This document shows positions 1 through 64,000 of a stretch of 64,000 bases of DNA, piece by piece (within the stretch, counting starts at the first letter, position 1; each line of letters starts with the position of its first letter). The notes beneath the pieces are model-generated. The model saw nothing but the letters and a program-made list of their open reading frames with translations. It was not told the DNA's origin and did no database searches. Source of the stretch: Microbacteriaceae bacterium PS02070. GTDB lineage: Bacteria; Actinomycetota; Actinomycetes; Actinomycetales; Microbacteriaceae. The DNA is taken from assembly GCA_029959865.1 (NCBI GenBank), contig JASCPE010000008.1, positions 1 to 64,000 of the forward strand, in the 5' to 3' direction. The position numbers were made by a program, and so were the translations under genes.

Positions 1-115
1 CTTCGGGGGGGTCGGTTCCTTCGTCGGGGTCGGTTCCTTCGGCGGGGTCGGTTCCTTCGCCGGGGTCGGTTCCTTCGCCGGGGTCAGTTCCCTCTCCGGG
101 GTCGGTTCCTTCACC
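1..115 (-). repeat. 18-bp in-frame tandem repeat encoding EGTDPx
   Basis: Six 18-bp units in tandem on the minus strand encode EGTDPG (three times), EGTDPA, EGTDPD and EGTDPP. They form the extracytoplasmic tail of the sigma factor fusion. The array reaches the window edge, so its full length is not visible. Units differ mainly in the last codon, which fits slippage-prone coding repeats rather than a CRISPR array. Confidence 0.9.
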
Positions 116-1516
116 CTCGCCGGGAGTCGGTTCGGACGGGACCTCGGGTTGTGCCGTGGAACCATCCTCCTCCGGCACCTCCTCCGGGATGACCGGGGTG
201 GTTGGTGCCGCGGCGTCGTCGGTGTTCTCGTCCGTCTCGGTCTCAGCGTCCGTATTGGTGTCGTCATCGGACGCGGGCGGTTGCACGAGCGGGACACGGA
301 GCTCGGGGATCTCAGGCGACGGAATCGGCACCGAGTCCTCAGGCGGATAGAGCTCCTCGCTCGCGCCCGGGTCCGGGCCTTCGATGGGGGCGACGTCGGG
401 GTTGGTGCCGTCGACAGCAGTAATGCCCGCGGCATCCACCAGCGGCGAGTTCGAGGACATCTGCGGCACGACGACGGCTGCGGTGATCGCGCCACCCGCG
501 ATGAGGACCCCCGCCGCGGCAAGTCCGATCATCACACCCGCGTTCGCGAACACGCCGCCGGTTGCCGCGCCCGCGCTCGCGTTCCCTGCTGAGCCAGCAC
601 CCGCCCCGCTCGCAGCCCCGGCCGCGGCCTGGCTACCGGCGATCGCGGCGCCGGGTACCGGGGCACCCGGGTACGCGGAGGCGCCAGCGGCCATCGCGAC
701 GAGGGGTGCACCGCCGCCCTGGACCGTTGCGAGGTACGCCGTGGCGCCGCCTGCCCCGACGGTAAGAGGCAACAGAATCATCGCCAAGCGCGAGGAGACC
801 TCCTTCGCCTCCCCTGCAACGATGGTGCATCGCGCGCATTCGGACAGGTGAGTCTCGAATCGCTTCAGGTCACGCTTGCCGAGGTTGCCGCGGGCGTAAG
901 CGCCCATGCGTTCCAGGGTCCAGTGGCACTCCGACCCCTCCGGGGCGGACCGGAGGTGGGCTTGGATCCACGCTTCGCGCAGGCCCTCGCGCGCGCGGAA
1001 GGCGAGCTGCGCGACGGCCGTCGCCTTCATGCCCAGCAGAGGCGCGATCTCCGCTGGCTTCATCTGCTCGATCTCGGTGTACCAGAGCACCTCCTGCCAG
1101 CGACTGGGGAGGCTCTTGAACGCCTGATGCGTCAGGCCTCGGTCGAGGGCTTCCGCAGATGCTTCCTCGGACGTGTGGGGATCCTCGACGGCCTCGAGCT
1201 CATCGATGTTCGATTCGCGTCGCGCTCGCCCCCACGCGGCGGCGGTGTTGCGAATGCTGGTGAACAGATACGCGCGGAAGGATCCGGTGGGCCCGCCACC
1301 CTTGATGATCGACTGGTAGATCCGGGCGTACGCCTCCTGCACGAGGTCATCCGCGTCGAAGGCCGTCGTGATCGACCGGGCCACGACAATCCCCGACCGA
1401 TAGTGGCGGCGCCACAGCTCGCCGAATGCCTCGCTGTCACCCGAGCGGGTGCGCAGAACGAGGTCGGCGTCGCCCGCATTCGCGAGGTCGCGCGGTGATT
1501 CGTCGAGTTCGTGCAT
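1..1516 (-). CDS. Sigma-70 family (ECF-like) sigma factor fused to anti-sigma-type zinc finger, membrane segment and EGTDP-repeat tail (3' end off window)
   Basis: The minus strand is open from an ATG at 1516 to the left edge, giving 505 codons in the window with the stop outside. Residues about 27-95 look like sigma region 2 (GDSEAFGELWRRHYR, then DADDLVQEAYARIY). Residues about 123-185 look like region 4, with a helix-turn-helix around MKPAEIAPLLGMKATAV. A zinc-finger motif of the anti-sigma type follows (C197, H223, C227, C230; HLSECARC). Two hydrophobic stretches come next (about 244-265 and 328-350), the second a likely membrane helix. The tail is acidic and proline-rich and ends in six EGTDP copies. 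Sigma and anti-sigma functions are usually on separate proteins, so this looks self-restrained or membrane-tethered. Such fusions occur in Microbacteriaceae as far as I recall. The regulon is unknown. The start was chosen as the first ATG before region 2; its ribosome site is weak. Confidence 0.85.
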   Translation of the reverse strand, partial: MHELDESPRDLANAGDADLVLRTRSGDSEAFGELWRRHYRSGIVVARSITTAFDADDLVQEAYARIYQSIIKGGGPTGSFRAYLFTSIRNTAAAWGRARRESNIDELEAVEDPHTSEEASAEALDRGLTHQAFKSLPSRWQEVLWYTEIEQMKPAEIAPLLGMKATAVAQLAFRAREGLREAWIQAHLRSAPEGSECHWTLERMGAYARGNLGKRDLKRFETHLSECARCTIVAGEAKEVSSRLAMILLPLTVGAGGATAYLATVQGGGAPLVAMAAGASAYPGAPVPGAAIAGSQAAAGAASGAGAGSAGNASAGAATGGVFANAGVMIGLAAAGVLIAGGAITAAVVVPQMSSNSPLVDAAGITAVDGTNPDVAPIEGPDPGASEELYPPEDSVPIPSPEIPELRVPLVQPPASDDDTNTDAETETDENTDDAAAPTTPVIPEEVPEEDGSTAQPEVPSEPTPGEGEGTDPGEGTDPGEGTDPGEGTDPAEGTDPDEGTDPPE

Positions 1517-1770
1517 GGATTCGTGTGGCCTGCGGGGTGTGCAGATTCCTCTCAAAGATGAGATGTGCGGACGTCGGGTTTATGACGCACAGCGGCCCAT
1601 TCTCTCTCATCGAGCTGGAGAACGGGTCTGAGAAAAGATTCTCGCAATTCGCGTAATAGATCGGAAGGGGGTGCATCTCATCAGTGGACACGCTGAGACG
1701 TCCCTGGGGAGGGACGACCATCACGGTGGCACTTTGGGGGATCGGCTCACACGCTGATCTGGTTGCCGTG

Positions 1771-1892
1771 GCGGGTCCGGGAAGACCTCGGGGGGAGGGT
1801 TCCCGGGCCCGCGCTTTCAGCGGGACCACGAAGCGACATGGGGTTGTCGCTCCAGGGCACCGACCGGCCACCGTGGGGGGATGGCCGGTCGC
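1771..1892 (-). ncRNA. Candidate 6C small RNA (paired C6-loop hairpins)
   Basis: On the minus strand two strong hairpins each expose a run of six cytosines. The first has a 10-bp stem (1861-1870 with 1882-1891) and a loop containing CCCCCC. The second has a stem at 1771-1783 with 1800-1812 and a CCCCCC apex closed by CCT/AGG. Two C6 loops define the actinobacterial 6C RNA (mycobacterial B11), which pairs with G-rich ribosome-binding regions. A third hairpin between them (1833-1838 with 1845-1850) has a CCCC run, and another lies at 1697-1715. The region has no plausible protein gene. Ends are approximate and spacing between the two hairpins is wider than I expect for the family, so the family call is tentative. 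It could instead be the leader of the sigma factor gene. Confidence 0.55.
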
Positions 1893-1979
1893 GGAGGGTC
1901 GGCGAGGAGCTCGCCGGCCCTGACCTGTTTCTGCGTCGCGAAGGCCTGCGCAAACACGAGGTTCCGTTATGCTCGTGGT

Positions 1980-2053
1980 GTCGCGACTGGCGTTGAGGTG
2001 GGTTACCACCGGGGAGCGATTTTCAGGGCTTCGACCGCGCGCCTGGGCCGATG
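1980..2053 (+). ncRNA. ZTP (pfl) riboswitch upstream of glyA-folD
   Basis: The segment has the two conserved halves of the pfl/ZTP aptamer. The 5' half has GTCGCGACTGGCG, then a GTGGG...CCAC helix followed by GGGGAGCGA. The 3' half has CGCGCCTGGGCC, separated by a short variable linker. ZTP riboswitches sense the purine intermediate ZMP/ZTP, which accumulates when 10-formyl-tetrahydrofolate is short, and they commonly control glyA and folD, exactly the genes downstream. A possible -10 box TATGCT lies at 1968-1973. Only about 18 nt separate the aptamer from the AAGGAG ribosome site (2071-2076), with no U-run terminator between, so translational control is likely. The family call is firm; the mechanism is inferred. 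Confidence 0.92.
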
Positions 2054-2082
2054 CGAAACCCGACCACGCCAAGGAGATCCCC

Positions 2083-3363
2083 ATGAGCGATCCTTTGTTC
2101 AACGCCCCCATCGCTGAGGCCGACCCCGAGATCGCGCGGGTGCTCGATCAGGAGCGCATCCGTCAGCAGACCTATCTCGAGATGATCGCATCGGAGAATT
2201 TCGTTCCGGTGTCCGTGCTCCAGTCCCAGGGGTCCGTCCTCACCAATAAGTACGCCGAGGGCTATCCCGGCCGTCGCTATTACGGTGGCTGCGAAGTCGT
2301 CGATATCGCCGAAGAACTGGCGATCGCCCGCGCGAAGGAGCTCTTCGGCGCGGAGTTCGCCAACGTTCAACCGCATTCGGGTGCCTCCGCCAATGCTGCA
2401 GTGCTGCACGCGATCGCGCGACCGGGGGACACGCTGCTCGGCCTTGCCCTTGACCAGGGCGGTCACCTCACGCACGGGATGAAGATCAACTTCTCCGGTC
2501 GGCTCTACAACATCGTCGCCTACGGCGTCGACCCGGACACGTCCATCATCGACATGGATGAGGTGCGTCGCCTCGCCGTCGAGCACAAGCCGAAGGTCAT
2601 CATCGCCGGCTGGTCTGCCTACCCCCGCCAGCTCGATTTCGAGCGTTTCCGTGCGATCGCGGATGAGGTGGGCGCGCTCCTCTGGGTCGACATGGCGCAT
2701 TTCGCCGGGCTCGTTGCCGCCGGAGTCCACCCCTCCCCGGTGCCGTACGCCGACGTGGTCTCCTCCACCGTGCACAAGACCATCGGTGGCCCTCGGTCCG
2801 GATTCATCCTCACCAACGATGCGGACATCGCGAAGAAGATCAACACCGCGGTCTTCCCGGGGCAGCAGGGCGGCCCCCTCATGCATGTCATCGCCGCGAA
2901 AGCGACGGCGTTCAAGCTCGCGTCGACGCCTGCGTTCAGGGATCGCCAGGAGCGTACTCTGCGCGGTGCCGCGATCCTCGCGGAACGACTGTCCCAGAGT
3001 GACGTGACGGACGCGGGGATTGGGGTGCGCTCGGGGGGGACCGATGTCCATCTGGTGCTCGTCGACCTTCGCGACGCCGCGCTCGACGGCAAGCAGGCCG
3101 AGGACGTTCTCCATGACATCCACATCACGGTGAACCGCAATGCGGTCCCGAACGATCCGCGGCCGCCGATGGTCACCTCGGGCCTGCGGATCGGAACCCC
3201 GGCACTCGCGACTCGTGGATTCGGTGATGAGGAGTTCACTGAGGTTGCCGACATCATCGCGCTCGCGCTGCAGCCCGGCGCGGATCACGATGCCCTGCGG
3301 GCACGGGTCGCCGCCCTCACTGCGGCGTTCTCGCTCTACCCGGACCTGGAAGACTTTTCATGA
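2083..3363 (+). CDS. glyA: Serine hydroxymethyltransferase
   Basis: This 426-residue PLP enzyme interconverts serine and glycine while charging tetrahydrofolate to 5,10-methylene-THF in the cytoplasm. Near-complete family conservation is visible: [10 protein letters not shown] close to the N-terminus, [16 protein letters not shown], the HSGASAN cofactor loop, and the PLP-lysine motif STVHKT (K232). The ATG at 2083 is preceded by AAGGAG at a good distance; longer in-frame extensions run into the riboswitch and are rejected. The gene overlaps folD by ATGA and both lie behind the ZTP riboswitch, so one-carbon supply responds to formyl-folate status. Confidence 0.97.
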
Positions 3364-4250
3364 CCGCCCAGAAGCTCGATGGGGTCGCCACTGCCGCCGC
3401 GATCAAGGCTGAGCTGAAAGAGCGCGTCACGGCGTTGGCTGAGAAGGGGATCTTTCCTGGACTCGGGACACTCCTCGTCGGTGACGACCCCGCATCGCGC
3501 TCATACGTGACGGGGAAGCACCGCGACTGTGCCGAGGTCGGCGTCGCCTCCATCTCTGTCGAGTTGCCCGCTGACGCGACGCAGGAGGAGATCGCGGACG
3601 CGGTCCGGAATCTCAACGAGGATGCCGCGGTGACCGGCTTCATCGTGCAGTTGCCGTTGCCGAAGGGCATCGACGAGAACGCGATCCTCGAGCTCATCGA
3701 TCCAGCCAAGGACGCGGATGGACTGCACCCCACGAATCTTGGTCGTCTCGTGCTCGGCGTCGACCCCGCCCACTCGGTGGAAGCGCCCCTGCCCTGCACG
3801 CCGGTGGGCGTCGTCGAACTGCTGACACGCCACGGCGTGAAGACCGCCGGTGCGCACGTGACCGTCATCGGCCGCGGTATCACCGTGGGTCGCCCGTTGG
3901 GGCTGCTCCTCACTCGCAAGGGCACGGACGCGACCGTCACCCTGACTCACTCCCGTACACCCGACCTCGCCGCGGAAGTGCGCCGTGCCGACATCGTGGT
4001 CGCTGCCGTCGGGCAGCCCCACCTCGTTCAGCCCGACTGGATCAAGCCGGGAGCAGCGGTGCTGGATGTCGGTGTGACCCGCGTGGGGACGACGCCCTCT
4101 GGCAAGGCGAAGCTCGCGGGTGACGTGGACCCGGGCGTCGCGGAGGTCGCGGCGTGGCTGTCGCCGAATCCCGGCGGCGTGGGCCCGATGACGCGCGCGA
4201 TGCTGGTCGCCAATGTTGTGGCGGCGGCGGAGCGCGTGACGCGCGGGTGA
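3360..4250 (+). CDS. folD: Bifunctional methylene-THF dehydrogenase / methenyl-THF cyclohydrolase
   Basis: FolD (296 residues) converts 5,10-methylene-THF to 10-formyl-THF with NADP in the cytoplasm. Seen in the sequence: the catalytic region [10 protein letters not shown] (Y49, K53), Q97 in VQLPLP, D120 in KDADGLHP, the dinucleotide loop [12 protein letters not shown], and the C-terminal PGGVGPMT signature. Length is typical. The ATG overlaps the glyA stop, so the two are translationally coupled and share the ZTP riboswitch. Together they deliver formyl groups for purine synthesis. It ends three bases before the convergent ABC transporter gene. Confidence 0.97.
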
Positions 4251-4253
4251 CAC

Positions 4254-4988
4254 TCAGGCGGTGAACCGGGAGAGGAATTCCCTCGTGCGCGGCTGCTCCG
4301 CGGCGCCGAAGAGACGAGAGGGTGCACCCTCTTCAACGATGTGACCGCCATCGAGGAAGACCACTCGCTCGGCGACGTCGCGAGCGAAGGCCATCTCATG
4401 GGTCGCCATCAGAATCGTCGTGCCACTCTCGGCAAGCGTGCGGACAAGGTCGAGCACCTCCGTGACCAGTTCCGGGTCGAGGGCTGAGGTGATCTCGTCC
4501 AGCAGCAGCACCTCGGGATCGGTCGCGATGGCTCGGATGATCGCGGCGCGCTGCTGCTGGCCGCCGGAGAGGCGGTCGGGGTGAGCCCGCGCCTTGTCTG
4601 CCAACCCGATCCGCTCCAGCAGGCTGAGGGCACGCTGCTCCGCCGACGCGCGAGGCTCGCGGTGCACGATGCGCGACGCGAGGGTCACGTTGTCCAGGAC
4701 GGACAGATGGGGGAACAGGTTGTAACTCTGGAAGACCGCTCCCAAGCGCGCACGCACCTGGTTCGCGTTGATCCGGGGGTCGGAGATGTCTTCTTGCCCG
4801 AGCCAGATCTGCCCATCGTCGATGGACTCGAGCAATCCCAGGCAGCGCAGGAGGGTCGACTTTCCCGAACCGCTCGGACCGATGAGCGCGACAACTTCGT
4901 GCTGGCGCAGCTCCAGGTCGATCCCGCGTAAGACGACCTGGTCTCTGAATGACTTCCACACGTTCTTCGCGCGCAAGACCACGCTCAT
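4254..4988 (-). CDS. Polar amino-acid ABC transporter, ATP-binding protein
   Basis: This 244-residue ATPase energises the adjacent importer at the inner face of the membrane. It has Walker A GPSGSGKST, the signature LSGGQQQR, Walker B LLLDEITSALDPE and the switch histidine in ATHEMAFA. The HisP/GlnQ type is indicated by size and by the LSGGQQQR form. The chosen start is the ATG at 4988, which overlaps the permease stop as ATGA; the much longer open frame upstream is out-of-frame permease sequence. It is the last gene of an SBP-permease-ATPase operon. The substrate is not predictable beyond a polar amino acid. Confidence 0.93.
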   Translation of the reverse strand: MSVVLRAKNVWKSFRDQVVLRGIDLELRQHEVVALIGPSGSGKSTLLRCLGLLESIDDGQIWLGQEDISDPRINANQVRARLGAVFQSYNLFPHLSVLDNVTLASRIVHREPRASAEQRALSLLERIGLADKARAHPDRLSGGQQQRAAIIRAIATDPEVLLLDEITSALDPELVTEVLDLVRTLAESGTTILMATHEMAFARDVAERVVFLDGGHIVEEGAPSRLFGAAEQPRTREFLSRFTA

Positions 4989-5830
4989 ACGAGCTCTCCC
5001 ATCTGCTCCCGGCGTCGCAGTCGTGCGGTGTACCAATCGGTGAGGCGGATGGTCGGGATCGCCAGGAGAACGAACAGGAGCCCGGCGACGACATACGGCG
5101 TGAAGTTGTACGACAGTGCCACTTCGGAGCGTGCCGCAGCGACCGCGTCGATCGCGCCGAGGATGGAGACAAGGCCGACATCCTTCTGAAGGGAGACGAA
5201 GTCGTTCATCAGCGGAGGGGTCATCTTCCGGAGCGCTTGGGGAAGTACCACCCGCCGGAGGGTCTGCACGTGTCCGAGGCCCAGCGCGCGGGCCGCCAGC
5301 CGCTGGGAGGGATGGACGGCTTCGATGCCGGCGCGAATCACCTCCGCGACGTACGCCGAGTAGGTCAGCGTGATCGCGATGACACCGAGCACAACCGGGG
5401 GCACACGCGTGTCCAGGATCGTGGGGAGGCCGAAGCCGACGAGGTAGAGGACGATGATGAAGGGAAACCCTCGAAAGAGGTCTGTGTAGCCGGCAGCGAC
5501 AGCGCGCAGGGGAAAGAAGACCGGTCCGCGCAGCGTCCGCAGGAGGGCGATCAGCAGAGCCGTGACACTCACGGTGAGTAAGGACCACGCAAGAACCTGC
5601 AGGTTCAGCAAGAACCCGTCCCACACTTTCGGGAGCGACTCCCACGCGGTCTGTGGGTCGAAGAACCACTCCTGAACGAGCGCCCACCCGGGCGTATTGA
5701 TGACGAACACCCACGCGAGCGCGGCGAACACAACGGTCGAGGCTGCCGCGATCAAGACCGAGCGCACCGACTGACGGCGTCGGAACGCGCGCCGCTCGAG
5801 TTCGAGCGCGCTGGGCTGATGGATGCTCAC
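4985..5830 (-). CDS. Amino-acid ABC transporter permease (HisM/GlnP type)
   Basis: This 281-residue inner-membrane protein has a basic N-terminal leader (RRAFRRRQ) and about five to six hydrophobic helices. The EAA-like coupling loop is visible around VIRAGIEAVHPSQRLAARALGLGHVQTLRRVVLPQA, typical of polar amino-acid permeases. Start is taken as GTG at 5830 because no ATG fits before the first helix; its ribosome site is weak. It lies 20 bases after the binding-protein gene and overlaps the ATPase gene. It probably works as a homodimer since only one permease is present. Confidence 0.92.
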   Translation of the reverse strand: MSIHQPSALELERRAFRRRQSVRSVLIAAASTVVFAALAWVFVINTPGWALVQEWFFDPQTAWESLPKVWDGFLLNLQVLAWSLLTVSVTALLIALLRTLRGPVFFPLRAVAAGYTDLFRGFPFIIVLYLVGFGLPTILDTRVPPVVLGVIAITLTYSAYVAEVIRAGIEAVHPSQRLAARALGLGHVQTLRRVVLPQALRKMTPPLMNDFVSLQKDVGLVSILGAIDAVAAARSEVALSYNFTPYVVAGLLFVLLAIPTIRLTDWYTARLRRREQMGELV

Positions 5831-5850
5831 ACCGAGACGCTAGCGCGCCC

Positions 5851-6714
5851 TCATTCCAGGAGCGTGACGCCCTGGCCGGACCCCAGCCACTCATCCGTGA
5901 TCGCGTCGAGCGTTCCTTCCGCGCGAAGCGACTCGATCGCTTCCGACACCGGGGCGGTCAACGCGGAGTCCTTGGGGAGCAGGATGCCCCACTCGTCCGG
6001 AACGCCCGCGGACGGAAGCTCGCCGACGATGAACGAATCCTCGATGTACACCGCGGTGGCGTAGTAGGCCGTAGGCAGATCCAGGACGATCGCATCGACC
6101 TGGCCCGCGCCCAGCGCCGCGACAGCGTCCTCGTTCGATCCGTAGAGCTGCGGGTCCGTCTCGGGCTGCACAGCCTCCGTGATCGTCGTGGCGCTCGTCG
6201 AGCCGGACATCGCCCCCAGGACCAAGGGCTTGAGCCCATCGAGGGAGTCCACGCCGTCGGCCGCCCCGCCCTCGAGCGCGACGACGGCTTGGGAGGCCTC
6301 GTAGTACGGGGCGGAGAAGTCCACCGCCTGCCGTCGCTCGTCGGTGATCGTGTACTGCTGGATATTGAGATCGAAGCTCTTCGGTCCCGGAGCGATCGCA
6401 GATTCGAAACTCGTCCGCACCCACTCGACGTCGTCCGCATCGAAGCCGAGCTTCTCAGCGACGGCGTAGGCGACGGCGGCTTCGAAGCCTTCGCCCGACG
6501 TCGGGTCATCGTCGATCACGTACGGGTAGTACGCGGTCTCGCCGGTCGCGATCGTCAATGTTTCAGGCGTGACCAGCGCGTCGTCGGGAATGCCGGAGGC
6601 ATCCGTCGACGACGCCGCCGGGTCAGCGGTCTCGCCGCCCCCACAGCCGGTGAGCAGGAGAGCGGCCGCCGCGGTCGCGGCTAAGACGGAAGAACGCAGG
6701 ATCGGGTGCCTCAT
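5851..6714 (-). CDS. Amino-acid ABC transporter substrate-binding lipoprotein
   Basis: This 287-residue protein begins with a lipoprotein signal peptide (basic start, hydrophobic core, LLTGC lipobox with the cysteine at about 24). The mature part is a family 3 solute-binding fold: TIATGETAYYPYVIDD at the first lobe, a D-rich hinge region (SFDLNIQQYTITDERRQAVDFSAPYYEA), and a second lobe with GSNEDAVAALGAGQVDAIV. It captures the substrate outside the membrane and delivers it to the permease encoded directly downstream. It is the first gene of the operon. The ligand is unknown. Confidence 0.93.
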   Translation of the reverse strand: MRHPILRSSVLAATAAAALLLTGCGGGETADPAASSTDASGIPDDALVTPETLTIATGETAYYPYVIDDDPTSGEGFEAAVAYAVAEKLGFDADDVEWVRTSFESAIAPGPKSFDLNIQQYTITDERRQAVDFSAPYYEASQAVVALEGGAADGVDSLDGLKPLVLGAMSGSTSATTITEAVQPETDPQLYGSNEDAVAALGAGQVDAIVLDLPTAYYATAVYIEDSFIVGELPSAGVPDEWGILLPKDSALTAPVSEAIESLRAEGTLDAITDEWLGSGQGVTLLE

Positions 6715-6825
6715 GGAATGCCTTCGGGTCAGGTCAGCTCGGGGTCTGACTCATCATCGCCGACGATGCGCCCGGACAGCCCCACCCCGCGTCAGATTGT
6801 TACGCCGGGAGACGGCACGAGGTGT

Positions 6826-7389
6826 TCAGCTCTTGTCGAGGTCGTCGAACATCCGGCGCTGCTCCGGCGTCAGCCCATCTTTCAATTCGGCCCGTGCGGC
6901 ACTCGTCTGAGGGGAGGGCGGCTCCGCCCCGGCCCCTGATCCGGCGCTCTCGCGACGGTTCAGGCCGGTCTCCGCACGGTCATAAAGCGCGCTCGTGCGC
7001 GCGTGGATGGCGTCATCGACCTGGTCGTAGATGATCCAGGCCACGAGGAGAAGCAGCGGCGGCAGAATCCAGGCGAACACCAACCCTTGGACGCGGATGC
7101 CCGAGAGCACCACGACGAGAATCCAGACGATCAGCTCTACGACGAAGACGGCGCCGTACTGGACGAGCTTCTCGCCGAGTCGATTCTGCTTTCGAGCGAT
7201 CTTGTCCGCCGTCGGTGCGAAGAGCCGGCTGATGAGGGGCTTGAGCCAGATGGTTCCCGCGGTGAGGATGACGGCTCCCCACAGAGCGGCGAATCCGACC
7301 TGGACGCGCGGCAGGAGGAAGCCGATGGCGAGGAGAACGAGGACGTTGAATACGTAGAGCGAGGCGAATCGCACGACCCATTGCTTCAT
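6826..7389 (-). CDS. Small membrane protein of unknown function
   Basis: This 187-residue protein has four predicted membrane helices: about residues 8-27, 31-50, 77-97 and 103-122. A hydrophilic, Ala/Pro/Ser-rich cytosolic tail follows and ends in a conserved-looking segment, LTPEQRRMFDDLDKS. I do not recognise a named family. Starts further downstream would remove the first helix, so the ATG at 7389 is kept. It stands alone between the ABC importer and a transglutaminase-like gene on the same strand, which gives no functional hint. Confidence 0.8.
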   Translation of the reverse strand: MKQWVVRFASLYVFNVLVLLAIGFLLPRVQVGFAALWGAVILTAGTIWLKPLISRLFAPTADKIARKQNRLGEKLVQYGAVFVVELIVWILVVVLSGIRVQGLVFAWILPPLLLLVAWIIYDQVDDAIHARTSALYDRAETGLNRRESAGSGAGAEPPSPQTSAARAELKDGLTPEQRRMFDDLDKS

Positions 7390-7444
7390 AGGTCTAGCCT
7401 GTCATGCCTGAGTGGGCAGCGACAGTGAGTGACGGTCCGCGTGG

Positions 7445-8242
7445 TCAGCGGATCTCCGCGAGCTGGTTGAGGTCGTCCTGGGGGAGCTCGTCGACGACGG
7501 CCGTCACGGTGCTCTCAATGAGGTCCGCACGTCCAGCGAGGACGTTGAGGAAAGCGGTGTCGGCCGCATCGCGTCCGGTCGCGATGCGAACGAGCGAACT
7601 GCGCGGCGCGAGAGTCGTCGCGTCGATGACATGCCACTTGCCGTCGAGCCATGCCTCGGCGACCGCGTGGAAGTCCATGGGGCTCAGCCCCGGAGCGTAC
7701 ACCGACACCAGACGGGCGGGCACGCCGAGCGCTCGCAGAAGCGCGACACCGACGTGCGAGTAGTCACGGCACACGCCTTGCCGCGCAAGGATCGTCCGCA
7801 CGGCGCCGTCGGTGGGGAGCGAAGAGCCCGGGACGTAGCTGAGCTGGGTGCCGACCCACGAGGCAACGTTCTTGAGGAGTTCGGGCGCTGACTCCGTGGC
7901 ATCGAACTCAGCGTGCGCCGTAGGCGCCAGCGTGTCGGACTCGGCATAGCGGCTCGGGCGACCGTAAACGAGGAGTTCGGTGTCCTCGGAGGTCGCTTCC
8001 TCACCTTGACCCTCGATCGACGCGGTGTACTCGAGGACGAGTTCTCCCACAGGTGCGGCAACGCGATGGAGGCGTCCGCCGACGGTGTCGGGGAGCTCGG
8101 TCACCGGAACTGCCTCCCCGTCGACCGTCACTGTCAGGTTCTCGCTCGTCGGAGCGTAGAGAGACGACACGGCGACAGAAAACACCAGGTCGGCCGGTGC
8201 GGTGACATTGAGGACGATCCGGGAGGAGACATCACGCTTCAT
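7445..8242 (-). CDS. Transglutaminase-like (cysteine protease fold) domain protein
   Basis: The 265-residue protein has an N-terminal beta-rich region (about 1-105) followed by a transglutaminase-like core. The catalytic triad is visible: C158 in GVCRDYSH, H192 in DFHAVAEAW and D207 in HVIDATTLAPR. It has no signal peptide or membrane helix, so it is probably cytosolic. Bacterial members of this family are usually proteases or amidases rather than true crosslinkers. It is monocistronic with respect to its neighbours by spacing. The substrate is unknown. Confidence 0.88.
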   Translation of the reverse strand: MKRDVSSRIVLNVTAPADLVFSVAVSSLYAPTSENLTVTVDGEAVPVTELPDTVGGRLHRVAAPVGELVLEYTASIEGQGEEATSEDTELLVYGRPSRYAESDTLAPTAHAEFDATESAPELLKNVASWVGTQLSYVPGSSLPTDGAVRTILARQGVCRDYSHVGVALLRALGVPARLVSVYAPGLSPMDFHAVAEAWLDGKWHVIDATTLAPRSSLVRIATGRDAADTAFLNVLAGRADLIESTVTAVVDELPQDDLNQLAEIR

Positions 8243-8292
8243 GCTTCTAGGTTCTCACGTTCGTGTATCGAACGTGTGACACATGGCACGCG

Positions 8293-9096
8293 TCAGTAGG
8301 AGGCGCGCGCGTCGCCCTCGTCGTTCGGCGTCCACCGCGCCGCGAGGGCTTCCGACCCGCGCGCGACGGTGGCGACATCCGCGCCGACGAGCAAGAAGTC
8401 TGCTCCAGCGGCCACATACGCGTCCGCGGTCTCCGGGTCGAAGGCGTTGACCCCCACCGGCTTTCCTGCGCCGTGCACAGCGTCGAACGTGCGCCGCACG
8501 GCCGCGGTGACATCGGGATGGGTCTGCTGCCCCAAGAGCCCCATCGATGCCGCAAGGTCTGAGGGGCCGACGAAGATTCCGTCGACGCCGTCGACCGCGG
8601 CGATCTCTGCGGCGGCCGCCACGCCCTCGTGCGTCTCAATCTGCAGGAAGAGGGAAACGTAGGCGTCTGCGTTGGTGAGGTAATCCTCGACCCGGTTCCA
8701 TCGCGCCGACCGTGCCAGTGCCGAGCCGACTCCACGGACTCCCCGCGGCGGATAGCGCACCGCCTCGACGAGGGTGCGCGCGTGCTCTGCGGAGGACGCC
8801 ATCGGCACGAGGATGTTCTGGGCTCCGAGATCGAGCACTTGCTTGATCGTCACGGCGTCACCGAACGGGACGCGCACGACCGGCGTCGACGGGTACGGGG
8901 CCACGGCCTGCAGCTGGGCGAGAACGGTGGGGAGGCTGTTGGGAGAGTGCTCCATATCGATGAGAAGCCAATCCAGGCCGGCGCCGGCACCGATCTCTGC
9001 CATGACGGGGGAGCCGGAGCAGATCCAGTACCCCGCGAGCGGACGCTGTGCGCCCGCCAGCGCATCGCGGAAGGTCGGAGTCAGACGAAGCGGCAT
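8293..9096 (-). CDS. hpaI: HpcH/HpaI aldolase (4-hydroxy-2-oxoheptanedioate aldolase)
   Basis: This 267-residue class II pyruvate aldolase cleaves 4-hydroxy-2-oxoheptane-1,7-dioate to pyruvate and succinate semialdehyde, the last step of homoprotocatechuate degradation. Motifs: DMEHSPNS with the catalytic histidine, QIETHEGV with the metal-binding glutamate, and GIFVGPSDLAASMG with the metal-binding aspartate. The start overlaps the end of hpaH by 16 bases, supporting co-translation. It is the last gene of the hpa operon. A more general HpcH-type 2-keto-3-deoxy acid aldolase activity is possible, but context favours HpaI. Confidence 0.92.
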   Translation of the reverse strand: MPLRLTPTFRDALAGAQRPLAGYWICSGSPVMAEIGAGAGLDWLLIDMEHSPNSLPTVLAQLQAVAPYPSTPVVRVPFGDAVTIKQVLDLGAQNILVPMASSAEHARTLVEAVRYPPRGVRGVGSALARSARWNRVEDYLTNADAYVSLFLQIETHEGVAAAAEIAAVDGVDGIFVGPSDLAASMGLLGQQTHPDVTAAVRRTFDAVHGAGKPVGVNAFDPETADAYVAAGADFLLVGADVATVARGSEALAARWTPNDEGDARASY

Positions 9097-9884
9097 GTGA
9101 TGGTCCCCATCGGTCCGTAATCGCAGTGCACGGTGTCACCGCGCTGCACCCACAGCGGCCGGGTGAAGGATCCCGCGAGGAGAATCTCGCCCGCCTCCAG
9201 CCGCGCACCGTGCTGGTGGAACTTGTTTGCCAGCCATGCGATTCCTTCCGCCGGATGGCCGAGAACACCGGCGGCGACGCCGGTCTCCTCCACCTCGCCG
9301 TTGCGGAACAGGACGCCGGGAACCCACGGCAGATCGATCTCGTCGGGACGTTTCTGGGTCGAGCCGAGCACGATGCCTCCGTACGCGGCGTTGTCCGAGA
9401 TCGTGTCGACGATCGTGCGGCCCTCCATCTCGATGTGCGAGTTGAGGATCTCCAGCGCGGGGACGACGTAGTCGGTCGCCGCGAGCACATCGTCCCGGGT
9501 GCAGTCGGGGCCCTCCAGCGGGGCTTTCAGACAGAAGGCGAGCTCAACTTCGATGCGGACGTTGGAGTACAGGTCGACCGGGATCTCGGCACCGTCCCGC
9601 CACACCGTGTCGTCGAACATCACACCGTAGTCCGGTTCAGAGATTCCCGTCGCCTGCTGCATGGCCTTCGACGTGAGCCCGATCTTTCTTCCCACCAGTC
9701 GATGACCCTCGGCGAGCTTCGCGTCGCGCCACATGCCTTGGATGGCATATGAATCTTCGATTGTTGCCTGCGGGTAGCGTGCGGTGATGCGGGGGATCAT
9801 CCCGTGCGTTCGGTCGGCGTCGGCGAGTTCCGCGGCGATCGACTCGACCTCGGCGTCGCTGAGTCCTCGTTCGATCTGAGTCAT
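9081..9884 (-). CDS. hpaH: 2-oxo-hept-4-ene-1,7-dioate hydratase
   Basis: At 267 residues it has the length I expect for HpaH. It hydrates 2-oxohept-4-ene-1,7-dioate to the HpaI substrate. It belongs to the fumarylacetoacetase-like hydratase group: GRKIGLTSKAMQQ near residue 66, EVELAFCL with metal ligands, and SDNAAYGGIVLG. The ATG at 9884 is preceded by a strong AGGAGG; the longer open frame upstream overlaps hpaD and is rejected. It lies 13 bases after the hpaD stop and overlaps hpaI. Confidence 0.93.
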   Translation of the reverse strand: MTQIERGLSDAEVESIAAELADADRTHGMIPRITARYPQATIEDSYAIQGMWRDAKLAEGHRLVGRKIGLTSKAMQQATGISEPDYGVMFDDTVWRDGAEIPVDLYSNVRIEVELAFCLKAPLEGPDCTRDDVLAATDYVVPALEILNSHIEMEGRTIVDTISDNAAYGGIVLGSTQKRPDEIDLPWVPGVLFRNGEVEETGVAAGVLGHPAEGIAWLANKFHQHGARLEAGEILLAGSFTRPLWVQRGDTVHCDYGPMGTITCRFV

Positions 9885-9897
9885 GCGAGAGCCCTCC

Positions 9898-11059
9898 TCA
9901 GAGCTGGTGGCCGAGCTTGTATTCGCCCTGCTTCCACTCCGGCATCTCCTCGGTGTCGTTCTGCCGTGTGTAGGAGAAACCATCGGCGCCGATCGTGACC
10001 GCCATCTCGCTGGAGTCGGTGCGCGCGACCACGGGTTGCGGATTGCCATCGAGATCCAGGACGATGCTGCCGTCGGTGTACCAGCTCGGGACGACCGGGT
10101 TTCCCCACCAGTCGCGGCGCTGGTTATCGTGCACGTCCCACGTCACCACGGGATTGTCCGGGTCGCCGGTGTAGTAGTCCTGCGTGTAGACCTCGACGCG
10201 GTGCCCATCGGGATCGCGCAGGTACAGGTAGAACGCGTTGGAGACTCCGTGCCGGCCGGGACCCCGCTCGATCGCGTCCGACCGACGCAGCGCCCCGAGC
10301 TTGTCGCAGATGGCGAGGATGTTGTGCTTCTCATGGGTCGCGAAGCAGACGTGGTGCATCCGCGGTCCGTCGCCGCCGGTCATCGCGGTGTCGTGGACGG
10401 TCGGCTTGCGTCGCATCCACGCGGCGTAGACCGTGCCTTCCTCATCCTGAATGTCTTCCGTGACCCGGAAGCCGAGGTCCTGCATGTACTTCACGGCGCG
10501 TGGCACGTCGGGGGTGATCTGGTTGAAGTGGTCGAGGCGGACGAGTTCGCCCGGAATGTGGAGGTCATATCGCCACGACATTCGCTCGACGTGGTCGGTC
10601 TGGTGGAAGAACTCGTAAGGGAACCCGAGTGGGTCAACCACCCGGACAGAGTCCCCGATCCCCTTGACGAAGCCCTCGCGAGCGCGGCACATCGCACCCG
10701 AGTTCACGGTAGAAGGCCTCTGCGGCATCCAGGTCCTCGGCGGTGCGCACGCGGTACGAGAAGGCGGCGACTGCGGGAGCGTCGCCCTTTCTCAGCACGA
10801 GGTTGTGGTGGATGAACTCCTCCGTCGACCGCAGGTAGATCGTTTCGTCGTCCTCTTCCGTGACGTAGAGCCCGAGAATGTCGACGTAGAACTGCCGTGA
10901 GGCGGCGAGATCGGTGACGACGAGCTCCATGTAGGCGCAACGCAGAATGTCCGGCGGCGCGGCCGCGGGGGTCGCGATGGGGTTGTCGCTCTCAATGGGT
11001 GCCTCCTGGGAGACGAAGAATCCAGAGGAGGTCAGGGTCATGTCGTCGCGTTTGGTCAT
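9898..11059 (-). pseudogene. hpaD: 3,4-dihydroxyphenylacetate (homoprotocatechuate) 2,3-dioxygenase, broken by a frameshift
   Basis: Two overlapping frames together make a full extradiol dioxygenase of about 375 residues. The first part (from ATG 11059) carries DILRCAYMELVVTDLAASRQFY and ends ELGCDVPR; the second carries AREGFVKGIGDSVRV to the end. The switch lies near 10684-10692, where one surplus base (for example one C of GTGCCGCGC) explains the shift. All catalytic residues known from the Brevibacterium enzyme fall in the second part with matching spacing: H155, N157, H200, H214, R243, H248, Y257 and E267. No slippery heptamer is present. This is either a recent inactivating indel or a sequencing error; conservation of both halves shows no decay otherwise. 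An intact gene would open the catechol ring of homoprotocatechuate. Confidence 0.85.
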
Positions 11060-11095
11060 GTCAGCGTCCTTGCGTGTGTGATCAACGATCGAATG

Positions 11096-12622
11096 TCAGT
11101 GGTCTGCGTCGGCCTTGCCGAACGTGGGGTTGTGCACCTCGCCGAGGGTGATGTGCACCGCCTGCTGGTCGGTATAGAAGTCGATCGAGCGGTAGCCGCC
11201 CTCGTGACCGAGGCCGGATGCCTTCACGCCCCCGAACGGTGTGCGCAGATCACGCACGTTGTTCGAGTTGAGCCACACCATTCCGGCTTCCACCGACTGT
11301 GCGAAGTTGTGCGCCCGCTTCAGGTCGTTGGTCCACACATACGCGGCGAGGCCGTACTTCGTGTTGTTGGCGAGGGTGAGGGCTTCTTCCGTCGTGTCGA
11401 AGGGGGTGATCGCGACGACCGGGCCGAAGATCTCCTCCTGGAAGATCCGCGCGTCGGGAGAGACATCGGCGAACACAGTCGGTGCGACGAAGTTGCCCTC
11501 CTCGAACCCTTCGGGCCTTCCGCCGCCGGCGACTAGGCGCCCCTCGCTCTTGCCGATCTCGACGTAGCTCATCACCTTCTCGAAGTGCTCCGGGTGTACC
11601 AGGGCGCCCACTTCAGTCGCGGGGTCATGCGGGTAGCCGACCTTGACGCGTTGAGCCTGCGCGGCATAACGCTCCACGAACTCGTCGTAGACACCACGCT
11701 GGACGAGAATGCGCGAGCCGGCGGTGCAGCGCTCGCCGTTGAGGGAGAACACACCGAAGATCGTCGCGTCGATCGCCGCGTCCAGATCGGCGTCGTCGAA
11801 GACCACCGCGGGGGACTTGCCGCCGAGCTCCATCGACAAGCCCTTCAGGAAGGGCGCGGCGTTGCCGAAGATGATCTGACCCGTGCGGCTCTCGCCCGTG
11901 AAGGAGATGAGCGGGACATCGGGGTGCTTCACCAGGGCGTCACCGGCGTCTTCGCCGAGGCCGTTGACGAGGTTGAAGACACCTCGCGGGAGACCGGCCT
12001 CTTCGAAGATGCCTGCCCACAGCGATGCGGACAGCGGGGTGAACTCGGCAGGCTTGAGGACGACGGTGTTGCCCGTCGCGAGCGCCGGACCGAGCTTCCA
12101 CGACTCCAGCATGAACGGGGTGTTCCAGGGAGTGATCAACCCCGCGACGCCGATCGGCTTGCGGTTGACATAGTTGATCTGGCGACCGGGAACTTTGAAC
12201 GTGTCGTCGGTCTGCGCCACGATCAGGTCCGCGAAGAAGCGGAAGTTCTCGGCCGCGCGGCGGGCCTGGCCCAGTGCCTGTGTGATCGGCAGGCCGGAGT
12301 CGAACGACTCGAGCTCGGCCAGGCGAGCGTCTCGCGATTCCACGATGTCGGCGATCTTGTGCAGGATGCGGGAACGTTCGCGCGGGAGCATCCGCGGCCA
12401 GGGGCCCTCGGTGAAGGCACGAGTGGCGGCAGCGACGGCCTTGTCGATGTCTGCCTTCTTGCCAGCCGCGGCCTGCAGATAGGTCTGATTCGAGACAGGG
12501 TCGAGCACGTCGAACGTATCGCCGTCCTCACTGTCCACGAACTCGCCGTCGATGTAGTGCTGAATGCGCTCGGGGAGGTCAGCCGGGACGTGGCGGCGGT
12601 CGAGCGCGAGGGTGTCAGACAT
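11096..12622 (-). CDS. hpaE: 5-carboxymethyl-2-hydroxymuconate semialdehyde dehydrogenase
   Basis: This 508-residue NAD-dependent aldehyde dehydrogenase oxidises the ring-cleavage product of HpaD. Motifs: ITPWNTPFMLESWK for cofactor binding, FTGESRTGQ, the general base E265 in MELGGKSP, the nucleophile C299 in GERCTAGSR, and FGPVVAI near the C-terminus. The ATG at 12622 has AAGGAG upstream. A further in-frame extension overlaps the GntR gene and has no family similarity. It lies between the regulator and hpaD on the same strand, so it is part of the operon. Confidence 0.94.
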   Translation of the reverse strand: MSDTLALDRRHVPADLPERIQHYIDGEFVDSEDGDTFDVLDPVSNQTYLQAAAGKKADIDKAVAAATRAFTEGPWPRMLPRERSRILHKIADIVESRDARLAELESFDSGLPITQALGQARRAAENFRFFADLIVAQTDDTFKVPGRQINYVNRKPIGVAGLITPWNTPFMLESWKLGPALATGNTVVLKPAEFTPLSASLWAGIFEEAGLPRGVFNLVNGLGEDAGDALVKHPDVPLISFTGESRTGQIIFGNAAPFLKGLSMELGGKSPAVVFDDADLDAAIDATIFGVFSLNGERCTAGSRILVQRGVYDEFVERYAAQAQRVKVGYPHDPATEVGALVHPEHFEKVMSYVEIGKSEGRLVAGGGRPEGFEEGNFVAPTVFADVSPDARIFQEEIFGPVVAITPFDTTEEALTLANNTKYGLAAYVWTNDLKRAHNFAQSVEAGMVWLNSNNVRDLRTPFGGVKASGLGHEGGYRSIDFYTDQQAVHITLGEVHNPTFGKADADH

Positions 12623-12639
12623 CTGATCTCCTTGTTCGG

Positions 12640-13314
12640 TCAGAATGCGGGGAGGCCGAGAGCCTCGTACGGGTGTTCGTGGATCATGTAGGCGTCGAGT
12701 GTCGCGGAGCGGTGACGCCGCGCGGCGGTCTCGATCTCGGTGAGGGACGCGCCTGTCTCGATGAGTGCGACGATCTGTTCGTGCTCGCGCACCGACTCCT
12801 GAGCACGCCCGGGAACGAAGCTGAAAGTCGACGCGCGCAGGTTGCCCAGCCGCGACCACTCGCCACTGACGAGTTCGAGCAGCCGCGGATTGGGGCAGGC
12901 GTGGAAGAGCACCGAGTGGAACTTCTGGTTCAGTGCGGTGAAGGCAGGCGGATCGAAGTGATCGAGGGTCTCGATCATCTGCTCGTTCAGCGCGCGCGCG
13001 TGCTGCAAGTCGTCAGTGGTGAGGCTCCGTGCGGCGAGCGCAGTGGCGGTGCCTTCGAGAATCGAGAGCGCTTGCATGCTGTAGCGGTACTGCGAGTCAT
13101 CGACCATCGAGACGCGAGCGCCGACGTTGCGTTCGAAGGTCACCAGCCCCTCGGCCTCGAGCTGGCGGATGGCTTCGCGCACTGGGACGACGCTCATGTC
13201 GAGTTCGCCGGCGATGGAGCCGAGCACGAGGCGGTAGCCGGGGGTGAACGTGCCACGCGCGATGCGCTCTTTCACCCAGCGATAGGCGTGCTGCGACTTG
13301 CTGAGCTGACTCAT
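12640..13314 (-). CDS. GntR-family regulator, FCD type
   Basis: This 224-residue regulator has an N-terminal winged helix (about 1-70: AYRWVKERIARGTFTPGYRL, then SVVPVREAIRQLEAEGLV) and an all-helical FCD effector domain with potential metal-binding histidines (NQKFHSVLFHAC and HRSATLDAYM). It sits inside the hpa operon, its ATG overlapping the stop of the FAH-RraA gene, so it almost certainly controls this cluster. The near-palindrome ATCGTATATGAT in the divergent promoter at 14811-14822 resembles GntR/FCD operators. The effector is presumably an aromatic acid or pathway intermediate. Confidence 0.92.
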   Translation of the reverse strand: MSQLSKSQHAYRWVKERIARGTFTPGYRLVLGSIAGELDMSVVPVREAIRQLEAEGLVTFERNVGARVSMVDDSQYRYSMQALSILEGTATALAARSLTTDDLQHARALNEQMIETLDHFDPPAFTALNQKFHSVLFHACPNPRLLELVSGEWSRLGNLRASTFSFVPGRAQESVREHEQIVALIETGASLTEIETAARRHRSATLDAYMIHEHPYEALGLPAF

Positions 13315-14780
13315 CGACCGTTCCGCTCTGCGTCGTATTGCGCACGCCACTGCGCGTTCATCGGGAAGAGCTCTTTGACGGGGTACCCTTCGGCGACCTT
13401 CTCGGCGACCCACGCATCCGCGTCTTCTTGAGCGAGAGCGGCGTCCGCGACCTCTTCGGCCAGATCCGGCGGGATCACAATCACGCCGTCGGCATCGCCC
13501 ACGATGACATCGCCGGGCTGAACCGTCGCGCCGCCACACGCGATGGTGAGATCGATATCCCAGGGAACGTGGCGGCGGCCGAGGACGGCGGGATGGCCTC
13601 CCACCGTATAGACGGGGAGCCCCACGGCAGTGACGGCGTCAAGGTCTCGCACCCCGCCGTCTGTCACGATGCCCGCGGCGCCCCGAGCCTTCGCGCGGAT
13701 CGCCAGGACATCGCCCAGCGTTCCGGACGAGTCCACCCCGCGTGCCTCGATGATGAGGACTTCGCCCTCGCCGACGGCGTCGAACGCGCGCTTCTGTGCG
13801 TTGTACCCACCACCGTGGGACTCGAAGAGGTCCTCGCGGTTGGGGACGAAACGAAGCGTCTTCGCGGTCCCGACGAGCTTCTGACCCGGGTGGAGCGGGC
13901 GGACCCCATCGATCGTGACGTTGTTCAGGCCGCGCTTGCGCAGTTGCTGAGACAGACCCGCCACCGGCGTCCGGGTGAGCTTGTCGCGGAGCTCCGGTGA
14001 CAGCCCGAGCGGCGCGAGCCCGGCCGCGTCGCGAGACCCCCACGCCTCGGTGCGCTGCTGGTCGTCAACAGCGGGGAGTGAGCCCACGCCGGGGTCAAAC
14101 GAGCCCGATCCTTCCACGACGGTCGTGAGGAGCCGGCCCGACGAGGCTCCCGTGCCGGGTGCATCGACTTCGACCTCGACGACCTGACCGGGGGTGACCA
14201 CGGTCGATCCGGCCGGAGTTCCGGTCAGGATGACGTCGCCGGTTTCCAGCGTGAAGTGCTGCGAGAGGTCGGCGACGAACTGGGGGAGTGAGAAGAGCAG
14301 AGTGTCCGTGGTGTCGTCTTGCGCCAACTCGCCGTCGACCCAGGTCCGCAGGCGCAGCCCGGCGGGATCGATCGTCCGGGCGTCGATCAGTTCCGGGCCG
14401 ATCGGGGTGTATCCATCGCCGCCCTTGGAGCGGACGTTCGAGCCCTTGTCCGACGCGCGCAGGTCGTACAGGCCGAAGTCGTTCGACGCGGTCACGAAGG
14501 CGACGTGGTCCCACGCGCGCTCGAGTGGCACGCTGCGGGCAGGTTCGCCGATGACGAGGGCGATCTCGCCTTCGAAGGCGAGGAGTTCGGTGCCCGCGGG
14601 GCGGGTGATGGTGGCACCTGACGCACTGACCGAGCTCGACGGCTTGAAGAAGTAGGAAGGCTGCGCCGGCGTCCGTCCACGCTGAGCGGCGCGAGAGGGA
14701 TAAGCAACGTGGACGGCGATGATCTTGCCGGGTCGCTGCGGCAGGCCGGTGAACCGTGCGTCTGCGATTTCTTCGGTCAT
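13311..14780 (-). CDS. FAH-domain isomerase/decarboxylase (HpaG-like) fused to RraA/HMG-aldolase-like domain
   Basis: This 489-residue protein has two domains. Residues about 15-225 are a fumarylacetoacetate hydrolase fold: metal ligands E70 and E72 in FEGEIALVIG and D101 in NDFGLYDLRASDKG, then GGDGYTPIGPEL and GDVILTGTPAG. Residues about 265-489 are an RraA-like domain: GGGYNAQKRAFDAVGEGEVL, GDVLAIRAKARGAAG, DGGVRD (R378, D379) and VIVGDADGVIVIP. In enterobacterial HpaG the partner half is a second FAH domain. RraA-like class II aldolases can decarboxylate oxo-acids, so the second domain may carry the OPET decarboxylase step; this is inference. Start ATG 14780 with GAGGGAG upstream. It is first in the operon and overlaps the GntR gene. 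Confidence 0.88.
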   Translation of the reverse strand: MTEEIADARFTGLPQRPGKIIAVHVAYPSRAAQRGRTPAQPSYFFKPSSSVSASGATITRPAGTELLAFEGEIALVIGEPARSVPLERAWDHVAFVTASNDFGLYDLRASDKGSNVRSKGGDGYTPIGPELIDARTIDPAGLRLRTWVDGELAQDDTTDTLLFSLPQFVADLSQHFTLETGDVILTGTPAGSTVVTPGQVVEVEVDAPGTGASSGRLLTTVVEGSGSFDPGVGSLPAVDDQQRTEAWGSRDAAGLAPLGLSPELRDKLTRTPVAGLSQQLRKRGLNNVTIDGVRPLHPGQKLVGTAKTLRFVPNREDLFESHGGGYNAQKRAFDAVGEGEVLIIEARGVDSSGTLGDVLAIRAKARGAAGIVTDGGVRDLDAVTAVGLPVYTVGGHPAVLGRRHVPWDIDLTIACGGATVQPGDVIVGDADGVIVIPPDLAEEVADAALAQEDADAWVAEKVAEGYPVKELFPMNAQWRAQYDAERNGR

Positions 14781-14794
14781 GAGCTCCCTCGCTC

Positions 14795-14839
14795 TTGCTT
14801 CGTATCTGAAATCGTATATGATCATTCCAGCCCGGGCAA
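14795..14839. promoter_or_regulatory. Divergent hpa promoter with candidate GntR operator
   Basis: Between the FAH-RraA gene and the MHS transporter, ATCGTATATGAT (14811-14822) is a near-perfect palindrome. On the plus strand TTGCTT (14795-14800) and TATGAT (14817-14822) are spaced by 16 bases. On the minus strand TTGCCC (14839-14834) and TACGAT (14816-14811) are spaced by 17 bases. Both -10 boxes overlap the palindrome, so one bound repressor could block both directions. The GntR/FCD regulator in the operon is the likely ligand. Confidence 0.65.
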
Positions 14840-14890
14840 GCAGGATTCGGTCCGGGACGACAACGACGTCACTCTCAGGGAGTTACAACG

Positions 14891-16306
14891 ATGAGCTCAT
14901 CCTCTTACGAACACGGTCAGCAGCGGCCCGGGTCTCAGCCGGACGGCTTCACCCCTACGGGCACCATCGCGTCGGCGACGGAACGCCGCCGTGTCGTCTT
15001 TGCGACGGTGGTCGGTACCACGGTCGAGTGGTACGACTTCTTCATCTACGCGCAAGCCGCCGGGCTCGTCTTCGCGACGCTCTTCTTCCAGCCGGCGGGC
15101 GAGGGCTTTGCGCAGATCCTCGCCTTCATCACCGTCGGAATCAGCTTCCTGTTCCGACCCCTGGGCGCGTTCCTGGCGGGACACCTCGGTGACCGCTACG
15201 GTCGCCGACTCGTCCTGATGCTGACGCTCATCCTCATGGGTGTCGCAACGACCCTGGTCGGCCTGCTCCCGACCTACGCTGCCATCGGTATCGCTGCGCC
15301 GATCCTGCTCATCTTCCTGCGCATCGTGCAGGGTATCTCTGCCGGCGGCGAGTGGGGCGGCGCGGTCCTGATGGCTGTTGAGCACGCTCCTCGGCATCGC
15401 CGCGGCCTCTTCGGCGCATCCCCGCAGATCGGTGTCCCCCTGGGGCTTCTGCTCGCATCGGGCACGATGGCGCTGATGACGGTCATCGCGCCGGGTGATG
15501 CCTTCCTCGAGTGGGGCTGGCGCGTGCCGTTCCTGCTGTCGATCGTGCTCATCCTCGTGGGGTACTACATCCGACGCCGCGTCGAGGAGAGCCCCGTCTT
15601 CACGGAGCTTGCGGCACGCAAGGAGCAGGCGAACACGCCGATCGCCCAGCTGTTCCGCAAGCACACCCCCCTCGTGATCATCGCCGCTCTCGTCTTCGCC
15701 GGAAACAACGCCGTCGGGTACATGACCACCGGCGGCTACATCCAGGGCTACGCGACCAACCCCGAGGGGCCCGTAGGCCTGGATCGCAGTGATGTGCTCG
15801 GCGCGGTCACGCTCTCGGCGGTGTCGTGGCTCGTCTTCACGTGGCTCTCCGGCTACGTCGCCGACAAGATCGGCCGTCGCAACACGTATCTCATCGGATG
15901 GGTGCTGCAGCTCGGTGGTGTGTTCCTGCTCTTCCCGCTGGTGAACACGGGGTCGCTCATGAACCTCACGATCGCCCTCGTCGTCCTCGCGGTCGGACTC
16001 GGCTTCACCTACGGTCCGCAGGCGGCGCTCTACACGGAGCTCTTCCCCGCCTCGATCCGGTTCTCCGGCGTCTCGATCTCCTACGCGATCGGCGCGATCC
16101 TCGGTGGTGCGTTTGCGCCGACCATCGCGCAGGCGATCGTCCAGGCCACCGGCTCCACCGGTGCGGTGACGGTTTACCTGGCGGGTATGACCCTGCTCGG
16201 CCTCATTGCGACTCTGCTCCTGCGTGATCGTTCCGGAATTCCGCTCGGTCCGGATCACGAAGAGGAGCAGGCCAAGAGCCCGATCATCGGAGTCGGGCGC
16301 GCCTGA
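14891..16306 (+). CDS. MHS-family MFS transporter, probable aromatic acid:H+ symporter
   Basis: This 471-residue inner-membrane protein has twelve predicted helices. The family signatures are clear: GTTVEWYDFFIYAQAAGLVF at helix 1, HLGDRYGRRLVL in loop 2-3, LRIVQGISAGGEWGGAVLMAVE and WGWRVPFLLS. MHS members import carboxylates and aromatic acids by proton symport. It is divergent from the hpa operon under a shared promoter and 31 bases upstream of the monooxygenase gene, so it probably imports the aromatic growth substrate (a hydroxyphenylacetate or hydroxybenzoate). The exact substrate is inferred only from context. Confidence 0.9.
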   Translation: MSSSSYEHGQQRPGSQPDGFTPTGTIASATERRRVVFATVVGTTVEWYDFFIYAQAAGLVFATLFFQPAGEGFAQILAFITVGISFLFRPLGAFLAGHLGDRYGRRLVLMLTLILMGVATTLVGLLPTYAAIGIAAPILLIFLRIVQGISAGGEWGGAVLMAVEHAPRHRRGLFGASPQIGVPLGLLLASGTMALMTVIAPGDAFLEWGWRVPFLLSIVLILVGYYIRRRVEESPVFTELAARKEQANTPIAQLFRKHTPLVIIAALVFAGNNAVGYMTTGGYIQGYATNPEGPVGLDRSDVLGAVTLSAVSWLVFTWLSGYVADKIGRRNTYLIGWVLQLGGVFLLFPLVNTGSLMNLTIALVVLAVGLGFTYGPQAALYTELFPASIRFSGVSISYAIGAILGGAFAPTIAQAIVQATGSTGAVTVYLAGMTLLGLIATLLLRDRSGIPLGPDHEEEQAKSPIIGVGRA

Positions 16307-16337
16307 CCGCAGGGCCGTCTGAGGAAGGACCACGCTG

Positions 16338-18212
16338 ATGCAGTTCCACCACCACGGATACGTCTCGACCGACCCCCGGGTGCTCCCGGCGGAAGGATAC
16401 GGCACCCAGCGCCCCGAGGTGCTGCCCGACGAGATGGATGTTCTCATCGTCGGGGCGGGGCCCGCCGGGATGCTGCTGGCCGCGCAGTTGTCGCGGTTCC
16501 CCAGCGTGCGCACCCATATCGTCGAGCGCCGGCCGGGGCGGCTCGCGCTCGGCCAGGCCGACGGTATCCAAGCACGCAGTGTGGAGACCTTCCAGGCGTT
16601 CGGATTCGCGGAGCGGATCACGGCGGAGGCGTATCAGATCGCCGAGATGAACTTCTGGGCGCCCGATCCGGCGGATCGCTCGAAGATCATCCGCACCGCA
16701 CGCGCCGATGATGACCCCCACGGCATCAGCGAGTTCCCGCACCTCATCGTCAATCAGGCACGAGTTCTGGACTACTTCGCCGAGTACGCAGCCAACGGTC
16801 CTGGGCGGGTGCGGCCCGACTTCGGTTGGGAGTTCGTCACCTTGAGTCTTGACCCGGAGGCCGAGTACCCGGTCTCGGTCACACTCCGGTCGACCGGCGA
16901 GGACGGCGACGGCGCTGAGCGTGTCGTGCGTGCGAAGTACGTCGTCGGATGTGACGGGGCGCGCAGCGCTGTCCGTGAGTCGATCGGCCGCAAACTCGTG
17001 GGCCAGTCGGCGATGCATGCGTGGGCTGTGATGGACACGCTCGCTGTCACGGACTTTCCGGATATCCGCATCAAATGCGCCATCCAGTCCGCCGCGGGCA
17101 GCATTCTCCTCATCCCCCGCGAGGGTGGCCACCTCTTCCGGCTCTATGTGGACCTCGGAGAGACGGCGGCCGAGGACCGTGGGGCGGTGCGTCAGACGAC
17201 GGTCGAGCGGGCGATCGAACGCGCCAACGCGATCCTCCAGCCGTACACCCTCGATGTGAAGGACGTCGCCTGGTACAGCGTCTATGAAGTCGGACACCGG
17301 CTGACCGACAAGTTCGACGACGTACCGGAGGGGGAGGAGCGCACGCCGCACGTCTTCATCGCGGGTGACGCCTGTCACACGCACAGCGCCAAAGCTGGTC
17401 AGGGCATGAACGTCTCGATGCAAGACGGGTTCAACCTCGGCTGGAAGCTGGGCTCCGTCCTCACCGGGCGTAGCCCGGAGTCGCTCCTCTCGACCTACTC
17501 GGCGGAGCGCCAGGTGATCGCTCAGAACCTGATCGACTTCGACAAGCAGTGGTCAACGCTCATGGCGAAGAAGCCGAAGGAATTCGATTCCCCCGAGGAG
17601 CTCGCAGAGTTCTACACGTCCACGGCTGAGTTCCCGGCAGGCTTCATGACGCAGTACGAGCCGTCGATGATCGTCGGCGAGGCCACGCACCAGGACCTCG
17701 CCGCGGGATTCCCGATCGGCAAACGGTTCAAATCCGCGCGCGCTGTGCGCGTGGGGGACTCGGTCACCCGGCACCTGGGTCACCACGCCCACGCGGACGG
17801 GCGCTGGCGCATCTACGCTTTCGCCGACCAGGGCGATTCCCTGCTCGAGTCGTGGGCGCAGTGGCTGGGGGAAGCTGCGGACTCTCCCCTCCGTCGGTTC
17901 ACTCCCGCCGGGACGGACCCGGACAGCGTCTTCGACGTGAAGGTGATCTACCCCCGGCGGTATACGGACGTCGAGCTGAGCAAGGTGAACCCCGTCTTCC
18001 TCCCCCGCGTGGGTCCGCACGCCCTCGTCGACTACGAGAAGGTCTGGGCTGCGCACCCCGAAGACGACATCTTCGCGCTCCGAGGTATCTCACCGGACGG
18101 CGCCGTCGTCGTGGTGCGTCCTGACCAGTACGTCGCCCACGTGCTGCCGCTGACGGCCACCACCGAGCTGGCCGATTTCTTCTCCCAGAACATGCGGGCG
18201 CAGGACGCCTGA
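16338..18212 (+). CDS. FAD-dependent aromatic hydroxylase (MobA / phenol 2-monooxygenase type)
   Basis: This 624-residue class A flavoprotein hydroxylates an aromatic ring with NAD(P)H and oxygen. Domains: Rossmann FAD fold (VLIVGAGPAGMLLAAQL, about residues 35-51), a DG motif (YVVGCDGARSAVRESIG, about 205-221), the GD motif VFIAGDACHTHSAKAGQGMN (about 342-361), and a C-terminal thioredoxin-like domain (about 450-620). The closest family I recognise is 3-hydroxybenzoate 4-monooxygenase (MobA) and phenol hydroxylases. AGGAAGGA precedes the ATG. It is cotranscribed with the MHS transporter. As the hpa genes need homoprotocatechuate, it may hydroxylate 3- or 4-hydroxyphenylacetate in place of HpaBC; this is untested inference. 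Confidence 0.88.
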   Translation: MQFHHHGYVSTDPRVLPAEGYGTQRPEVLPDEMDVLIVGAGPAGMLLAAQLSRFPSVRTHIVERRPGRLALGQADGIQARSVETFQAFGFAERITAEAYQIAEMNFWAPDPADRSKIIRTARADDDPHGISEFPHLIVNQARVLDYFAEYAANGPGRVRPDFGWEFVTLSLDPEAEYPVSVTLRSTGEDGDGAERVVRAKYVVGCDGARSAVRESIGRKLVGQSAMHAWAVMDTLAVTDFPDIRIKCAIQSAAGSILLIPREGGHLFRLYVDLGETAAEDRGAVRQTTVERAIERANAILQPYTLDVKDVAWYSVYEVGHRLTDKFDDVPEGEERTPHVFIAGDACHTHSAKAGQGMNVSMQDGFNLGWKLGSVLTGRSPESLLSTYSAERQVIAQNLIDFDKQWSTLMAKKPKEFDSPEELAEFYTSTAEFPAGFMTQYEPSMIVGEATHQDLAAGFPIGKRFKSARAVRVGDSVTRHLGHHAHADGRWRIYAFADQGDSLLESWAQWLGEAADSPLRRFTPAGTDPDSVFDVKVIYPRRYTDVELSKVNPVFLPRVGPHALVDYEKVWAAHPEDDIFALRGISPDGAVVVVRPDQYVAHVLPLTATTELADFFSQNMRAQDA

Positions 18213-18213
18213 G

Positions 18214-19878
18214 TCAGTCCTTCGGCGCAGAGTTCACTCGGTAGATCTCCTCCTGGTACGGCGCGACGACCTCGCGAGAGACGCGCAGATCCAGGAGGAG
18301 ATAGGGGCGCTCGGCGGCCGGAGCGGAGGCCCACTCGGCGAGCGCGTCGAGGTCCGCGAGCTCACGCACGACGACTCCACGAGCACCGACGGCGGAGGCG
18401 ATGCCGGCGAAGTCCACATCCGGGATGAGCATCGGCTCGGGTGCGAGTCCCTTCCGTCCGTAGAGGTGCACTTCGGCGCCATACGCCCCGTCGTTCCACA
18501 CCACCGCCAGGCCGTGGCCGCCGGCGACTCGGACGGCCGACTCGATGTCCGCCAGGGCCATCAAGCCGCCGCCGTCACCGGTCGTCAGGACCGTGACCGC
18601 GTGGGGCTTGGCCATGACCGCTCCCGGGACGCTGGGGAACCCGAGTCCGATCGACTGGAAGGCCGTTCCCACCATGAGCATGCGATCGGGGGCGGCAACG
18701 GGCCAGTACATGTTCGCCCATCCGATGAAGTGGCCGCCGTCTGAGACGACGACACGATCCTCGGGGAGAAGCTCGCCGATGCGTCGGGCAGCGGCGCGGG
18801 GGTCGAGGCGTCCGTCCGGTCCGAACTCAGGACCCGACTCCCTTTCGCGCAGCGGCGCGAACTCGATCGACTCGCGCCATCCGGACGGATCGCGGTCCAG
18901 CTCGCCGATCTCTCGGACGAGGTCCTGCGCGATCGTCCGTGCATCGCCGCGAAGATAACCGCCGACGTGCGGGTGCGTGGCGGCCGGCGCGAGGTCGATC
19001 TGCACGACACGGGTCGTGGGGGAGAAGAGAGCGCCGAAGCGGGTCGTGAACTGATTGAGCGATGCTCCGAAGACGACAGCGACATCGGCGTCGCGGATCA
19101 GGTCCATGGCTGCCTCCGCCCCGAATCCGCCGGTCACACCGAGGTCGAACTCGCCGCGCGGGAAGATGCCGCGTCCGAGGGCCGTCGTTGCCGTCACGGC
19201 TCCGACGAGGTCGGCGAGTTCTCCGAGTGCGGCCCCCGCTCCGGAGGTCCACGCGCCGCGACCGGCCAAGAGGAACGGCCGCTCTGCGCGGGACAACTCC
19301 GCTGCCAGGCGCGCGATCGCAGCGCGGGTGAACGCGTCGGACGGTGCGAGAGGGCTCGGCAGCTGAAGCGGCGGCAGGTCGGGGATCGGTCCGCCCTCGA
19401 GCGGCGCGACGTCGTAGGGGATCGCGAGGACAGTGGGAACTCGGTAGGTGAGGGCGTGCTCGATTGCGATCTGCGTCGTGGCTGCGGCATCGGTGCGGCC
19501 GACCGTGTACGTGCGCGCCCCGACGGCGGAGGCGAGCGCGATCTGATCGACGTCCCACGCGCGCGGGCCCGACGTCGGCTCGTCGCCGACGACGAGGACG
19601 AGCGGTACCCGTGCCTGCACGGACTCGGCGAGGGCCGTCAGGGTGTTGGTGAACCCGGCCCCGTAGGTCGCGGTCGCGGCGGCGAGCCGACCCGACGCGC
19701 GGTGGAATGCGTCGGCAGCGACGACGGCACCTGCCTCGTGCCGGACCGCCGTGAATGTGGCGTCGGTGTCACGTTCAAGAGTGTCCAGGAACCAGGCGTT
19801 GCCATTGCCCATCAGGCCGAAGACATGATCGATGTGCGTGGCGAGGGTGCGAGCGACGTGAGCGGAGACGGTGGGCAT
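18214..19878 (-). CDS. Thiamine diphosphate-dependent enzyme (acetolactate synthase / 2-oxoacid decarboxylase family)
   Basis: This 554-residue protein has the three-domain TPP fold. The cofactor-activating glutamate is E48 in VRHEAGAVVAADAFHRASG, the central domain is at about 190-330, and the TPP/Mg motif runs from GDG at 434 to N462 (VVWNDGAYGAEV). Family members include acetolactate synthase, benzoylformate and phenylpyruvate decarboxylases. Its specificity is not readable. Its position next to the hydroxylase suggests a 2-oxoacid decarboxylase acting on an aryl-pyruvate or aryl-glyoxylate, feeding the pathway. It converges with the monooxygenase gene with a one-base gap. Confidence 0.85.
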   Translation of the reverse strand: MPTVSAHVARTLATHIDHVFGLMGNGNAWFLDTLERDTDATFTAVRHEAGAVVAADAFHRASGRLAAATATYGAGFTNTLTALAESVQARVPLVLVVGDEPTSGPRAWDVDQIALASAVGARTYTVGRTDAAATTQIAIEHALTYRVPTVLAIPYDVAPLEGGPIPDLPPLQLPSPLAPSDAFTRAAIARLAAELSRAERPFLLAGRGAWTSGAGAALGELADLVGAVTATTALGRGIFPRGEFDLGVTGGFGAEAAMDLIRDADVAVVFGASLNQFTTRFGALFSPTTRVVQIDLAPAATHPHVGGYLRGDARTIAQDLVREIGELDRDPSGWRESIEFAPLRERESGPEFGPDGRLDPRAAARRIGELLPEDRVVVSDGGHFIGWANMYWPVAAPDRMLMVGTAFQSIGLGFPSVPGAVMAKPHAVTVLTTGDGGGLMALADIESAVRVAGGHGLAVVWNDGAYGAEVHLYGRKGLAPEPMLIPDVDFAGIASAVGARGVVVRELADLDALAEWASAPAAERPYLLLDLRVSREVVAPYQEEIYRVNSAPKD

Positions 19879-19983
19879 GGCAATGCCTTTCGAGACGGAA
19901 CGGGAGTGGCCGTATGTGTCTCGCGCGCCCCGCGGGGTGGCTGCGTGCTCATTTTTCGAGCACCGGCATCAGAGCCGGACAAG

Positions 19984-19997
19984 GTGAGTATACGACG
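19984..19997 (-). promoter_or_regulatory. Second TCGTATAY element upstream of the TPP-enzyme gene
   Basis: The minus strand reads GTCGTATACTCA here, with the palindromic core GTATAC at 19988-19993. It shares TCGTATAY with the operator candidate at 14811-14822. The same bases contain a -10-like TATACT for the TPP-enzyme gene, about 110 bases upstream of its start. This suggests the TPP enzyme belongs to the same regulon; the -35 is poor. Confidence 0.4.
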
Positions 19998-19999
19998 CC

Positions 20000-21442
20000 T
20001 CAGCGTGACGCGTGACGATCCAGGAACGCGTAGACCTCGCCCTCGTCCACTCCGGGGAACGCTCCGCGGGGGAGGGGGGAGAACATCTGCATGTGGACAC
20101 GAGCGCTCGGCCAGGCGCTTCCCTCCCACCGACGGGTGAGCTCTTCGTCCGGCCGACGGCAGCAGGCATCGTCGGGGCACGTGGAGGTGGCCCGGGCCTG
20201 CGTCTCACGACCGCGGAACCAGCGTGCGTCGTCGAAGGGAACGCCGACCGTAATCGAGAACTCGCCGTCGGAGGTGGATCCGGTCTGACTCGAGCACCAG
20301 AACGTGCCAGCGGGAGTGTCGGTGTACTGGTAGTGCTCGGTGGTGCGGTTCTGTACCTGGAACGCCGACCGCGCCGCGAACTTCGCGCACAGGATCTGAC
20401 CCTCCACGGACCCGGTGACATCCATCGGCAGGGGCAGCTCATCGTTCTCGTACACGCGGGAGATTCCTCCGGAGGCATCGACGCGCAGAAAGTGGAGCGG
20501 GATGTCGAGGTGCTCGGTGAGCAGGTTCGTCAACCGCATCCCGGCGGCTTCGTGGGTGACCCCGAACGCATCGCGGAAGTCTTCGACGGCGAGGTTGCGA
20601 TCCTTCTTGGCCTGCTGGAGGAAGGCGACCGAGGCCTGCTCGGGCATGAGGCAGGCGGCCGCGAAGTAATTGATCTCCAGTCGTTGACGTAGGAAGTGCG
20701 CGTAGTCGCTCGGCGGTGAGTGATCCAGGAGCCGATGCGCCATCGCCTGAAGCGCCATCGAGCGCAGCCCATGCCCCCCGGGGATGGACGCAGGTGGCAG
20801 GTAGATGCGACCGTTCTGCAGATCCATCACAGATCGGGCGGAGTGGGGGAGGTCATTGACGTAGATCAACTCGAAGCCGAGCTGGTCGGCCATGATGCTC
20901 ACGGTGCGGTGAGTCAGTGCTCCCGACGTGTGGCCGGCGGCCCGGAGCTGCTTCTCGGCGAGCTGCTCGATCTCCGGCAGATAGTTGTTGCGCTCTCGCA
21001 TCCACAGGCGAAGGTCCGTGTTGGCGCGGCGGGCCTCCTCCGGCGTCGCGATTGCTTCACGCTCACGACGTGCGAGCTCTCGATGGAGGCCGAGGATCGA
21101 TTCGAGCGTCTCGTCCGACATCGTTTTGGACACGCGCACCGGTGGGATGCCGAGACGTTGGAAGACGGGACTGCGTTGCGCGCGTTCCAGCTCGAGTTCC
21201 CGGGCGGCACGAGGATTCGGTGGCTCCGGTGCCAGGAGGTCGGCCACCTCGACGTGCGTGGCTTCGGCGATCTGCTGGAGGAGGGAAAGTTTGGGTTCTC
21301 TCTTACCGTTCTCGATGAGGCTCAGCTGGCTCCCGGCCACGCCGACGCGTTCGCCAAGTTGGTCCAGGGTCAGGCCGCGAGAAGTCCGGTAGTGACGGAT
21401 GCGATGACCGAGAGTGGAGAGGACGAGCGTCGTCGGTGCCAT
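20000..21442 (-). CDS. XRE-family regulator with ImmA/IrrE-like and DUF2083 domains (RamB/ScfR type)
   Basis: This 480-residue regulator has an N-terminal helix-turn-helix (LGHRIRHYRTSRGLTLDQLG ... AGSQLSLIENGKREPKLSLL, about 11-60), a central ImmA/IrrE-like domain (about 165-300) and a C-terminal DUF2083-type region with cysteines (C-rich stretch STCPDDACCRRP). The metallopeptidase motif is degenerate (MAHRLLDH rather than HExxH), as expected of transcription factors of this group. RamB controls acetate and PEP-pyruvate node genes in Corynebacterium and is divergent from or acts on such genes; here the neighbour is pckG. A -10-like TAGGAT on the minus strand lies 11 bases before the ATG, so the transcript may be nearly leaderless. 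Confidence 0.9.
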   Translation of the reverse strand: MAPTTLVLSTLGHRIRHYRTSRGLTLDQLGERVGVAGSQLSLIENGKREPKLSLLQQIAEATHVEVADLLAPEPPNPRAARELELERAQRSPVFQRLGIPPVRVSKTMSDETLESILGLHRELARREREAIATPEEARRANTDLRLWMRERNNYLPEIEQLAEKQLRAAGHTSGALTHRTVSIMADQLGFELIYVNDLPHSARSVMDLQNGRIYLPPASIPGGHGLRSMALQAMAHRLLDHSPPSDYAHFLRQRLEINYFAAACLMPEQASVAFLQQAKKDRNLAVEDFRDAFGVTHEAAGMRLTNLLTEHLDIPLHFLRVDASGGISRVYENDELPLPMDVTGSVEGQILCAKFAARSAFQVQNRTTEHYQYTDTPAGTFWCSSQTGSTSDGEFSITVGVPFDDARWFRGRETQARATSTCPDDACCRRPDEELTRRWEGSAWPSARVHMQMFSPLPRGAFPGVDEGEVYAFLDRHASR

Positions 21443-21525
21443 TCTTTGAGCTTATCCTAAAGAAACGAGATTCTTAAAGGCTTAGTTCATGGCAAGACGC
21501 TGCAATGAGGCGGGAAAGTTGTAAA
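21442..21525. promoter_or_regulatory. Triple TTCTTTRAG-like motif and AAAGTTGTAAA box in the regulator-pckG intergenic region
   Basis: Three related 9-mers occur between the divergent genes: TTCTTTGAG (21442-21450), the reverse complement of CTAAAGAA (21457-21464) and TTCTTAAAG (21471-21479), spaced about 14 bases. A further AAAGTTGTAAA (21515-21525) lies 26 bases before pckG and is reminiscent of AAAGTTTGCAAA-type RamB sites known to me from Corynebacterium. The first cluster covers the regulator's own start, which suggests autoregulation. Confidence 0.45.
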
Positions 21526-21550
21526 TACCCACCTCGCCGAAGGAGCTCAG

Positions 21551-23434
21551 ATGGCCATCGCCAACCTCTTCACTCGTTCCGCCGCCCCCGCGATCGTCCC
21601 GGCCGCCCCGGTGTACGGATCCCGCCCCGACTACTCTTCGGGCGCCATGGCCGACCTGTACGCGTGGGTGGACAGCATCGCTGAACTCACTCAGCCCGAC
21701 CGCGTGCACTGGGTCGACGGGTCTCGCTCAGAGAATGAAGCGCTTCTGCGCGAGCAGGTCGAAGAGGGCAAGCTCATCAAGCTGAACCCCGAATGGCGTC
21801 CCGGCTCCTACCTCGCCCGCTCTCACCCGAGCGACGTGGCGCGGACCGAGGCGCGCACCTTCATCGCCTCCGAGCGGGAGGAGGATGCCGGACCGACGAA
21901 CAACTGGGCCGCGCCGGACGAGATCCGCGCCACCATCACCCCCCTTTTCGAGGGATCGATGCGCGGGCGCACGATGTACGTCGTTCCGTTCTCGATGGGT
22001 GCGGTGGGCGGCCCGCTCTCTCACATCGGCGTTCAGATCACGGATAGTGCCTACGCGGTGACCTCGATCGGGATCATGACACGTGTCGGCACAGCCGTCC
22101 TGGACCAGATCGCAGAGGGCAAGCCGTGGGTGAAGACCGTTCACTCAGTCGGCGCACCGCTGGAGCCGGGCGAGAAGGACGTTGCATGGCCGTGCAACGA
22201 CGAGAAGTACATCGTGCATTTTCCGGACACCCTCGAGGTCTGGTCGTACGGCTCCGGGTACGGTGGCAACGCCATTCTCGCCAAGAAGTGCTTCGCCCTG
22301 CGGATCGCCTCGGTGATCGGACGCGATGAGGGCTGGCTCGCCGAGCACATGCTGCTGATCCGGGTCATCGACCCTGCCGGCAAGGCGTACCACGTCGCCG
22401 CCGCCTTCCCTTCGGCGTGCGGGAAGACGAACCTCGCCATGCTGCGCCCGACCATCCCCGGATGGCGGGTGGAGACCCTCGGCGACGACATCGCCTGGAT
22501 CCGGCCCGGGGAAGACGGGCGCCTGTGGGCCATCAACCCAGAGGCAGGGTTCTTCGGTGTCGCACCGGGAACCGGCGAGTCGACGAACGTCACGGCCGTC
22601 GAGACGCTCTGGGGGAACACGATCTTCACTAACGTCGCGCTGCGCCCGGACGGCGACGTCTGGTGGGAGGGTCTCACCGACGATGCCCCCGCGGAACTCA
22701 TCGACTGGGAGGGGAACCCGTGGACGCCCGAATCCGGACGTCTCGCTGCCCACCCCAACTCGCGCTTCACTGTCAGCGCTGGCCAGTGCCCCCAGATCGC
22801 GCCGGACTGGGACGCCCCCGAAGGCGTGCCGCTCGATGCCATCCTCTTCGGCGGTCGCCGCGCTACGAATGTGCCCCTGGTCGTGGAGGCGACGGACTGG
22901 ACGCACGGCGTCTTCATCGGCTCGAACATTTCCTCTGAGCGCACGGCCGCCGCTGAGGGAACGGTCGGAGAGTTGCGCCGCGACCCGTTCGCGATGCTCC
23001 CGTTCTGCGGGTACAACATGGCGGACTACTTCAGCCACTGGCTCAAGGTGGGTCAGGCGCTGCGTTTCGACCGTGCGCCACGCATCTTCCAGGTCAACTG
23101 GTTCCGCAAGGGGTCTGACGGTCGGTTCCTCTGGCCGGGCTTCGGAGACAATTCTCGAGTTATCGACTGGATCATCCGCCGCGTCGACGGCTCGGTCGAC
23201 GCCGTGGACAGCCCGATTGGCCGACTCCCGAAGGTTGAGGACCTGAACCTTGACGGCATCGATGTGCCTGCGGAAGACCTCGAGGAGTTGTTTGCGGTGG
23301 ATCCCGACCTCTGGCTCCAGGAAGCTGACCTCACCGAGGAGTTCTACGCCACCTTCGACGGGCGCGTCCCCGCCCCCCTGCAATCCGAACTGTCGGCCCT
23401 GCGCTACCGTCTCCGGCAGGCAACGCAATCCTGA
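21551..23434 (+). CDS. pckG: Phosphoenolpyruvate carboxykinase (GTP)
   Basis: At 627 residues this is a typical GTP-dependent PEP carboxykinase, converting oxaloacetate and GTP to PEP in gluconeogenesis. Seen: the reactive cysteine and P-loop in FPSACGKTN (C290), [10 protein letters not shown], the kinase loop [13 protein letters not shown], and [14 protein letters not shown]. The ATG is preceded by GAAGGAG. It is divergent from a RamB-like regulator, consistent with control by growth on acetate or other gluconeogenic substrates (such as products of the aromatic pathway). A strong terminator follows. Confidence 0.97.
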
Positions 23435-23442
23435 GAACGGTC

Positions 23443-23482
23443 AAGAATCGCCCCCTCGCGTCAGAGCGAGGGGGCGATTCTT
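23443..23482 (+). terminator. Rho-independent-like terminator after pckG
   Basis: A perfect 17-bp stem (23443-23459 with 23466-23482) with a six-base loop follows the pckG stop by eight bases. The stem is GC-rich in the middle and flanked by AAGAA/TTCTT, so it can act in both directions; it also ends transcription of the convergent ABC exporter gene. Confidence 0.9.
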
Positions 23483-23493
23483 GTGCGCCGGGG

Positions 23494-25359
23494 CTACACG
23501 AGGAGCTGGTGTCGTGCGAGCTCGCGATAGAGCGGAGTTGTTGCGAGGAGCTCATCGTGGGTGCCGCGGCCGACGACGCGCCCCTGGTCGAGGACGACGA
23601 TGAGGTCGCTGTCGACGACGGTGGAGAGGCGGTGCGCAATCACGATGAGCGTGCGTCCTTCGGAGACGGCGTCGATCGCATCGCGCATCCGCTGTTCATT
23701 GAGGCCGTCGAGCGATGACGTTGACTCGTCCAAGAGCAGGATGGGAGGTGCTGCGAGGAGCGTCCGCGCGATCGCCAGCCTCTGGCGCTCGCCGCCGGAG
23801 AGCATGACGCCGCTCTCACCGACGGGGGTGTCCAGGCCCAGCTCGTTGCGCTCGACCACATCGGAGAGGTTGACAGCGTCGAGGACGCGCAGGCAGTCCG
23901 CATCGGTGGCGTCCGGGGACGCAAGCCGAAGATTCTCGGCGAGCGTCCCGGCGAGGGTCGGGGCATCCTGCTCGACGTACCCGAGGAGGCTGCGAAGTTC
24001 CGCACGCGGCATCCGACGCACGTCGCTCCCGTTCACCAGCACGGCACCGGAGTCCGGGTCGTAGAAGCGTTCGATCAACGACAGGGTGGTGCTCTTGCCG
24101 GCACCGGATGGCCCGACGAGGGCGACGCGGGCGCCGCGCGGCACGCGGAAGGAGACGCCGCGAAGGACTTCTCGCTCGGTCGTTCGGACGGTCTCTTCGG
24201 GCAGTCCGTGGATGAGTTCGAATGCCTCATCCTCGGAAGCGCGGCGCGCGCGGACGACGGTCTCCGGGTACGCGAAGTGGACGTCGACGAACTCGATCGC
24301 CGCCTCGGAGACTGGTTCGACGGGGGCCTCAGCGGCGATCCTCGCATCGTCGGCGTCTTCGGCAGGGAGGTTGATGACCTCCTGAATGCGGCCGAGGGCG
24401 CCCAGCGCCTGGCTGACCGAGGTGATCGCGCCGAAGAAGGAGGCCAAGGGTTCCACCAGGAAGAACAGGAACATGACGAAGGTCACCAGCTGGGCGATCG
24501 AGATCGCGCCGGAGGCAACTCGGAAGCCGCCGAGCCCGAGTACGACGAGGAGCGACAGTTGCAGGGCGATACCGGCAACGGGCACGACGAATGCCGATGC
24601 GCGCGCCACCCGCACGCCCGCATCGTAGGCGCGACGCGCGGATTGACCGATGGCCTCCTCTTCCCGCGCGGAGGCGCCTGATGCGCGCACCGTCCGGATG
24701 GCTCCCACGGCCCGCTCGACTCCGGAGGCGAGGCGACCGACCTCCTCTTGCTGCGTCTCCGTGGCGCTCCTGATCCGCCCGCTGAGGCTCACGACGACGA
24801 GGATCGAACCCACCACGACGAAGAGGATGAGGATGAGCAGGAGCGGGTCGATCAGTGCCATCGCTACGATCGCGCCGACAAAGATGAGCAGGTTTCCGAT
24901 GGAGTCCGCAAGTCCCTGGGTCAGAACGGCGTAGAGGAGCGTGGTGTCGGTCCCGACTCGCGAGACGAGGTCACCGGTGCGGCGCGAATCGTACTCGCGC
25001 ACGGGGAGGCGAAGGAGCTGGGCAATGAGGCGGCGCCTGCTGGAGAACACGACCGCGGTCCCCGTGCGCTGGAGGAGGTAGTGCTGCCACGCACCAATGA
25101 TGGAGGCGACGATGACGAGGGCGATGAGCGCCCAGACGAGCAGCGTCAGCGTGTCGCCGGACTGAACGCGCTCGATGACCGCTCCCACGACGAGCGGTTG
25201 GGCGAGTGTCGCCACGGCACCGAGGACGCTGAGAAGCGCCACCAAGACGAGGATCGCCTTGTGCTCGGCGAGGTAGGGCCACAGTTCATGAATCCGGGCG
25301 CGAGGTCCGTCGGCCGGTGCGCGACCACGGCGACGCCGCGTGGGAGAGGGGGATGACAA
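23494..25359 (-). CDS. ABC transporter, fused permease and ATP-binding (exporter type)
   Basis: The 621-residue half-transporter has a six-helix membrane domain (about 30-335) and a C-terminal nucleotide-binding domain with Walker A GPSGAGKST, signature LSGGERQR, Walker B ILLLDESTSSLD and the switch histidine IAHRLST. A charged insert of about 40 residues (VVRARRASEDEAFELIHGLP...) sits at the start of the ATPase domain. No ATG exists before the first helix; TTG at 25359 with GAAAGG seven bases upstream is the best start. It probably acts as a homodimer exporting a lipid, drug or peptide. A small HTH protein gene lies 19 bases upstream. Confidence 0.88.
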   Translation of the reverse strand: MSSPSPTRRRRGRAPADGPRARIHELWPYLAEHKAILVLVALLSVLGAVATLAQPLVVGAVIERVQSGDTLTLLVWALIALVIVASIIGAWQHYLLQRTGTAVVFSSRRRLIAQLLRLPVREYDSRRTGDLVSRVGTDTTLLYAVLTQGLADSIGNLLIFVGAIVAMALIDPLLLILILFVVVGSILVVVSLSGRIRSATETQQEEVGRLASGVERAVGAIRTVRASGASAREEEAIGQSARRAYDAGVRVARASAFVVPVAGIALQLSLLVVLGLGGFRVASGAISIAQLVTFVMFLFFLVEPLASFFGAITSVSQALGALGRIQEVINLPAEDADDARIAAEAPVEPVSEAAIEFVDVHFAYPETVVRARRASEDEAFELIHGLPEETVRTTEREVLRGVSFRVPRGARVALVGPSGAGKSTTLSLIERFYDPDSGAVLVNGSDVRRMPRAELRSLLGYVEQDAPTLAGTLAENLRLASPDATDADCLRVLDAVNLSDVVERNELGLDTPVGESGVMLSGGERQRLAIARTLLAAPPILLLDESTSSLDGLNEQRMRDAIDAVSEGRTLIVIAHRLSTVVDSDLIVVLDQGRVVGRGTHDELLATTPLYRELARHQLLV

Positions 25360-25378
25360 CGGATGACCTTTCGAGATG

Positions 25379-25582
25379 TCAGAGACGGCCGAACTTCTTG
25401 TGCGCGGCCTGCCGGGAGATGCCGAGGCACAGTGCGATGGCTTCCCACGATTGTCCCGCGGCGCGGGCGCGGCGTACCTGGAGCGCTTCTTCACGGGCGA
25501 GGGAGGCGCGTGCGTCGCGGATGCGCCGCAGTTCACGCAGCGGTTCGCGGTTCGCATCGTCCGCTGTCGCCGTGGTCGCCAT
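25379..25582 (-). CDS. Small helix-turn-helix protein
   Basis: This 67-residue protein has a basic, helical N-terminal half (RRIRDARASLAREEALQVRRAR) and a C-terminal helix-turn-helix: QSWEAIALCLGISRQAAHKKFGRL. It resembles small MerR/AsiX-like or homeodomain-like DNA-binding proteins found in actinobacteria. It precedes the ABC exporter gene by 19 bases on the same strand and probably shares its transcript, so it may regulate the exporter. The fit of HTH and helix lengths makes it a real gene despite its size. Confidence 0.75.
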   Translation of the reverse strand: MATTATADDANREPLRELRRIRDARASLAREEALQVRRARAAGQSWEAIALCLGISRQAAHKKFGRL

Positions 25583-25722
25583 GCGTCAACCCTAGTTGAC
25601 GTGCGAAGCTCGCGCCACTTAACGGCGCGGACGACTTCTTTCCCCGTGTCGGGGACGCGGGGTCTCAGAATCATCCCCTCGAGGTGGCGTCCTCAGTCAG
25701 AACGCCGGGCTGGTTGGGATGA

Positions 25723-26820
25723 CTAGAGGTGCGGGTACGCCTCGACTTTGCTGTCCAGTGGCACGTTCCAAAACTCTACGGTCCACGCCGCTGTGCCCCC
25801 GGAAGGTACGCGGTCTGTGAAGGTGTAGTAGACGCCGACGATCTTGCCGCTACCGTCGCGGGCGATCAGATCGATGCGAACCATGTCTTGGTCTTCGGAG
25901 AATTCGCTGGTGACCGTGCCGTTGGCGGTCATGTAGTCGTACTCGGATCCGGTCGTGATCGGCCCCATGGTGAACGATCCTGTTTCTGTGCCAGGTGAGT
26001 GAGTCGCGGCGTCTGCGGTTGGCCCGCGCACCTCGATGTGGTCGATCTGCGCCGACCCGATGTTGTAAAAGTTCCCGACGTACCACGTTGAGCCCGACAA
26101 AATGGTCGTATACGTGCTGTCGGTGTCGATCAGGACCCCGTCCGCGTCGTAAGCCTCCACGTCGACCCCCGCGTCGGCGAAGACGTAGTCTGAGTTGGGA
26201 TTAGTGACTCGTACGGCGTACCAGCCCATGCCGCTCTCAGTGTCGATTCCGAAAGCGCTCTCCTCCAGCACCAAATCCTCGGCCCCCGCGATCGCCGGCT
26301 CATCATCGACCGCCGGATCCTGCTCACGTGCTGACTCATCCTCCGCCGCGTCGGAGGTGCCGACCTCGTCAGCGACTGCGTCATCGGCTGCGTCGCTGAC
26401 TGCGCCAGCGGCCACCGTGAGTGCCACAACCGCACCGACAATCGCGCCGATGACGGAGACGGTGATCGCGGTCACCCCCTGCCACTTGGGGTTTTCTTTC
26501 CGGATCAGGGCGACGATTCCGAGGATGAAGCCAATCGGCAGGAGAATCCATCCGACAATGAGTGCGCCGGGGATGCAGGCGAAGACGAATCCGACACCCG
26601 CCACTGCGAGCGCGATGATTCCGACGATGTTGCGGGGCTTCTTGCCGGGTGTGGGCGCGGGGGTGTGCGGCGGTGCAGGCGCGGTGTAGGCGGGAACGGT
26701 CGTGCCGCCGACCGCGCGGACATGGTTGGTCCACGACGTGCCGTCCCAGTAACGCTCCTGACCCTTGACACCGGTAGGAAACCAGCCCGCGGGCGCGGGT
26801 GGAGGGGTCGAATCGGTCAC
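25723..26820 (-). CDS. DUF2510 membrane protein with extracytoplasmic beta domain
   Basis: The 365-residue protein starts with a DUF2510 motif (PAGWFPTGVKGQERYWDGTSWTNHV cut short: PAGWFP...RYWDGTSWT), then a Pro/Thr linker, three hydrophobic helices (about 65-87, 88-107 and 115-140, DUF4190-like), an acidic Asp/Glu/Ala spacer and a C-terminal domain of about 170 residues with beta character. The C-terminal part resembles FxLYD/DUF4352-type extracellular domains (YAVRVTNPNSDYVFADAGVDV). It is probably anchored in the membrane with the beta domain outside. Function is unknown. AGGAAC lies upstream of the ATG. Confidence 0.85.
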   Translation of the reverse strand: MTDSTPPPAPAGWFPTGVKGQERYWDGTSWTNHVRAVGGTTVPAYTAPAPPHTPAPTPGKKPRNIVGIIALAVAGVGFVFACIPGALIVGWILLPIGFILGIVALIRKENPKWQGVTAITVSVIGAIVGAVVALTVAAGAVSDAADDAVADEVGTSDAAEDESAREQDPAVDDEPAIAGAEDLVLEESAFGIDTESGMGWYAVRVTNPNSDYVFADAGVDVEAYDADGVLIDTDSTYTTILSGSTWYVGNFYNIGSAQIDHIEVRGPTADAATHSPGTETGSFTMGPITTGSEYDYMTANGTVTSEFSEDQDMVRIDLIARDGSGKIVGVYYTFTDRVPSGGTAAWTVEFWNVPLDSKVEAYPHL

Positions 26821-26902
26821 GGTGTTCCTTCCATGAGAAGGGCACGTCTGACGCCGTGACCCCAGTGCTCGAGTGCTCGCCAGCAGCGGCGGAGCTAGCC
26901 AG

Positions 26903-26922
26903 ATTATATGAGACAGTTCTCA
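26903..26922 (-). promoter_or_regulatory. Promoter and inverted repeat upstream of the DUF2510 gene
   Basis: On the minus strand a consensus -10 box TATAAT lies at 26908-26903, about 80 bases before the ATG. Directly upstream, TGAGACAGTTCTCA (26909-26922, plus strand) is an inverted repeat with 5-bp arms that would occupy the spacer region. The -35 is not recognisable, so an activator or repressor may bind the repeat. Confidence 0.5.
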
Positions 26923-27096
26923 TCCAGCCAGCCACGTTCGCCCGCGTGCCAGCAGGATCAGCGGAGCGTGCGGCGTCACCCCCCCGATCCCAAGAACGAG
27001 ACATGCCGTCGGGCGGTCCGAGTGACTGTCATCGCAGCCACCCAGTGCTGCGGACGGCTTCTTCTCCGTGTCGTGGCCACGCGTTAGTGTGATCCG

Positions 27097-28038
27097 GTGC
27101 CTGAACCGATCATTTCCGCGAGGGATCTCGTCAAGTCGTACCGCGTAAAAGGCAAGCCCGATTTCACGGCGGTTGCGGGGATCGATTTCGAGGTGGCGCC
27201 GGGTGAGGCGTTCGGCCTGCTGGGCCCGAATGGCGCGGGCAAGTCGACGACGATGAAGATGATCGGCGCCGTCTCCACGCGCACCAGCGGCGACCTGCGC
27301 ATCCTCGGCCTCGATCCCGATCAGTACGGCCCTGAGATCCGGTCGCGCCTGGGGGTCGTTCCACAACAGGACAACCTGGACGGTGAGCTCAACGCTCGCG
27401 AGAACCTCTACATCTATGGCAGGTACTTCGGCCTGCCGGGCAAGGTATGCAAGCAGAAGGCGGAGGAACTGCTCGCCTTCGCTCAGCTCGAAGACAAAGC
27501 CACAAGTAAGCCCGATCAGCTCTCCGGCGGGATGAAGCGACGACTGACGATCGCCCGTGGGCTCGTGAACGACCCGCGCATCCTGCTTCTGGATGAGCCC
27601 ACGACAGGCCTCGATCCGCAGGCGCGTCACGTCCTCTGGGACCGCCTCTTCCGGCTCAAGGAGCGAGGAACAACACTCGTGCTGACGACGCATTACATGG
27701 ACGAGGCGGAACAGCTGTGCGACCGGCTTGTCGTCGTGGACAAGGGACAGATCATGGCCGAGGGTACGCCCGCATCCCTGATACGCGAACACTCCAGCCG
27801 CGAGGTCTTGGAAGTGCGATTCGGCTCGGATCAGAACCGGGCCGCTGCGGAGCGCCTCAGCGGCGTCGGTGATCGCGTCGAGGTGCTCCCGGATCGCGTC
27901 CTGATCTACACCGCGGACGGTGAGAGCGCGTTGGAAGAGGTCGCTGCGCGAGGACTCACGCCACGGACGAGTCTCGTGCGTCGCTCCAGCCTCGAGGACG
28001 TGTTCCTTCGGCTGACGGGAAGGTCGCTGGTGGAATGA
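27097..28038 (+). CDS. ABC transporter ATP-binding protein (NodI/DrrA type)
   Basis: The 313-residue ATPase has Walker A GPNGAGKST, the Q-loop VVPQQDNLD, signature LSGGMKRRL, Walker B ILLLDEPTTGLDPQARH and switch histidine LTTHYMDEAEQLCD. The C-terminal 80 residues are the extension typical of NodI/DrrA exporters. Start is GTG at 27097; no better start lies upstream. Its stop overlaps the first permease gene by ATGA. With two ABC-2 permeases downstream it forms an exporter; in this family substrates are lipooligosaccharides, antibiotics or teichoic-acid-like compounds. Confidence 0.92.
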   Translation: MPEPIISARDLVKSYRVKGKPDFTAVAGIDFEVAPGEAFGLLGPNGAGKSTTMKMIGAVSTRTSGDLRILGLDPDQYGPEIRSRLGVVPQQDNLDGELNARENLYIYGRYFGLPGKVCKQKAEELLAFAQLEDKATSKPDQLSGGMKRRLTIARGLVNDPRILLLDEPTTGLDPQARHVLWDRLFRLKERGTTLVLTTHYMDEAEQLCDRLVVVDKGQIMAEGTPASLIREHSSREVLEVRFGSDQNRAAAERLSGVGDRVEVLPDRVLIYTADGESALEEVAARGLTPRTSLVRRSSLEDVFLRLTGRSLVE

Positions 28039-28901
28039 CCGAGCACGTCTCGCACACTCGTGATCTCCCTACGATGGACGAGCTGCGTGCCGAAGCGATG
28101 GAGTGGGCGAGGAAGCCTCGGCGCTACGGCTCGTGGTACGTCACGCAGCACATGGTTTCGGCCATGCGGGCGTACGGCTGGACGATCATCATCGGCTCGA
28201 TCGGGCAACCGGTCCTCTATCTCCTGGGTCTCGCTGCCGGACTTGCTGCACTGATCCAGGCGCCCATCACTGCGCATGGCCAGGACGTGAGCTATCTCGT
28301 CTTCGTCGCACCGGCGCTGCTCGTCACGGCGGCGATCTCGGTCGCGAGCGAAGAGATGACCTATCCCGTGATGGCCGGTTTCAAGTGGCGCCGATACTTC
28401 TACGGATTCAACGCCTCGCCCCTGTCCAGCCCACAGATCGCCAACGGCGTCCTGGTCGGCGCCGTGGCGCGGATGTTCGTGACGGTCGCTGCCTACTATC
28501 TATTCATCTGGCTCTTCGGGGCGGTTCCAGCACCGGCGACCGGGTGGCTGACGATCTTCGCCGGGGTGGCAGCCGGCGTCGCGTTCGGGGCGCCCCTGAT
28601 GGCCTACGCAGCCTCGATCGAAGACGACAAGGGTCAGTTCGCCCTCGTCCAGCGATTCGTGTTCATGCCGATGTTCCTCTTCTCCGGGACCTTCTATCCG
28701 CTGGAGACACTCCCGGTGTGGTTGCAGTGGATCGGATGGATCTCGCCCCTGTGGCATGGCGCTGAGCTCGGCCGCGTTGCGACCTTCGGCGCTGACGTCG
28801 CGCCCCTGATGATCGCCGTGCACGTCGGCTACCTCCTCCTGCTGAGCGCAGGCGGGTACCTCTGGGCGCGCCTGATCTTCACCCGGAGGCTCGCGAAATG
28901 A
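28035..28901 (+). CDS. ABC-2 type exporter permease (NodJ-like), subunit 1
   Basis: This 288-residue protein has an unusually polar N-terminal stretch (about 40 residues) and six predicted helices. The NodJ-like signature SYLVFVAPALLVTAAISVASEE and the C-terminal FLFSGTFYPLETLPVWLQWIGW-type loop are visible. It overlaps both neighbours (ATGA at each end), showing translational coupling. It is similar in layout to the next gene, so the two probably form a heterodimer driven by the single ATPase. Confidence 0.9.
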   Translation: MTEHVSHTRDLPTMDELRAEAMEWARKPRRYGSWYVTQHMVSAMRAYGWTIIIGSIGQPVLYLLGLAAGLAALIQAPITAHGQDVSYLVFVAPALLVTAAISVASEEMTYPVMAGFKWRRYFYGFNASPLSSPQIANGVLVGAVARMFVTVAAYYLFIWLFGAVPAPATGWLTIFAGVAAGVAFGAPLMAYAASIEDDKGQFALVQRFVFMPMFLFSGTFYPLETLPVWLQWIGWISPLWHGAELGRVATFGADVAPLMIAVHVGYLLLLSAGGYLWARLIFTRRLAK

Positions 28902-29716
28902 CGGCGCAGATCGAGGTCCCGCGCCGCGCCGGAAGCGTACGTGCGCTGTGGGCGGGCAATCCCTGGGCGGTCGTGCAGCGCGGCCTGATCGCGGCGCGCT
29001 CATCGAGCTGGATCGTCGTGCTGTCCGGCTTCTTCGAGCCGGTGTTCTACCTCGCCTCGATGGGCATCGGCCTGGGGAGCCTCGTCGGGGACGTCGCGAC
29101 GTCGCAGGGTGTCACGGTCAGCTACGCGGCCTTCATCGCACCCGCACTTCTCGCGGTCTCTGCGATGAACGGTGCGATCTACGACTCGACGTGGAACGTC
29201 TTCTTCCGACTGAACCACGGCCGGCTCTACGAGGGCATGCTGGCGACATCCCTGGGGCCGCTGGATGTCGGTCTCGGCGAGATCATGTACGCGCTCCTGC
29301 GCGGGCTCCTCTACGCGTCCGGGTTCATGATCATCATGCAGATCATGGGGCTGAACCTCGCTCCGACCGCGGTCCTGGCGATCCCCGCCGTCCTGCTGAT
29401 CGCATTCGGCTTCGCAGCGTGTGGCATGGCGGTCACGAGCTATATGAAGACGTTCCAGCACATGGACTGGATCAACTTCGTGCTGCTCCCGATGTTCCTC
29501 TTCTCCGCGACGTTTTACCCGATCACCGTCTACCCCGAGTGGGTTCAGGTGATCGTGAAGGCCTTCCCGCTGTGGCACGGCGTGGAACTCGTGCGCGGGC
29601 TCACGACGGGCGCGCTGTCACCGGGAATGCTGTGGCACGTGCTCTACTACGTCGTCATGATCCTCATCGGCCTCGCCTTCACGACCAAACGACTGCGCGC
29701 CCTGTTCCTCGACTGA
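28898..29716 (+). CDS. ABC-2 type exporter permease (NodJ-like), subunit 2
   Basis: The 272-residue protein has six predicted helices and the same conserved features as its neighbour: VSYAAFIAPALLAVSAMNGA, and FLFSATFYPITVYPEWVQV followed by PLWHGVELVRG. The last motif (FPLWHG.EL.R) is diagnostic of NodJ/DrrB permeases. The start overlaps the preceding stop as ATGA. The last codons lie in a hairpin that may terminate the transcript. Confidence 0.92.
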   Translation: MTAQIEVPRRAGSVRALWAGNPWAVVQRGLIAARSSSWIVVLSGFFEPVFYLASMGIGLGSLVGDVATSQGVTVSYAAFIAPALLAVSAMNGAIYDSTWNVFFRLNHGRLYEGMLATSLGPLDVGLGEIMYALLRGLLYASGFMIIMQIMGLNLAPTAVLAIPAVLLIAFGFAACGMAVTSYMKTFQHMDWINFVLLPMFLFSATFYPITVYPEWVQVIVKAFPLWHGVELVRGLTTGALSPGMLWHVLYYVVMILIGLAFTTKRLRALFLD

Positions 29717-29730
29717 GGCAGGGCGCGCAG
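29693..29730 (+). terminator. Hairpin over the end of the NodJ-like operon
   Basis: A perfect 12-bp GC-rich stem (29693-29704 with 29719-29730) encloses the stop codon of the second permease gene. No T-run follows. It sits between convergent genes and may stop transcription from both sides. Confidence 0.6.
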
Positions 29731-29750
29731 TGCGATCCGGATGAGCGGAA

Positions 29751-31178
29751 TCAGCCGACGTTGTCCTCGTACTCCACGTCCTTCGTCTCGCGGGAGAGGA
29801 CCAGCGCGACGAGCGTGAGGATCGCAGCCCCCGTGAGGTAGAGGCCGACGAGCCAGGTGCCGCCGTCGGCAAGGCCCCACAGCAGCGTGGCGATGATCGG
29901 TGCCAGAGCGGCTCCGAGGATCGAGGACACGTTGTAGGAGATCGCCGACCCCGTGTACCGCACGTTCGTCGGGAAGAGCTCGGGAAGGAGAGCACCCATC
30001 GGACCGAACGTCGCTCCCATCAGGACGAAGCCGAAGACAAGGAAGGCCTGTACGAGGGCTCCGGTGAACTTCGGGTCCGCCTGCGGCGACAGGAGGAGCG
30101 TGAACGTGAGGCCGAACACGGCGATTCCGAGCGTGATCCAGATGAGGAGCTTGCGGCGACCGAGCGAGTCGGCGACAGGGCCCGAGAGCAACGTGAAGAT
30201 GCCGAAGAAGATCACACCGATGATCTGCATCGTCACGAAATCGGTGTAGCCGAATCCGAGCCCCGGCACATACGCCGCGGCGTCGAAGGGTGTGCCGGCC
30301 TCGAGGGCAGCTGCTTCCGCGTCGGCGGTGGGGAGCTTGGTGCCGTACGCCAGCGTGAAGCTGGTCATCAGGTAGAACAGCACGTAGGTCGCCAGCATGA
30401 TGAAGGTACCGAGGATGAGCGCGCGCCAGTGCAGGCGGATGGTCTCCCCGAGCGGGAACTTCTTGATTGCACCACGCTTCGCTGCCTGGGAGAAGGTGGA
30501 CGACTCCACGAGCTTGAGGCGAACCCATAGACCGACGATCACCATGACGGCGGAGAAGAGGAACGGCACGCGCCAGCCCCAGGCGAGGAACTCTTCCGAG
30601 CGCAGACCCGCGCCGTCCGGATGCGGGAGCGCGAAGTAGATCGCGAGGAAGACCGAGTTGGCGATGATGAAGCCGATCGGCGCACCGAGCTGGGGGAAGG
30701 TCCCGTACCAGGCACGCTTGCCCTTGGGGGCGTTCTCCGTTGCGACCAGCGCAGCGCCCGACCACTCGCCGCCGAGCGCGAACCCCTGGAACAGACGGAG
30801 GATCAGCAGCAGGATCGGCGCGAGCAGACCGACGCTATCGAACGTGGGAAGACACCCGATGAGGAACGTCGCGATACCCATGGTCAGCAGTGAAGCGACG
30901 AGCGTGGCCTTGCGGCCGAACCGGTCGCCGAAGTGGCCGAAAACGACGGCGCCGATCGGACGCGCGACCATCGCTGCCCCGAACACGCTGAACGAGGCGA
31001 TGAGGGCCGTGGTCTCGTTGCCCGTGGGGAAGAAGAGGATGGGGAAGACGAGGACCGCCGCGGTGGCGTAGACGTAGAAGTCGTAGAACTCGATCGTCGT
31101 ACCGACCAGGCTCGCGGTGATGACGCGCGAACGGGGATTGGCGGGTGCCGGAGCGGACGTGGAAGAAGCGGTGGACAT
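29751..31178 (-). CDS. MHS-family MFS transporter
   Basis: This 475-residue membrane protein has twelve predicted helices and the MHS signatures: LVGTTIEFYDFYVYATAAVL at helix 1, FGHFGDRFGRKATLV in loop 2-3, LRLFQGFALGGEWSGAALVATE and WGWRVPFLFS. Members import carboxylates such as citrate, 2-oxoglutarate, shikimate or betaines by proton symport. Unlike the transporter at 14.9-16.3 kb, no catabolic genes flank it, so the substrate cannot be guessed. A loop between helices 7 and 8 carries an insert of about 25 residues (LPTADAEAAALEAGTPFDAAAYVP). Confidence 0.9.
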   Translation of the reverse strand: MSTASSTSAPAPANPRSRVITASLVGTTIEFYDFYVYATAAVLVFPILFFPTGNETTALIASFSVFGAAMVARPIGAVVFGHFGDRFGRKATLVASLLTMGIATFLIGCLPTFDSVGLLAPILLLILRLFQGFALGGEWSGAALVATENAPKGKRAWYGTFPQLGAPIGFIIANSVFLAIYFALPHPDGAGLRSEEFLAWGWRVPFLFSAVMVIVGLWVRLKLVESSTFSQAAKRGAIKKFPLGETIRLHWRALILGTFIMLATYVLFYLMTSFTLAYGTKLPTADAEAAALEAGTPFDAAAYVPGLGFGYTDFVTMQIIGVIFFGIFTLLSGPVADSLGRRKLLIWITLGIAVFGLTFTLLLSPQADPKFTGALVQAFLVFGFVLMGATFGPMGALLPELFPTNVRYTGSAISYNVSSILGAALAPIIATLLWGLADGGTWLVGLYLTGAAILTLVALVLSRETKDVEYEDNVG

Positions 31179-31309
31179 GACAACCTTGCAGAAAGTGGAG
31201 ATGAGACGCGGGCCGTGACGCGTTCAGGGATCGGAACGGGTCACTCCACAGCGCCGTCAGGGTGATGACGACGAGGGTCTACGTTACTCCTGCTCGGACG
31301 CTGAGAGCG

Positions 31310-31663
31310 TCAGCGCCACAGAACCGCGATTCCCGCGTTGATCAGGGTGAGGGCGCCGATCGACCAGAACAGCGCGGGCGGAACGGCGTTGGTCTTGCGC
31401 TGGCGCGCTGACCCGATGCCGAGGAGTGCGCCGATCGCGAGCAGGATCACCAGCTTCGTGCCGATCTTGGCGTAGTTGAGGGAACCGTCAATGCCCCACG
31501 GCGCTGCCAACGCCAGGCCGGTGATCGCAGCGAAGGTCATGCCGATGTGCATAAGGCGTGTGATCGAACGGCGGGTGCCGGTGGCCTCCACGAGCCACGA
31601 TCCGAAGAGCACGGCGAAAGAGACGATGTGGGCATAGACGACGACGTGACGCAGGATCTCCAT
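31310..31663 (-). CDS. Small four-helix membrane protein
   Basis: This 117-residue protein has four predicted membrane helices (about 5-25, 38-55, 68-84 and 97-115) and a short basic loop (SARQRKTNAVPP). It has the size and pattern of actinobacterial conserved membrane proteins often annotated as Fe-S or hypothetical proteins, but no cysteines are present. Function is unknown. It lies 33 bases after the TPM-domain gene on the same strand and may be cotranscribed with it. Confidence 0.75.
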   Translation of the reverse strand: MEILRHVVVYAHIVSFAVLFGSWLVEATGTRRSITRLMHIGMTFAAITGLALAAPWGIDGSLNYAKIGTKLVILLAIGALLGIGSARQRKTNAVPPALFWSIGALTLINAGIAVLWR

Positions 31664-31696
31664 GCCGCCAGCCTACCTTCTGCGTGACTGAAGGTG

Positions 31697-33661
31697 TCAG
31701 AAGCGCCGGCCGCCGGATCGCCGCGAGCCGCCGCCCGATCGCCGCGAGCTGCCGCCCCCGGAACGGCGCGACCCGCTCGAGCGGCGGGAACTGCTGCGCG
31801 ATGAACTCCGCGAGGAGCTTCGCGTGGACCTGCTCGATCCGCCCCAGCCGCTGCGTGACGACGATGAGTTACTCGCTCCGCCCCAACCGAAGATGCCCCC
31901 GAGGATGCCAGCGTCCTCGGGTTGATCCCAGGAGCGCGACTCCACGTCGGATCGGGCCAGGCGGACCGCGTCCTGCGCGGATTTCTGGGCAGACGCGGCG
32001 GCGTTGTAGCCCGCGACGACATCTCCGATCGCAGCCATCGCCACGGCAGTCCGCAGGAGCGCAGCGGACTCTTCGGCCCGGCTGCGTGCGGCTGCGCCAA
32101 TCGCGCCGCGACGTGTGTCGATGAAGGTGCGAGTGCGCGCGACTTCGGCTGTCGCGGTGGCGACTGTGCGGTCGTAGCGGGCCGTTGCGGTCGATCGCGA
32201 CGTCTCCCGCGCGATCACGCCGGTCAGAGCCTCCTCAAGCGAGGCATCCGCTGCATCGATCGTGGCGAGGCGGAGCAGGATCGGAAGCGTCTCAGCGCGC
32301 GCCGATTCCTCCTCCGCGGCGTCGGCGGCTGCGATCAAGCGAGCTCCGTCACCGGTGTCGTCCACCGCCGTCGTCCGGGCACGCTCAATGTCGGCGCGCA
32401 GGTCTGCGAGCGCCGCGGCCGTGCGGACCTCGACCTCGCGTAACTCAACACCGCGCGAGTGGACGGCGGACACGAGCTCCTCGACCTGACCTGCCGCTTG
32501 CTGCGCACTGCGGACATGGACCGCGGCCACGCCGGAACGATCCGCGTCGAGGGCGGACCGTGCGCGATCGATCTCGACACGGGCGAACGCGATCAACCGC
32601 TCCGCCTGTTCGCTCGACTGCGCCACCCCCGCGACGGCGTCCTCACCGTAGGAGCGCAGCAGCCCGTCGAACGTTTCGTGGGCGTCCAAGACGTTCGATC
32701 CCGCGGAATCGAGCGTCGCGGAGAGGATCTCGATCAGCCGGGGAGCCTCCGCCTCCAAAGCGCGCAGTTCATCGAACGCGGCGCTGTGGGTCGTCAGGAT
32801 GGCATCAATCGCGTCGGTGTGCTCGTCGATATCGTCGATGAGTGACTGGCGACGGGGGACGTCATCCTGGTCCACGCCGGCGAGGGTCCGCTGATCGGCG
32901 AATGCGGAGGTGAGGTGGGAGCGGGCTTCCTGCAGAGGCTCGTGGAACGGCGCCGTGGCGTCATCGCCGAACTGCGCCGCAGCGAAGTCAAGCTCCTGCG
33001 CGGCCGTTCGAAGCAGGTCGTCGGCGGCTACGAGCCCCCGCTCGGCCTCGTCCTGCGCGAGATCCACTTTCTCTCGCTGCTCGTCGCGGTATCTCTTCTC
33101 GCGCACGCGACGCACGAGGAGCCGACCACCGAACCACAGCACGATGATGCCGCCAGCGGCGCCGCCGATGATGAGCAGCCACGGGGGTCCGGGGGCAAGG
33201 GCCTCGTCTAGCCCCGATGCGAAACCGATGATCCCGCCGGCCCAATTGTCAACGCGTAGACTCGGCAGGACGTGGTCGTCGATCACATCGTCGATCTGGT
33301 TGTTGCTCAGGTCGAAGCGGTCCCCGACGGAATAGACGATCTCGCGCCCGTCGGTAGACAGAGCGAGCAGGATGTCGTCGCCGCCGAGTTGATTCAGGGT
33401 CGCGGTGTCTCCGACCCACTCCGTTCCCTCGTCCGGGGTCTCGAACTCATCCACGATGACGACGAAAAGCGTGACATCGCGGTGGTCCTCGAGGGCATCC
33501 GCGGCGGCGGCGATCTCGTCCAGCTCGGACGAGCTCAACGTGTACGTCGTGTCGAGGATCTGGGCCCCGTCCAGTTCGACGGGGCTCTCGGCGTACGCCA
33601 CGGTGGGGGCGAGCGCTCCGATCAGGCTCGCAGCGAGAAGCCAACTCCAGATTCGCCTCAT
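31697..33661 (-). CDS. TPM-domain membrane protein with Arg/Ser/Gly-rich tail
   Basis: The 654-residue protein has a signal peptide (about 1-24, ending AYA), a TPM/YgcG domain (about 25-155: ELDEIAAAADALEDHRDVTLFVVIVD and LSTDGREIVYSVGDRF), a transmembrane helix (about 165-185), a long coiled-coil cytosolic region (about 190-600), and a terminal 55-residue tail almost entirely of Arg, Ser and Gly. Start is the ATG at 33661 with GGAG five bases upstream; a GTG six bases earlier is possible. TPM proteins are linked to envelope or photosystem maintenance; the role here is unknown. The tail resembles RNA-binding or low-complexity regions. Confidence 0.85.
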   Translation of the reverse strand: MRRIWSWLLAASLIGALAPTVAYAESPVELDGAQILDTTYTLSSSELDEIAAAADALEDHRDVTLFVVIVDEFETPDEGTEWVGDTATLNQLGGDDILLALSTDGREIVYSVGDRFDLSNNQIDDVIDDHVLPSLRVDNWAGGIIGFASGLDEALAPGPPWLLIIGGAAGGIIVLWFGGRLLVRRVREKRYRDEQREKVDLAQDEAERGLVAADDLLRTAAQELDFAAAQFGDDATAPFHEPLQEARSHLTSAFADQRTLAGVDQDDVPRRQSLIDDIDEHTDAIDAILTTHSAAFDELRALEAEAPRLIEILSATLDSAGSNVLDAHETFDGLLRSYGEDAVAGVAQSSEQAERLIAFARVEIDRARSALDADRSGVAAVHVRSAQQAAGQVEELVSAVHSRGVELREVEVRTAAALADLRADIERARTTAVDDTGDGARLIAAADAAEEESARAETLPILLRLATIDAADASLEEALTGVIARETSRSTATARYDRTVATATAEVARTRTFIDTRRGAIGAAARSRAEESAALLRTAVAMAAIGDVVAGYNAAASAQKSAQDAVRLARSDVESRSWDQPEDAGILGGIFGWGGASNSSSSRSGWGGSSRSTRSSSRSSSRSSSRRSSGSRRSGGGSSRRSGGGSRRSGGRRF

Positions 33662-33761
33662 CACAACTCCGTTCGGTCCCGCCACGAGCCTATCCGCGGC
33701 GTCTCTCCGCTGCCCTGATCGCGCCACCTCGTGCACCGGTGCTCGCCCAGCGAGGAGGAGC

Positions 33762-34235
33762 TCAGACGCGGAGGTCGCGCAGAATCCGCGCGGTTCTCAG
33801 GGCGGCGTCGGCGGCCTCGGCGCCCTTGTCCTCCCGAGACCCTTCCAGTCCTGCGCGGTCGATGCCCTGCTGCTCATCGTCCAGAGTGAGCACGCCGAAG
33901 CCCACCGGCTTGCCCGTCTCGATGGCCACTCGGGTCAGGCCATCGGTCGCTGCGGAGGACACGTACTCGAAGTGCGGCGTTCCGCCGCGGATGATGACTC
34001 CGAGTGCGACGACCGCGTCTGCCCCGGTCTCGAGGGCTGTCTTCGCGACGACGGGGAGTTCGAATGATCCAGGAACACGGACGAGACTCCACGTGGCGCC
34101 GGCCGCGTCGAGCGTCCGGGTCGCACCGGCGATGAGACCATCGGTGATCTGGGTGTGCCAGGTCCCGGCGACGACCACGACGTGGAGGTCGCGCCCGTCA
34201 AGAGGCTGGACTTCGGGTGCGCCGTGTCCGGCCAT
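33762..34235 (-). CDS. ribH: 6,7-dimethyl-8-ribityllumazine synthase
   Basis: RibH (157 residues) condenses the RibA/RibD product with dihydroxybutanone phosphate to lumazine. Motifs: [32 protein letters not shown] with the catalytic histidine, and [11 protein letters not shown]. The start overlaps the ribBA stop as TGATG. It is the last gene of the FMN-controlled rib operon. Confidence 0.96.
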
Positions 34236-35506
34236 CAGAGTGATCCTTCCGTTGCGGCCGCGACCGCACTGAGGTCGCCGGCGGGGAGAATGTGACCCAT
34301 CCGGTCACGTTTGGTCTCCAGGTATTGGTGGTTGTTGGGGCCGACGCCCACGAGGAGCGGCACTTGGCGGGTGATGTTGAGCCCCAGAGCCCGCAGCTGC
34401 GCCACCTTGTCAGCGTTGTTCGTGAGGAGCTGCAGGGAGGTGACCCCGAGGTCTGCAAGGATCCCGGCGGCGGCGGCGTAATCCCGCGCGTCGGCGGGCA
34501 GGCCGAGCGCGAGGTTGGCATCCACCGTGTCGAGCCCGCGTTCCTGCAGATCGTAGGCGCGCAGCTTGTTGATGAGGCCGATGCCCCGGCCTTCGTGTCC
34601 GCGCATGTAGATGACGACGCCGCCGTCGCGCGCGATCGCATCCAGAGCGGCATCCAGCTGCGGTCCGCATTCGCACTTGAGAGCGCCGAAGGCCTCGCCG
34701 GTCAAGCACTCGGAGTGCACGCGGACGAGGGGTGCCTCGTCGCTGAGATCCCCGGAGACGAGGGCGATGTGGTCCGTTCCGGTGCTGCGATCCTTGTAGG
34801 CAAGAACACGGAACTCGCCATGTGTCGTCGGCACGGTCGCCTCCGCGCGCAGGCTCACGCGTCTCTTGGCTGTGCTGGACGTGTCGGTGCCCCGCGGGTC
34901 CACCTGATCCAGGTGGTCGATGAGCTGCTCGATCGTGATGACGGGGATGCCGTCGCGTGCGCCGAGATCGAGCAGCCCGGGAAGACGCATCATTGAGCCA
35001 TCGTCGGCGACGACCTCAGCGATCGCGCCGACGGGGGCAAGTCCCGCGAGGCGCATCAGCTCCACGGCCGCTTCGGTGTGTCCGGCACGCTCCCGCACAC
35101 CGCCGTCGACGGCCCGGAGGGGGAGGACGTGCCCGGGGCGGATCACGCTGGTGGGCCGGGAGTCTTCATCGGCGAGGACAGTGAGCGTCCGTGCGCGGTC
35201 CGCCGCGCTGATGCCGGTGGTGACTCCTTCGGCCGCGTCGACGCTCACCGTGTAGGCGGTGCCGCGCGCGTCTTCGTTGACCTCGACCATCGGAGGGAGG
35301 TCGAGCCGGTCGGCCCATTCGGCCGGCATCGGGGCGCAGATGAAACCGCTGGAGTGGCGGACGGTCCAGGCGATCCATTGGGGGGTGGCCAGTTCCGCCG
35401 ACAGGATGATGTCGCCTTCGTTCTCGCGATTCTCATCATCCGCGACGAGGACCGGTCGGCCGGCCCGGAGGGCATCGAGGGCTTCGGAGATGGGGGAAAG
35501 GGTCAT
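34235..35506 (-). CDS. ribBA: Bifunctional 3,4-dihydroxy-2-butanone 4-phosphate synthase / GTP cyclohydrolase II
   Basis: At 423 residues this is a complete RibBA. The N-terminal DHBP synthase has the acidic loop [10 protein letters not shown] (23-32) and [14 protein letters not shown]. The C-terminal GTP cyclohydrolase II has the zinc site [20 protein letters not shown] and the loop [14 protein letters not shown]. It makes both precursors of lumazine. The ATG at 35506 is preceded by AAGGAGG and overlaps the ribE stop (ATGA); the longer open frame lies inside ribE. It is coupled to ribH by TGATG. Confidence 0.96.
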
Positions 35507-36129
35507 CGGGACCCTCCTTCTGGGGTCGTGAATGCGAGGAGGCGTTGCACGTGACGGGCGAGGATATCCGTCTCGAGGTTGACAAGATCTCCGGCGCGCG
35601 CCCCGCCCAGCGTGGTCGCCGCGAGCGTCTCCGGGATGAGCGAGACCTCGAACCACGCGGTGTCGGCATCGGCGGGTGAGACCGCGCTCACCGTGAGGGA
35701 GACACCATCGACGGCGATCGAGCCCTTATCCACGACGAGCGGTGCGAGTGGGGCGGGCAACGCGATGCGCACCACGCTCCATTGGTCGCCGGGCGTGACC
35801 TCCAGGACCGTTCCGGTTCCGTCGATATGCCCCTGGACGATGTGTCCACCCAGACGGCCTCCGCCGATCATCGCGCGCTCCAGGTTGACCTCGGCTCCGA
35901 CTGTCAGGGCGCCGAGTGTTGACATGTCCAGCGTCTGCTTCATGACATCGGCCGTGAAGGTTTCAGGGCTCTGATCGGCGACCGTCAGGCAGACTCCGCT
36001 GACGGAGATGGAGTCGCCGTGACCCGCGTCCGCGACCGCGCGCGGCCCACGCACCGTGAGTCGGAGCCCGTCTCCATGGTTTTCGGCCGCGATGACGCGG
36101 CCCTTCTCTTCGATGATTCCGGTGAACAT
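35503..36129 (-). CDS. ribE: Riboflavin synthase, alpha subunit
   Basis: This 208-residue enzyme dismutates two lumazines to riboflavin. Two tandem lumazine-binding repeats are visible: MFTGIIEEKG with VSGVCLTV, then GHIVQGHIDGTG with VDGVSLTV. Length is standard. The start overlaps the ribD stop and the end overlaps ribBA, so the operon is tightly coupled. Also called ribC in some bacteria. Confidence 0.96.
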   Translation of the reverse strand: MFTGIIEEKGRVIAAENHGDGLRLTVRGPRAVADAGHGDSISVSGVCLTVADQSPETFTADVMKQTLDMSTLGALTVGAEVNLERAMIGGGRLGGHIVQGHIDGTGTVLEVTPGDQWSVVRIALPAPLAPLVVDKGSIAVDGVSLTVSAVSPADADTAWFEVSLIPETLAATTLGGARAGDLVNLETDILARHVQRLLAFTTPEGGSR

Positions 36130-37184
36130 CAGGCTTCCTCCTCCGGATGGCTGACGACGAGCAGGTCGTCGCCGAGGCGTTCGATGGTGTCGATCATGAG
36201 GCGACGCTGTGCGCCGATCGTCGTCACGCCGATGTCTGCGATCGCGGGCCGGTCGGCGTTGTCTGCCGACCCGATCAGCGTGGGTGCGATGTACGTCAGG
36301 AGGCGGTCCGCCAGGCCCGCGCGCACGAAGGCGCTCGCCACGGTGGGTCCGCCCTCCACGAAGACGGTCTGGATACCGTTCTCGCGCAGATGCGCCAGGA
36401 CGGAGTTCTTCACGGGTCCGCTCTCCCCGAACAGGTTGTGGGTGGGCACCTGCAGATAGGGATGCGGATGACGGCGCAGCGCCGCAGATTCCGGGACCTC
36501 ACGCGTTCCCAGCACGACGGGGACGGGTTGGTGCGGCAGGAGCGCTCCCTGCGCGTCGCGCGCGGTGAGAGCAGGGTCATCTCGGAGGACGGTCCCGGTT
36601 CCGACCACGATCGCATCGGCCTCGGCGCGCCGTCGGTGCACGTCGGCGCGGGCCGCGGGTCCGGTGATCCAGGTGCTGGTCCCGTCTGGTGCGGCTGCAC
36701 GTCCGTCGAGGCTCTGTGCCCATTTCACGGTGACGTGCGGACGTCCGAGTCGCTGCACCCGGAGCCAGGATTCCAGGAGCGCGGTGCCCTCCTCGACCAG
36801 AACGTCGCCCTCGACGTCGACCCCCGCGGCGCGCAGACGCTCCGCACCGCCACGAGACTCGACACCCGGGTCCGTGACCGAGTACACGACCCGGCGTACG
36901 CCGGCATCAATGAGGGCCTCGGCGCAGGGACCGGTGCGTCCGGTGTGGTTGCACGGCTCGAGCGTGACCACCATCGTGGCTCCCTCGACGCGTCCGTTCG
37001 CGGCGCGGAGGGCTTCGATCTCCGCGTGCGGCGACCCCGCGCCACGGTGCCATCCTTCGGCGATCACCTCTCCGGTCGGCGAGAGTGCCACGGCGCCCAC
37101 TTGCGGATTGATGCCGCGTGGGCCGCGCGAGGCAAGAGTGAACGCGCGTCGCATCGCCTCGCGTTCCCGCTCGCTGACCACCAT
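36129..37184 (-). CDS. ribD: Bifunctional riboflavin deaminase/reductase
   Basis: RibD (351 residues) deaminates and then reduces the pyrimidine intermediate from GTP cyclohydrolase II. The N-terminal deaminase has the zinc motif HAEIEAL with PCNHTGRTGPC. The C-terminal reductase (about 150-351) has VKWAQSLDGRAA, TGTVLRDDPALTAR and FVEGGPTVASAF. It is the first gene of the rib operon. The FMN riboswitch ends about 54 bases before its ATG. Confidence 0.95.
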   Translation of the reverse strand: MVVSEREREAMRRAFTLASRGPRGINPQVGAVALSPTGEVIAEGWHRGAGSPHAEIEALRAANGRVEGATMVVTLEPCNHTGRTGPCAEALIDAGVRRVVYSVTDPGVESRGGAERLRAAGVDVEGDVLVEEGTALLESWLRVQRLGRPHVTVKWAQSLDGRAAAPDGTSTWITGPAARADVHRRRAEADAIVVGTGTVLRDDPALTARDAQGALLPHQPVPVVLGTREVPESAALRRHPHPYLQVPTHNLFGESGPVKNSVLAHLRENGIQTVFVEGGPTVASAFVRAGLADRLLTYIAPTLIGSADNADRPAIADIGVTTIGAQRRLMIDTIERLGDDLLVVSHPEEEA

Positions 37185-37237
37185 CCGGATGCCTTTCGGT
37201 CGTTCCGGGGTCGCGCAGCGCTCACGTCGTGATCGCT

Positions 37238-37380
37238 CGTGCTACCTCTCATCCGGACTAGCGACCTGGGTCGCATCACCGTCGGTTCCGGAATTTCACC
37301 GGATCAACGCTCCGATCAGAGGATCGCAGCGCTCGCGGACTTTCACCGCCGGTTCGGATTCACACCGACCCCGGAGCACG
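37238..37380 (-). ncRNA. FMN riboswitch (RFN element)
   Basis: The minus strand carries the full RFN set: GGGGTCGGTGTGAATCC, GGCGGTGAAAGTCCGCGA, GATCCGGTGAAATTCCGG, AACCGACGGT and AGTCCGGATGAGAGGTAGCAC in order, with closing stems. It precedes ribD and would shut the rib operon down when FMN is abundant. No T-rich terminator lies between aptamer and ribD; control is likely translational. A -10-like TAAACT (37399-37394) lies just upstream of the aptamer. Confidence 0.97.
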
Positions 37381-37458
37381 TATTGCCGAGGCCAGTTTAG
37401 TGGACCGTTCACAGGTCGGCTTCACACGACGTCACGTAGCCTGAACGAGGAGGTTCCG

Positions 37459-39174
37459 ATGAGAAAGACAAGCAACGGTATCGCCGCATTGCGGGCGCGT
37501 CCGCGGGCCGACGTGCTCATCATCGGCGGGGGTATAAACGGCATTGCGACGTTTCGTGACCTCGCGCTGCAGGGAGTCGATGTAGCGCTCGTGGAGCGCG
37601 CCGATTTCGTCTCGGGTGCGTCCGCGTCGTCCTCGCACATGATCCACGGCGGCATCCGCTACCTCGAGAACGGCGAATTCCGCCTCGTCCATGAGGCCGT
37701 GACCGAGCGCAACGGCCTTCTCAAGATCGCTGCTCACTACGTGCGTCCGCTGCGCACCACCATTCCCATCTTCTCCACCTTTTCTGGAGTGCTGTCCGCG
37801 CCGTTGCGCTTCCTGCGACACGGATCGGGAAAGCCCCGGGAGCGCGGGGCGCTCCTGATCAAGGTCGGACTCGTCATTTACGACTCCTTCTCCCGGGGCG
37901 GTGGGCGCGTGCCACGTCACGCATTCCACGGTCGCAAGCGCTCCCTCGAGCAGTTCCCCGATCTCAACCCCGACGTGAAGTACACCGCGACGTACTGGGA
38001 CGCCTCACTCCACGACCCGGAACGGCTCGCCCTCGACCTCCTCAGGGACGGCCGCGCCGTCGGCGGCGATAACGCCCGCGCCGCGAACTACGCAGAGGTC
38101 GTCGGCTCCCGAGGAAACGCGCTTTTGATCCGCGACGTGGAATCGGCCGAGGAGTTCGAGTTCGCCGCATCCGTCGTCGTCAACGCGTCCGGCCCGTGGA
38201 CGGATCTGACCAATGACGCGCTCGGTGACCCGACCCACTACATGGGAGGGACGAAGGGGTCGCACATCGTCCTCGACAACCCCGACCTTCTCGCCGCCAC
38301 GCAGGGGCGCGAGCTGTTCTTCGAACACTCCGACGGTCGCATCGTCCTGATCTACCCGCTCAAGGGCCGAGTTTTGGTCGGCACGACGGACCTGCCGCAC
38401 GAGATGACCGAGCCGATCCTCTGCACGGAGGAGGAGGTCGATTACTTCTTCGACCTCATCGGTCATGTCTTCCCGGAGATCAGTGTCGATCGGGAACAGA
38501 TCGCGTATCGGTTCGCGGGTGTGCGCCCGCTCCCCGGGCACGGGGACGTCGCTCCGGGATTCGTGTCCCGCGACTATCGCATCGAAGCAGAGCGGCTCAA
38601 TGGCCCGTCGAGCCCCACGGTCCTGAGCCTCGTAGGCGGGAAGTGGACCACATTCCGCGCCTCGGCGGCACAGGTGGCCGAGCGCGTGCTGGAAACCCTG
38701 GGACGGGTTCGCCAGCGCTCCACGAAGGGCCTGCCGATCGGTGGCGCCGTGGGCTACCCGACGACAGAGCGTGCCCGTCATCGGTGGGTGGAGGCAAACC
38801 TGCCATCGCTCTCCCCGGCCCGCGCGGCCCAGCTGCTGGACCGCTACGGCACGTTCGCGAAGGATCTCGTCGCGCACATGGCGCAGGAGGGGGAGGATGC
38901 GCCCCTCGAGACCCTGCCGTCTTACTCCACGAACGAACTGCGCGCCCTGGCACGCAACGAAGACGTCGTCCATCTTGATGACGTCCTCATGCGGCGCACG
39001 AGTATCGCCTTCATCGGCGGCGCAACCCCGGAGGCTGCTCGAGAGGTCGCAGAGGCGATCGCTCCGGTGATGGAATGGGACGAGGGTGCCGTGACGGCCG
39101 AGGTGGACCGTGCGCTGTCCAAGGTGCACGCCGCGGACGCCGGGTGGAGCCGCGACAGTCTGACGCAACGGTAA
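37459..39174 (+). CDS. glpD: Glycerol-3-phosphate dehydrogenase (aerobic, FAD)
   Basis: The 571-residue membrane-associated flavoenzyme oxidises glycerol-3-phosphate to dihydroxyacetone phosphate and passes electrons to quinone. Motifs: FAD-binding VLIIGGGINGIATFRDLALQ, SSHMIHGGIRYLENGEF, and PLKGRVLVGTTDLPHE; a C-terminal GlpD domain (about 390-571) is present. The ATG at 37459 has CGAGGAGG upstream; a much longer open frame runs antisense to ribD and is not coding. glpK follows 40 bases later. Confidence 0.95.
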   Translation: MRKTSNGIAALRARPRADVLIIGGGINGIATFRDLALQGVDVALVERADFVSGASASSSHMIHGGIRYLENGEFRLVHEAVTERNGLLKIAAHYVRPLRTTIPIFSTFSGVLSAPLRFLRHGSGKPRERGALLIKVGLVIYDSFSRGGGRVPRHAFHGRKRSLEQFPDLNPDVKYTATYWDASLHDPERLALDLLRDGRAVGGDNARAANYAEVVGSRGNALLIRDVESAEEFEFAASVVVNASGPWTDLTNDALGDPTHYMGGTKGSHIVLDNPDLLAATQGRELFFEHSDGRIVLIYPLKGRVLVGTTDLPHEMTEPILCTEEEVDYFFDLIGHVFPEISVDREQIAYRFAGVRPLPGHGDVAPGFVSRDYRIEAERLNGPSSPTVLSLVGGKWTTFRASAAQVAERVLETLGRVRQRSTKGLPIGGAVGYPTTERARHRWVEANLPSLSPARAAQLLDRYGTFAKDLVAHMAQEGEDAPLETLPSYSTNELRALARNEDVVHLDDVLMRRTSIAFIGGATPEAAREVAEAIAPVMEWDEGAVTAEVDRALSKVHAADAGWSRDSLTQR

Positions 39175-39214
39175 AGTCGCGAACTGATCCTTCCCGCTCA
39201 ACGAGGAGTGCACA

Positions 39215-40762
39215 GTGGCCACCCACGTCATCGCCATCGACCAGGGCACGACATCGACGCGTGCGATCGTTTTCAACGACACAGCGCAGCCCATCGCCTC
39301 AGCGCAGCGGGAGCACGCGCAGCTCTTCCCCAGGGCCGGATGGGTCGAGCACGACCCGGCGGAGATCTGGGAGAACGCGCACTGGGTCGTCTCGGAGGCG
39401 CTGTCCGAATCGGGGCTCAGCCGCGACGACATCGCCGGTATCGGGATCACGAACCAGCGCGAGACGGCAATCGTGTGGGACAAGACGACGGGCGAGCCGG
39501 TTCATAACGCGATCGTCTGGCAGGACACGCGGACGCAGAAGCTCATCGATCAGCTCGCCGCTGACGGCGGTCACGACCGCTTCGTCCAGACCACAGGGCT
39601 GCCGCTGGCGACCTACTTCTCGGCGTCGAAGATCGCGTGGATTCTGGAGCATGTCCAGGGTGCACGCGAGAAAGCCGACGCGGGGGATCTCCTCTTCGGT
39701 ACGCCGGATAGCTGGGTGATCTGGAACCTGACCGGCGGAGTGTCGGGGGGAGTGCACGTGACCGATGTCACGAACGCCAGCCGTACGCTCCTGATGGACC
39801 TCGAGACTCTGGACTGGGACGATGGCCTGCTTGAGGTCTGGGGGATTCCGCGCGCGATGCTTCCGGAGATCCGGTCGTCAGTCGAGGAGGTCGGCACGAT
39901 CGCGGATCCGGAGGAACTGCACGGCGTGCCGATCGCGGGCATCCTTGGAGACCAGCAGGCCGCAACCTTCGGGCAGACGGCGTTCGAAGCCGGCGAGTCC
40001 AAGAACACCTACGGGACGGGCAACTTTCTCCTGGTCAGCACCGGTGAGGAGATCGTCCGCTCCGACGCCGGCCTCATCACCACCGTGGCATACCGCATCA
40101 AGGACGAGCCGGCTCGCTACGCGCTGGAAGGGTCCATCGCCGTCACGGGTTCGCTCGTGCAGTGGCTGCGCGACAATCTCGGCATCATCGAGAAATCGGA
40201 TGAGATCCAGAGCCTTGCCGAGACAGTCGAGGACAACGGCGGCGCCTACTTCGTGCCCGCGTTCTCCGGGCTGTTCGCGCCGTACTGGCGTCCGGACGCG
40301 CGCGGCGCGCTGGTCGGGCTGACCCGCTACGTCACCAAGGGGCACATCGCCCGTGCCGCATTGGAGTCGACAGCGTTCCAGAGTCGTGACGTCATCGAAG
40401 CAGTCGTCGCGGACACGGGTGAGACCCTTGAGGAACTGCGTGTGGACGGTGGAATGACCAAGAACGACCTGCTCATGCAGTTTCAGGCGGACATTCTCGG
40501 CGTGCCGGTGGTTCGGCCCGAGAACGTGGAGACGACAGCGCTCGGAGCCGCGTATGCGGCCGGTCTCGCAACCGGCGTCTGGTCGAATCAAGAGGTGTTG
40601 CGTGATCACTGGCAAGAGGGCGCGCGCTTCGAGCCGACGATGGACGAGGAAGAGCGCGAGCGGCGCTATCGCCTGTGGAAGAAGGCGGTGACGAAGTCAT
40701 TCGACTGGGTCGATGACGACGCGACGACCCTCGCGGAGGACTCCGACATCGCCGAAGTCTGA
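39215..40762 (+). CDS. glpK: Glycerol kinase
   Basis: The 515-residue kinase phosphorylates glycerol in the cytosol. Motifs: ATP loop [14 protein letters not shown], substrate contacts [18 protein letters not shown], the FGGY signature region [14 protein letters not shown], and [20 protein letters not shown]. Start GTG at 39215 with CGAGGAG upstream. It forms a two-gene unit with glpD; no glpF transporter gene is present, so glycerol must enter by diffusion or a distant facilitator. Confidence 0.96.
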
Positions 40763-40794
40763 GCCCCCGACGAGCCTCGCTCTACGATGGTCGC

Positions 40795-41346
40795 ATGCCT
40801 CATCTCGTCGCCGTCTGCACCGTGCGCGCACTCCGTCCCGACCCGGGAACGATCGGCATCACGGCGATTGACAAGGGCGCCGTGGAAGGACCGGTGCGTG
40901 TCGGGGCCTACGGTGTGTATGCCGACGTCCAGGCCGATCGCAAGCACCACGGCGGGCTCGAGAAGGCCGTGTATGCGTACGCGCAGGAGGATGCCGAGTA
41001 CTGGGAACGCGAGCTCGGTCGTGCTCTCCCGCCCGGGTTCTTCGGTGAGAATCTGCGCACCGAAGGGATCGACGTCAACGCGGCCGTCGTCGGCGAGCAG
41101 TGGCGTATCGGTGAGCGTGTCGTCGTCGAAGTCACGCTGCCCCGCACACCCTGCCAGACGTTCGCTAGGTGGGTCGGGGGAGCGGACGAGCGGGGATGGG
41201 TCAAGCGCTTCTCGGACGCGCGTCGGCTCGGGCCATACCTGAAAGTCATCGAGACCGGGCGAGTGACGGCAGGCGACGAAATCACCGTGATCGAGCGCCC
41301 GGAAGGCGCTCCGACCATCATCGACATCTACCGCGCGCCGGCGTGA
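40795..41346 (+). CDS. MOSC-domain protein (YiiM-like)
   Basis: This 183-residue protein is a stand-alone MOSC domain, a beta-barrel related to the C-terminus of molybdenum cofactor sulfurases. Visible: HHGGLEKAVYAYAQEDAEYW, FGENLRTEGID, and the conserved cysteine in PRTPCQTFARW. It probably handles molybdenum cofactor or N-hydroxylated base analogues like YiiM. It follows glpK by 32 bases but its function is unrelated. Confidence 0.9.
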   Translation: MPHLVAVCTVRALRPDPGTIGITAIDKGAVEGPVRVGAYGVYADVQADRKHHGGLEKAVYAYAQEDAEYWERELGRALPPGFFGENLRTEGIDVNAAVVGEQWRIGERVVVEVTLPRTPCQTFARWVGGADERGWVKRFSDARRLGPYLKVIETGRVTAGDEITVIERPEGAPTIIDIYRAPA

Positions 41347-41369
41347 CGGCCTCGGGCCGTCCGCGTCAC
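41343..41369. terminator. Hairpin between convergent MOSC and glycosylase genes
   Basis: A 6-bp perfect stem GACGGC/GCCGTC (41345-41350 with 41356-41361) with a CTCGG loop lies over the MOSC stop codon. An outer pairing GTGAC/GTCAC (41343-41347 with 41365-41369) is an alternative. It could terminate both convergent genes; no T-run. Confidence 0.45.
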
Positions 41370-42223
41370 TTCAGGAGACGGGACAGGCGACGGTCGGCGA
41401 GCTTCTTGCCGTTGGTCTGACATGTCGGACAGTATTCGAGACTGTTGTCGGCGAAGAAGACCGACAGGACGGTGTCGCCGCAGACCGGGCATGTTTCGCC
41501 GCGGCGGCCGTGCACGCGCATTCTGCGTCGTTTGGCATCTTTCAGGTCCGCAGGTGGCTTGCCGCTGGCTTCGGTTACAGCCTCCGTCAGCGTCGCGATC
41601 ATCGCGTCGTACAGGCGGGTGACCTCATCCTCAGCCAGGTTCGCGGCCAAGGCATACGGGGACATCTTCGCGGCATGGAGGATCTCGTCCGAGTACGCAT
41701 TCCCGATCCCTGCGATGATCGACTGGTCTCGGAGGACGCCTTTGATCTGTGTGCGGCGGCTCGCCAAGATGACGGCGAGGTCGTCACGCGAAAAGCCGTC
41801 GAGGGGGTCCGGACCGAGGCGCGCGATCCCGGGTACATCAGCCGGTGAGCGCACGACGTAGACGGCCAGCGACTTCTTCGTGCCCGCCTCAGTCAGATCG
41901 AAACCGGACCCGTCTTCGAACGCGACACGCAGCGCGATGGGGCTCTTGCCTGGGCGGATGAGGGTGGTCGAAACGGTGTCGTACCAGCGCAGCCACCCGG
42001 CCTTCGCGAGGTGGAAAACGAGGTGCGCGGACCCGGTGCGGATGTCGATGAACTTCCCATGCCGTGAGACGTCGAGCACCTCTTCGCCCCGCAGAGCGTC
42101 GATCGGCGGGTCGTAGGTTTTGAGCGCGGCGATGTTCCCGACAGAGAGCTTCGCGAACGCGACGCCCGTGAGCCGCTCATTGAGGAAGTCAACGAGCCCC
42201 TGGACCTCCGGCATTTCCGGCAT
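41366..42223 (-). CDS. Fpg/Nei-family DNA glycosylase
   Basis: This 285-residue base-excision repair enzyme removes oxidised bases and nicks the strand. The catalytic N-terminus PEMPEVQ (P2, E3) is present, with the H2TH region (AGIGNAYSDEILHAAKMSPY, about 180-200) and a C-terminal zinc finger CPVC...CPTC with QTN. The start is fixed at the ATG encoding M-P-E because P2 must be N-terminal; 104 upstream in-frame codons are rejected. The substrate could be formamidopyrimidine or oxidised pyrimidine, as the family cannot be separated further here. Confidence 0.92.
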   Translation of the reverse strand: MPEMPEVQGLVDFLNERLTGVAFAKLSVGNIAALKTYDPPIDALRGEEVLDVSRHGKFIDIRTGSAHLVFHLAKAGWLRWYDTVSTTLIRPGKSPIALRVAFEDGSGFDLTEAGTKKSLAVYVVRSPADVPGIARLGPDPLDGFSRDDLAVILASRRTQIKGVLRDQSIIAGIGNAYSDEILHAAKMSPYALAANLAEDEVTRLYDAMIATLTEAVTEASGKPPADLKDAKRRRMRVHGRRGETCPVCGDTVLSVFFADNSLEYCPTCQTNGKKLADRRLSRLLK

Positions 42224-42487
42224 GACCCCATCCTCGCACCGTCCAGCACCGACGGGGCGGGGAGCTGCGCCGTCGTGGACTGGAGTGCACTTCTTCGGAG
42301 GTGGCGGCTCACCGGAGGTCCACTCGCGCAACAGACCGCAACACCTATCGCAGTAATCCGACATCTCCGGTGAAATGGACCGCATGACCTCTTCGACCGT
42401 CTCGGCTCCCGCCATGTGGGCACCCACTCCGTCTGCCCGACCGCGCGGGGCCGGAGTAGACGTCGCGATCGTCAGGTCCACGGCGTC
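42224..42487. other. Intergenic region between glycosylase and metY
   Basis: Divergent genes leave 264 bases. I see no riboswitch, terminator or RNA gene here, and no clear S-box motif. An in-frame reading upstream of the glycosylase encodes a cysteine-containing stretch (SDYCDRCCGLLREW), discussed and rejected elsewhere. The two promoters presumably lie here but are not evident. Confidence 0.5.
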
Positions 42488-43819
42488 ATGACCCAGGACG
42501 CCCCCGCGGAAGGCTTCGCGTCCACTCAGGTGCATCGCGGCTACGTTCCGGGTACGCCCGAGAACGCGGTCGCTCCGCCGATCTATCAGACCACTGCGTA
42601 TGAATTCGCATCGCTGCAGGATGCGGCCGATCTCTTCGCTCTTCGCAAGACGGGGAACCTCTACAGCCGGTCAGCGAACCCGACGCAGGTGATCTTTGAG
42701 GAGAGGGTCGCGGCCCTCGAAGGGGGCACTGCCGCCGTCGCGGTCGCGTCCGGTCAGGCGGCTGTGGCTCTGACTCTCCTCGCCCTCGCCAAAGCGGGCG
42801 AGCACATCGTCGCCGCGCGGCAGCTCTATGGGGGCACGGTCGATCTGCTGCAGGACACCTTCGCGGACTGGAATATCGACGTCACCTTCGTCGACCAGGA
42901 CGATTTCGATGCCTGGCGCGCAGCGATCCGTCCGACGACACGCGCACTGTTCGCCGAGTCGGTCACCAATCCCACCGCTCAGGTGCTGGACGTGCGCGCC
43001 GTCGCCGAGATTGCGCACGCCGCCGGTGTCCCCCTCATCATCGACAACACCGTCGCCACCCCGTATCTTCAGCGCCCCGGCGATCACGGCGCCGATATTG
43101 TCGTCCATTCCGCCACGAAGTACCTCGGTGGTCACGGCACCTCGATGGGGGGAGTGATTGTCGACATCGGCTCTTTCGACTTCGGTGCGGAGCCGGACCG
43201 CTGGCCGCAGCTCACCCGCCCGTTCTCGCGTGTCGCGGAGGTTGTGCTGTGGGAGCGCTTCGGCCCGACGGGGGAGGCACTGGCCGCGCTGCTGAAGACG
43301 AAGTACGTCCACGATCTCGGCCCATCACTGTCTCCGTTCAATTCCTTCCAACTGCTGCAGGGTCTCGAGACGCTCGATCTGCGCATCACCAAGCACAGCA
43401 GCTCCGCATTGGCCGTCGCCGAGTTCCTCGCCGCGCGCAGTGATGTCGCTGCTGTCCATCACCCTGGCCTTCCGGCGAACGCTGGCGCAGAGGCGGCGCG
43501 GACCTACCTCCCCCGGGGCGTTCCCGCGGTGTTCTCCTTCGATCTCGAATCCACCGGTAACGAGGAAATCGACCGGGCGCGAGTGCACCGATTCGTCGAC
43601 GGGCTCAGGCTGATCAAGCTCGTCGCGAACATCGGCGACGCCCGCTCGCTCGTCGCACACCCCGCCTCGATGACCCACAGCCACCTCACTGGCGCGCAAC
43701 TTACCGAGGCGGGCATTTCCCCCACGACCGTGCGCCTGTCGATCGGTCTGGAGGACCCGGCCGACCTGATCGCAGACCTCGCTCAGGCGCTCGATCTCGC
43801 CCACGCCACCCAGAGCTGA
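42488..43819 (+). CDS. metY: O-acetylhomoserine aminocarboxypropyltransferase (sulfhydrylase)
   Basis: This 443-residue PLP enzyme of the Cys/Met metabolism family forms homocysteine from O-acetylhomoserine and sulfide. Motifs: VHRGYVPGTPENAVAPPIYQT, GNLYSRSANPTQ, ALEGGTAAVAVASGQ, the PLP lysine in VHSATKYLGGHG (K219), and the NIGDARSLVAHPASMTHS C-terminal signature. Length and the insert after the lysine favour MetY over cystathionine gamma-synthase. Start ATG 42488; the ribosome site is weak (CAGG). Confidence 0.92.
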   Translation: MTQDAPAEGFASTQVHRGYVPGTPENAVAPPIYQTTAYEFASLQDAADLFALRKTGNLYSRSANPTQVIFEERVAALEGGTAAVAVASGQAAVALTLLALAKAGEHIVAARQLYGGTVDLLQDTFADWNIDVTFVDQDDFDAWRAAIRPTTRALFAESVTNPTAQVLDVRAVAEIAHAAGVPLIIDNTVATPYLQRPGDHGADIVVHSATKYLGGHGTSMGGVIVDIGSFDFGAEPDRWPQLTRPFSRVAEVVLWERFGPTGEALAALLKTKYVHDLGPSLSPFNSFQLLQGLETLDLRITKHSSSALAVAEFLAARSDVAAVHHPGLPANAGAEAARTYLPRGVPAVFSFDLESTGNEEIDRARVHRFVDGLRLIKLVANIGDARSLVAHPASMTHSHLTGAQLTEAGISPTTVRLSIGLEDPADLIADLAQALDLAHATQS

Positions 43820-43882
43820 TCACGCGCACGGTGGGTCGGAACCCCGCTGTCTCAGCCCAGACCGAAGCGAACCACGGTCGGA

Positions 43883-44881
43883 TCAGCGCAGCAGGCCGAC
43901 CTTCGCGTAGACGTCGTCGAGCGTCTTCTCGGCAACCTCGCTCGCGCGGGCGGCGTTCGAGGCGAGGATGCGATCGAGCTCGGCCGGGTCGTCGAGCAGT
44001 TCCAGCGCGCGTGCCCGCACGGGTCCGAACTCCTCCACCACGACCTCCGCGAGCCCCTTCTTGAAGTCTCCGTAGCCGCGCCCGGCGTACTCGTCCTCGA
44101 TGGAAGGAATCTGGCGGCCGGTCAGAGCCGCGTAGATCACCAGCAGGTTCGATACCCCCGGCTTGTTCTCCTTGTCGAAGCGGACCGAGCCCTCGGAATC
44201 GGTCACGGCGCGCATGATCTTCTTCGCTGACACCGATGGATCATCGAGCATCCAGACGACGCCTGCGTCGGATTCGGCCGACTTCGACATCTTCGCTAGC
44301 GGGTTCTGGAGGTCATAGATGCGCGCGGTGTCACGCTGAATGACCGGCATCGGGATACGGAACGTCTCTCCGTACCGACCGTTGAAGCGCTCGGCGAGGT
44401 CGCGCGTGAGTTCGACGTGCTGCTTCTGGTCGTCCCCGACGGGCACGATGTCGGTCTGGTAGAGCAGGATGTCGGCAGCCATCAGGATCGGATAGGTGAA
44501 GAGGCCGACGTTGGTCTTGTCCGCACCGTAGCGGTGCGACTTGTCTTTGAACTGCGTCATGCGCGAGGCTTCACCGAAGCCCGTCATCGTGCTCAGCACC
44601 CACTGCAACTGCGCGTGCGCGGGCACCTGGGACTGGACGTAGAGCGTCGACTTGGAGGGCTCGATCCCGGCCGCGATGTACTGCGCGGCCGTCCGGCGGG
44701 TCTGCTGGCGCAGTTCCTCCGGGTCGTTCGGTTGAGTCAGCGCGTGCAGGTCGACGACGGAGAAGAACGCCTCGTAGGCCTCCTGCAGATCCCGCCACTG
44801 GATGAGTGCACCGATGTAATTGCCGATCTGAAGCGAATCGGCGGACGGCTGCATTCCGGAGTAAAGGCGGGGTCGGCTCAC
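43883..44881 (-). CDS. trpS: Tryptophanyl-tRNA synthetase
   Basis: The 332-residue class I synthetase charges tRNA-Trp. Seen: SLQIGNYIGAL (HIGH-equivalent), GDDQKQHVELTRDLAERFN, and KMSKS (at about 199-203). Length matches bacterial TrpRS. Start GTG at 44881; no better ATG precedes the conserved RPRLYSGMQPS. It lies 34 bases downstream of xth on the same strand. Confidence 0.95.
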   Translation of the reverse strand: MSRPRLYSGMQPSADSLQIGNYIGALIQWRDLQEAYEAFFSVVDLHALTQPNDPEELRQQTRRTAAQYIAAGIEPSKSTLYVQSQVPAHAQLQWVLSTMTGFGEASRMTQFKDKSHRYGADKTNVGLFTYPILMAADILLYQTDIVPVGDDQKQHVELTRDLAERFNGRYGETFRIPMPVIQRDTARIYDLQNPLAKMSKSAESDAGVVWMLDDPSVSAKKIMRAVTDSEGSVRFDKENKPGVSNLLVIYAALTGRQIPSIEDEYAGRGYGDFKKGLAEVVVEEFGPVRARALELLDDPAELDRILASNAARASEVAEKTLDDVYAKVGLLR

Positions 44882-44915
44882 CCGACAATCCTACGCGGCG
44901 AACGGTGCCACTCGA

Positions 44916-45758
44916 TCAGAGCCCGAGCGTATAGTCCGCCACAACCGGCGCGTGATCGCTCCAACGCGTGTCCCACGACGGGGCTCGCACAACGCGGTAG
45001 TCCGTGACGCGCTCGCTGAGGGAGGGTGACGCGAGGTGGTAGTCGATCCGCCACCCGGTGTCATTGTCGAACGCCTTCCCGCGGTTCGACCACCACGTGT
45101 ACGGCCCGTCGACTTCTCCGGCGAAGCGGCGGCCGACATCGACCCACCCCAGCCCGATCCCGGCGGACCCGTCGACCGCGCTGACTGGTGCGCCGCGTTC
45201 GCCGAGAATGCGATCGAAGTAGGCGCGCTCCTGCGGCAAGAACCCTGCCTTCTTCACGTTTCCACGCCAGTTGCGAATATCGAGTTCGCGGTGACCGACG
45301 TTGAGGTCGCCGGTCACGAGGGCCAGGTCGTCCGTCAATGCCGCAAGACGTTCCTGTGCCGCGTCGAGGAACGCGTACTTCGCGACCTGCCGATCGGTAC
45401 CGGCCTCGCCCGTGAACACATATGCGCTGACGACGGTGACCGTCTCTCCATCCACATCGACGTCCGCCTCGATCCACCGCCCACGGGTGTCGAGATCGTC
45501 GCCGGTCAAGGTGATTCGGGGCTCGCCCGCCGGGCTGCGGGTCCCGATGGCGACGCCTGCGCGGCCCTTAGCCGTGGCCTCATCGAACGCGAAGTGCCAG
45601 CCGGGGAGGGCTGCGCTGAGCTGGTCGGCATCGGCGCGCACCTCTTGCAGGGTCAGAACGTCAACGCCCGACGAGTCGAGCCAGGGGAGCATTCCCTTTC
45701 GCACGGCAGCGCGGATGCCGTTGACATTGACGGAGGCGATACGGACGGAGCGGGGCAC
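44916..45758 (-). CDS. xthA: Exodeoxyribonuclease III (AP endonuclease, EEP family)
   Basis: The 280-residue endonuclease/exonuclease incises abasic sites. Motifs: IASVNVNGIRAA (metal-binding N), LTLQEVRADADQL (catalytic E), VTGDLNVGH (D/N pair), RIDYHLASPSL, and WSDHAPVVADY (catalytic DH). Length is typical. It is on the same strand as trpS and the YihY gene. Confidence 0.94.
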   Translation of the reverse strand: MPRSVRIASVNVNGIRAAVRKGMLPWLDSSGVDVLTLQEVRADADQLSAALPGWHFAFDEATAKGRAGVAIGTRSPAGEPRITLTGDDLDTRGRWIEADVDVDGETVTVVSAYVFTGEAGTDRQVAKYAFLDAAQERLAALTDDLALVTGDLNVGHRELDIRNWRGNVKKAGFLPQERAYFDRILGERGAPVSAVDGSAGIGLGWVDVGRRFAGEVDGPYTWWSNRGKAFDNDTGWRIDYHLASPSLSERVTDYRVVRAPSWDTRWSDHAPVVADYTLGL

Positions 45759-45798
45759 CGAACCAGCCTAGTTCTCCGCCCGGACATGAAGCGGGTGG

Positions 45799-47046
45799 TC
45801 ATTCCAGCAGCCAACTCCGGCTCTGCGGGGGTGGGGGAGCGTCGGCTTCGACTTCGGCGAGCTCTTCGCGTGCCTGCTGGAGCGCGCGCCCCGCGCTCCA
45901 CCGCCGGTACCAGGGCGCGTCGACGACGGCTTCGCGTGCCGTGCGCACGCGTACGCGGGCGGCCAGCAACAGGGCCTGGTGCTCTTCCCAGAGCCGGTCC
46001 TGCTCGGTCTGCTTCACGAGCGGCTGGTCGTGGTCGTCTGCCGTCACGGCGATCCATGCCGCTGCCACCAGAATCACGATGCCCACCGCGCGGAACCAGA
46101 TGAGGAATCCGACGATGATCGTGAACGTCGCGAGCAGAGGATTGGTGGGAGTGAAAGACAGCAGCAAGCCGGCCGCGAGTTGCAGGACGGTGAGAGCGGT
46201 GGCGCCGACGAGCGAACCGCGCCAGATCGCACCCCAGCGACGCACGGTTCCGGTGAGGAACGCGAACAGTCCCGCGAGGGCGCCCGCGTTGATCGCGAGC
46301 GAGACGACGACCGAGATGATCTGCAGCGCGGTCTCGAACAGGAGCGAGTCGGTGGCCCAACCCAGAGTCCGGAAGATACTGCGCAATGACCATGTGCCGA
46401 TGGCGGTCAGAAGCGTGCCGAGGACGAGCGCCAGCCCGAAGACGATCGCGGCGGCCAGGTCACGTGCCTTCAGGGCGAGGTAGGGGCGATCGTCGAAGAC
46501 GAGGCCAAAGATGTCACGGACAGCGCGCCGCGTGAAGGTGATGAAGCTGATCGCGGTCCACCCCGCGGCGAGGAGGGCGACCAGACCGGTCACCGCCAAC
46601 AGGCTCGTGCTGTTGCGCGCGATCTCCTGGACCTGCTCGGTGGAGATCAGTGATGCGTCCTCCGCGCCGATGACCCCGGGCACGTAGGAGTTGATGACGT
46701 CAATGAGCGCGAAGATCGCGGTCCGACTTCCGCCGAGCCAGAGACCGACCCCCGCGAAGGCGACGTACACGGCTGCGAAGAAAGAGAAGAGGGCTTGGTA
46801 GCTGACTCCGGCTGAGAGGAGGAAGCCGTTGTGCTGCAGGAAGTGACGCCACACCCGGACGGGGAACCACCCGAGTGTCCGCTGCGTCACGCGAGCGGCA
46901 CGTGCCAGCGGTTCATCCCAGCGCTCGCGCACCGCTACCCGCCGAGCATCCCACCGTTCTCGCAGAGATTCCTCTTCCGCACGTGCCTGCACGGCCGCCC
47001 GGTGCGCGCGCGCATGATGGGTCTGAGCTACGCGGCGAGACGACAC
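45799..47046 (-). CDS. YihY/BrkB-family inner membrane protein
   Basis: This 415-residue protein has a charged helical N-terminal stretch (about 1-55) and six predicted transmembrane helices. The family pattern HFLQHNGFLLSAGVSYQALFSFF at helix 1 is clear. The tail is basic and helical and ends PPPPQSRSWLLE. YihY proteins (formerly RNase BN by mistake) have unknown transport or envelope roles. Confidence 0.88.
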   Translation of the reverse strand: MSSRRVAQTHHARAHRAAVQARAEEESLRERWDARRVAVRERWDEPLARAARVTQRTLGWFPVRVWRHFLQHNGFLLSAGVSYQALFSFFAAVYVAFAGVGLWLGGSRTAIFALIDVINSYVPGVIGAEDASLISTEQVQEIARNSTSLLAVTGLVALLAAGWTAISFITFTRRAVRDIFGLVFDDRPYLALKARDLAAAIVFGLALVLGTLLTAIGTWSLRSIFRTLGWATDSLLFETALQIISVVVSLAINAGALAGLFAFLTGTVRRWGAIWRGSLVGATALTVLQLAAGLLLSFTPTNPLLATFTIIVGFLIWFRAVGIVILVAAAWIAVTADDHDQPLVKQTEQDRLWEEHQALLLAARVRVRTAREAVVDAPWYRRWSAGRALQQAREELAEVEADAPPPPQSRSWLLE

Positions 47047-47116
47047 TCCGCCAGGTTAGCGAGCCACCGATCTGGGTTGCGAACGGCGCGCGCCGAGACG
47101 CGGTCAGTCGCGCGGC

Positions 47117-47893
47117 TCAGTGCCGGAGGATCGCCTGCTTGACGTCGGCGATCGCCTTCGTCACCTCGATGCCGCGGGGGCATGCCTCGGTGCAGTTGAA
47201 GGTCGTGCGGCAGCGCCAGACGCCTTCCTTGTCGTTGAGGATGTCGAGGCGCACATCACCCGCGTCATCGCGCGAATCGAAGATGAAGCGGTGCGCGTTG
47301 ACGATGGCAGCCGGGCCGAAGTACTGCCCATCGGTCCAGAACACCGGGCACGAGGAGGTACATGCCGCGCAGAGAATGCACTTGGTGGTGTCGTCGAAGA
47401 TCGCACGATCAGCGATCGACTGGATCCGCTCCTTGCCGGGCTCCGGCGTGGAGTTGGCCACGAGGAACGGCTTCACGTCGCGATAGGCGGCGAAGAAGGG
47501 TTCCATGTCAACGACAAGGTCCTTCTCCAGGGGAAGGCCCTTGATCGCCTCGACGTAGATCGGCTGCGAGATGTCGAGGTCCTTGATGAGCGTTTTGCAC
47601 GCGAGGCGGTTACGTGCGTTGATGCGCATCGCGTCGGAACCGCAGATCCCGTGCGCGCACGAGCGGCGGAACGTCAGGGAGCCGTCGACCTCCCACTTGA
47701 TCTTGTGGAGGGCATCCAGCACGCGGTCTGTGGAGTACAACTCGACGTCATAGTCGACCCAGCGGGGCTCGTCATCGATCTCCGGATTGAAGCGGCGGAT
47801 GATGAAGGTCACCAGGAAGGACTGGATGCCGGTCTCTTCCGGCGTCTCCTCGACCTTGTCGGAAGGTGCTTCGACAACGCTTGTGGCGGCCAT
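47117..47893 (-). CDS. sdhB: Succinate dehydrogenase iron-sulfur subunit
   Basis: SdhB (258 residues) passes electrons from FAD to quinone. Cluster ligands are seen in order: [2Fe-2S] RRSCAHGICGSDAM plus RLAC, [4Fe-4S] CILCAACTSSCP, and [3Fe-4S] CRTTFNCTEACPRGI. The start follows the sdhA stop by one base. It is the last gene of sdhCDAB. Confidence 0.97.
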   Translation of the reverse strand: MAATSVVEAPSDKVEETPEETGIQSFLVTFIIRRFNPEIDDEPRWVDYDVELYSTDRVLDALHKIKWEVDGSLTFRRSCAHGICGSDAMRINARNRLACKTLIKDLDISQPIYVEAIKGLPLEKDLVVDMEPFFAAYRDVKPFLVANSTPEPGKERIQSIADRAIFDDTTKCILCAACTSSCPVFWTDGQYFGPAAIVNAHRFIFDSRDDAGDVRLDILNDKEGVWRCRTTFNCTEACPRGIEVTKAIADVKQAILRH

Positions 47894-47894
47894 G

Positions 47895-49706
47895 TCAGTA
47901 CTTCCTCTCCATGGGCTGGTAACGGGTCACGACGACCGGCTTCCAGTCGAGACGGATGTGGTCCTCCGGGTGCGACGAATGCGGGTCGCCCGAGAGATAA
48001 GACATCGTGTGCTTCATGTAGTTCTCATCGTCACGCTTGGGGAAGTCGTCGCGCATGTGCCCGCCACGGCTTTCCTGGCGGTTGCGTGCGGCGACGACGA
48101 CGACCTCGGCGATGTCCAGCAGGAAGCCGAGCTCCACTGCCTCCAGAAGGTCGGTGTTGAAGCGCTTGCCCTTGTCGTCGACGTGGATGTTCCGGTAGCG
48201 CTCGCGCAGGTCGGCGATCACATCCATGACCTCGGCGAGGGACTGGTCGGTGCGGAACACCTGCGCCTTGCGGTCCATCTCGTCCTGCAATGTCTTGCGC
48301 AGGACGGCGATCCGCTCGGTGCCGGGGTTGTTGCGCAGCCCCTCCAGCATGTCGCGCACGTCGCGAGCAGGGTCCTCCGGAAGCGGGACGAACTCGGCAG
48401 TCTTGACGTACTCGACGGCATACTGTCCGGCGCGCTTCCCGAAGACGTTGATGTCCAGGAGGGAGTTGGTGCCGAGACGGTTCGACCCGTGCACGGAGAC
48501 ACAGGCGCACTCACCGGCTGCGTACAGTCCGGGGACGACGGTGTCGTTGTCCTGGAGCACCTCCGCCTTGATGTTGGTGGGAATGCCGCCCATCGCGTAG
48601 TGGGCTGTGGGCATGACCGGGACCGGCTCGACGACCGGGTCGACGCCGAGGTAGGTGCGCGCGAACTCGGTGATGTCGGGAAGCTTGGTCTCCAGGACCT
48701 CGGCGCCGAGGTGCGTGCAGTCCAGCAGGACGTAGTCGCGGTGTGGCCCCGCGCCCCGGCCTTCAGCGACCTCCTGCACCATGCATCGACTGACGATGTC
48801 ACGCGGTGCGAGGTCCTTGATGGTGGGGGCGTAGCGCTCCATGAAGCGTTCACCCGAGACGTTTCTCAAGATCGCGCCCTCACCGCGGGCACCCTCGGTG
48901 AGAAGGATGCCGAGCCCGGCAAGACCGGTCGGGTGGAACTGGAAGAACTCCATGTCCTCCAGCGGCAGGCGCTTGCGCCAGATGATCCCGACGCCGTCAC
49001 CGGTGAGGGTGTGTGCGTTCGAGGTCGTCTTGAAGATCTTGCCGAACCCGCCCGTGGCGAAGATGACGGCCTTGGCCTGGAACACGTGGAGCTCGCCGGT
49101 GGCGAGGTCGTACGCGACCACGCCAGAGACCTGGGTCTTGCCGTCGTTCTCGACGGTGATGAGGTCGAGGACGTAGAACTCATTGAAGAAGTTGATGCCG
49201 AGCTTGACGCAGTTCTGGAACAGCGTCTGCAGGATCATGTGACCGGTGCGGTCTGCGGCATAACACGCGCGCCGGACGGGGGTCTTGCCGTGGTCGGCAG
49301 TGTGACCGCCGAAACGACGCTGGTCGATCTTGCCCTCGGGGGTGCGGTTGAACGGCAGGCCCATGTTCTCGAGGTCGATGACCGCGTCGATGGCTTCCTT
49401 CGCGAGGATCTCGGCGGCGTCCTGGTCGACGAGGTAGTCACCACCCTTGACGGTGTCGAACGTGTGCCACTCCCACGAGTCCTCCTCAACGTTGGCCAGT
49501 GCCGCAGCCATGCCGCCCTGCGCCGCGCCCGTGTGTGAACGAGTCGGGTACAGCTTGCTGATGACTGCGGTCTTCGCGCCGGGTCCTGCCTCGATGGCGG
49601 CGCGCATGCCGGCACCTCCGGCACCGACGATGACGATGTCGAACTGGTGGTAGTGGATGCCGTCCTTGACGACGACGTCTTCCGTCTGGGTGGTCTCAGT
49701 GCTCAC
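47895..49706 (-). CDS. sdhA: Succinate dehydrogenase flavoprotein subunit
   Basis: SdhA (603 residues) oxidises succinate to fumarate. The FAD fold starts [13 protein letters not shown] and the covalent FAD histidine is H58 in [10 protein letters not shown]. Catalytic HPTG and RGEG loops appear (FHPTGL, ARGEGAI), and the C-terminal [11 protein letters not shown]-type helical domain is complete. The start is GTG at 49706; AAGG lies about ten bases upstream. It sits between sdhD and sdhB. Confidence 0.97.
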
Positions 49707-49741
49707 AGGGGAAATGCCTTCATGTCTGTCCGTCGGTCGCG

Positions 49742-50191
49742 TCAGTTCGCGTTGCAGTACTCGAAGAGGACACTGCCGTCGCTGAGGTTGGGGATGCAGG
49801 GGTCGAACGTGAAGACGACCAGGGTGCCCAAGAGGATGAGCAGGCCCGCGGAGACCCACAGCGCCCATACCAATACCGTGCGGGCGGTCTTGTTCGCGAC
49901 GTAGTCATTGACGATCGTGCGCATCCCGTTGGCGCCGTGGATGAGGGCGAGCCACAGCATCGCGACATCCCACCACTGCCAGAACGGCGAGGCGAACTTG
50001 CCCGCCACGAACGCGAAGTCGATCGCGTGGATGCCATCCCCGACCATGAGGTTCACGAAGAGGTGTCCGAAGATCAGCACGATCAGCAGCACGCCGGAGA
50101 CGCGCATGTAGATCCAGCCCCACTTCTCCAGGTTGACGCCTCGACGACGCACCTCGGGGGAGCGGGGGGCAGCCAGAGTGTCCGCGGTCAT
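49742..50191 (-). CDS. sdhD: Succinate dehydrogenase membrane anchor subunit D
   Basis: SdhD (149 residues) has three predicted helices (about 31-50, 68-90 and 103-125) and histidines positioned for heme ligation and quinone binding (FGHLFVNL and [10 protein letters not shown]). Start ATG 50191 overlaps the sdhC stop (ATGA). It anchors SdhAB in the membrane with SdhC. Confidence 0.93.
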
Positions 50192-50625
50192 CAGTGCCCA
50201 CCTCCAATGCCTGCCAGCACGTTCGGGATATGGCGGGCAGAGAATCCGAGCATCGTCACGACCCACACGGCGATGACGCCCCACCACAGCTGCCGCTGGT
50301 GGCGTGTCGCCCACGGCCAGATGTCCACCGCCATGATGCGGAGGCCATTGAAGGCGTGGTAGACGATCGCAGCGACCAGGACGACTTCACCGAAGCCCAT
50401 GATGGGGTTCTTGTAGAAGCCGATGACGGCGTCGTATGCGTCCGGAGCGACGCGGATGAGGGCCGTGTCGAGCACATGGACGAGCAGGAAGAAGAAGATC
50501 GCGACGCCGGTGATCCGATGCAGAACCCACGACCACATGCCCTCGTTTCCGCGGTACAGGGTGCCGCGCGGGGTCTTGGACGTCGTCTGTGCAACGGATG
50601 GTGTGACGCGTGCTGGTGCAGACAC
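50191..50625 (-). CDS. sdhC: Succinate dehydrogenase cytochrome b556 subunit C
   Basis: SdhC (144 residues) has three predicted helices and the family signature SWVLHRITGVAIFFFLLVHVLD with quinone and heme contacts. The start is GTG at 50625 with AAGGAGG six bases upstream; in-frame codons before it lack family similarity. It is the first gene of sdhCDAB. Confidence 0.93.
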   Translation of the reverse strand: MSAPARVTPSVAQTTSKTPRGTLYRGNEGMWSWVLHRITGVAIFFFLLVHVLDTALIRVAPDAYDAVIGFYKNPIMGFGEVVLVAAIVYHAFNGLRIMAVDIWPWATRHQRQLWWGVIAVWVVTMLGFSARHIPNVLAGIGGGH

Positions 50626-50793
50626 GGTCGCCCTCCTTGGTGTGTTCGGTCCACCCGACGCGGCGAAACCTTGCCTAGGGCGCGGGCCCCGACGTCGCAC
50701 GGGCGCTGTGAGCATCCTACTTCTCGCCTCCCAATCTGGGCGAGGAAGGCTACCCTAATGTCTTCCGTTCGGGGGGTGTCCTAGCCTGGGGGA

Positions 50794-51906
50794 ATGGTCG
50801 ACCTCATCGATGACTTCTACGCGGTCATCCCCGCCGGTGGAGTGGGAAGCCGCCTCTGGCCGCTGTCTCGCGCCGATGCTCCCAAGTTCCTCCATGACCT
50901 GACCGGCTCTGGTCACTCGTTGCTGCGTGACACGTGGGACCGGCTGGAGCCTCTGACAGGCTCCGATCGGATCGCGGTGGTCACCGGGCGGGCGCACCGG
51001 GCGGCGGTCGAGGAGCAGTTGCCGGGTATTCCGGACAAGAACGTCATCCTCGAGTCCGAGCCGCGAGATTCGACGGCAGCCATCGCCCTGGCGGCCGCCA
51101 TCCTCCATCGCCGCAACCCGGACGTCATCATCGGATCGTTCGCGGCCGACCACGTCATCCGCGTCCTGCCCGTGTTCCACTGGGCGGTGCAGCAGGCGGT
51201 CGCGGTGGCGCGCGAGGGATATATCTGCACGATCGGGATCACGCCTACTGAGCCTGCCATCGGCTTCGGCTACATCAAGAAGGGCGAGATGCTCTCGGTC
51301 GTGGGGGCGCCGGAAGGCGCACTCGTAGAGCGTTTCGTCGAGAAGCCAGATCTCTCGACGGCGAAAGAGTACTTGCAGTCGCGGGATTATCTGTGGAATG
51401 CGGGAATGTTCATCACCCGTGCGGACGTCCTCTTGGACGAGCTTGCTGCCAACAAGCCGGAGCTGCATGCGGGGGTCCTCGAGCTCGCCGAGGCGTGGGA
51501 TGACCGCGAGCGTCGCGGTCCTGCGGTCGACAAGATCTGGCCGCGGCTGGAGAAGATCGCCATCGACTACTCCGTGGCCGAGCCAGCGGCGGAGAAGGGC
51601 AAGCTGGCCGTCGTGCCCGGGCACTTCGACTGGGACGACGTGGGGGATTTCGCCAGCCTTGCCAAGCTCAACTCGCACGGACGCAATGACCTCGCGATCC
51701 TCGGCGAGAACGCGCGCATTCTTTCCGATGCCGCCAGCGGCATCGTCGTCAGCCACACCTCGCGCGTCATCAGCCTGATCGGCGTACGCAACATCGTCGT
51801 CGTCGACACCCCGGACGCGCTCCTGGTGACCACGAGTGAGCACGCACAGCGTGTCAAGCACGTGGTGGACGCGCTGAAGGTGACCGGCCGCGATGACGTC
51901 CTCTGA
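50794..51906 (+). CDS. manC: Mannose-1-phosphate guanylyltransferase
   Basis: The 370-residue nucleotidyltransferase makes GDP-mannose from GTP and mannose-1-phosphate. Motifs: IPAGGVGSRLWPLSR near residue 12, ESEPRDSTAAIALAAA, FVEKPDLSTAKEYL, WNAGMFI and DWDDVGDF. It has the short single-domain length (no phosphomannose isomerase domain). It is divergent from sdhC by 168 bases. GDP-mannose would supply cell-wall or lipoglycan mannosylation. Confidence 0.93.
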   Translation: MVDLIDDFYAVIPAGGVGSRLWPLSRADAPKFLHDLTGSGHSLLRDTWDRLEPLTGSDRIAVVTGRAHRAAVEEQLPGIPDKNVILESEPRDSTAAIALAAAILHRRNPDVIIGSFAADHVIRVLPVFHWAVQQAVAVAREGYICTIGITPTEPAIGFGYIKKGEMLSVVGAPEGALVERFVEKPDLSTAKEYLQSRDYLWNAGMFITRADVLLDELAANKPELHAGVLELAEAWDDRERRGPAVDKIWPRLEKIAIDYSVAEPAAEKGKLAVVPGHFDWDDVGDFASLAKLNSHGRNDLAILGENARILSDAASGIVVSHTSRVISLIGVRNIVVVDTPDALLVTTSEHAQRVKHVVDALKVTGRDDVL

Positions 51907-52076
51907 TCCCGGATCGCTCACAGCCCCGGTGCAAGTTGCTTGATGCGTGACGCGATGGTTGCGTCTTTGTAACCATTCGCGTGCACAGACGCGTGCAGGC
52001 TGTGCGATCCGCGTAACCGTGAGTAACTTTGCCTCATCATCCGCGAAATCCGCGGACTCATTTCTGTGGAGGCTCC

Positions 52077-53207
52077 GTGACCACCATCTCAACCCGCAAG
52101 CGCCTACTGGGAGGCGCCGCTGCGGCAACCATGTTCGTCGCCCTCGCCGGCTGCGCATCTGCACCCGAGGAGACCCCTGATGCCACCGCGTCGGGCGACG
52201 CTCCCGCGCTCGCTGACGAGAACTTCAAGCCCTGCCTCGTCTCCGACGACGGCGGGTTCAACGACAAGTCGTTCAACCAGTCCGCCAAAGAGGGCATGGA
52301 TCGCGCCGCCAAGGAGCTCGGTGTCAAGGCGCTCGAGGTCGAGTCTGACTCGGCCAACGCGTACGCGCCGAACCTGGAGAACCTCGTCGCCGAGGGCTGC
52401 ACGTTCATCGTCTCGGCCGGATTCAAGCTCTCTGCCGACACTGTGACGTCGGCACTGGCGAACGAGGGCGTCGACTACGCCATCATCGACGACTGGGCCG
52501 ACAACGACGGCGACGGAACAGCGGATGCTCCCAACATCAAGCCGCTCATGTTCGACACCGTGCAGGCGGCCTACCTCGGTGGCTACGCCGCGGCAGCCTG
52601 GTCCGCGGAGTCCGGCGTCAACAAGGTCGGCACCTTCGGCGGCATCACGATTCCGCCGGTCACGATCTTCATGGATGGCTTCGTCGACGGTGTCGCGAAG
52701 TACAACGAAGACAAGGGTGCCTCGGTCGAGAGCTTCGGCTGGGACGTCGATGCTCAGGACGGCAACTTCACCGGTGGGTTCGACGCGAACGACACCGCGA
52801 AGCAGACCGCGCAGGGCATCCTCGACCAGGGCGTCGATGTGATCCTGCCCGTCGGTGGTCCGATCTACCAGAGCGCGCGCGACGCCATCGCCGACAGCGG
52901 CGATGACACACTGCTGGTCGGTGTGGACTCCGACCTCGCGCAGATCGATGAGACCGTCTCCGACATGGTGCTCGTGTCGATCATGAAGAAGATCGACGAG
53001 GCGGTCTACACCTCGATCCTTGAGGCGGCCGCAGGCGAGTTCGACGCCACACCGTACGTCGGAACGCTCGAGAACGGCGGCGTGGGCCTGTCCGGATTCG
53101 GCGCTTTCGAGAGCGAGCTCCCGGCCGGTCTGCTCGACGAGCTGGCTGCCCTGCAGGACGCCATCATCGCGGGTGAGCTTGAGGTCACCTCGCCCAGCTC
53201 GCCGTAA
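52077..53207 (+). CDS. BMP-family nucleoside-binding lipoprotein
   Basis: The 376-residue lipoprotein begins with a signal peptide ending ALAGC and is a type I periplasmic-binding fold of the basic membrane protein (BMP/PnrA) family. Visible: VSDDGGFNDKSFNQSAKEGM, NLENLVAEGCTFIVSAG, and GILDQGVDVILPVGGPIY. It probably binds purine or pyrimidine nucleosides and delivers them to the ABC transporter downstream. The start is GTG 52077 with TGGAGG upstream. The 170 bases upstream have no clear promoter. Confidence 0.93.
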   Translation: MTTISTRKRLLGGAAAATMFVALAGCASAPEETPDATASGDAPALADENFKPCLVSDDGGFNDKSFNQSAKEGMDRAAKELGVKALEVESDSANAYAPNLENLVAEGCTFIVSAGFKLSADTVTSALANEGVDYAIIDDWADNDGDGTADAPNIKPLMFDTVQAAYLGGYAAAAWSAESGVNKVGTFGGITIPPVTIFMDGFVDGVAKYNEDKGASVESFGWDVDAQDGNFTGGFDANDTAKQTAQGILDQGVDVILPVGGPIYQSARDAIADSGDDTLLVGVDSDLAQIDETVSDMVLVSIMKKIDEAVYTSILEAAAGEFDATPYVGTLENGGVGLSGFGAFESELPAGLLDELAALQDAIIAGELEVTSPSSP

Positions 53208-53222
53208 GGCGCGCAACATCAC

Positions 53223-53256
53223 GACCGGCCGGATACCACGCGGTGTCCGGCCGGTC
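53223..53256 (+). terminator. Hairpin between the binding-protein and ATPase genes
   Basis: A perfect 11-bp stem (53223-53233 with 53246-53256) with an inner ACC/GGT pair follows the BMP stop by 15 bases. There is no T-run. It probably acts as an attenuator or RNA-stability element that lets the binding protein be made in excess of the transporter. Confidence 0.7.
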
Positions 53257-53309
53257 CGCGTTCGCGGTTCTGCTCCCGCAACGCGAGGGTCACTAGATAA
53301 GGTGCAGAT

Positions 53310-54827
53310 ATGAAGCTAGAGCTACGAGGAATCACCAAGCGATTCGGCAGCCTCGTCGCCAACGACCACATCGATCTTGTGGTCGAACCGGGGGAGATCC
53401 ACGCGCTGCTCGGCGAGAACGGAGCGGGCAAGTCCACGCTCATGAACGTTCTCTACGGCCTCTACCAGGCCGACGAGGGGGAGATCCTGCTGGACGATGT
53501 CGTCCAGCATTTCCGCGGCCCCGGCGACGCGATGCACGCCGGTATCGGCATGGTCCACCAGCACTTCATGCTGGTGCCCGTGTTCACGGTTGCCGAGAAC
53601 GTCATGCTCGGTCACGAGGAGACCAACCGGATCGGCGCGCTCGATCTGAATGCGGCGCGTGCACACGTGCGCGAGGTCGCGCAACGGTTCGGGTTCGAGG
53701 TGGACCCCGACGCGATCGTGGGTGACCTTCCCGTGGGCGTGCAGCAGCGCGTCGAGATCATCAAGGCTCTCGCTCGGGACGCGCGCGTGCTCGTGTTCGA
53801 CGAGCCGACGGCCGTCCTCACCCCCCAGGAGACCGACGAGCTGATGGCGATCATGCGTCAGCTCAAGGACGAGGGCACATCCATCGTCTTCATCACGCAC
53901 AAGCTCCGTGAGGTCCGCGAAGTCGCCGACCGCATCACGGTCATCCGTCTCGGCGCGGTCGTCGGCGAGGCATCCCCGACCGCCACCAACGCCGAGCTCG
54001 CTTCGCTCATGGTCGGCCGCCCCGTGGAACTGACCGTCTCGAAGGGGGTGCCGAACATCCGCGAGGGAGCGGGCTTGGAGATCGAGGGTCTCCGGGTGGT
54101 TTCACCCGAGGGTGCCGTGATGGTGAACGACGTGTCGTTCCAGGTCCGCCCCGGCGAGGTGCTGGCCGTCGCCGGCGTGCAGGGGAACGGGCAGACCGAA
54201 CTCGTCGAGGCGATCGTTGGACTCGCACCCAAGGCCGAAGGATCGATTCGTCTCGACGGGACGGAACTGATCGGAAGGACAGTGCGGGAGATTCTCGACG
54301 AAGGCGTCGGCTTCGTGCCCGAAGACCGCAAGGAAGACGGCCTCGTGGGCTCCTTCTCCGTCGCTGAGAATCTCATCCTGGACCGGTCCACCGATTCTGA
54401 GTTCGTTTCGTTCGGCACCATCAAGCGTGGCGTTCTGGACAGCTTCGCGAAGGCCAAGATCGCCGAGTACGACATCCGGACGCAGGGGCCACAGACCCCG
54501 GCCGGTGCGCTGTCGGGCGGAAATCAGCAGAAGGTCGTCATTGCCCGCGAGATGAGCCGGGACCTGTCTCTTCTCCTCGCCGCCCAGCCCACGCGCGGGG
54601 TGGATGTCGGCTCGATCGAATTCATCCACCAGCGCATCGTCGAGGCTCGCGACGCAGGCACTCCGGTCGTCGTCGTATCGACCGAACTGGACGAAGTGGC
54701 GGCGTTGGCCGACCGCATCGCGGTGATGTACCGCGGGGAGGTCGTGGCGATCGTGTCGGCGGACACCCCGCGTGACGTGCTCGGCCTGATGATGGCCGGG
54801 GCTAAGCCCGAGGAGGCAGCAGCGTGA
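53310..54827 (+). CDS. Nucleoside ABC transporter, double ATP-binding protein
   Basis: This 505-residue protein contains two ATPase domains. The first has GENGAGKST, LPVGVQQRVEI and LVFDEPTAVLTP; the second has a degenerate Walker A (GVQGNGQTEL), LSGGNQQKVVIA and LLAAQPTRGVDVGS. This asymmetry is normal in sugar- and nucleoside-type importers (MglA/RbsA class). GTGA overlaps the permease gene. Confidence 0.93.
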   Translation: MKLELRGITKRFGSLVANDHIDLVVEPGEIHALLGENGAGKSTLMNVLYGLYQADEGEILLDDVVQHFRGPGDAMHAGIGMVHQHFMLVPVFTVAENVMLGHEETNRIGALDLNAARAHVREVAQRFGFEVDPDAIVGDLPVGVQQRVEIIKALARDARVLVFDEPTAVLTPQETDELMAIMRQLKDEGTSIVFITHKLREVREVADRITVIRLGAVVGEASPTATNAELASLMVGRPVELTVSKGVPNIREGAGLEIEGLRVVSPEGAVMVNDVSFQVRPGEVLAVAGVQGNGQTELVEAIVGLAPKAEGSIRLDGTELIGRTVREILDEGVGFVPEDRKEDGLVGSFSVAENLILDRSTDSEFVSFGTIKRGVLDSFAKAKIAEYDIRTQGPQTPAGALSGGNQQKVVIAREMSRDLSLLLAAQPTRGVDVGSIEFIHQRIVEARDAGTPVVVVSTELDEVAALADRIAVMYRGEVVAIVSADTPRDVLGLMMAGAKPEEAAA

Positions 54828-56134
54828 GCGATCACGATCCCCAGCGCGGTGCGGGGCAGCAGCTTCCGCCCGCGTCCGGCCCCCTCACCGGGGGAAGTGA
54901 CCCCACCGAGGTCGCACCGCCGCCGCGGACGAATGAGTATCTGACTCAGATCCTGCGCAGTAACTGGGTCATCACGATCCTTGCGATCGTGGTCGCGATG
55001 GTCGTCGGCGGCATCCTGATGGCCGTCACGAACGACGACGTCCGGGCTGCCGCGGGCTACTTCTTCGCGCGTCCCGGCGACACCCTCTCCGCGGTGTGGC
55101 AGGCCGTTTACGGCGGCTATGAGGCCATGTTCCGGGGCTCGGTCTGGAATACGCGCGTGGACGGCTTCGCCGCCCAGATTCGTCCCCTCACGAACACTCT
55201 GGGCTACGCGGCCCCCTTGATCGCCGCCGGCCTCGGCGTCGCGGTGGCGTTCCGCGTCGGACTGTTCAACATCGGCGCACGCGGCCAGATGCTCATCGGT
55301 GCGGCCGTCGCAGGGCTCGTGACCTTCAACCTGGACCTGCCCGCAGCGCTCCACATCCCGTTCACCCTGATGGCTGGAATCGCCGGCGGGGCAATCTGGG
55401 GTGGCATCGTCGGGCTCCTCAAAGCCCGCACCGGCGCCCACGAGGTCATCCTCACGATCATGTTCAACTGGGTCGCGTTCTACCTCGTCGCATGGATGGT
55501 GCGTACGCCCGGGGTGTTGCAACGCCCTGCCGAGGATCAGCCCATCTCGGCACCCACGCCGGAGACGGCGCAGTTCCCCGAGCTGTTCGGCCCGCAGTTC
55601 CCCTACCTGGACTGGGGATTCGTGGTTGTCATCCTCGCCACGCTGTTCGTGTGGTGGCTCATGGAGCGTTCCAGCCTCGGATTCCGCCTCCGCGCCGTCG
55701 GAGAGAATCCGCACGCGGCGAGTGCCTCGGGCATCTCTGTCTCACGGATGTACATCTACGCGATGGTGTTCGCCGGGGGGCTTGCCGGACTTGCCGGAAT
55801 GAACCAGATCCAGGGAACGGTCACGACGGGATTCGACGGTTCCATCGACGCCGGCATCGGCTTTGACGCGATCACCGTCGCGCTTCTCGGTCGCAGCCGT
55901 GCGTGGGGCGTGTTTGCTGCGGGCATCCTGTTCGGGGCGCTGAAGGCGGGCAGCTACACGATGCAGGCCTCGCAGCAGATCCCCGTCGACATCGTCCTTG
56001 TCGTTCAGGCGCTCATCGTTCTTTTCATCGCGGCACCCCCGCTCATCCGCTCGATCTTCTTCCTCCCGAAGACAGAAGCAGAGAAGGCGCAGAAGGCAAG
56101 AGACAAGGCTGCGAAGAAGGCGGTGAACGCATGA
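54824..56134 (+). CDS. Nucleoside ABC transporter permease 1
   Basis: This 436-residue permease has a proline-rich N-terminal stretch (about 45 residues) and eight or more predicted helices. The BPD_transp_2 pattern GYAAPLIAAGLGVAVAFRVGLFNIGARGQMLIGA and RAVGENPHAASASGI are visible. The C-terminus is strongly basic (KAQKARDKAAKKAVNA). The start is GTG 54824. It is coupled to permease 2 by ATGA at 56131. Confidence 0.92.
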   Translation: MSDHDPQRGAGQQLPPASGPLTGGSDPTEVAPPPRTNEYLTQILRSNWVITILAIVVAMVVGGILMAVTNDDVRAAAGYFFARPGDTLSAVWQAVYGGYEAMFRGSVWNTRVDGFAAQIRPLTNTLGYAAPLIAAGLGVAVAFRVGLFNIGARGQMLIGAAVAGLVTFNLDLPAALHIPFTLMAGIAGGAIWGGIVGLLKARTGAHEVILTIMFNWVAFYLVAWMVRTPGVLQRPAEDQPISAPTPETAQFPELFGPQFPYLDWGFVVVILATLFVWWLMERSSLGFRLRAVGENPHAASASGISVSRMYIYAMVFAGGLAGLAGMNQIQGTVTTGFDGSIDAGIGFDAITVALLGRSRAWGVFAAGILFGALKAGSYTMQASQQIPVDIVLVVQALIVLFIAAPPLIRSIFFLPKTEAEKAQKARDKAAKKAVNA

Positions 56135-57408
56135 GTGCGACGCTGGATACTCTCGGCCAGATCACCCACGCGACGGTGCGGGTTCGTCACGTCAAGCTCG
56201 CGGTGAGCCTCGCGATCATCACCGTGATCCTCGGCGCGCTCTTCCTCTTCGTGCCGAGGTCGGGGGTCAGCAGCTTCCGGTTGGGTGATCCCTCATCCTC
56301 ACTCGAGCTGCCGACCGTGGCAGTGCCGACCGCGCCGACGACGTGGATCGTCTTCGCCGTGCTCGTCGGTCTGACGGCATGGGCGATCGTCGCCGCCATC
56401 TCGTACCGCAAGAGCGGACTGTGGCTCCCGATCGTCTACGGGGTTCTTGCGATGTTCGCCTTCCTCACCTGGGCGGCTGCCGGAGGTCTCGTCCCCACGA
56501 CAGGTCTGCTGTTCGGTGCGGTGTCCCTCGCGGTCCCCCTCGTCTTCGGTGCCCTCGGTGGCGTCATCGGAGAACGGGTCGGCGTCGTCAATGTCGCGAT
56601 CGAGGCACAGTTCCTGCTGGGTGCCTTCAGCGCCGCGCTGCTCTCGAGCATCACGAAGAACCCCTTCATCGGACTCTTCGGAGCGATGGTCGGCGGCGTT
56701 CTGGTCGCCCTGATCCTCGCGGTCTTCGCGATCAAGTACATCGTCGAGCAGGTTATTGTCGGTGTCGTTCTGAACGTCCTCATCGCGGGCGTGACCGGCT
56801 TCCTCTACCTTGCGCTCCTCGCACCGAACGAGGCAGAGCTCAACGCTCCCGTACGTTTCACTCGCATCAAGATCCCGCTGCTCAGCGACGTTCCGATCCT
56901 GGGACCCGTGCTGTTCAACCAGACCCTGATCGTGTACTTGATGTACATCACGGTGTTCCTGGTCGCGTGGGGGATGTACCGCACCCGGTGGGGCCTGCGT
57001 CTGCGCGCGGTCGGTGAGCATCCTCAGGCTGCCGACACCGTCGGCATTCGGGTGAACCCGACACGCTTCTGGAACGTCGTCCTCGCCGGTGCGATCGCGG
57101 GGATGGGTGGCGCGTATTTCACCCTCGCATCGGTCGGACAGTTCACGAAGGACATGACGGCCGGCCTCGGCTTCATCGCCCTTGCCGCGGTGATCTTCGG
57201 TCGCTGGGATCCGATCCGTGCGACCCTGGCCGCGCTCCTCTTCGGCTTTGCGACAAACCTGCAGAACCTGTTGAGTGTTCTGCGTACTCCGATCCCGAGC
57301 GAGTTCATGCTCATGCTGCCCTACGTCGTCACGATCATCGCGGTCGCCGGCTTCGCGGGGCAGATCCGAGGACCGGCAGCGTCCGGAAAGCCATATATCA
57401 AAGGTTGA
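56131..57408 (+). CDS. Nucleoside ABC transporter permease 2
   Basis: This 425-residue membrane protein has about ten hydrophobic helices. Signature segments are FGALGGVIGERVGVVNVAIEAQFLLGAF and RAVGEHPQAADTVGIRVNPTRFW. It pairs with permease 1. The start ATG overlaps its stop. Its stop overlaps cdd (TGATG), linking uptake and salvage in one transcript. Confidence 0.92.
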   Translation: MSATLDTLGQITHATVRVRHVKLAVSLAIITVILGALFLFVPRSGVSSFRLGDPSSSLELPTVAVPTAPTTWIVFAVLVGLTAWAIVAAISYRKSGLWLPIVYGVLAMFAFLTWAAAGGLVPTTGLLFGAVSLAVPLVFGALGGVIGERVGVVNVAIEAQFLLGAFSAALLSSITKNPFIGLFGAMVGGVLVALILAVFAIKYIVEQVIVGVVLNVLIAGVTGFLYLALLAPNEAELNAPVRFTRIKIPLLSDVPILGPVLFNQTLIVYLMYITVFLVAWGMYRTRWGLRLRAVGEHPQAADTVGIRVNPTRFWNVVLAGAIAGMGGAYFTLASVGQFTKDMTAGLGFIALAAVIFGRWDPIRATLAALLFGFATNLQNLLSVLRTPIPSEFMLMLPYVVTIIAVAGFAGQIRGPAASGKPYIKG

Positions 57409-57812
57409 TGATGACAGACATCGATTGGGACGAGCTTCGCGCCGTCGCCGTCGAGGCGTTGCAGCACGCCTACGTCCCGTATTCCCACTACCCGGTCGGC
57501 GCCGCGGCGCTCGTCAGCGATGGTCGAATCGTCTCCGGGTGCAATGTTGAGAACGCCTCCTACGGAGTAGGACTGTGCGCCGAGTGCGGCCTCGTCTCGA
57601 ACCTGCAGATGTCCGGGGGCGGAAACCTCGTCGCGTTCGTGTGCGTCAATGCGCACGGCGAGACGATCATGCCGTGCGGGCGCTGCCGACAACTCCTCAA
57701 CGAGTTCGCCCTTCCGGGGATGCTCCTGGAGACAGTGTCCGGGATCCGCACGATCGATGAGGTGCTGCCCGACGCCTTCGGGCCCTCAGACCTCGAGCAG
57801 GTCCGCCGATGA
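57408..57812 (+). CDS. cdd: Cytidine deaminase
   Basis: This 134-residue zinc enzyme deaminates cytidine and deoxycytidine. Motifs: YSHYPVGAAALVSDG, CNVENASYGVGLCAECGLVS (zinc C and E) and PCGRCRQLLNEF. Two in-frame ATGs (57408 and 57411) are possible; AAAGG upstream fits either. It overlaps the permease stop and the deoA start. Confidence 0.95.
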   Translation: MMTDIDWDELRAVAVEALQHAYVPYSHYPVGAAALVSDGRIVSGCNVENASYGVGLCAECGLVSNLQMSGGGNLVAFVCVNAHGETIMPCGRCRQLLNEFALPGMLLETVSGIRTIDEVLPDAFGPSDLEQVRR

Positions 57813-59098
57813 GTGTCGAACCGTTCGATGCGGTCGATGTCATCCGGGCGAAGCGCGACGGTGCTGCCGTTCCAGAGGATGCCCTGCGGTGGATGGTCGA
57901 TGCCTACACCCGCGGCTACGTATCAGACGCGCAGATGGCATCGTTCGCGATGGCGGTCTTCCTGCGTGGGATGGAGCGTGATGAAATCCGTGTCCTCACC
58001 GATGCCATGATCGCCTCCGGTGAGCGGATGAGCTTTGCCGACCTCGGCAAGAGCACCGTCGATAAGCACTCCACGGGAGGCGTCGGCGACAAGATCACTC
58101 TGCCCCTCGCACCCCTGGTGGCTTCCTTCGGTGTCGCCGTGCCGCAGTTGTCCGGTCGCGGCCTCGGACACACCGGCGGAACGCTCGACAAGCTCGAGTC
58201 CATTCCCGGCTGGCGCGCGGCGCTCACCAACGAGGAGATGTTCGCTCAGTTGCGCGATATCGGCCCGGTGATCTGCGCGGCGGGATCGGGGCTCGCGCCG
58301 GCGGACAAGAAGCTGTACGCGCTGCGCGATGTCACAGGCACCGTGGAGGCGATTCCGCTTATCGCATCGAGCATCATGTCCAAGAAGATCGCGGAGGGCA
58401 CTGACGCGCTCGTGCTCGATGTGAAGTTCGGCTCCGGTGCCTTCATGCAGGACATCGAACGCGCGCGGGAACTCGCCCGCACCATGGTCGCCCTCGGCAA
58501 CGACTCGGGTGTCGCGACGACGGCGCTGCTCACCGATATGAATGCTCCCTTGGGCTTTGCGATCGGCAACGCCAATGAGGTGCGGGAGTCGGTCGAAGTA
58601 CTCGCGGGCGGCGGACCGCGAGACGTCGTCGAGCTGACCGTCGCGCTGGCGCGCGAGATGCTCGGTCTTGCCGGCGTCCATGACGCAGATGTCGAGGGAG
58701 CGCTTGCTGACGGGTCCGCGATGGACATGTGGCGACAGATGATCCAGGCGCAGGGAGGCGACCCCGAAGGGGAGCTTCCGCAGCCGCGCGAGACCGAGAC
58801 CGTGGTCGCCGACCGGGACGGAATCGTGGCGCGTATGGACGCGTTGCCGTTCGGCGTCGCGGCCTGGCGCCTCGGCGCCGGTCGGGCGCGTGCGCAGGAC
58901 CCCGTAGTTCACGCCGCGGGAATCGACCTGCACGTCAAGCCCGGGGATACCGTGACGACGGGGCAGCCACTGTTCACCCTGCTCGCCGACGACGCCGCGC
59001 GTTTTGCGCGAGCGACCGACGCGCTCACGGGTGCGTGGGACATCGCCGACGATGCCCCCGCGGCCCAGCCCATCGTGCGCGAACGCATCACCGCCTGA
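57809..59098 (+). CDS. deoA: Thymidine (pyrimidine-nucleoside) phosphorylase
   Basis: The 429-residue phosphorylase cleaves thymidine and deoxyuridine to base and deoxyribose-1-phosphate. The signature KHSTGGVGDKITLPLAPL and LSGRGLGHTGGTLDKLES are complete; the pyrimidine phosphorylase C-terminal domain (about 340-420) is present. It overlaps cdd as ATGA and is followed by add. Confidence 0.95.
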   Translation: MSVEPFDAVDVIRAKRDGAAVPEDALRWMVDAYTRGYVSDAQMASFAMAVFLRGMERDEIRVLTDAMIASGERMSFADLGKSTVDKHSTGGVGDKITLPLAPLVASFGVAVPQLSGRGLGHTGGTLDKLESIPGWRAALTNEEMFAQLRDIGPVICAAGSGLAPADKKLYALRDVTGTVEAIPLIASSIMSKKIAEGTDALVLDVKFGSGAFMQDIERARELARTMVALGNDSGVATTALLTDMNAPLGFAIGNANEVRESVEVLAGGGPRDVVELTVALAREMLGLAGVHDADVEGALADGSAMDMWRQMIQAQGGDPEGELPQPRETETVVADRDGIVARMDALPFGVAAWRLGAGRARAQDPVVHAAGIDLHVKPGDTVTTGQPLFTLLADDAARFARATDALTGAWDIADDAPAAQPIVRERITA

Positions 59099-59124
59099 CG
59101 ACGCGCAGACCCGAGGAGACAGTC

Positions 59125-60240
59125 ATGACCATCGACCCGCACGGCGACGCGAAGCTTCAGGGCGTCTCGATACGTTCGCTGCCCAAAGTGTCTCTGCACG
59201 ATCACCTTGACGGAGCAGTGCGCCCGGCGACCATCCTGGAGCTCGCCGATGAGATCGGTCTGGACGTCCCGGCCGACGGCGCGGAGGAGCTGGCTGGGTG
59301 GTTCGACCAGCAGAGCGACTCCGGATCGCTTGTCGAGTACTTGAAGACCTTCGAGCTCACGACCGGTGTCATGCAGACGTCGGAGAGCTTGCGTCGCGTC
59401 GCGCGAGAGTTCGTCGAGGACCTCGCGGCTGACGGCGTGATCTACGGGGAAGTGCGCTGGGCGCCGGAACAGCATCTCGAAGAGGGACTCACCCTCGCTG
59501 AGGCTGTGGAGGCCGTGCAGGAAGGGCTTGAGGAGGGCGAGGATGCCGCCGCCGGTGACGGCCACGACATCCGCGTGAATCAGCTCCTCTCGGCGATGCG
59601 GCACGCCGATCGGGCGGAGGAGATCGCTCGCCTTGCGGTGGAGTTCCGCGGACGCGGCGTGGTCGGCTTCGATATCGCCGGTCCGGAGGACGGGTTCCCG
59701 CCGCAGCGTCTCCGGGGCGCCTTCGACTACCTCGCGTCGGAGTTCTTCCCCGTGACTGTCCACGCGGGGGAGGCCGCTGGACTGGACTCGATCCGCTCCG
59801 CGCTCATCGATGGCCGTGCTCTGCGGCTGGGCCACGGCGTCCGACTGGCCGAGGACTTGACGGTCGTATCGCGCGAAGGCGATCAGGTGCAGGTCCAATT
59901 CGGTGATGTTGCCCGCTGGGTTCGTGACCGTGAGATCGCGCTGGAGCTCGCGCCTTCCTCGAATCTTCAGACGCGCGCCGCGGCACAGTGGGGCGAGTCA
60001 CTGGAAGACCATCCGTTCGACCTGCTCTACCAGCTCGGATTCTCGGTCACGGTGAACGTCGACAATCGCACGATGAGCGGCACATCACTCACCCGCGAAC
60101 TGGCGCTCCTGGCGGACACATTCGAGTACGACCTGGACGATCTGGAGGTCTTCCAGCTCAACGCGGCCGCGGGGGCGTTCCTCAGCGTCGAAGAGAGGGA
60201 AGAGCTCATCGATCTCATCAGCGAGGGGTTCTCCCGCTGA
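59125..60240 (+). CDS. add: Adenosine deaminase
   Basis: The 371-residue zinc hydrolase converts adenosine to inosine. Metal and catalytic motifs: SLHDHLDGA (HxH), VTVHAGEA, LRLGHG and SSNLQT, plus a SVTVNVDNR segment with the final metal aspartate. Start ATG 59125 with GAGGAGA upstream. It is the last gene of the nucleoside operon. Confidence 0.95.
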   Translation: MTIDPHGDAKLQGVSIRSLPKVSLHDHLDGAVRPATILELADEIGLDVPADGAEELAGWFDQQSDSGSLVEYLKTFELTTGVMQTSESLRRVAREFVEDLAADGVIYGEVRWAPEQHLEEGLTLAEAVEAVQEGLEEGEDAAAGDGHDIRVNQLLSAMRHADRAEEIARLAVEFRGRGVVGFDIAGPEDGFPPQRLRGAFDYLASEFFPVTVHAGEAAGLDSIRSALIDGRALRLGHGVRLAEDLTVVSREGDQVQVQFGDVARWVRDREIALELAPSSNLQTRAAAQWGESLEDHPFDLLYQLGFSVTVNVDNRTMSGTSLTRELALLADTFEYDLDDLEVFQLNAAAGAFLSVEEREELIDLISEGFSR

Positions 60241-60242
60241 TG

Positions 60243-60282
60243 CGCTGAGCACCCGTCATCCTCACGGAACGGGTGCTCAGCG
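60243..60282. terminator. Bidirectional terminator between add and mtlD
   Basis: A perfect 14-bp stem (60243-60256 with 60269-60282) with a 12-base loop lies between convergent add and mtlD. It can terminate both. No T-run follows on either side. Confidence 0.8.
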
Positions 60283-60287
60283 GCGGA

Positions 60288-61442
60288 TCAGGCGGTGAGT
60301 TCGTCTTGGCGGGCGCGCACGACGTCCACCACCGCGGGATAGAGCGCGTCGCCGGAGCCCAGTCCCGTGACCTCTTCGGTGAACTGCTCAGGCGTGCTGT
60401 GGCGGAGCTGCTCCTGCAGCTGCACCGCCTGCTCGTCGTGCTCGTCCACGAAGGCGAGTGCCGCGGCCATCGCTGCCACGAGTCCCCCGACGGGGATTCC
60501 CCGATCCGCGGCTTCGGCGGCCGGGCCCACGAAGCGCTCGTGGCGGGAGAGCTTGCGGAGGGGCTGGCGACCGACACGCCACACGGTGTCCGGGAGGGCA
60601 GGATTCGCGAAGCGCTCGAGGATTCGGGTGCGGTACGCGGTCAGCTCGCTCGGATCCAGGCCGAACTTCGCAGCCAGCAGGGCGGACGTCTCCTCCAGCG
60701 CGGTCGCGACCTTCGCGGCGATCGCGGGGTCGGCGAGCGCCTCGGAGATGAGCTCGATGCCGGCCTGGGCACCGAAGTAGGCCGTCGCGGCGTGCCCCGT
60801 GTTGACAGTGAAGAGCTTGCGCTCGATGTATGGCGCGAGGTCGTCGACGAAGTGCGCGCCCGGAATGTGCGGCGGGCTGTCACCGAAGGGGGTCCGTTCG
60901 ATCGCCCACTCATAGAACGGCTCGACGTAGACGTCCACTCCGGAGTGCTCCGGTTGGCCGGGGACGATCCGGTCCACCGCGGTGTTGGCGAAGACCGCAC
61001 GGGCAGCCAGGGCGTCCCATGCGGGGCCGGCTTGAGCCATCATCTCGTCCCGCAACGTGTCGGTCGCCCGGATCGCGTTCTCGCACGCCATCACCTGGAG
61101 CGGCGGGAGCGAGGGGTCCCGGAGGGCGAGCCCGGCGATGATGCTCGGCGAGACGAAGCGGAGGATCGTCGGTCCCACCGCGGTCGTGACCACGTCTGCG
61201 GTCGCGATCTCATCGGCGAGTGCGTCGGGGTTCTCTTTGCTGTTGATCGCGCGGAAGTCGGTGACGACCGTTTCGCCGCCGCCGTCGCCGACCTCATGAA
61301 CCGTGTATTCGGATTCGGCGTTGATCGCGTCTACGAGGGGAGCGGCGACGTCGGAGAAGACGAGTTCATACCCGCCTTCATGGAGGAGCTGACCGACGAA
61401 CCCGCGTCCGATGTTGCCCGCGCCGAAGTGGACCGCCTTCAT
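60288..61442 (-). CDS. mtlD: Mannitol-1-phosphate 5-dehydrogenase
   Basis: The 384-residue NAD enzyme converts mannitol-1-phosphate to fructose-6-phosphate. Motifs: [36 protein letters not shown], and [20 protein letters not shown]. Start overlaps the mtlF stop (TGATG). It is the last gene of the mannitol operon. Confidence 0.96.
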
Positions 61443-61873
61443 CAGCTGTTCACGCTCGAGAGCAGTTCGTACAGTTCCTCAGGAGTCTGCGCGGCCTTCA
61501 GCGCCTCGACCTGATCCTCTTCAGAGAAGAGAATGGCGATCTGGGAGAGGATCTCGAGGTGCTCATCGCCCTTGCCAGCGATGCCGATGACGAATGTCAC
61601 CGGGTTTCCGTCCCAATCCACCCCGCCGTCGTAGCGGACCACAGACAGGCCCGAGTCGAGGATCTCCTGCTTGGTCTCGTTGGTTCCGTGCGGGATCGCG
61701 AGTTCGTTGCCCATGTAGGTCGAGACCGTTGCCTCCCGTGCCTGCATGGCGTCGTAGTAGTTTCCGGTCACGGCGCCCGCGGCTTCGAGAATATCGGCGG
61801 CCTCTTTCATGGCCTCATCGCGGGAGACGCTTCCGGGGTGGATGCGGATCTGATCGACGCTGAGAACTGCCAT
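61442..61873 (-). CDS. mtlF: Mannitol PTS, EIIA component
   Basis: The 143-residue phosphocarrier takes phosphate from HPr on H62 (AIPHGTNE) and passes it to the IIB domain of MtlA. Start ATG 61873; the longer frame overlaps mtlA. It lies between mtlA and mtlD with a hairpin upstream. Confidence 0.95.
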
Positions 61874-61910
61874 GGTCACTCCTTCGTTGGGGGTTTCAGT
61901 CTGCGTGGGT

Positions 61911-61940
61911 GAGTGGCTGCGGGCAAGCCCGCAGCCACTC
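61911..61940 (-). terminator. Hairpin between mtlA and mtlF
   Basis: A perfect 13-bp stem (61911-61923 with 61928-61940) with a CAAG loop lies right after the mtlA stop. No T-run. It probably attenuates or stabilises the upstream message and sets the ratio of IICB to IIA. Confidence 0.7.
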
Positions 61941-61946
61941 GGGGAG

Positions 61947-63512
61947 TCAGGACTCGTCAGAGTGCTGCTTCTCGACAAGGCCCACAACCTCGTCGTACTT
62001 CGGAGAGTTCATGAAGTTGTCCACCGAGACGTGGATCGCGTCCGGCGCCTGACCCTTCGCGCGATCTGTCAGCTGCTGCTGCGTGATGACGAGATCTGCC
62101 GACGGGTCGAGGTTCGCGATCGCCTTGTTGGTGACGGTGATCCCCTCGATGCCGGCCTTCTTGATCTTGTTGCGGAGCACGCTGGCACCCATGGCGGACG
62201 AACCCATGCCGGCATCGCAGGCGAACACGATGGTGTGAATCGGCTTGTCTGTCGTCGCTGTCGTCGAGTCACCCGCGGCAGCGGCTGCGGCCGGAGCGGC
62301 GCCGGCTCCGGCCAGGCCGGAGAGAGCGTCGGACTTCTTACCCTTGTTCGCTTCGGTCTGGGCGATCGCCGCCGAGAAGGTGTCGCTCCCTGCTTCCTGC
62401 GCGGCGAGGTCGCGCTTACGGGAGGCGAGCAGGATCAGCATCGACACGAGGAAGGTCACGGCGGCCGAGAGGATGACGGACAGGGCGACACCGAGGTGGT
62501 CGCCACGTGCGGTCTGTCCCATGACGGCGATGATGCTTCCCGGTGAGGCCGGTGCGACGAGACCCGTGTTGAAGAGCATGTTCGTCGTGACTCCGGTCAT
62601 GCCGCCGGCGATCAGCGCGACGATCAGGACGGGCTTCATGAGCGCGAACGGGAAGTAGACCTCGTGGATACCGCCGAAGAACTGGATGACGGCGGCTCCC
62701 GGTGCGGACGCCCGCGCGGCGCCGATGCCGAACACAGTGAAGGCCAGCAGCAGGCCGACGCCGGGCCCGGGGTTCGCTTCGAGCAGATACAGGATCGACT
62801 TGCCGGTCTGCGACGACTCCTGGGATGCCAGCGGCGTCAGCACGCCGTGGTTGATGGCGTTGTTGAGGAAGAACACCTTGGCGGGTTCGATGAGGATGCT
62901 CGCCAGGGGCAGCAGGTTGTTGTCGATGAGCCAGCCGACGGCGCGCTCCAGAACGCTCATCAGACCGTTGACGAGCCAGGCTACCGGGAAGAATCCCACG
63001 ATCGCCATGAAGAAGCCCCAGATACCGGCCGAGAACATGTTGATGAGCATTTCGAAGCCCGCGCGGACTTTGCCCTCCCACAGCGCATCGAGCTTCTTCA
63101 TCGTCCACGCCGCAAGCGGGCCGAGGATCATCGCGCCGATGAACATGTGGATCTGGCCGAGTTGGTTATCCGCCGGGAGAGTCGCGTTGATGTTGGCGAT
63201 CAGGAGGTCGGAGCCGGCGATCGCACCCATCGTGGCGATCGAACCCACCACGCCACCGCGCGTGCTGTAGACCATGTAGCCCGCGGTGTAACCGACGAGG
63301 ATCGGCAGGAGGTAGTGAATCATCGGGCTGACGATCGTCGCGAGGTCTGCGTTCGGCGTCCATCCCACGTCGATGAAGAACGCGGTGAAGATACCCCACG
63401 CGATCAAGGCCGGGATGTTCGGCATGATCATGCCGGAGAGGAACGTGCCGAACTTCTGAATGGCGACGCGTGCGCCGCCCTTCTGTTCGGCAGCGGGGGT
63501 TGCCGTGGTCAT
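61947..63512 (-). CDS. mtlA: Mannitol PTS, EIICB component
   Basis: The 521-residue membrane permease has a IIC domain with about eight helices (to about 365), an alanine-rich linker (about 395-420) and a IIB domain with phosphorylated C432 in VFACDAGMGSS. It lacks the fused IIA domain of the enterobacterial protein, which is supplied by mtlF. The ATG overlaps the ptsI stop (ATGA). Confidence 0.96.
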   Translation of the reverse strand: MTTATPAAEQKGGARVAIQKFGTFLSGMIMPNIPALIAWGIFTAFFIDVGWTPNADLATIVSPMIHYLLPILVGYTAGYMVYSTRGGVVGSIATMGAIAGSDLLIANINATLPADNQLGQIHMFIGAMILGPLAAWTMKKLDALWEGKVRAGFEMLINMFSAGIWGFFMAIVGFFPVAWLVNGLMSVLERAVGWLIDNNLLPLASILIEPAKVFFLNNAINHGVLTPLASQESSQTGKSILYLLEANPGPGVGLLLAFTVFGIGAARASAPGAAVIQFFGGIHEVYFPFALMKPVLIVALIAGGMTGVTTNMLFNTGLVAPASPGSIIAVMGQTARGDHLGVALSVILSAAVTFLVSMLILLASRKRDLAAQEAGSDTFSAAIAQTEANKGKKSDALSGLAGAGAAPAAAAAAGDSTTATTDKPIHTIVFACDAGMGSSAMGASVLRNKIKKAGIEGITVTNKAIANLDPSADLVITQQQLTDRAKGQAPDAIHVSVDNFMNSPKYDEVVGLVEKQHSDES

Positions 63513-64000
63513 GACTGTGTCTCCTTCTCTCGGGTCGCAGCCTGCTGTGCTGCGGTGCGGGCGCCGGTGGCGTCGCCGGCGGTGAGTGCGGCGTGCGCGA
63601 TCCGGCGCGCATCGTCCGCGGTGTAGGTCAGAAGCGTGGCCCGGACATCGGCCAGCGCGGTCGGCGCCATCGACAGGCTCGTTGCGCCGAGCCCGACGAG
63701 GACAACGGCGAGCAGCGGGTCGGCGGCGGCTTCGCCGCAGATCCCCACCGGCTTGCCGAGCTTCTCACCTGCAGCGCCGACCTCTCGGATGAGGCGGAGC
63801 ACCGCGGGGTGCCACGGATCCTGGAACGAGGCCACGGAGCCGAGGAGCCGGTCGGCGGCAAGCGTGTACTGCGTGAGGTCGTTCGTACCGATGGAGGCGA
63901 AGTCTGACACCTCGAGGATGCGCTCGGCGAGGAGCGCCGACGACGGTACCTCCACCATGACGCCGGCCACCGGCAGGTCGTACTCCTTCGCGATCCGAAC
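63509..64000 (-). CDS. ptsI: Phosphoenolpyruvate-protein phosphotransferase (EI), 5' part off window
   Basis: The minus strand is open from the right edge to 63509, giving 163 C-terminal residues. They carry the EI signatures: GVMVEVPSSALLAERI, ASIGTNDLTQYTLAADR, PWHPAVLRLI and GICGEAAADP with the active cysteine. The N-terminal HPr-binding part lies outside. It is coupled to mtlA, so EI is encoded in the mannitol operon. Confidence 0.93.
   Translation of the reverse strand, partial: VRIAKEYDLPVAGVMVEVPSSALLAERILEVSDFASIGTNDLTQYTLAADRLLGSVASFQDPWHPAVLRLIREVGAAGEKLGKPVGICGEAAADPLLAVVLVGLGATSLSMAPTALADVRATLLTYTADDARRIAHAALTAGDATGARTAAQQAATREKETQS

Follow-up and report, generated by a model that had tools for sequence, protein, structure and literature searches.

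Which enzymes supply the homoprotocatechuate (HPC) meta-cleavage genes of Microbacteriaceae bacterium PS02070 with their substrate is the question raised by a locus in a 64,000-nt stretch of its genome (the window). Tyrosine degradation in Gram-positive bacteria was reportedly the subject of two papers from the 1970s, of which one names the homoprotocatechuate pathway, and in 1977 Blakley is said to have described a 4-hydroxyphenylpyruvate oxidase (EC 1.2.3.13) from a tyrosine-degrading Arthrobacter. In a 2010 Arthrobacter genome paper (PMC2991359; genome outside our comparison), the two upper genes of the pathway were not located, and growth on tyrosine is reported for A. arilaitensis and Rue61a, whose genomes lie outside the comparison. 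According to its description (PMC9007349), GapMind omits the oxidase route because knowledge of it is lacking. Among the papers listed from the open-licence PMC literature (supplements excluded), we found none that had already described a 4-hydroxyphenylacetate hydroxylase of the MobA type or a gene for 4-hydroxyphenylpyruvate oxidase; Table S3.6 of the Rue61a study may name a hydroxylase.

Here we propose that a flavin hydroxylase and a ThDP enzyme are, on sequence comparison, good candidates for the first two steps of tyrosine breakdown in some Gram-positive bacteria, both so far unassigned, and that the locus probably represents a Gram-positive route from tyrosine through 4-hydroxyphenylacetate to HPC in which both upper enzymes are unrelated to the textbook ones.

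Organization of the locus

An earlier note on this DNA had placed a MobA-like FAD hydroxylase beside an MHS transporter, with a TPP enzyme adjacent, and domains and coordinates confirm this arrangement (Table 1). A 31-bp gap separates the end of the MHS transporter gene from the start of the hydroxylase gene, and the stretch AGGAAGGA precedes the hydroxylase start codon, which together make a single transcript of the two genes plausible. The HPC meta-cleavage operon is divergent from this pair. The ThDP gene is convergent with the hydroxylase gene, and because their stop codons face each other 1 bp apart, cotranscription of these two genes was ruled out in the window. In Thermocrispum, the ThDP and hydroxylase genes are consecutive on one strand in both loci.

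Table 1. Features of the PS02070 locus, in window coordinates
Feature	Position	Strand	Evidence
HpaI-like aldolase (4-hydroxy-2-oxoheptanedioate aldolase)	8293..9096	-	TIGR02311 307 bits, cut-off 368.8 (below); PF03328
HpaH, 2-oxo-hept-4-ene-1,7-dioate hydratase	9081..9884	-	TIGR02312 352.5 bits, cut-off 351.5 (passes)
hpaD, extradiol HPC 2,3-dioxygenase, frameshifted	9898..11060	-	TIGR02295 308.6 bits, profile 85-298
HpaE	11096..12622	-	TIGR02299 658 bits, cut-off 638 (passes)
GntR/FCD regulator	12640..13314	-	PF00392 + PF07729
FAH-RraA fusion, presumed isomerase/decarboxylase step replacing HpaG	13311..14825	-	NF009399 805 bits, cut-off 444; PF01557 + PF03737
MHS-family (MFS) transporter, presumed aromatic-acid uptake	14891..16306	+	TIGR00883 395 bits, cut-off 443 (below)
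Single-component class A FAD hydroxylase, proposed 4-hydroxyphenylacetate 3-hydroxylase	16338..18212	+	NF006144; 2DKH
ThDP enzyme, proposed 4-hydroxyphenylpyruvate oxidase or decarboxylase	18214..19878	-	PF02776/PF00205/PF02775

The lower meta-cleavage pathway, which the same note took to be present, holds up for HpaE and HpaH, which exceed their cut-offs, but not fully for HpaI and the C-terminal HpaD open reading frame, which fall below theirs. HpaG, with its two FAH domains, was not found in the locus (HpaG-C-term, 139 bits versus a cut-off of 276), and its position is taken by a protein with one FAH domain fused to RraA.

The hpaD gene is split into a C-terminal open reading frame (9898-10728) and an N-terminal piece starting at the ATG at 11060, with a 2-base gap near position 10680 relative to all seven aligned relatives. 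The C-terminal frame, at 308.6 bits against the TIGR02295 cut-off of 321.4, does not qualify as an intact HpaD, and a search of the genome (2.70 Mb, 56 contigs) at the threshold used returned no second copy. Barring a sequencing error, the frameshift means that the pathway of PS02070 may be incomplete. It is absent from the earlier note. One reading, compatible with any interpretation of the gene set, is that the pathway is decaying in this strain, with hpaD a pseudogene and the upper genes relics, as the gap and the single HpaD would suggest. We regard this as less likely than not, though by no means negligible, since the remaining eight listed genes translate stop-free, an HpaD cluster is present in 42 of the relatives' loci (best 80 of 409), and an assembly error is possible in a 56-contig draft.

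The hydroxylase forms a clade separate from MobA

The 624-residue hydroxylase carries FAD_binding_3 and Phe_hydrox_dim, both above their Pfam cut-offs, and its 996 bits against NF006144 (PRK08294; cut-off, 560) place it in the class A phenol hydroxylase/MobA family. Its best match among solved structures is MobA (2DKH, 658 bits, full length). The MobA contact residues Asp75, His135, Lys247, Leu258, Ile260, and Tyr271, whose roles are described in PMC3546652, are conserved in 87 to 88 of the 88 rows of the hydroxylase group (second L015 copy in, L093 out), and the window hydroxylase keeps the substrate contacts Asp75, His135, Lys247, and Tyr271. This conservation suggests a phenolic acid as the substrate; the same contacts are also conserved in most of the nine comparison rows, and they would suit the 4-isomer of hydroxyphenylacetate no better than the 3-isomer. 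MobA position 78 is Gln in 86 of the 88 rows, whereas it is Ala in MobA and in eight of the nine comparison rows, and Ala78-Cys79 of MobA becomes Gln78-Ala79 in the window hydroxylase. In a tree made by a quick method, the hydroxylase falls inside an 88-row clade (second L015 copy out, L093 in) with an SH-aLRT of 100 and a long stem, leaving 2DKH and the pca-linked relative L112 outside. The Paracoccus enzyme annotated as a 3-hydroxybenzoate 4-monooxygenase is located in a pca operon.

A profile search of the 2.70-Mb, 56-contig genome for HpaB (PF03241) gave no matches, which agrees with the earlier observation that hpaBC is missing and, as far as hpaB is concerned, argues against a copy elsewhere. 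The genome also yielded no intradiol (PF00775) or LigB (PF02900) dioxygenase, so that protocatechuate made from 3-hydroxybenzoate would be without such an outlet.

Co-occurrence of the genes across the order

The order-level sample comprised 218 genomes from 77 genera. HpaD is present in 57 of them (56 above the cut-off plus the frameshifted copy of PS02070; the count includes five genomes at 324-331 bits but not G049, G093, and G163, at ~244 bits), the hydroxylase is present in 55, and the two occur together in 52 (Fisher p 1.5e-40, kinship ignored). Each is found in 21 of the 77 genera (HpaD at a looser E of 1e-60), and the two genes lie no more than 25 kb apart in 40 of the 52 genomes. The ThDP enzyme, counted at ≥49% identity (which excludes matches in G181, G203, G134, and G139, as well as the second match of G155), occurs in 35 of the 218 genomes, every one of which also has the hydroxylase and HpaD. 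Its gene does not lie within 25 kb of either in 15 of these 35, and 20 of the 55 hydroxylase genomes are without it at that identity.

HPPD, found in 21 of the 218 genomes, never occurs with the hydroxylase (one-sided p 0.0016) or with the ThDP enzyme (p 0.02). HpaB is missing from 47 of the 52 genomes with both hydroxylase and HpaD and present in the other 5; among the 31 named-locus genomes searched, it is missing from 23, including all 6 with a class III HpaD. In G203, HpaB lies ~2.5 kb from hpaD and the MobA-like gene is on a different contig. A phylum-wide sample (276 genomes) was too thin outside the order for the co-occurrence to be extended; five of its nine HpaD genomes were without the hydroxylase at E values up to 1e-200. 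A predicted role for the hydroxylase in the HPC pathway is well supported.

Conserved neighborhoods in relatives

We compared the best 80 of 409 relatives' loci, with the stretches of the PS02070 genome itself (L001-L008) left out and with gene calls for the cluster counts taken from a custom codon-score script rather than a published gene finder. Gene order is conserved in relatives. HpaE or an HPC dioxygenase accompanies the hydroxylase in 54 of the 80, while the fetched stretch contains neither in 26, some of which end at contig edges; a member of the MHS transporter cluster is present in 33. In 6 of the 54 loci, all labeled Proteobacteria, the HPC dioxygenase is a nonhomologous class III enzyme, the one scanned member of which exceeds the HpaD_Fe cut-off, and these six fall in two separate groups within the hydroxylase clade.

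A Cu amine oxidase or tyramine oxidase subunit B is present in 10 of 82 loci. An arylacetaldehyde-dehydrogenase-like gene occurs with the amine oxidases in 7 of 10 loci and with the ThDP gene in 2 of 31. An ALDH10 gene is a neighbor in 22 of the best 80 loci; its best model is succinate-semialdehyde dehydrogenase, although below that model's cut-off, and we dropped it as a hydroxyphenylacetaldehyde dehydrogenase. It is better read as a predicted outlet for the HpaI product. Four of the nine examined unlinked ThDP loci, all four from one genus, have the gene next to an Lrp-type regulator, an APC permease, and an aminotransferase whose best solved relative is 4R2N, a putative phenylalanine aminotransferase; the other five (L098-L102) gave no match to any of these three.

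Sequence and fold relatives of the ThDP enzyme

The ThDP protein has three TPP domains (PF02776, PF00205, PF02775). Glu48, Gly434-Asp435-Gly436, and Asn462 are invariant in the 31 aligned rows (of 36; L015, L075, L088, L101, and L108 omitted), and we take these to be the catalytic Glu and the GDG...N motif that mark membership of the ThDP-dependent superfamily. The structure model (pLDDT 91.5) has a predicted ALS/POX-type fold, and its fold neighbors, at least those listed, have mixed activities and nearly equal Z scores. The closest solved relatives among the matches listed are AHAS, pyruvate oxidase, 2-hydroxyacyl-CoA lyase, and benzaldehyde lyase, at ~18-27% identity; IPDC 1OVM scores 61 bits, versus 117 bits for the best match, and none of the 25 NCBI models listed (of 50 matched) exceeds its cut-off. 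The protein was previously called decarboxylase-like, but it groups with acetolactate synthase, pyruvate oxidase, and 2-hydroxyacyl-CoA lyase, with no clear decarboxylase affinity. Fold comparison gave no decision between oxidase and decarboxylase, the neighbors being tied among many activities. Pyruvate oxidase binds FAD, and the same is assumed for 4-hydroxyphenylpyruvate oxidase.

Proposed pathway and its alternatives

In the pathway that we propose, an aminotransferase encoded elsewhere would convert tyrosine to 4-hydroxyphenylpyruvate, which the ThDP enzyme would decarboxylate, most likely to 4-hydroxyphenylacetate directly, as an EC 1.2.3.13 oxidase, or else to the aldehyde, as a decarboxylase. 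External 4-hydroxyphenylacetate would be taken up by the MHS protein. The MobA-like flavoprotein, for which we infer the exact hydroxyphenylacetate isomer, would hydroxylate 4-hydroxyphenylacetate at C3 as a single component with NAD(P)H and O2, instead of HpaBC, and HpaD, HpaE, the FAH-RraA protein, HpaH, and HpaI, assigned by homology, would convert HPC to pyruvate and succinate semialdehyde. It is possible, and we suggest it tentatively, that the ThDP enzyme is the orphan EC 1.2.3.13, a new arylpyruvate-oxidizing lineage within the pyruvate oxidase/acetolactate synthase fold with no aldehyde stage, which would fit the arylacetaldehyde-dehydrogenase-like gene tracking the amine oxidases and not the ThDP gene, and that the hydroxylase acts in one component as a 4-hydroxyphenylacetate 3-hydroxylase and has spread horizontally to Proteobacteria, the two forming a full nonorthologous replacement of the upper tyrosine-HPC pathway.

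The earlier note had guessed at an alternative upper route through these two enzymes, from an aryl-pyruvate or an aryl-glyoxylate. Co-occurrence, gene order, the lack of overlap with HPPD, the absence of HpaB from most of the carriers searched, the amine oxidase neighbors of some loci, and the aminotransferase and permease of four ThDP loci all support such a route, which is likely on this comparative evidence. The aryl-pyruvate version is the one favored; the aryl-glyoxylate (benzoylformate type) version found no support and was set aside as the leading interpretation, since it would yield a product entering protocatechuate, not HPC, in a genome without a PF00775 or PF02900 dioxygenase.

An ordinary 3-hydroxybenzoate 4-hydroxylase or phenol hydroxylase with hpa genes as chance neighbors is a very improbable reading of the hydroxylase: MobA is its best solved match and its NCBI model is named phenol 2-monooxygenase, but its separate clade excludes both MobA and the pca-linked relative, Gln replaces Ala at MobA position 78, and it co-occurs with HpaD. 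An activity as a 3-hydroxyphenylacetate 4-hydroxylase feeding HPC, with 4-hydroxyphenylacetate a minor substrate or none, would fit the conserved contacts and the MobA reaction, a 4-hydroxylation of a meta-hydroxy acid, and the hpa cluster of most E. coli strains handles both isomers (PMC7201708). We nevertheless consider it quite improbable, given that the tyramine/amine oxidase genes of some loci and the aminotransferase and permease on the ThDP side point to tyrosine-derived para compounds, that the hydroxylase and HPPD never overlap, and that Arthrobacter Rue61a (genome outside the comparison) grows on 4-hydroxyphenylacetate and tyrosine (PMC3534580).

With 4-hydroxyphenylacetate 3-hydroxylation retained for the hydroxylase, the ThDP enzyme could instead be a carboligase resembling benzaldehyde lyase or 2-hydroxyacyl-CoA lyase, or an aryl-glyoxylate decarboxylase. 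Its nearest listed solved relatives and the five unlinked loci without a tyrosine-related neighbor are compatible with such a role, which is rather improbable in view of the HpaD and hydroxylase carried by all 35 subfamily genomes, the aminotransferase adjoining the gene in four loci, and, for the aryl-glyoxylate case, the missing protocatechuate outlet. If the proposed assignments of both genes are right, an old gap in tyrosine metabolism becomes directly testable; the orphan 4-hydroxyphenylpyruvate oxidase would gain a sequence, annotation tools could recognize the pathway in roughly one in four of the genomes sampled from the order (55/218), and the self-sufficient hydroxylase could be used for catechol production.

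Comparison with known systems

HpaBC (EC 1.14.14.9) catalyzes the reaction proposed here, 4-hydroxyphenylacetate to HPC, ahead of the same meta-cleavage enzymes, but it is a two-component system (PMC10816480), whereas the window hydroxylase is a one-component class A flavoprotein. MobA, the 3-hydroxybenzoate 4-hydroxylase of Comamonas testosteroni (2DKH), shares full-length homology and substrate contacts with the window hydroxylase but differs in clade, in context (pca versus hpa), and in having Ala78-Cys79 in place of Gln78-Ala79. The EC 1.2.3.13 oxidase would carry out the step proposed for the ThDP enzyme, a likeness of reaction. According to a review (PMC9338888), Bayer's group moved the cloned A. 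globiformis 4-hydroxyphenylpyruvate oxidase into plants, so a sequence for EC 1.2.3.13 may exist in patents. Acetolactate synthase, pyruvate oxidase, and 2-hydroxyacyl-CoA lyase have the fold and three-domain order of the ThDP protein but only ~18-27% identity to it in the listed fold matches. The HPPD-homogentisate route starts from the same material, tyrosine, but uses different ring and cleavage enzymes.

A hydroxylase gene and a ThDP enzyme gene adjoin the hpa genes

The earlier note had described a gene set beside the hpa operon, the genes for the meta-cleavage pathway of homoprotocatechuate, and that set is real: the gene for a MobA-like one-component FAD hydroxylase follows that of an MHS transporter, and the gene for a ThDP (TPP) enzyme adjoins it. 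The claimed absence of hpaBC, which encodes the two-component 4-hydroxyphenylacetate 3-hydroxylase, was likewise borne out, as we found no HpaB (the oxygenase) in the window's own draft genome (56 contigs, 2.70 Mb), which its relatives suggest is that of a Microbacteriaceae-like actinobacterium. When the window proteins were compared with profile models, HpaE and HpaH reached the curated cut-offs, and HpaI and the C-terminal ORF of HpaD scored below them.

Features of the window, with positions and strands
Feature	Position	Strand	Remarks
ZMP/ZTP riboswitch	1973-2055		Overlaps the 5' end of a long ORF that encodes serine hydroxymethyltransferase in its later part
FAH-RraA, GntR regulator, HpaE, frameshifted hpaD, HpaH, HpaI, in that order	14825 down to 8293	minus	
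hpaD	9898-11060	minus	Split by a frameshift
FAH-RraA fusion	13311-14825	minus	NF009399
Near-palindrome	14810-14826		Divergent promoter region; overlaps the FAH-RraA gene start
MHS transporter	14891-16306	plus	Divergent from the hpa genes
Hydroxylase	16338-18212	plus	Starts 31 bp past the MHS transporter
ThDP enzyme	18214-19878	minus	Convergent with the hydroxylase; the two stops are 1 bp apart
Second MHS-family transporter	29754-31178		Outside the cluster; TIGR00883, 413 bits, under cut-off
FMN riboswitch	37236-37382	minus	Upstream of ribD

The FAH-RraA fusion occupies the place of HpaG (FAH-FAH), and the scanned proteins of the cluster gave no match to the HpaF isomerase among the models listed; the RraA half of the fusion may supply a missing step. 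At L107, a locus from a relative, an RraA-like protein 68% identical to this half adjoins HpaH/HpaI, and the FAH half is absent. The near-palindrome, AATCGTATATGATCATT, may serve as the GntR regulator's operator.

Alignment to seven relatives shows the window's hpaD to be two bases short near position 10680, which splits the gene, and this copy is the sole HpaD match in its genome at the threshold used. The frameshift may be a real loss or an assembly error; it restricts what can be claimed for the window's strain, not for the gene set.

The hydroxylase keeps company with the homoprotocatechuate pathway

Of 409 relatives of the hydroxylase found in named genomes, we kept the best 80 loci, with stretches of up to 10 kb on each side. 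HpaE and/or a homoprotocatechuate dioxygenase was encoded in 54 of these 80 stretches, often in the hpa gene order of the window. Six of the 54 carried a nonhomologous class III homoprotocatechuate dioxygenase (loci labelled Psychrobacter, two; Marinobacter, two; Halomonas; and an Eikenella MAG); all six dioxygenases form one protein cluster, and the one member scanned, from L037, passes TIGR02298. A quick tree built from 98 hydroxylases placed 58 of the 59 hpa-linked sequences inside a clade of 88 rows (SH-aLRT 100, stem 0.49), within which the six class III-linked enzymes took two separate positions. At 10 loci of more distant relatives (L089 to L093 and L111 to L115, at 50 to 58% identity) and at L095 (59%), a search with the window genes gave no match to HpaD, HpaH, HpaI or FAH-RraA; its sole hits were aldehyde dehydrogenases, 31 to 42% identical to HpaE, and a single transporter at 31%. 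A second, divergent MobA-like copy in Microbacterium fluvii (L015, 12388-14286) lies some 0.5 kb from its hpa-linked counterpart, on the other strand, and falls outside the 88-row clade.

Among 218 genomes of the order, HpaD exceeded the cut-off in 56 (57 with the window's own frameshifted copy) and the hydroxylase (E <= 1e-120) was present in 55; both occurred together in 52 (Fisher p = 1.5e-40, uncorrected for kinship), and in 40 of those 52 genomes the two lay no more than 25 kb apart. By genus, each was found in 21 of 77 (HpaD at E <= 1e-60). The five HpaD genomes lacking the hydroxylase had HpaD scores of 324 to 331 bits, versus at least 403 for the other 51 over the cut-off, and the one such protein examined, that of L107, is 36% identical to the window HpaD. 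Three genomes (G151, G170 and G171) had the hydroxylase and no HpaD. Taken together, these results well support the hydroxylase as a member of the homoprotocatechuate pathway. A phylum-wide but thin sample, 276 genomes, contained 9 with HpaD (E <= 1e-95), of which 5 had no hydroxylase (E <= 1e-200), and the link therefore holds for part of the phylum.

HpaB was found in 8 of the 218 genomes of the order, including 5 of the 52 with both hydroxylase and HpaD, and was absent from 23 of the 31 named-locus genomes searched, including all six with class III HpaD. One of the five HpaB carriers among the 52, G203, has HpaB about 2.5 kb from hpaD and its MobA-like gene on a separate contig, which counts against strict replacement in that genome.

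The ThDP enzyme shares the distribution of the pathway

The ThDP enzyme, at 49% identity or more, was present in 35 of the 218 genomes, every one of which had both hydroxylase and HpaD; it was absent from 20 of the 55 hydroxylase genomes. In 15 of the 35 its gene had neither partner within 25 kb, so that linkage alone does not explain the co-occurrence. HPPD, which marks the other tyrosine route (homogentisate), was found in 21 of the 218 genomes, none of which had the hydroxylase or the ThDP enzyme. This distribution places the ThDP enzyme in the pathway of the hydroxylase.

We fetched 9 of the 15 unlinked loci. In four, all from one genus (L103, L104, L105 and L108), the ThDP gene is adjoined by genes for an aminotransferase, an APC permease and an Lrp/AsnC-type regulator, none of which matched in the other five (L098 to L102). 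The aminotransferase exceeds the NF002878 cut-off in L104, and its best solved relative is 4R2N, a putative phenylalanine aminotransferase. Two genes upstream of its pathway ThDP gene, L098 has another ThDP-like ORF (2609-4294), which adjoins an agmatinase-like ORF; both names are guesses from the first residues.

Predicted reactions

The AlphaFold2 model of the ThDP enzyme (pLDDT 91.5) matched BbmA (HKA synthase), AHAS, pyruvate oxidase, 2-hydroxyacyl-CoA lyase, benzaldehyde lyase and others at Z 35 to 38, too close to rank the activities, and sequence profiles agree. It may act as an oxidase or as a decarboxylase. Either a copper amine oxidase or subunit B of tyramine oxidase is encoded in 10 of 82 loci, among them one on plasmid pTC2 of Paenarthrobacter aurescens TC1 and one on a plasmid of Rhodococcus, and 7 of these 10 also encode an aldehyde dehydrogenase resembling phenylacetaldehyde and aminobutyraldehyde dehydrogenases (p = 4e-5), a protein that reached no cut-off among the models listed. 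The same gene occurs in only 2 of 31 ThDP loci, with no association. This pattern would be expected if the ThDP enzyme yields the acid directly, although an unlinked dehydrogenase would look alike.

The alternative upper route to homoprotocatechuate guessed at in the earlier note has fared well: the gene content, the conserved neighbours and the distribution across genomes, all observed, support it, and from these we infer every reaction. On the most probable reading, which we hold with fair confidence, the two enzymes would form a complete, non-orthologous upper pathway from tyrosine to homoprotocatechuate; that confidence was lowered slightly because the aminotransferase neighbourhood is missing from five of the nine unlinked loci of the ThDP gene. 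We found no earlier publication of this assignment of both genes in the open-licence PMC literature searched.

Comparison with known systems

In excerpts of the literature, A. arilaitensis is reported to grow on tyrosine (PMC2991359, a 2010 genome paper in which the genes of the two upper steps were not located), and Arthrobacter Rue61a is reported to use tyrosine, 4-hydroxyphenylacetate and homoprotocatechuate for growth, not 3-hydroxybenzoate (PMC3534580, where A. aurescens TC1 is given as the nearest sequenced relative of Rue61a). An excerpt of PMC9007349 places tyrosine degradation via 4-hydroxyphenylpyruvate oxidase among pathways omitted for insufficient knowledge, and one of PMC9338888 mentions use of the A. 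globiformis 4-hydroxyphenylpyruvate oxidase in Bayer plant work.

The substrate-contact positions of MobA (3-hydroxybenzoate 4-hydroxylase; roles described in the excerpted text of PMC3546652) are conserved, in MobA numbering, in 87 to 88 of 88 hydroxylase sequences, so that a hydroxylated aromatic acid is the expected substrate. His135 and Lys247 are also conserved in all nine comparison rows and are thus uninformative on the substrate isomer. According to the part of PMC12915361 consulted, a fungal p-coumarate 3-hydroxylase falls in MobA's wider clade, so such enzymes can take para-substituted acids. MobA (2DKH) lies outside the 88-row clade, as does a Paracoccus enzyme annotated as 3-hydroxybenzoate 4-monooxygenase, whose gene sits within a pca operon, whereas the window hydroxylase lies inside it. 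Position 78 is Gln in 86 of the 88 hydroxylases of the window enzyme's group, in contrast to Ala in MobA and in eight of the nine comparison rows.
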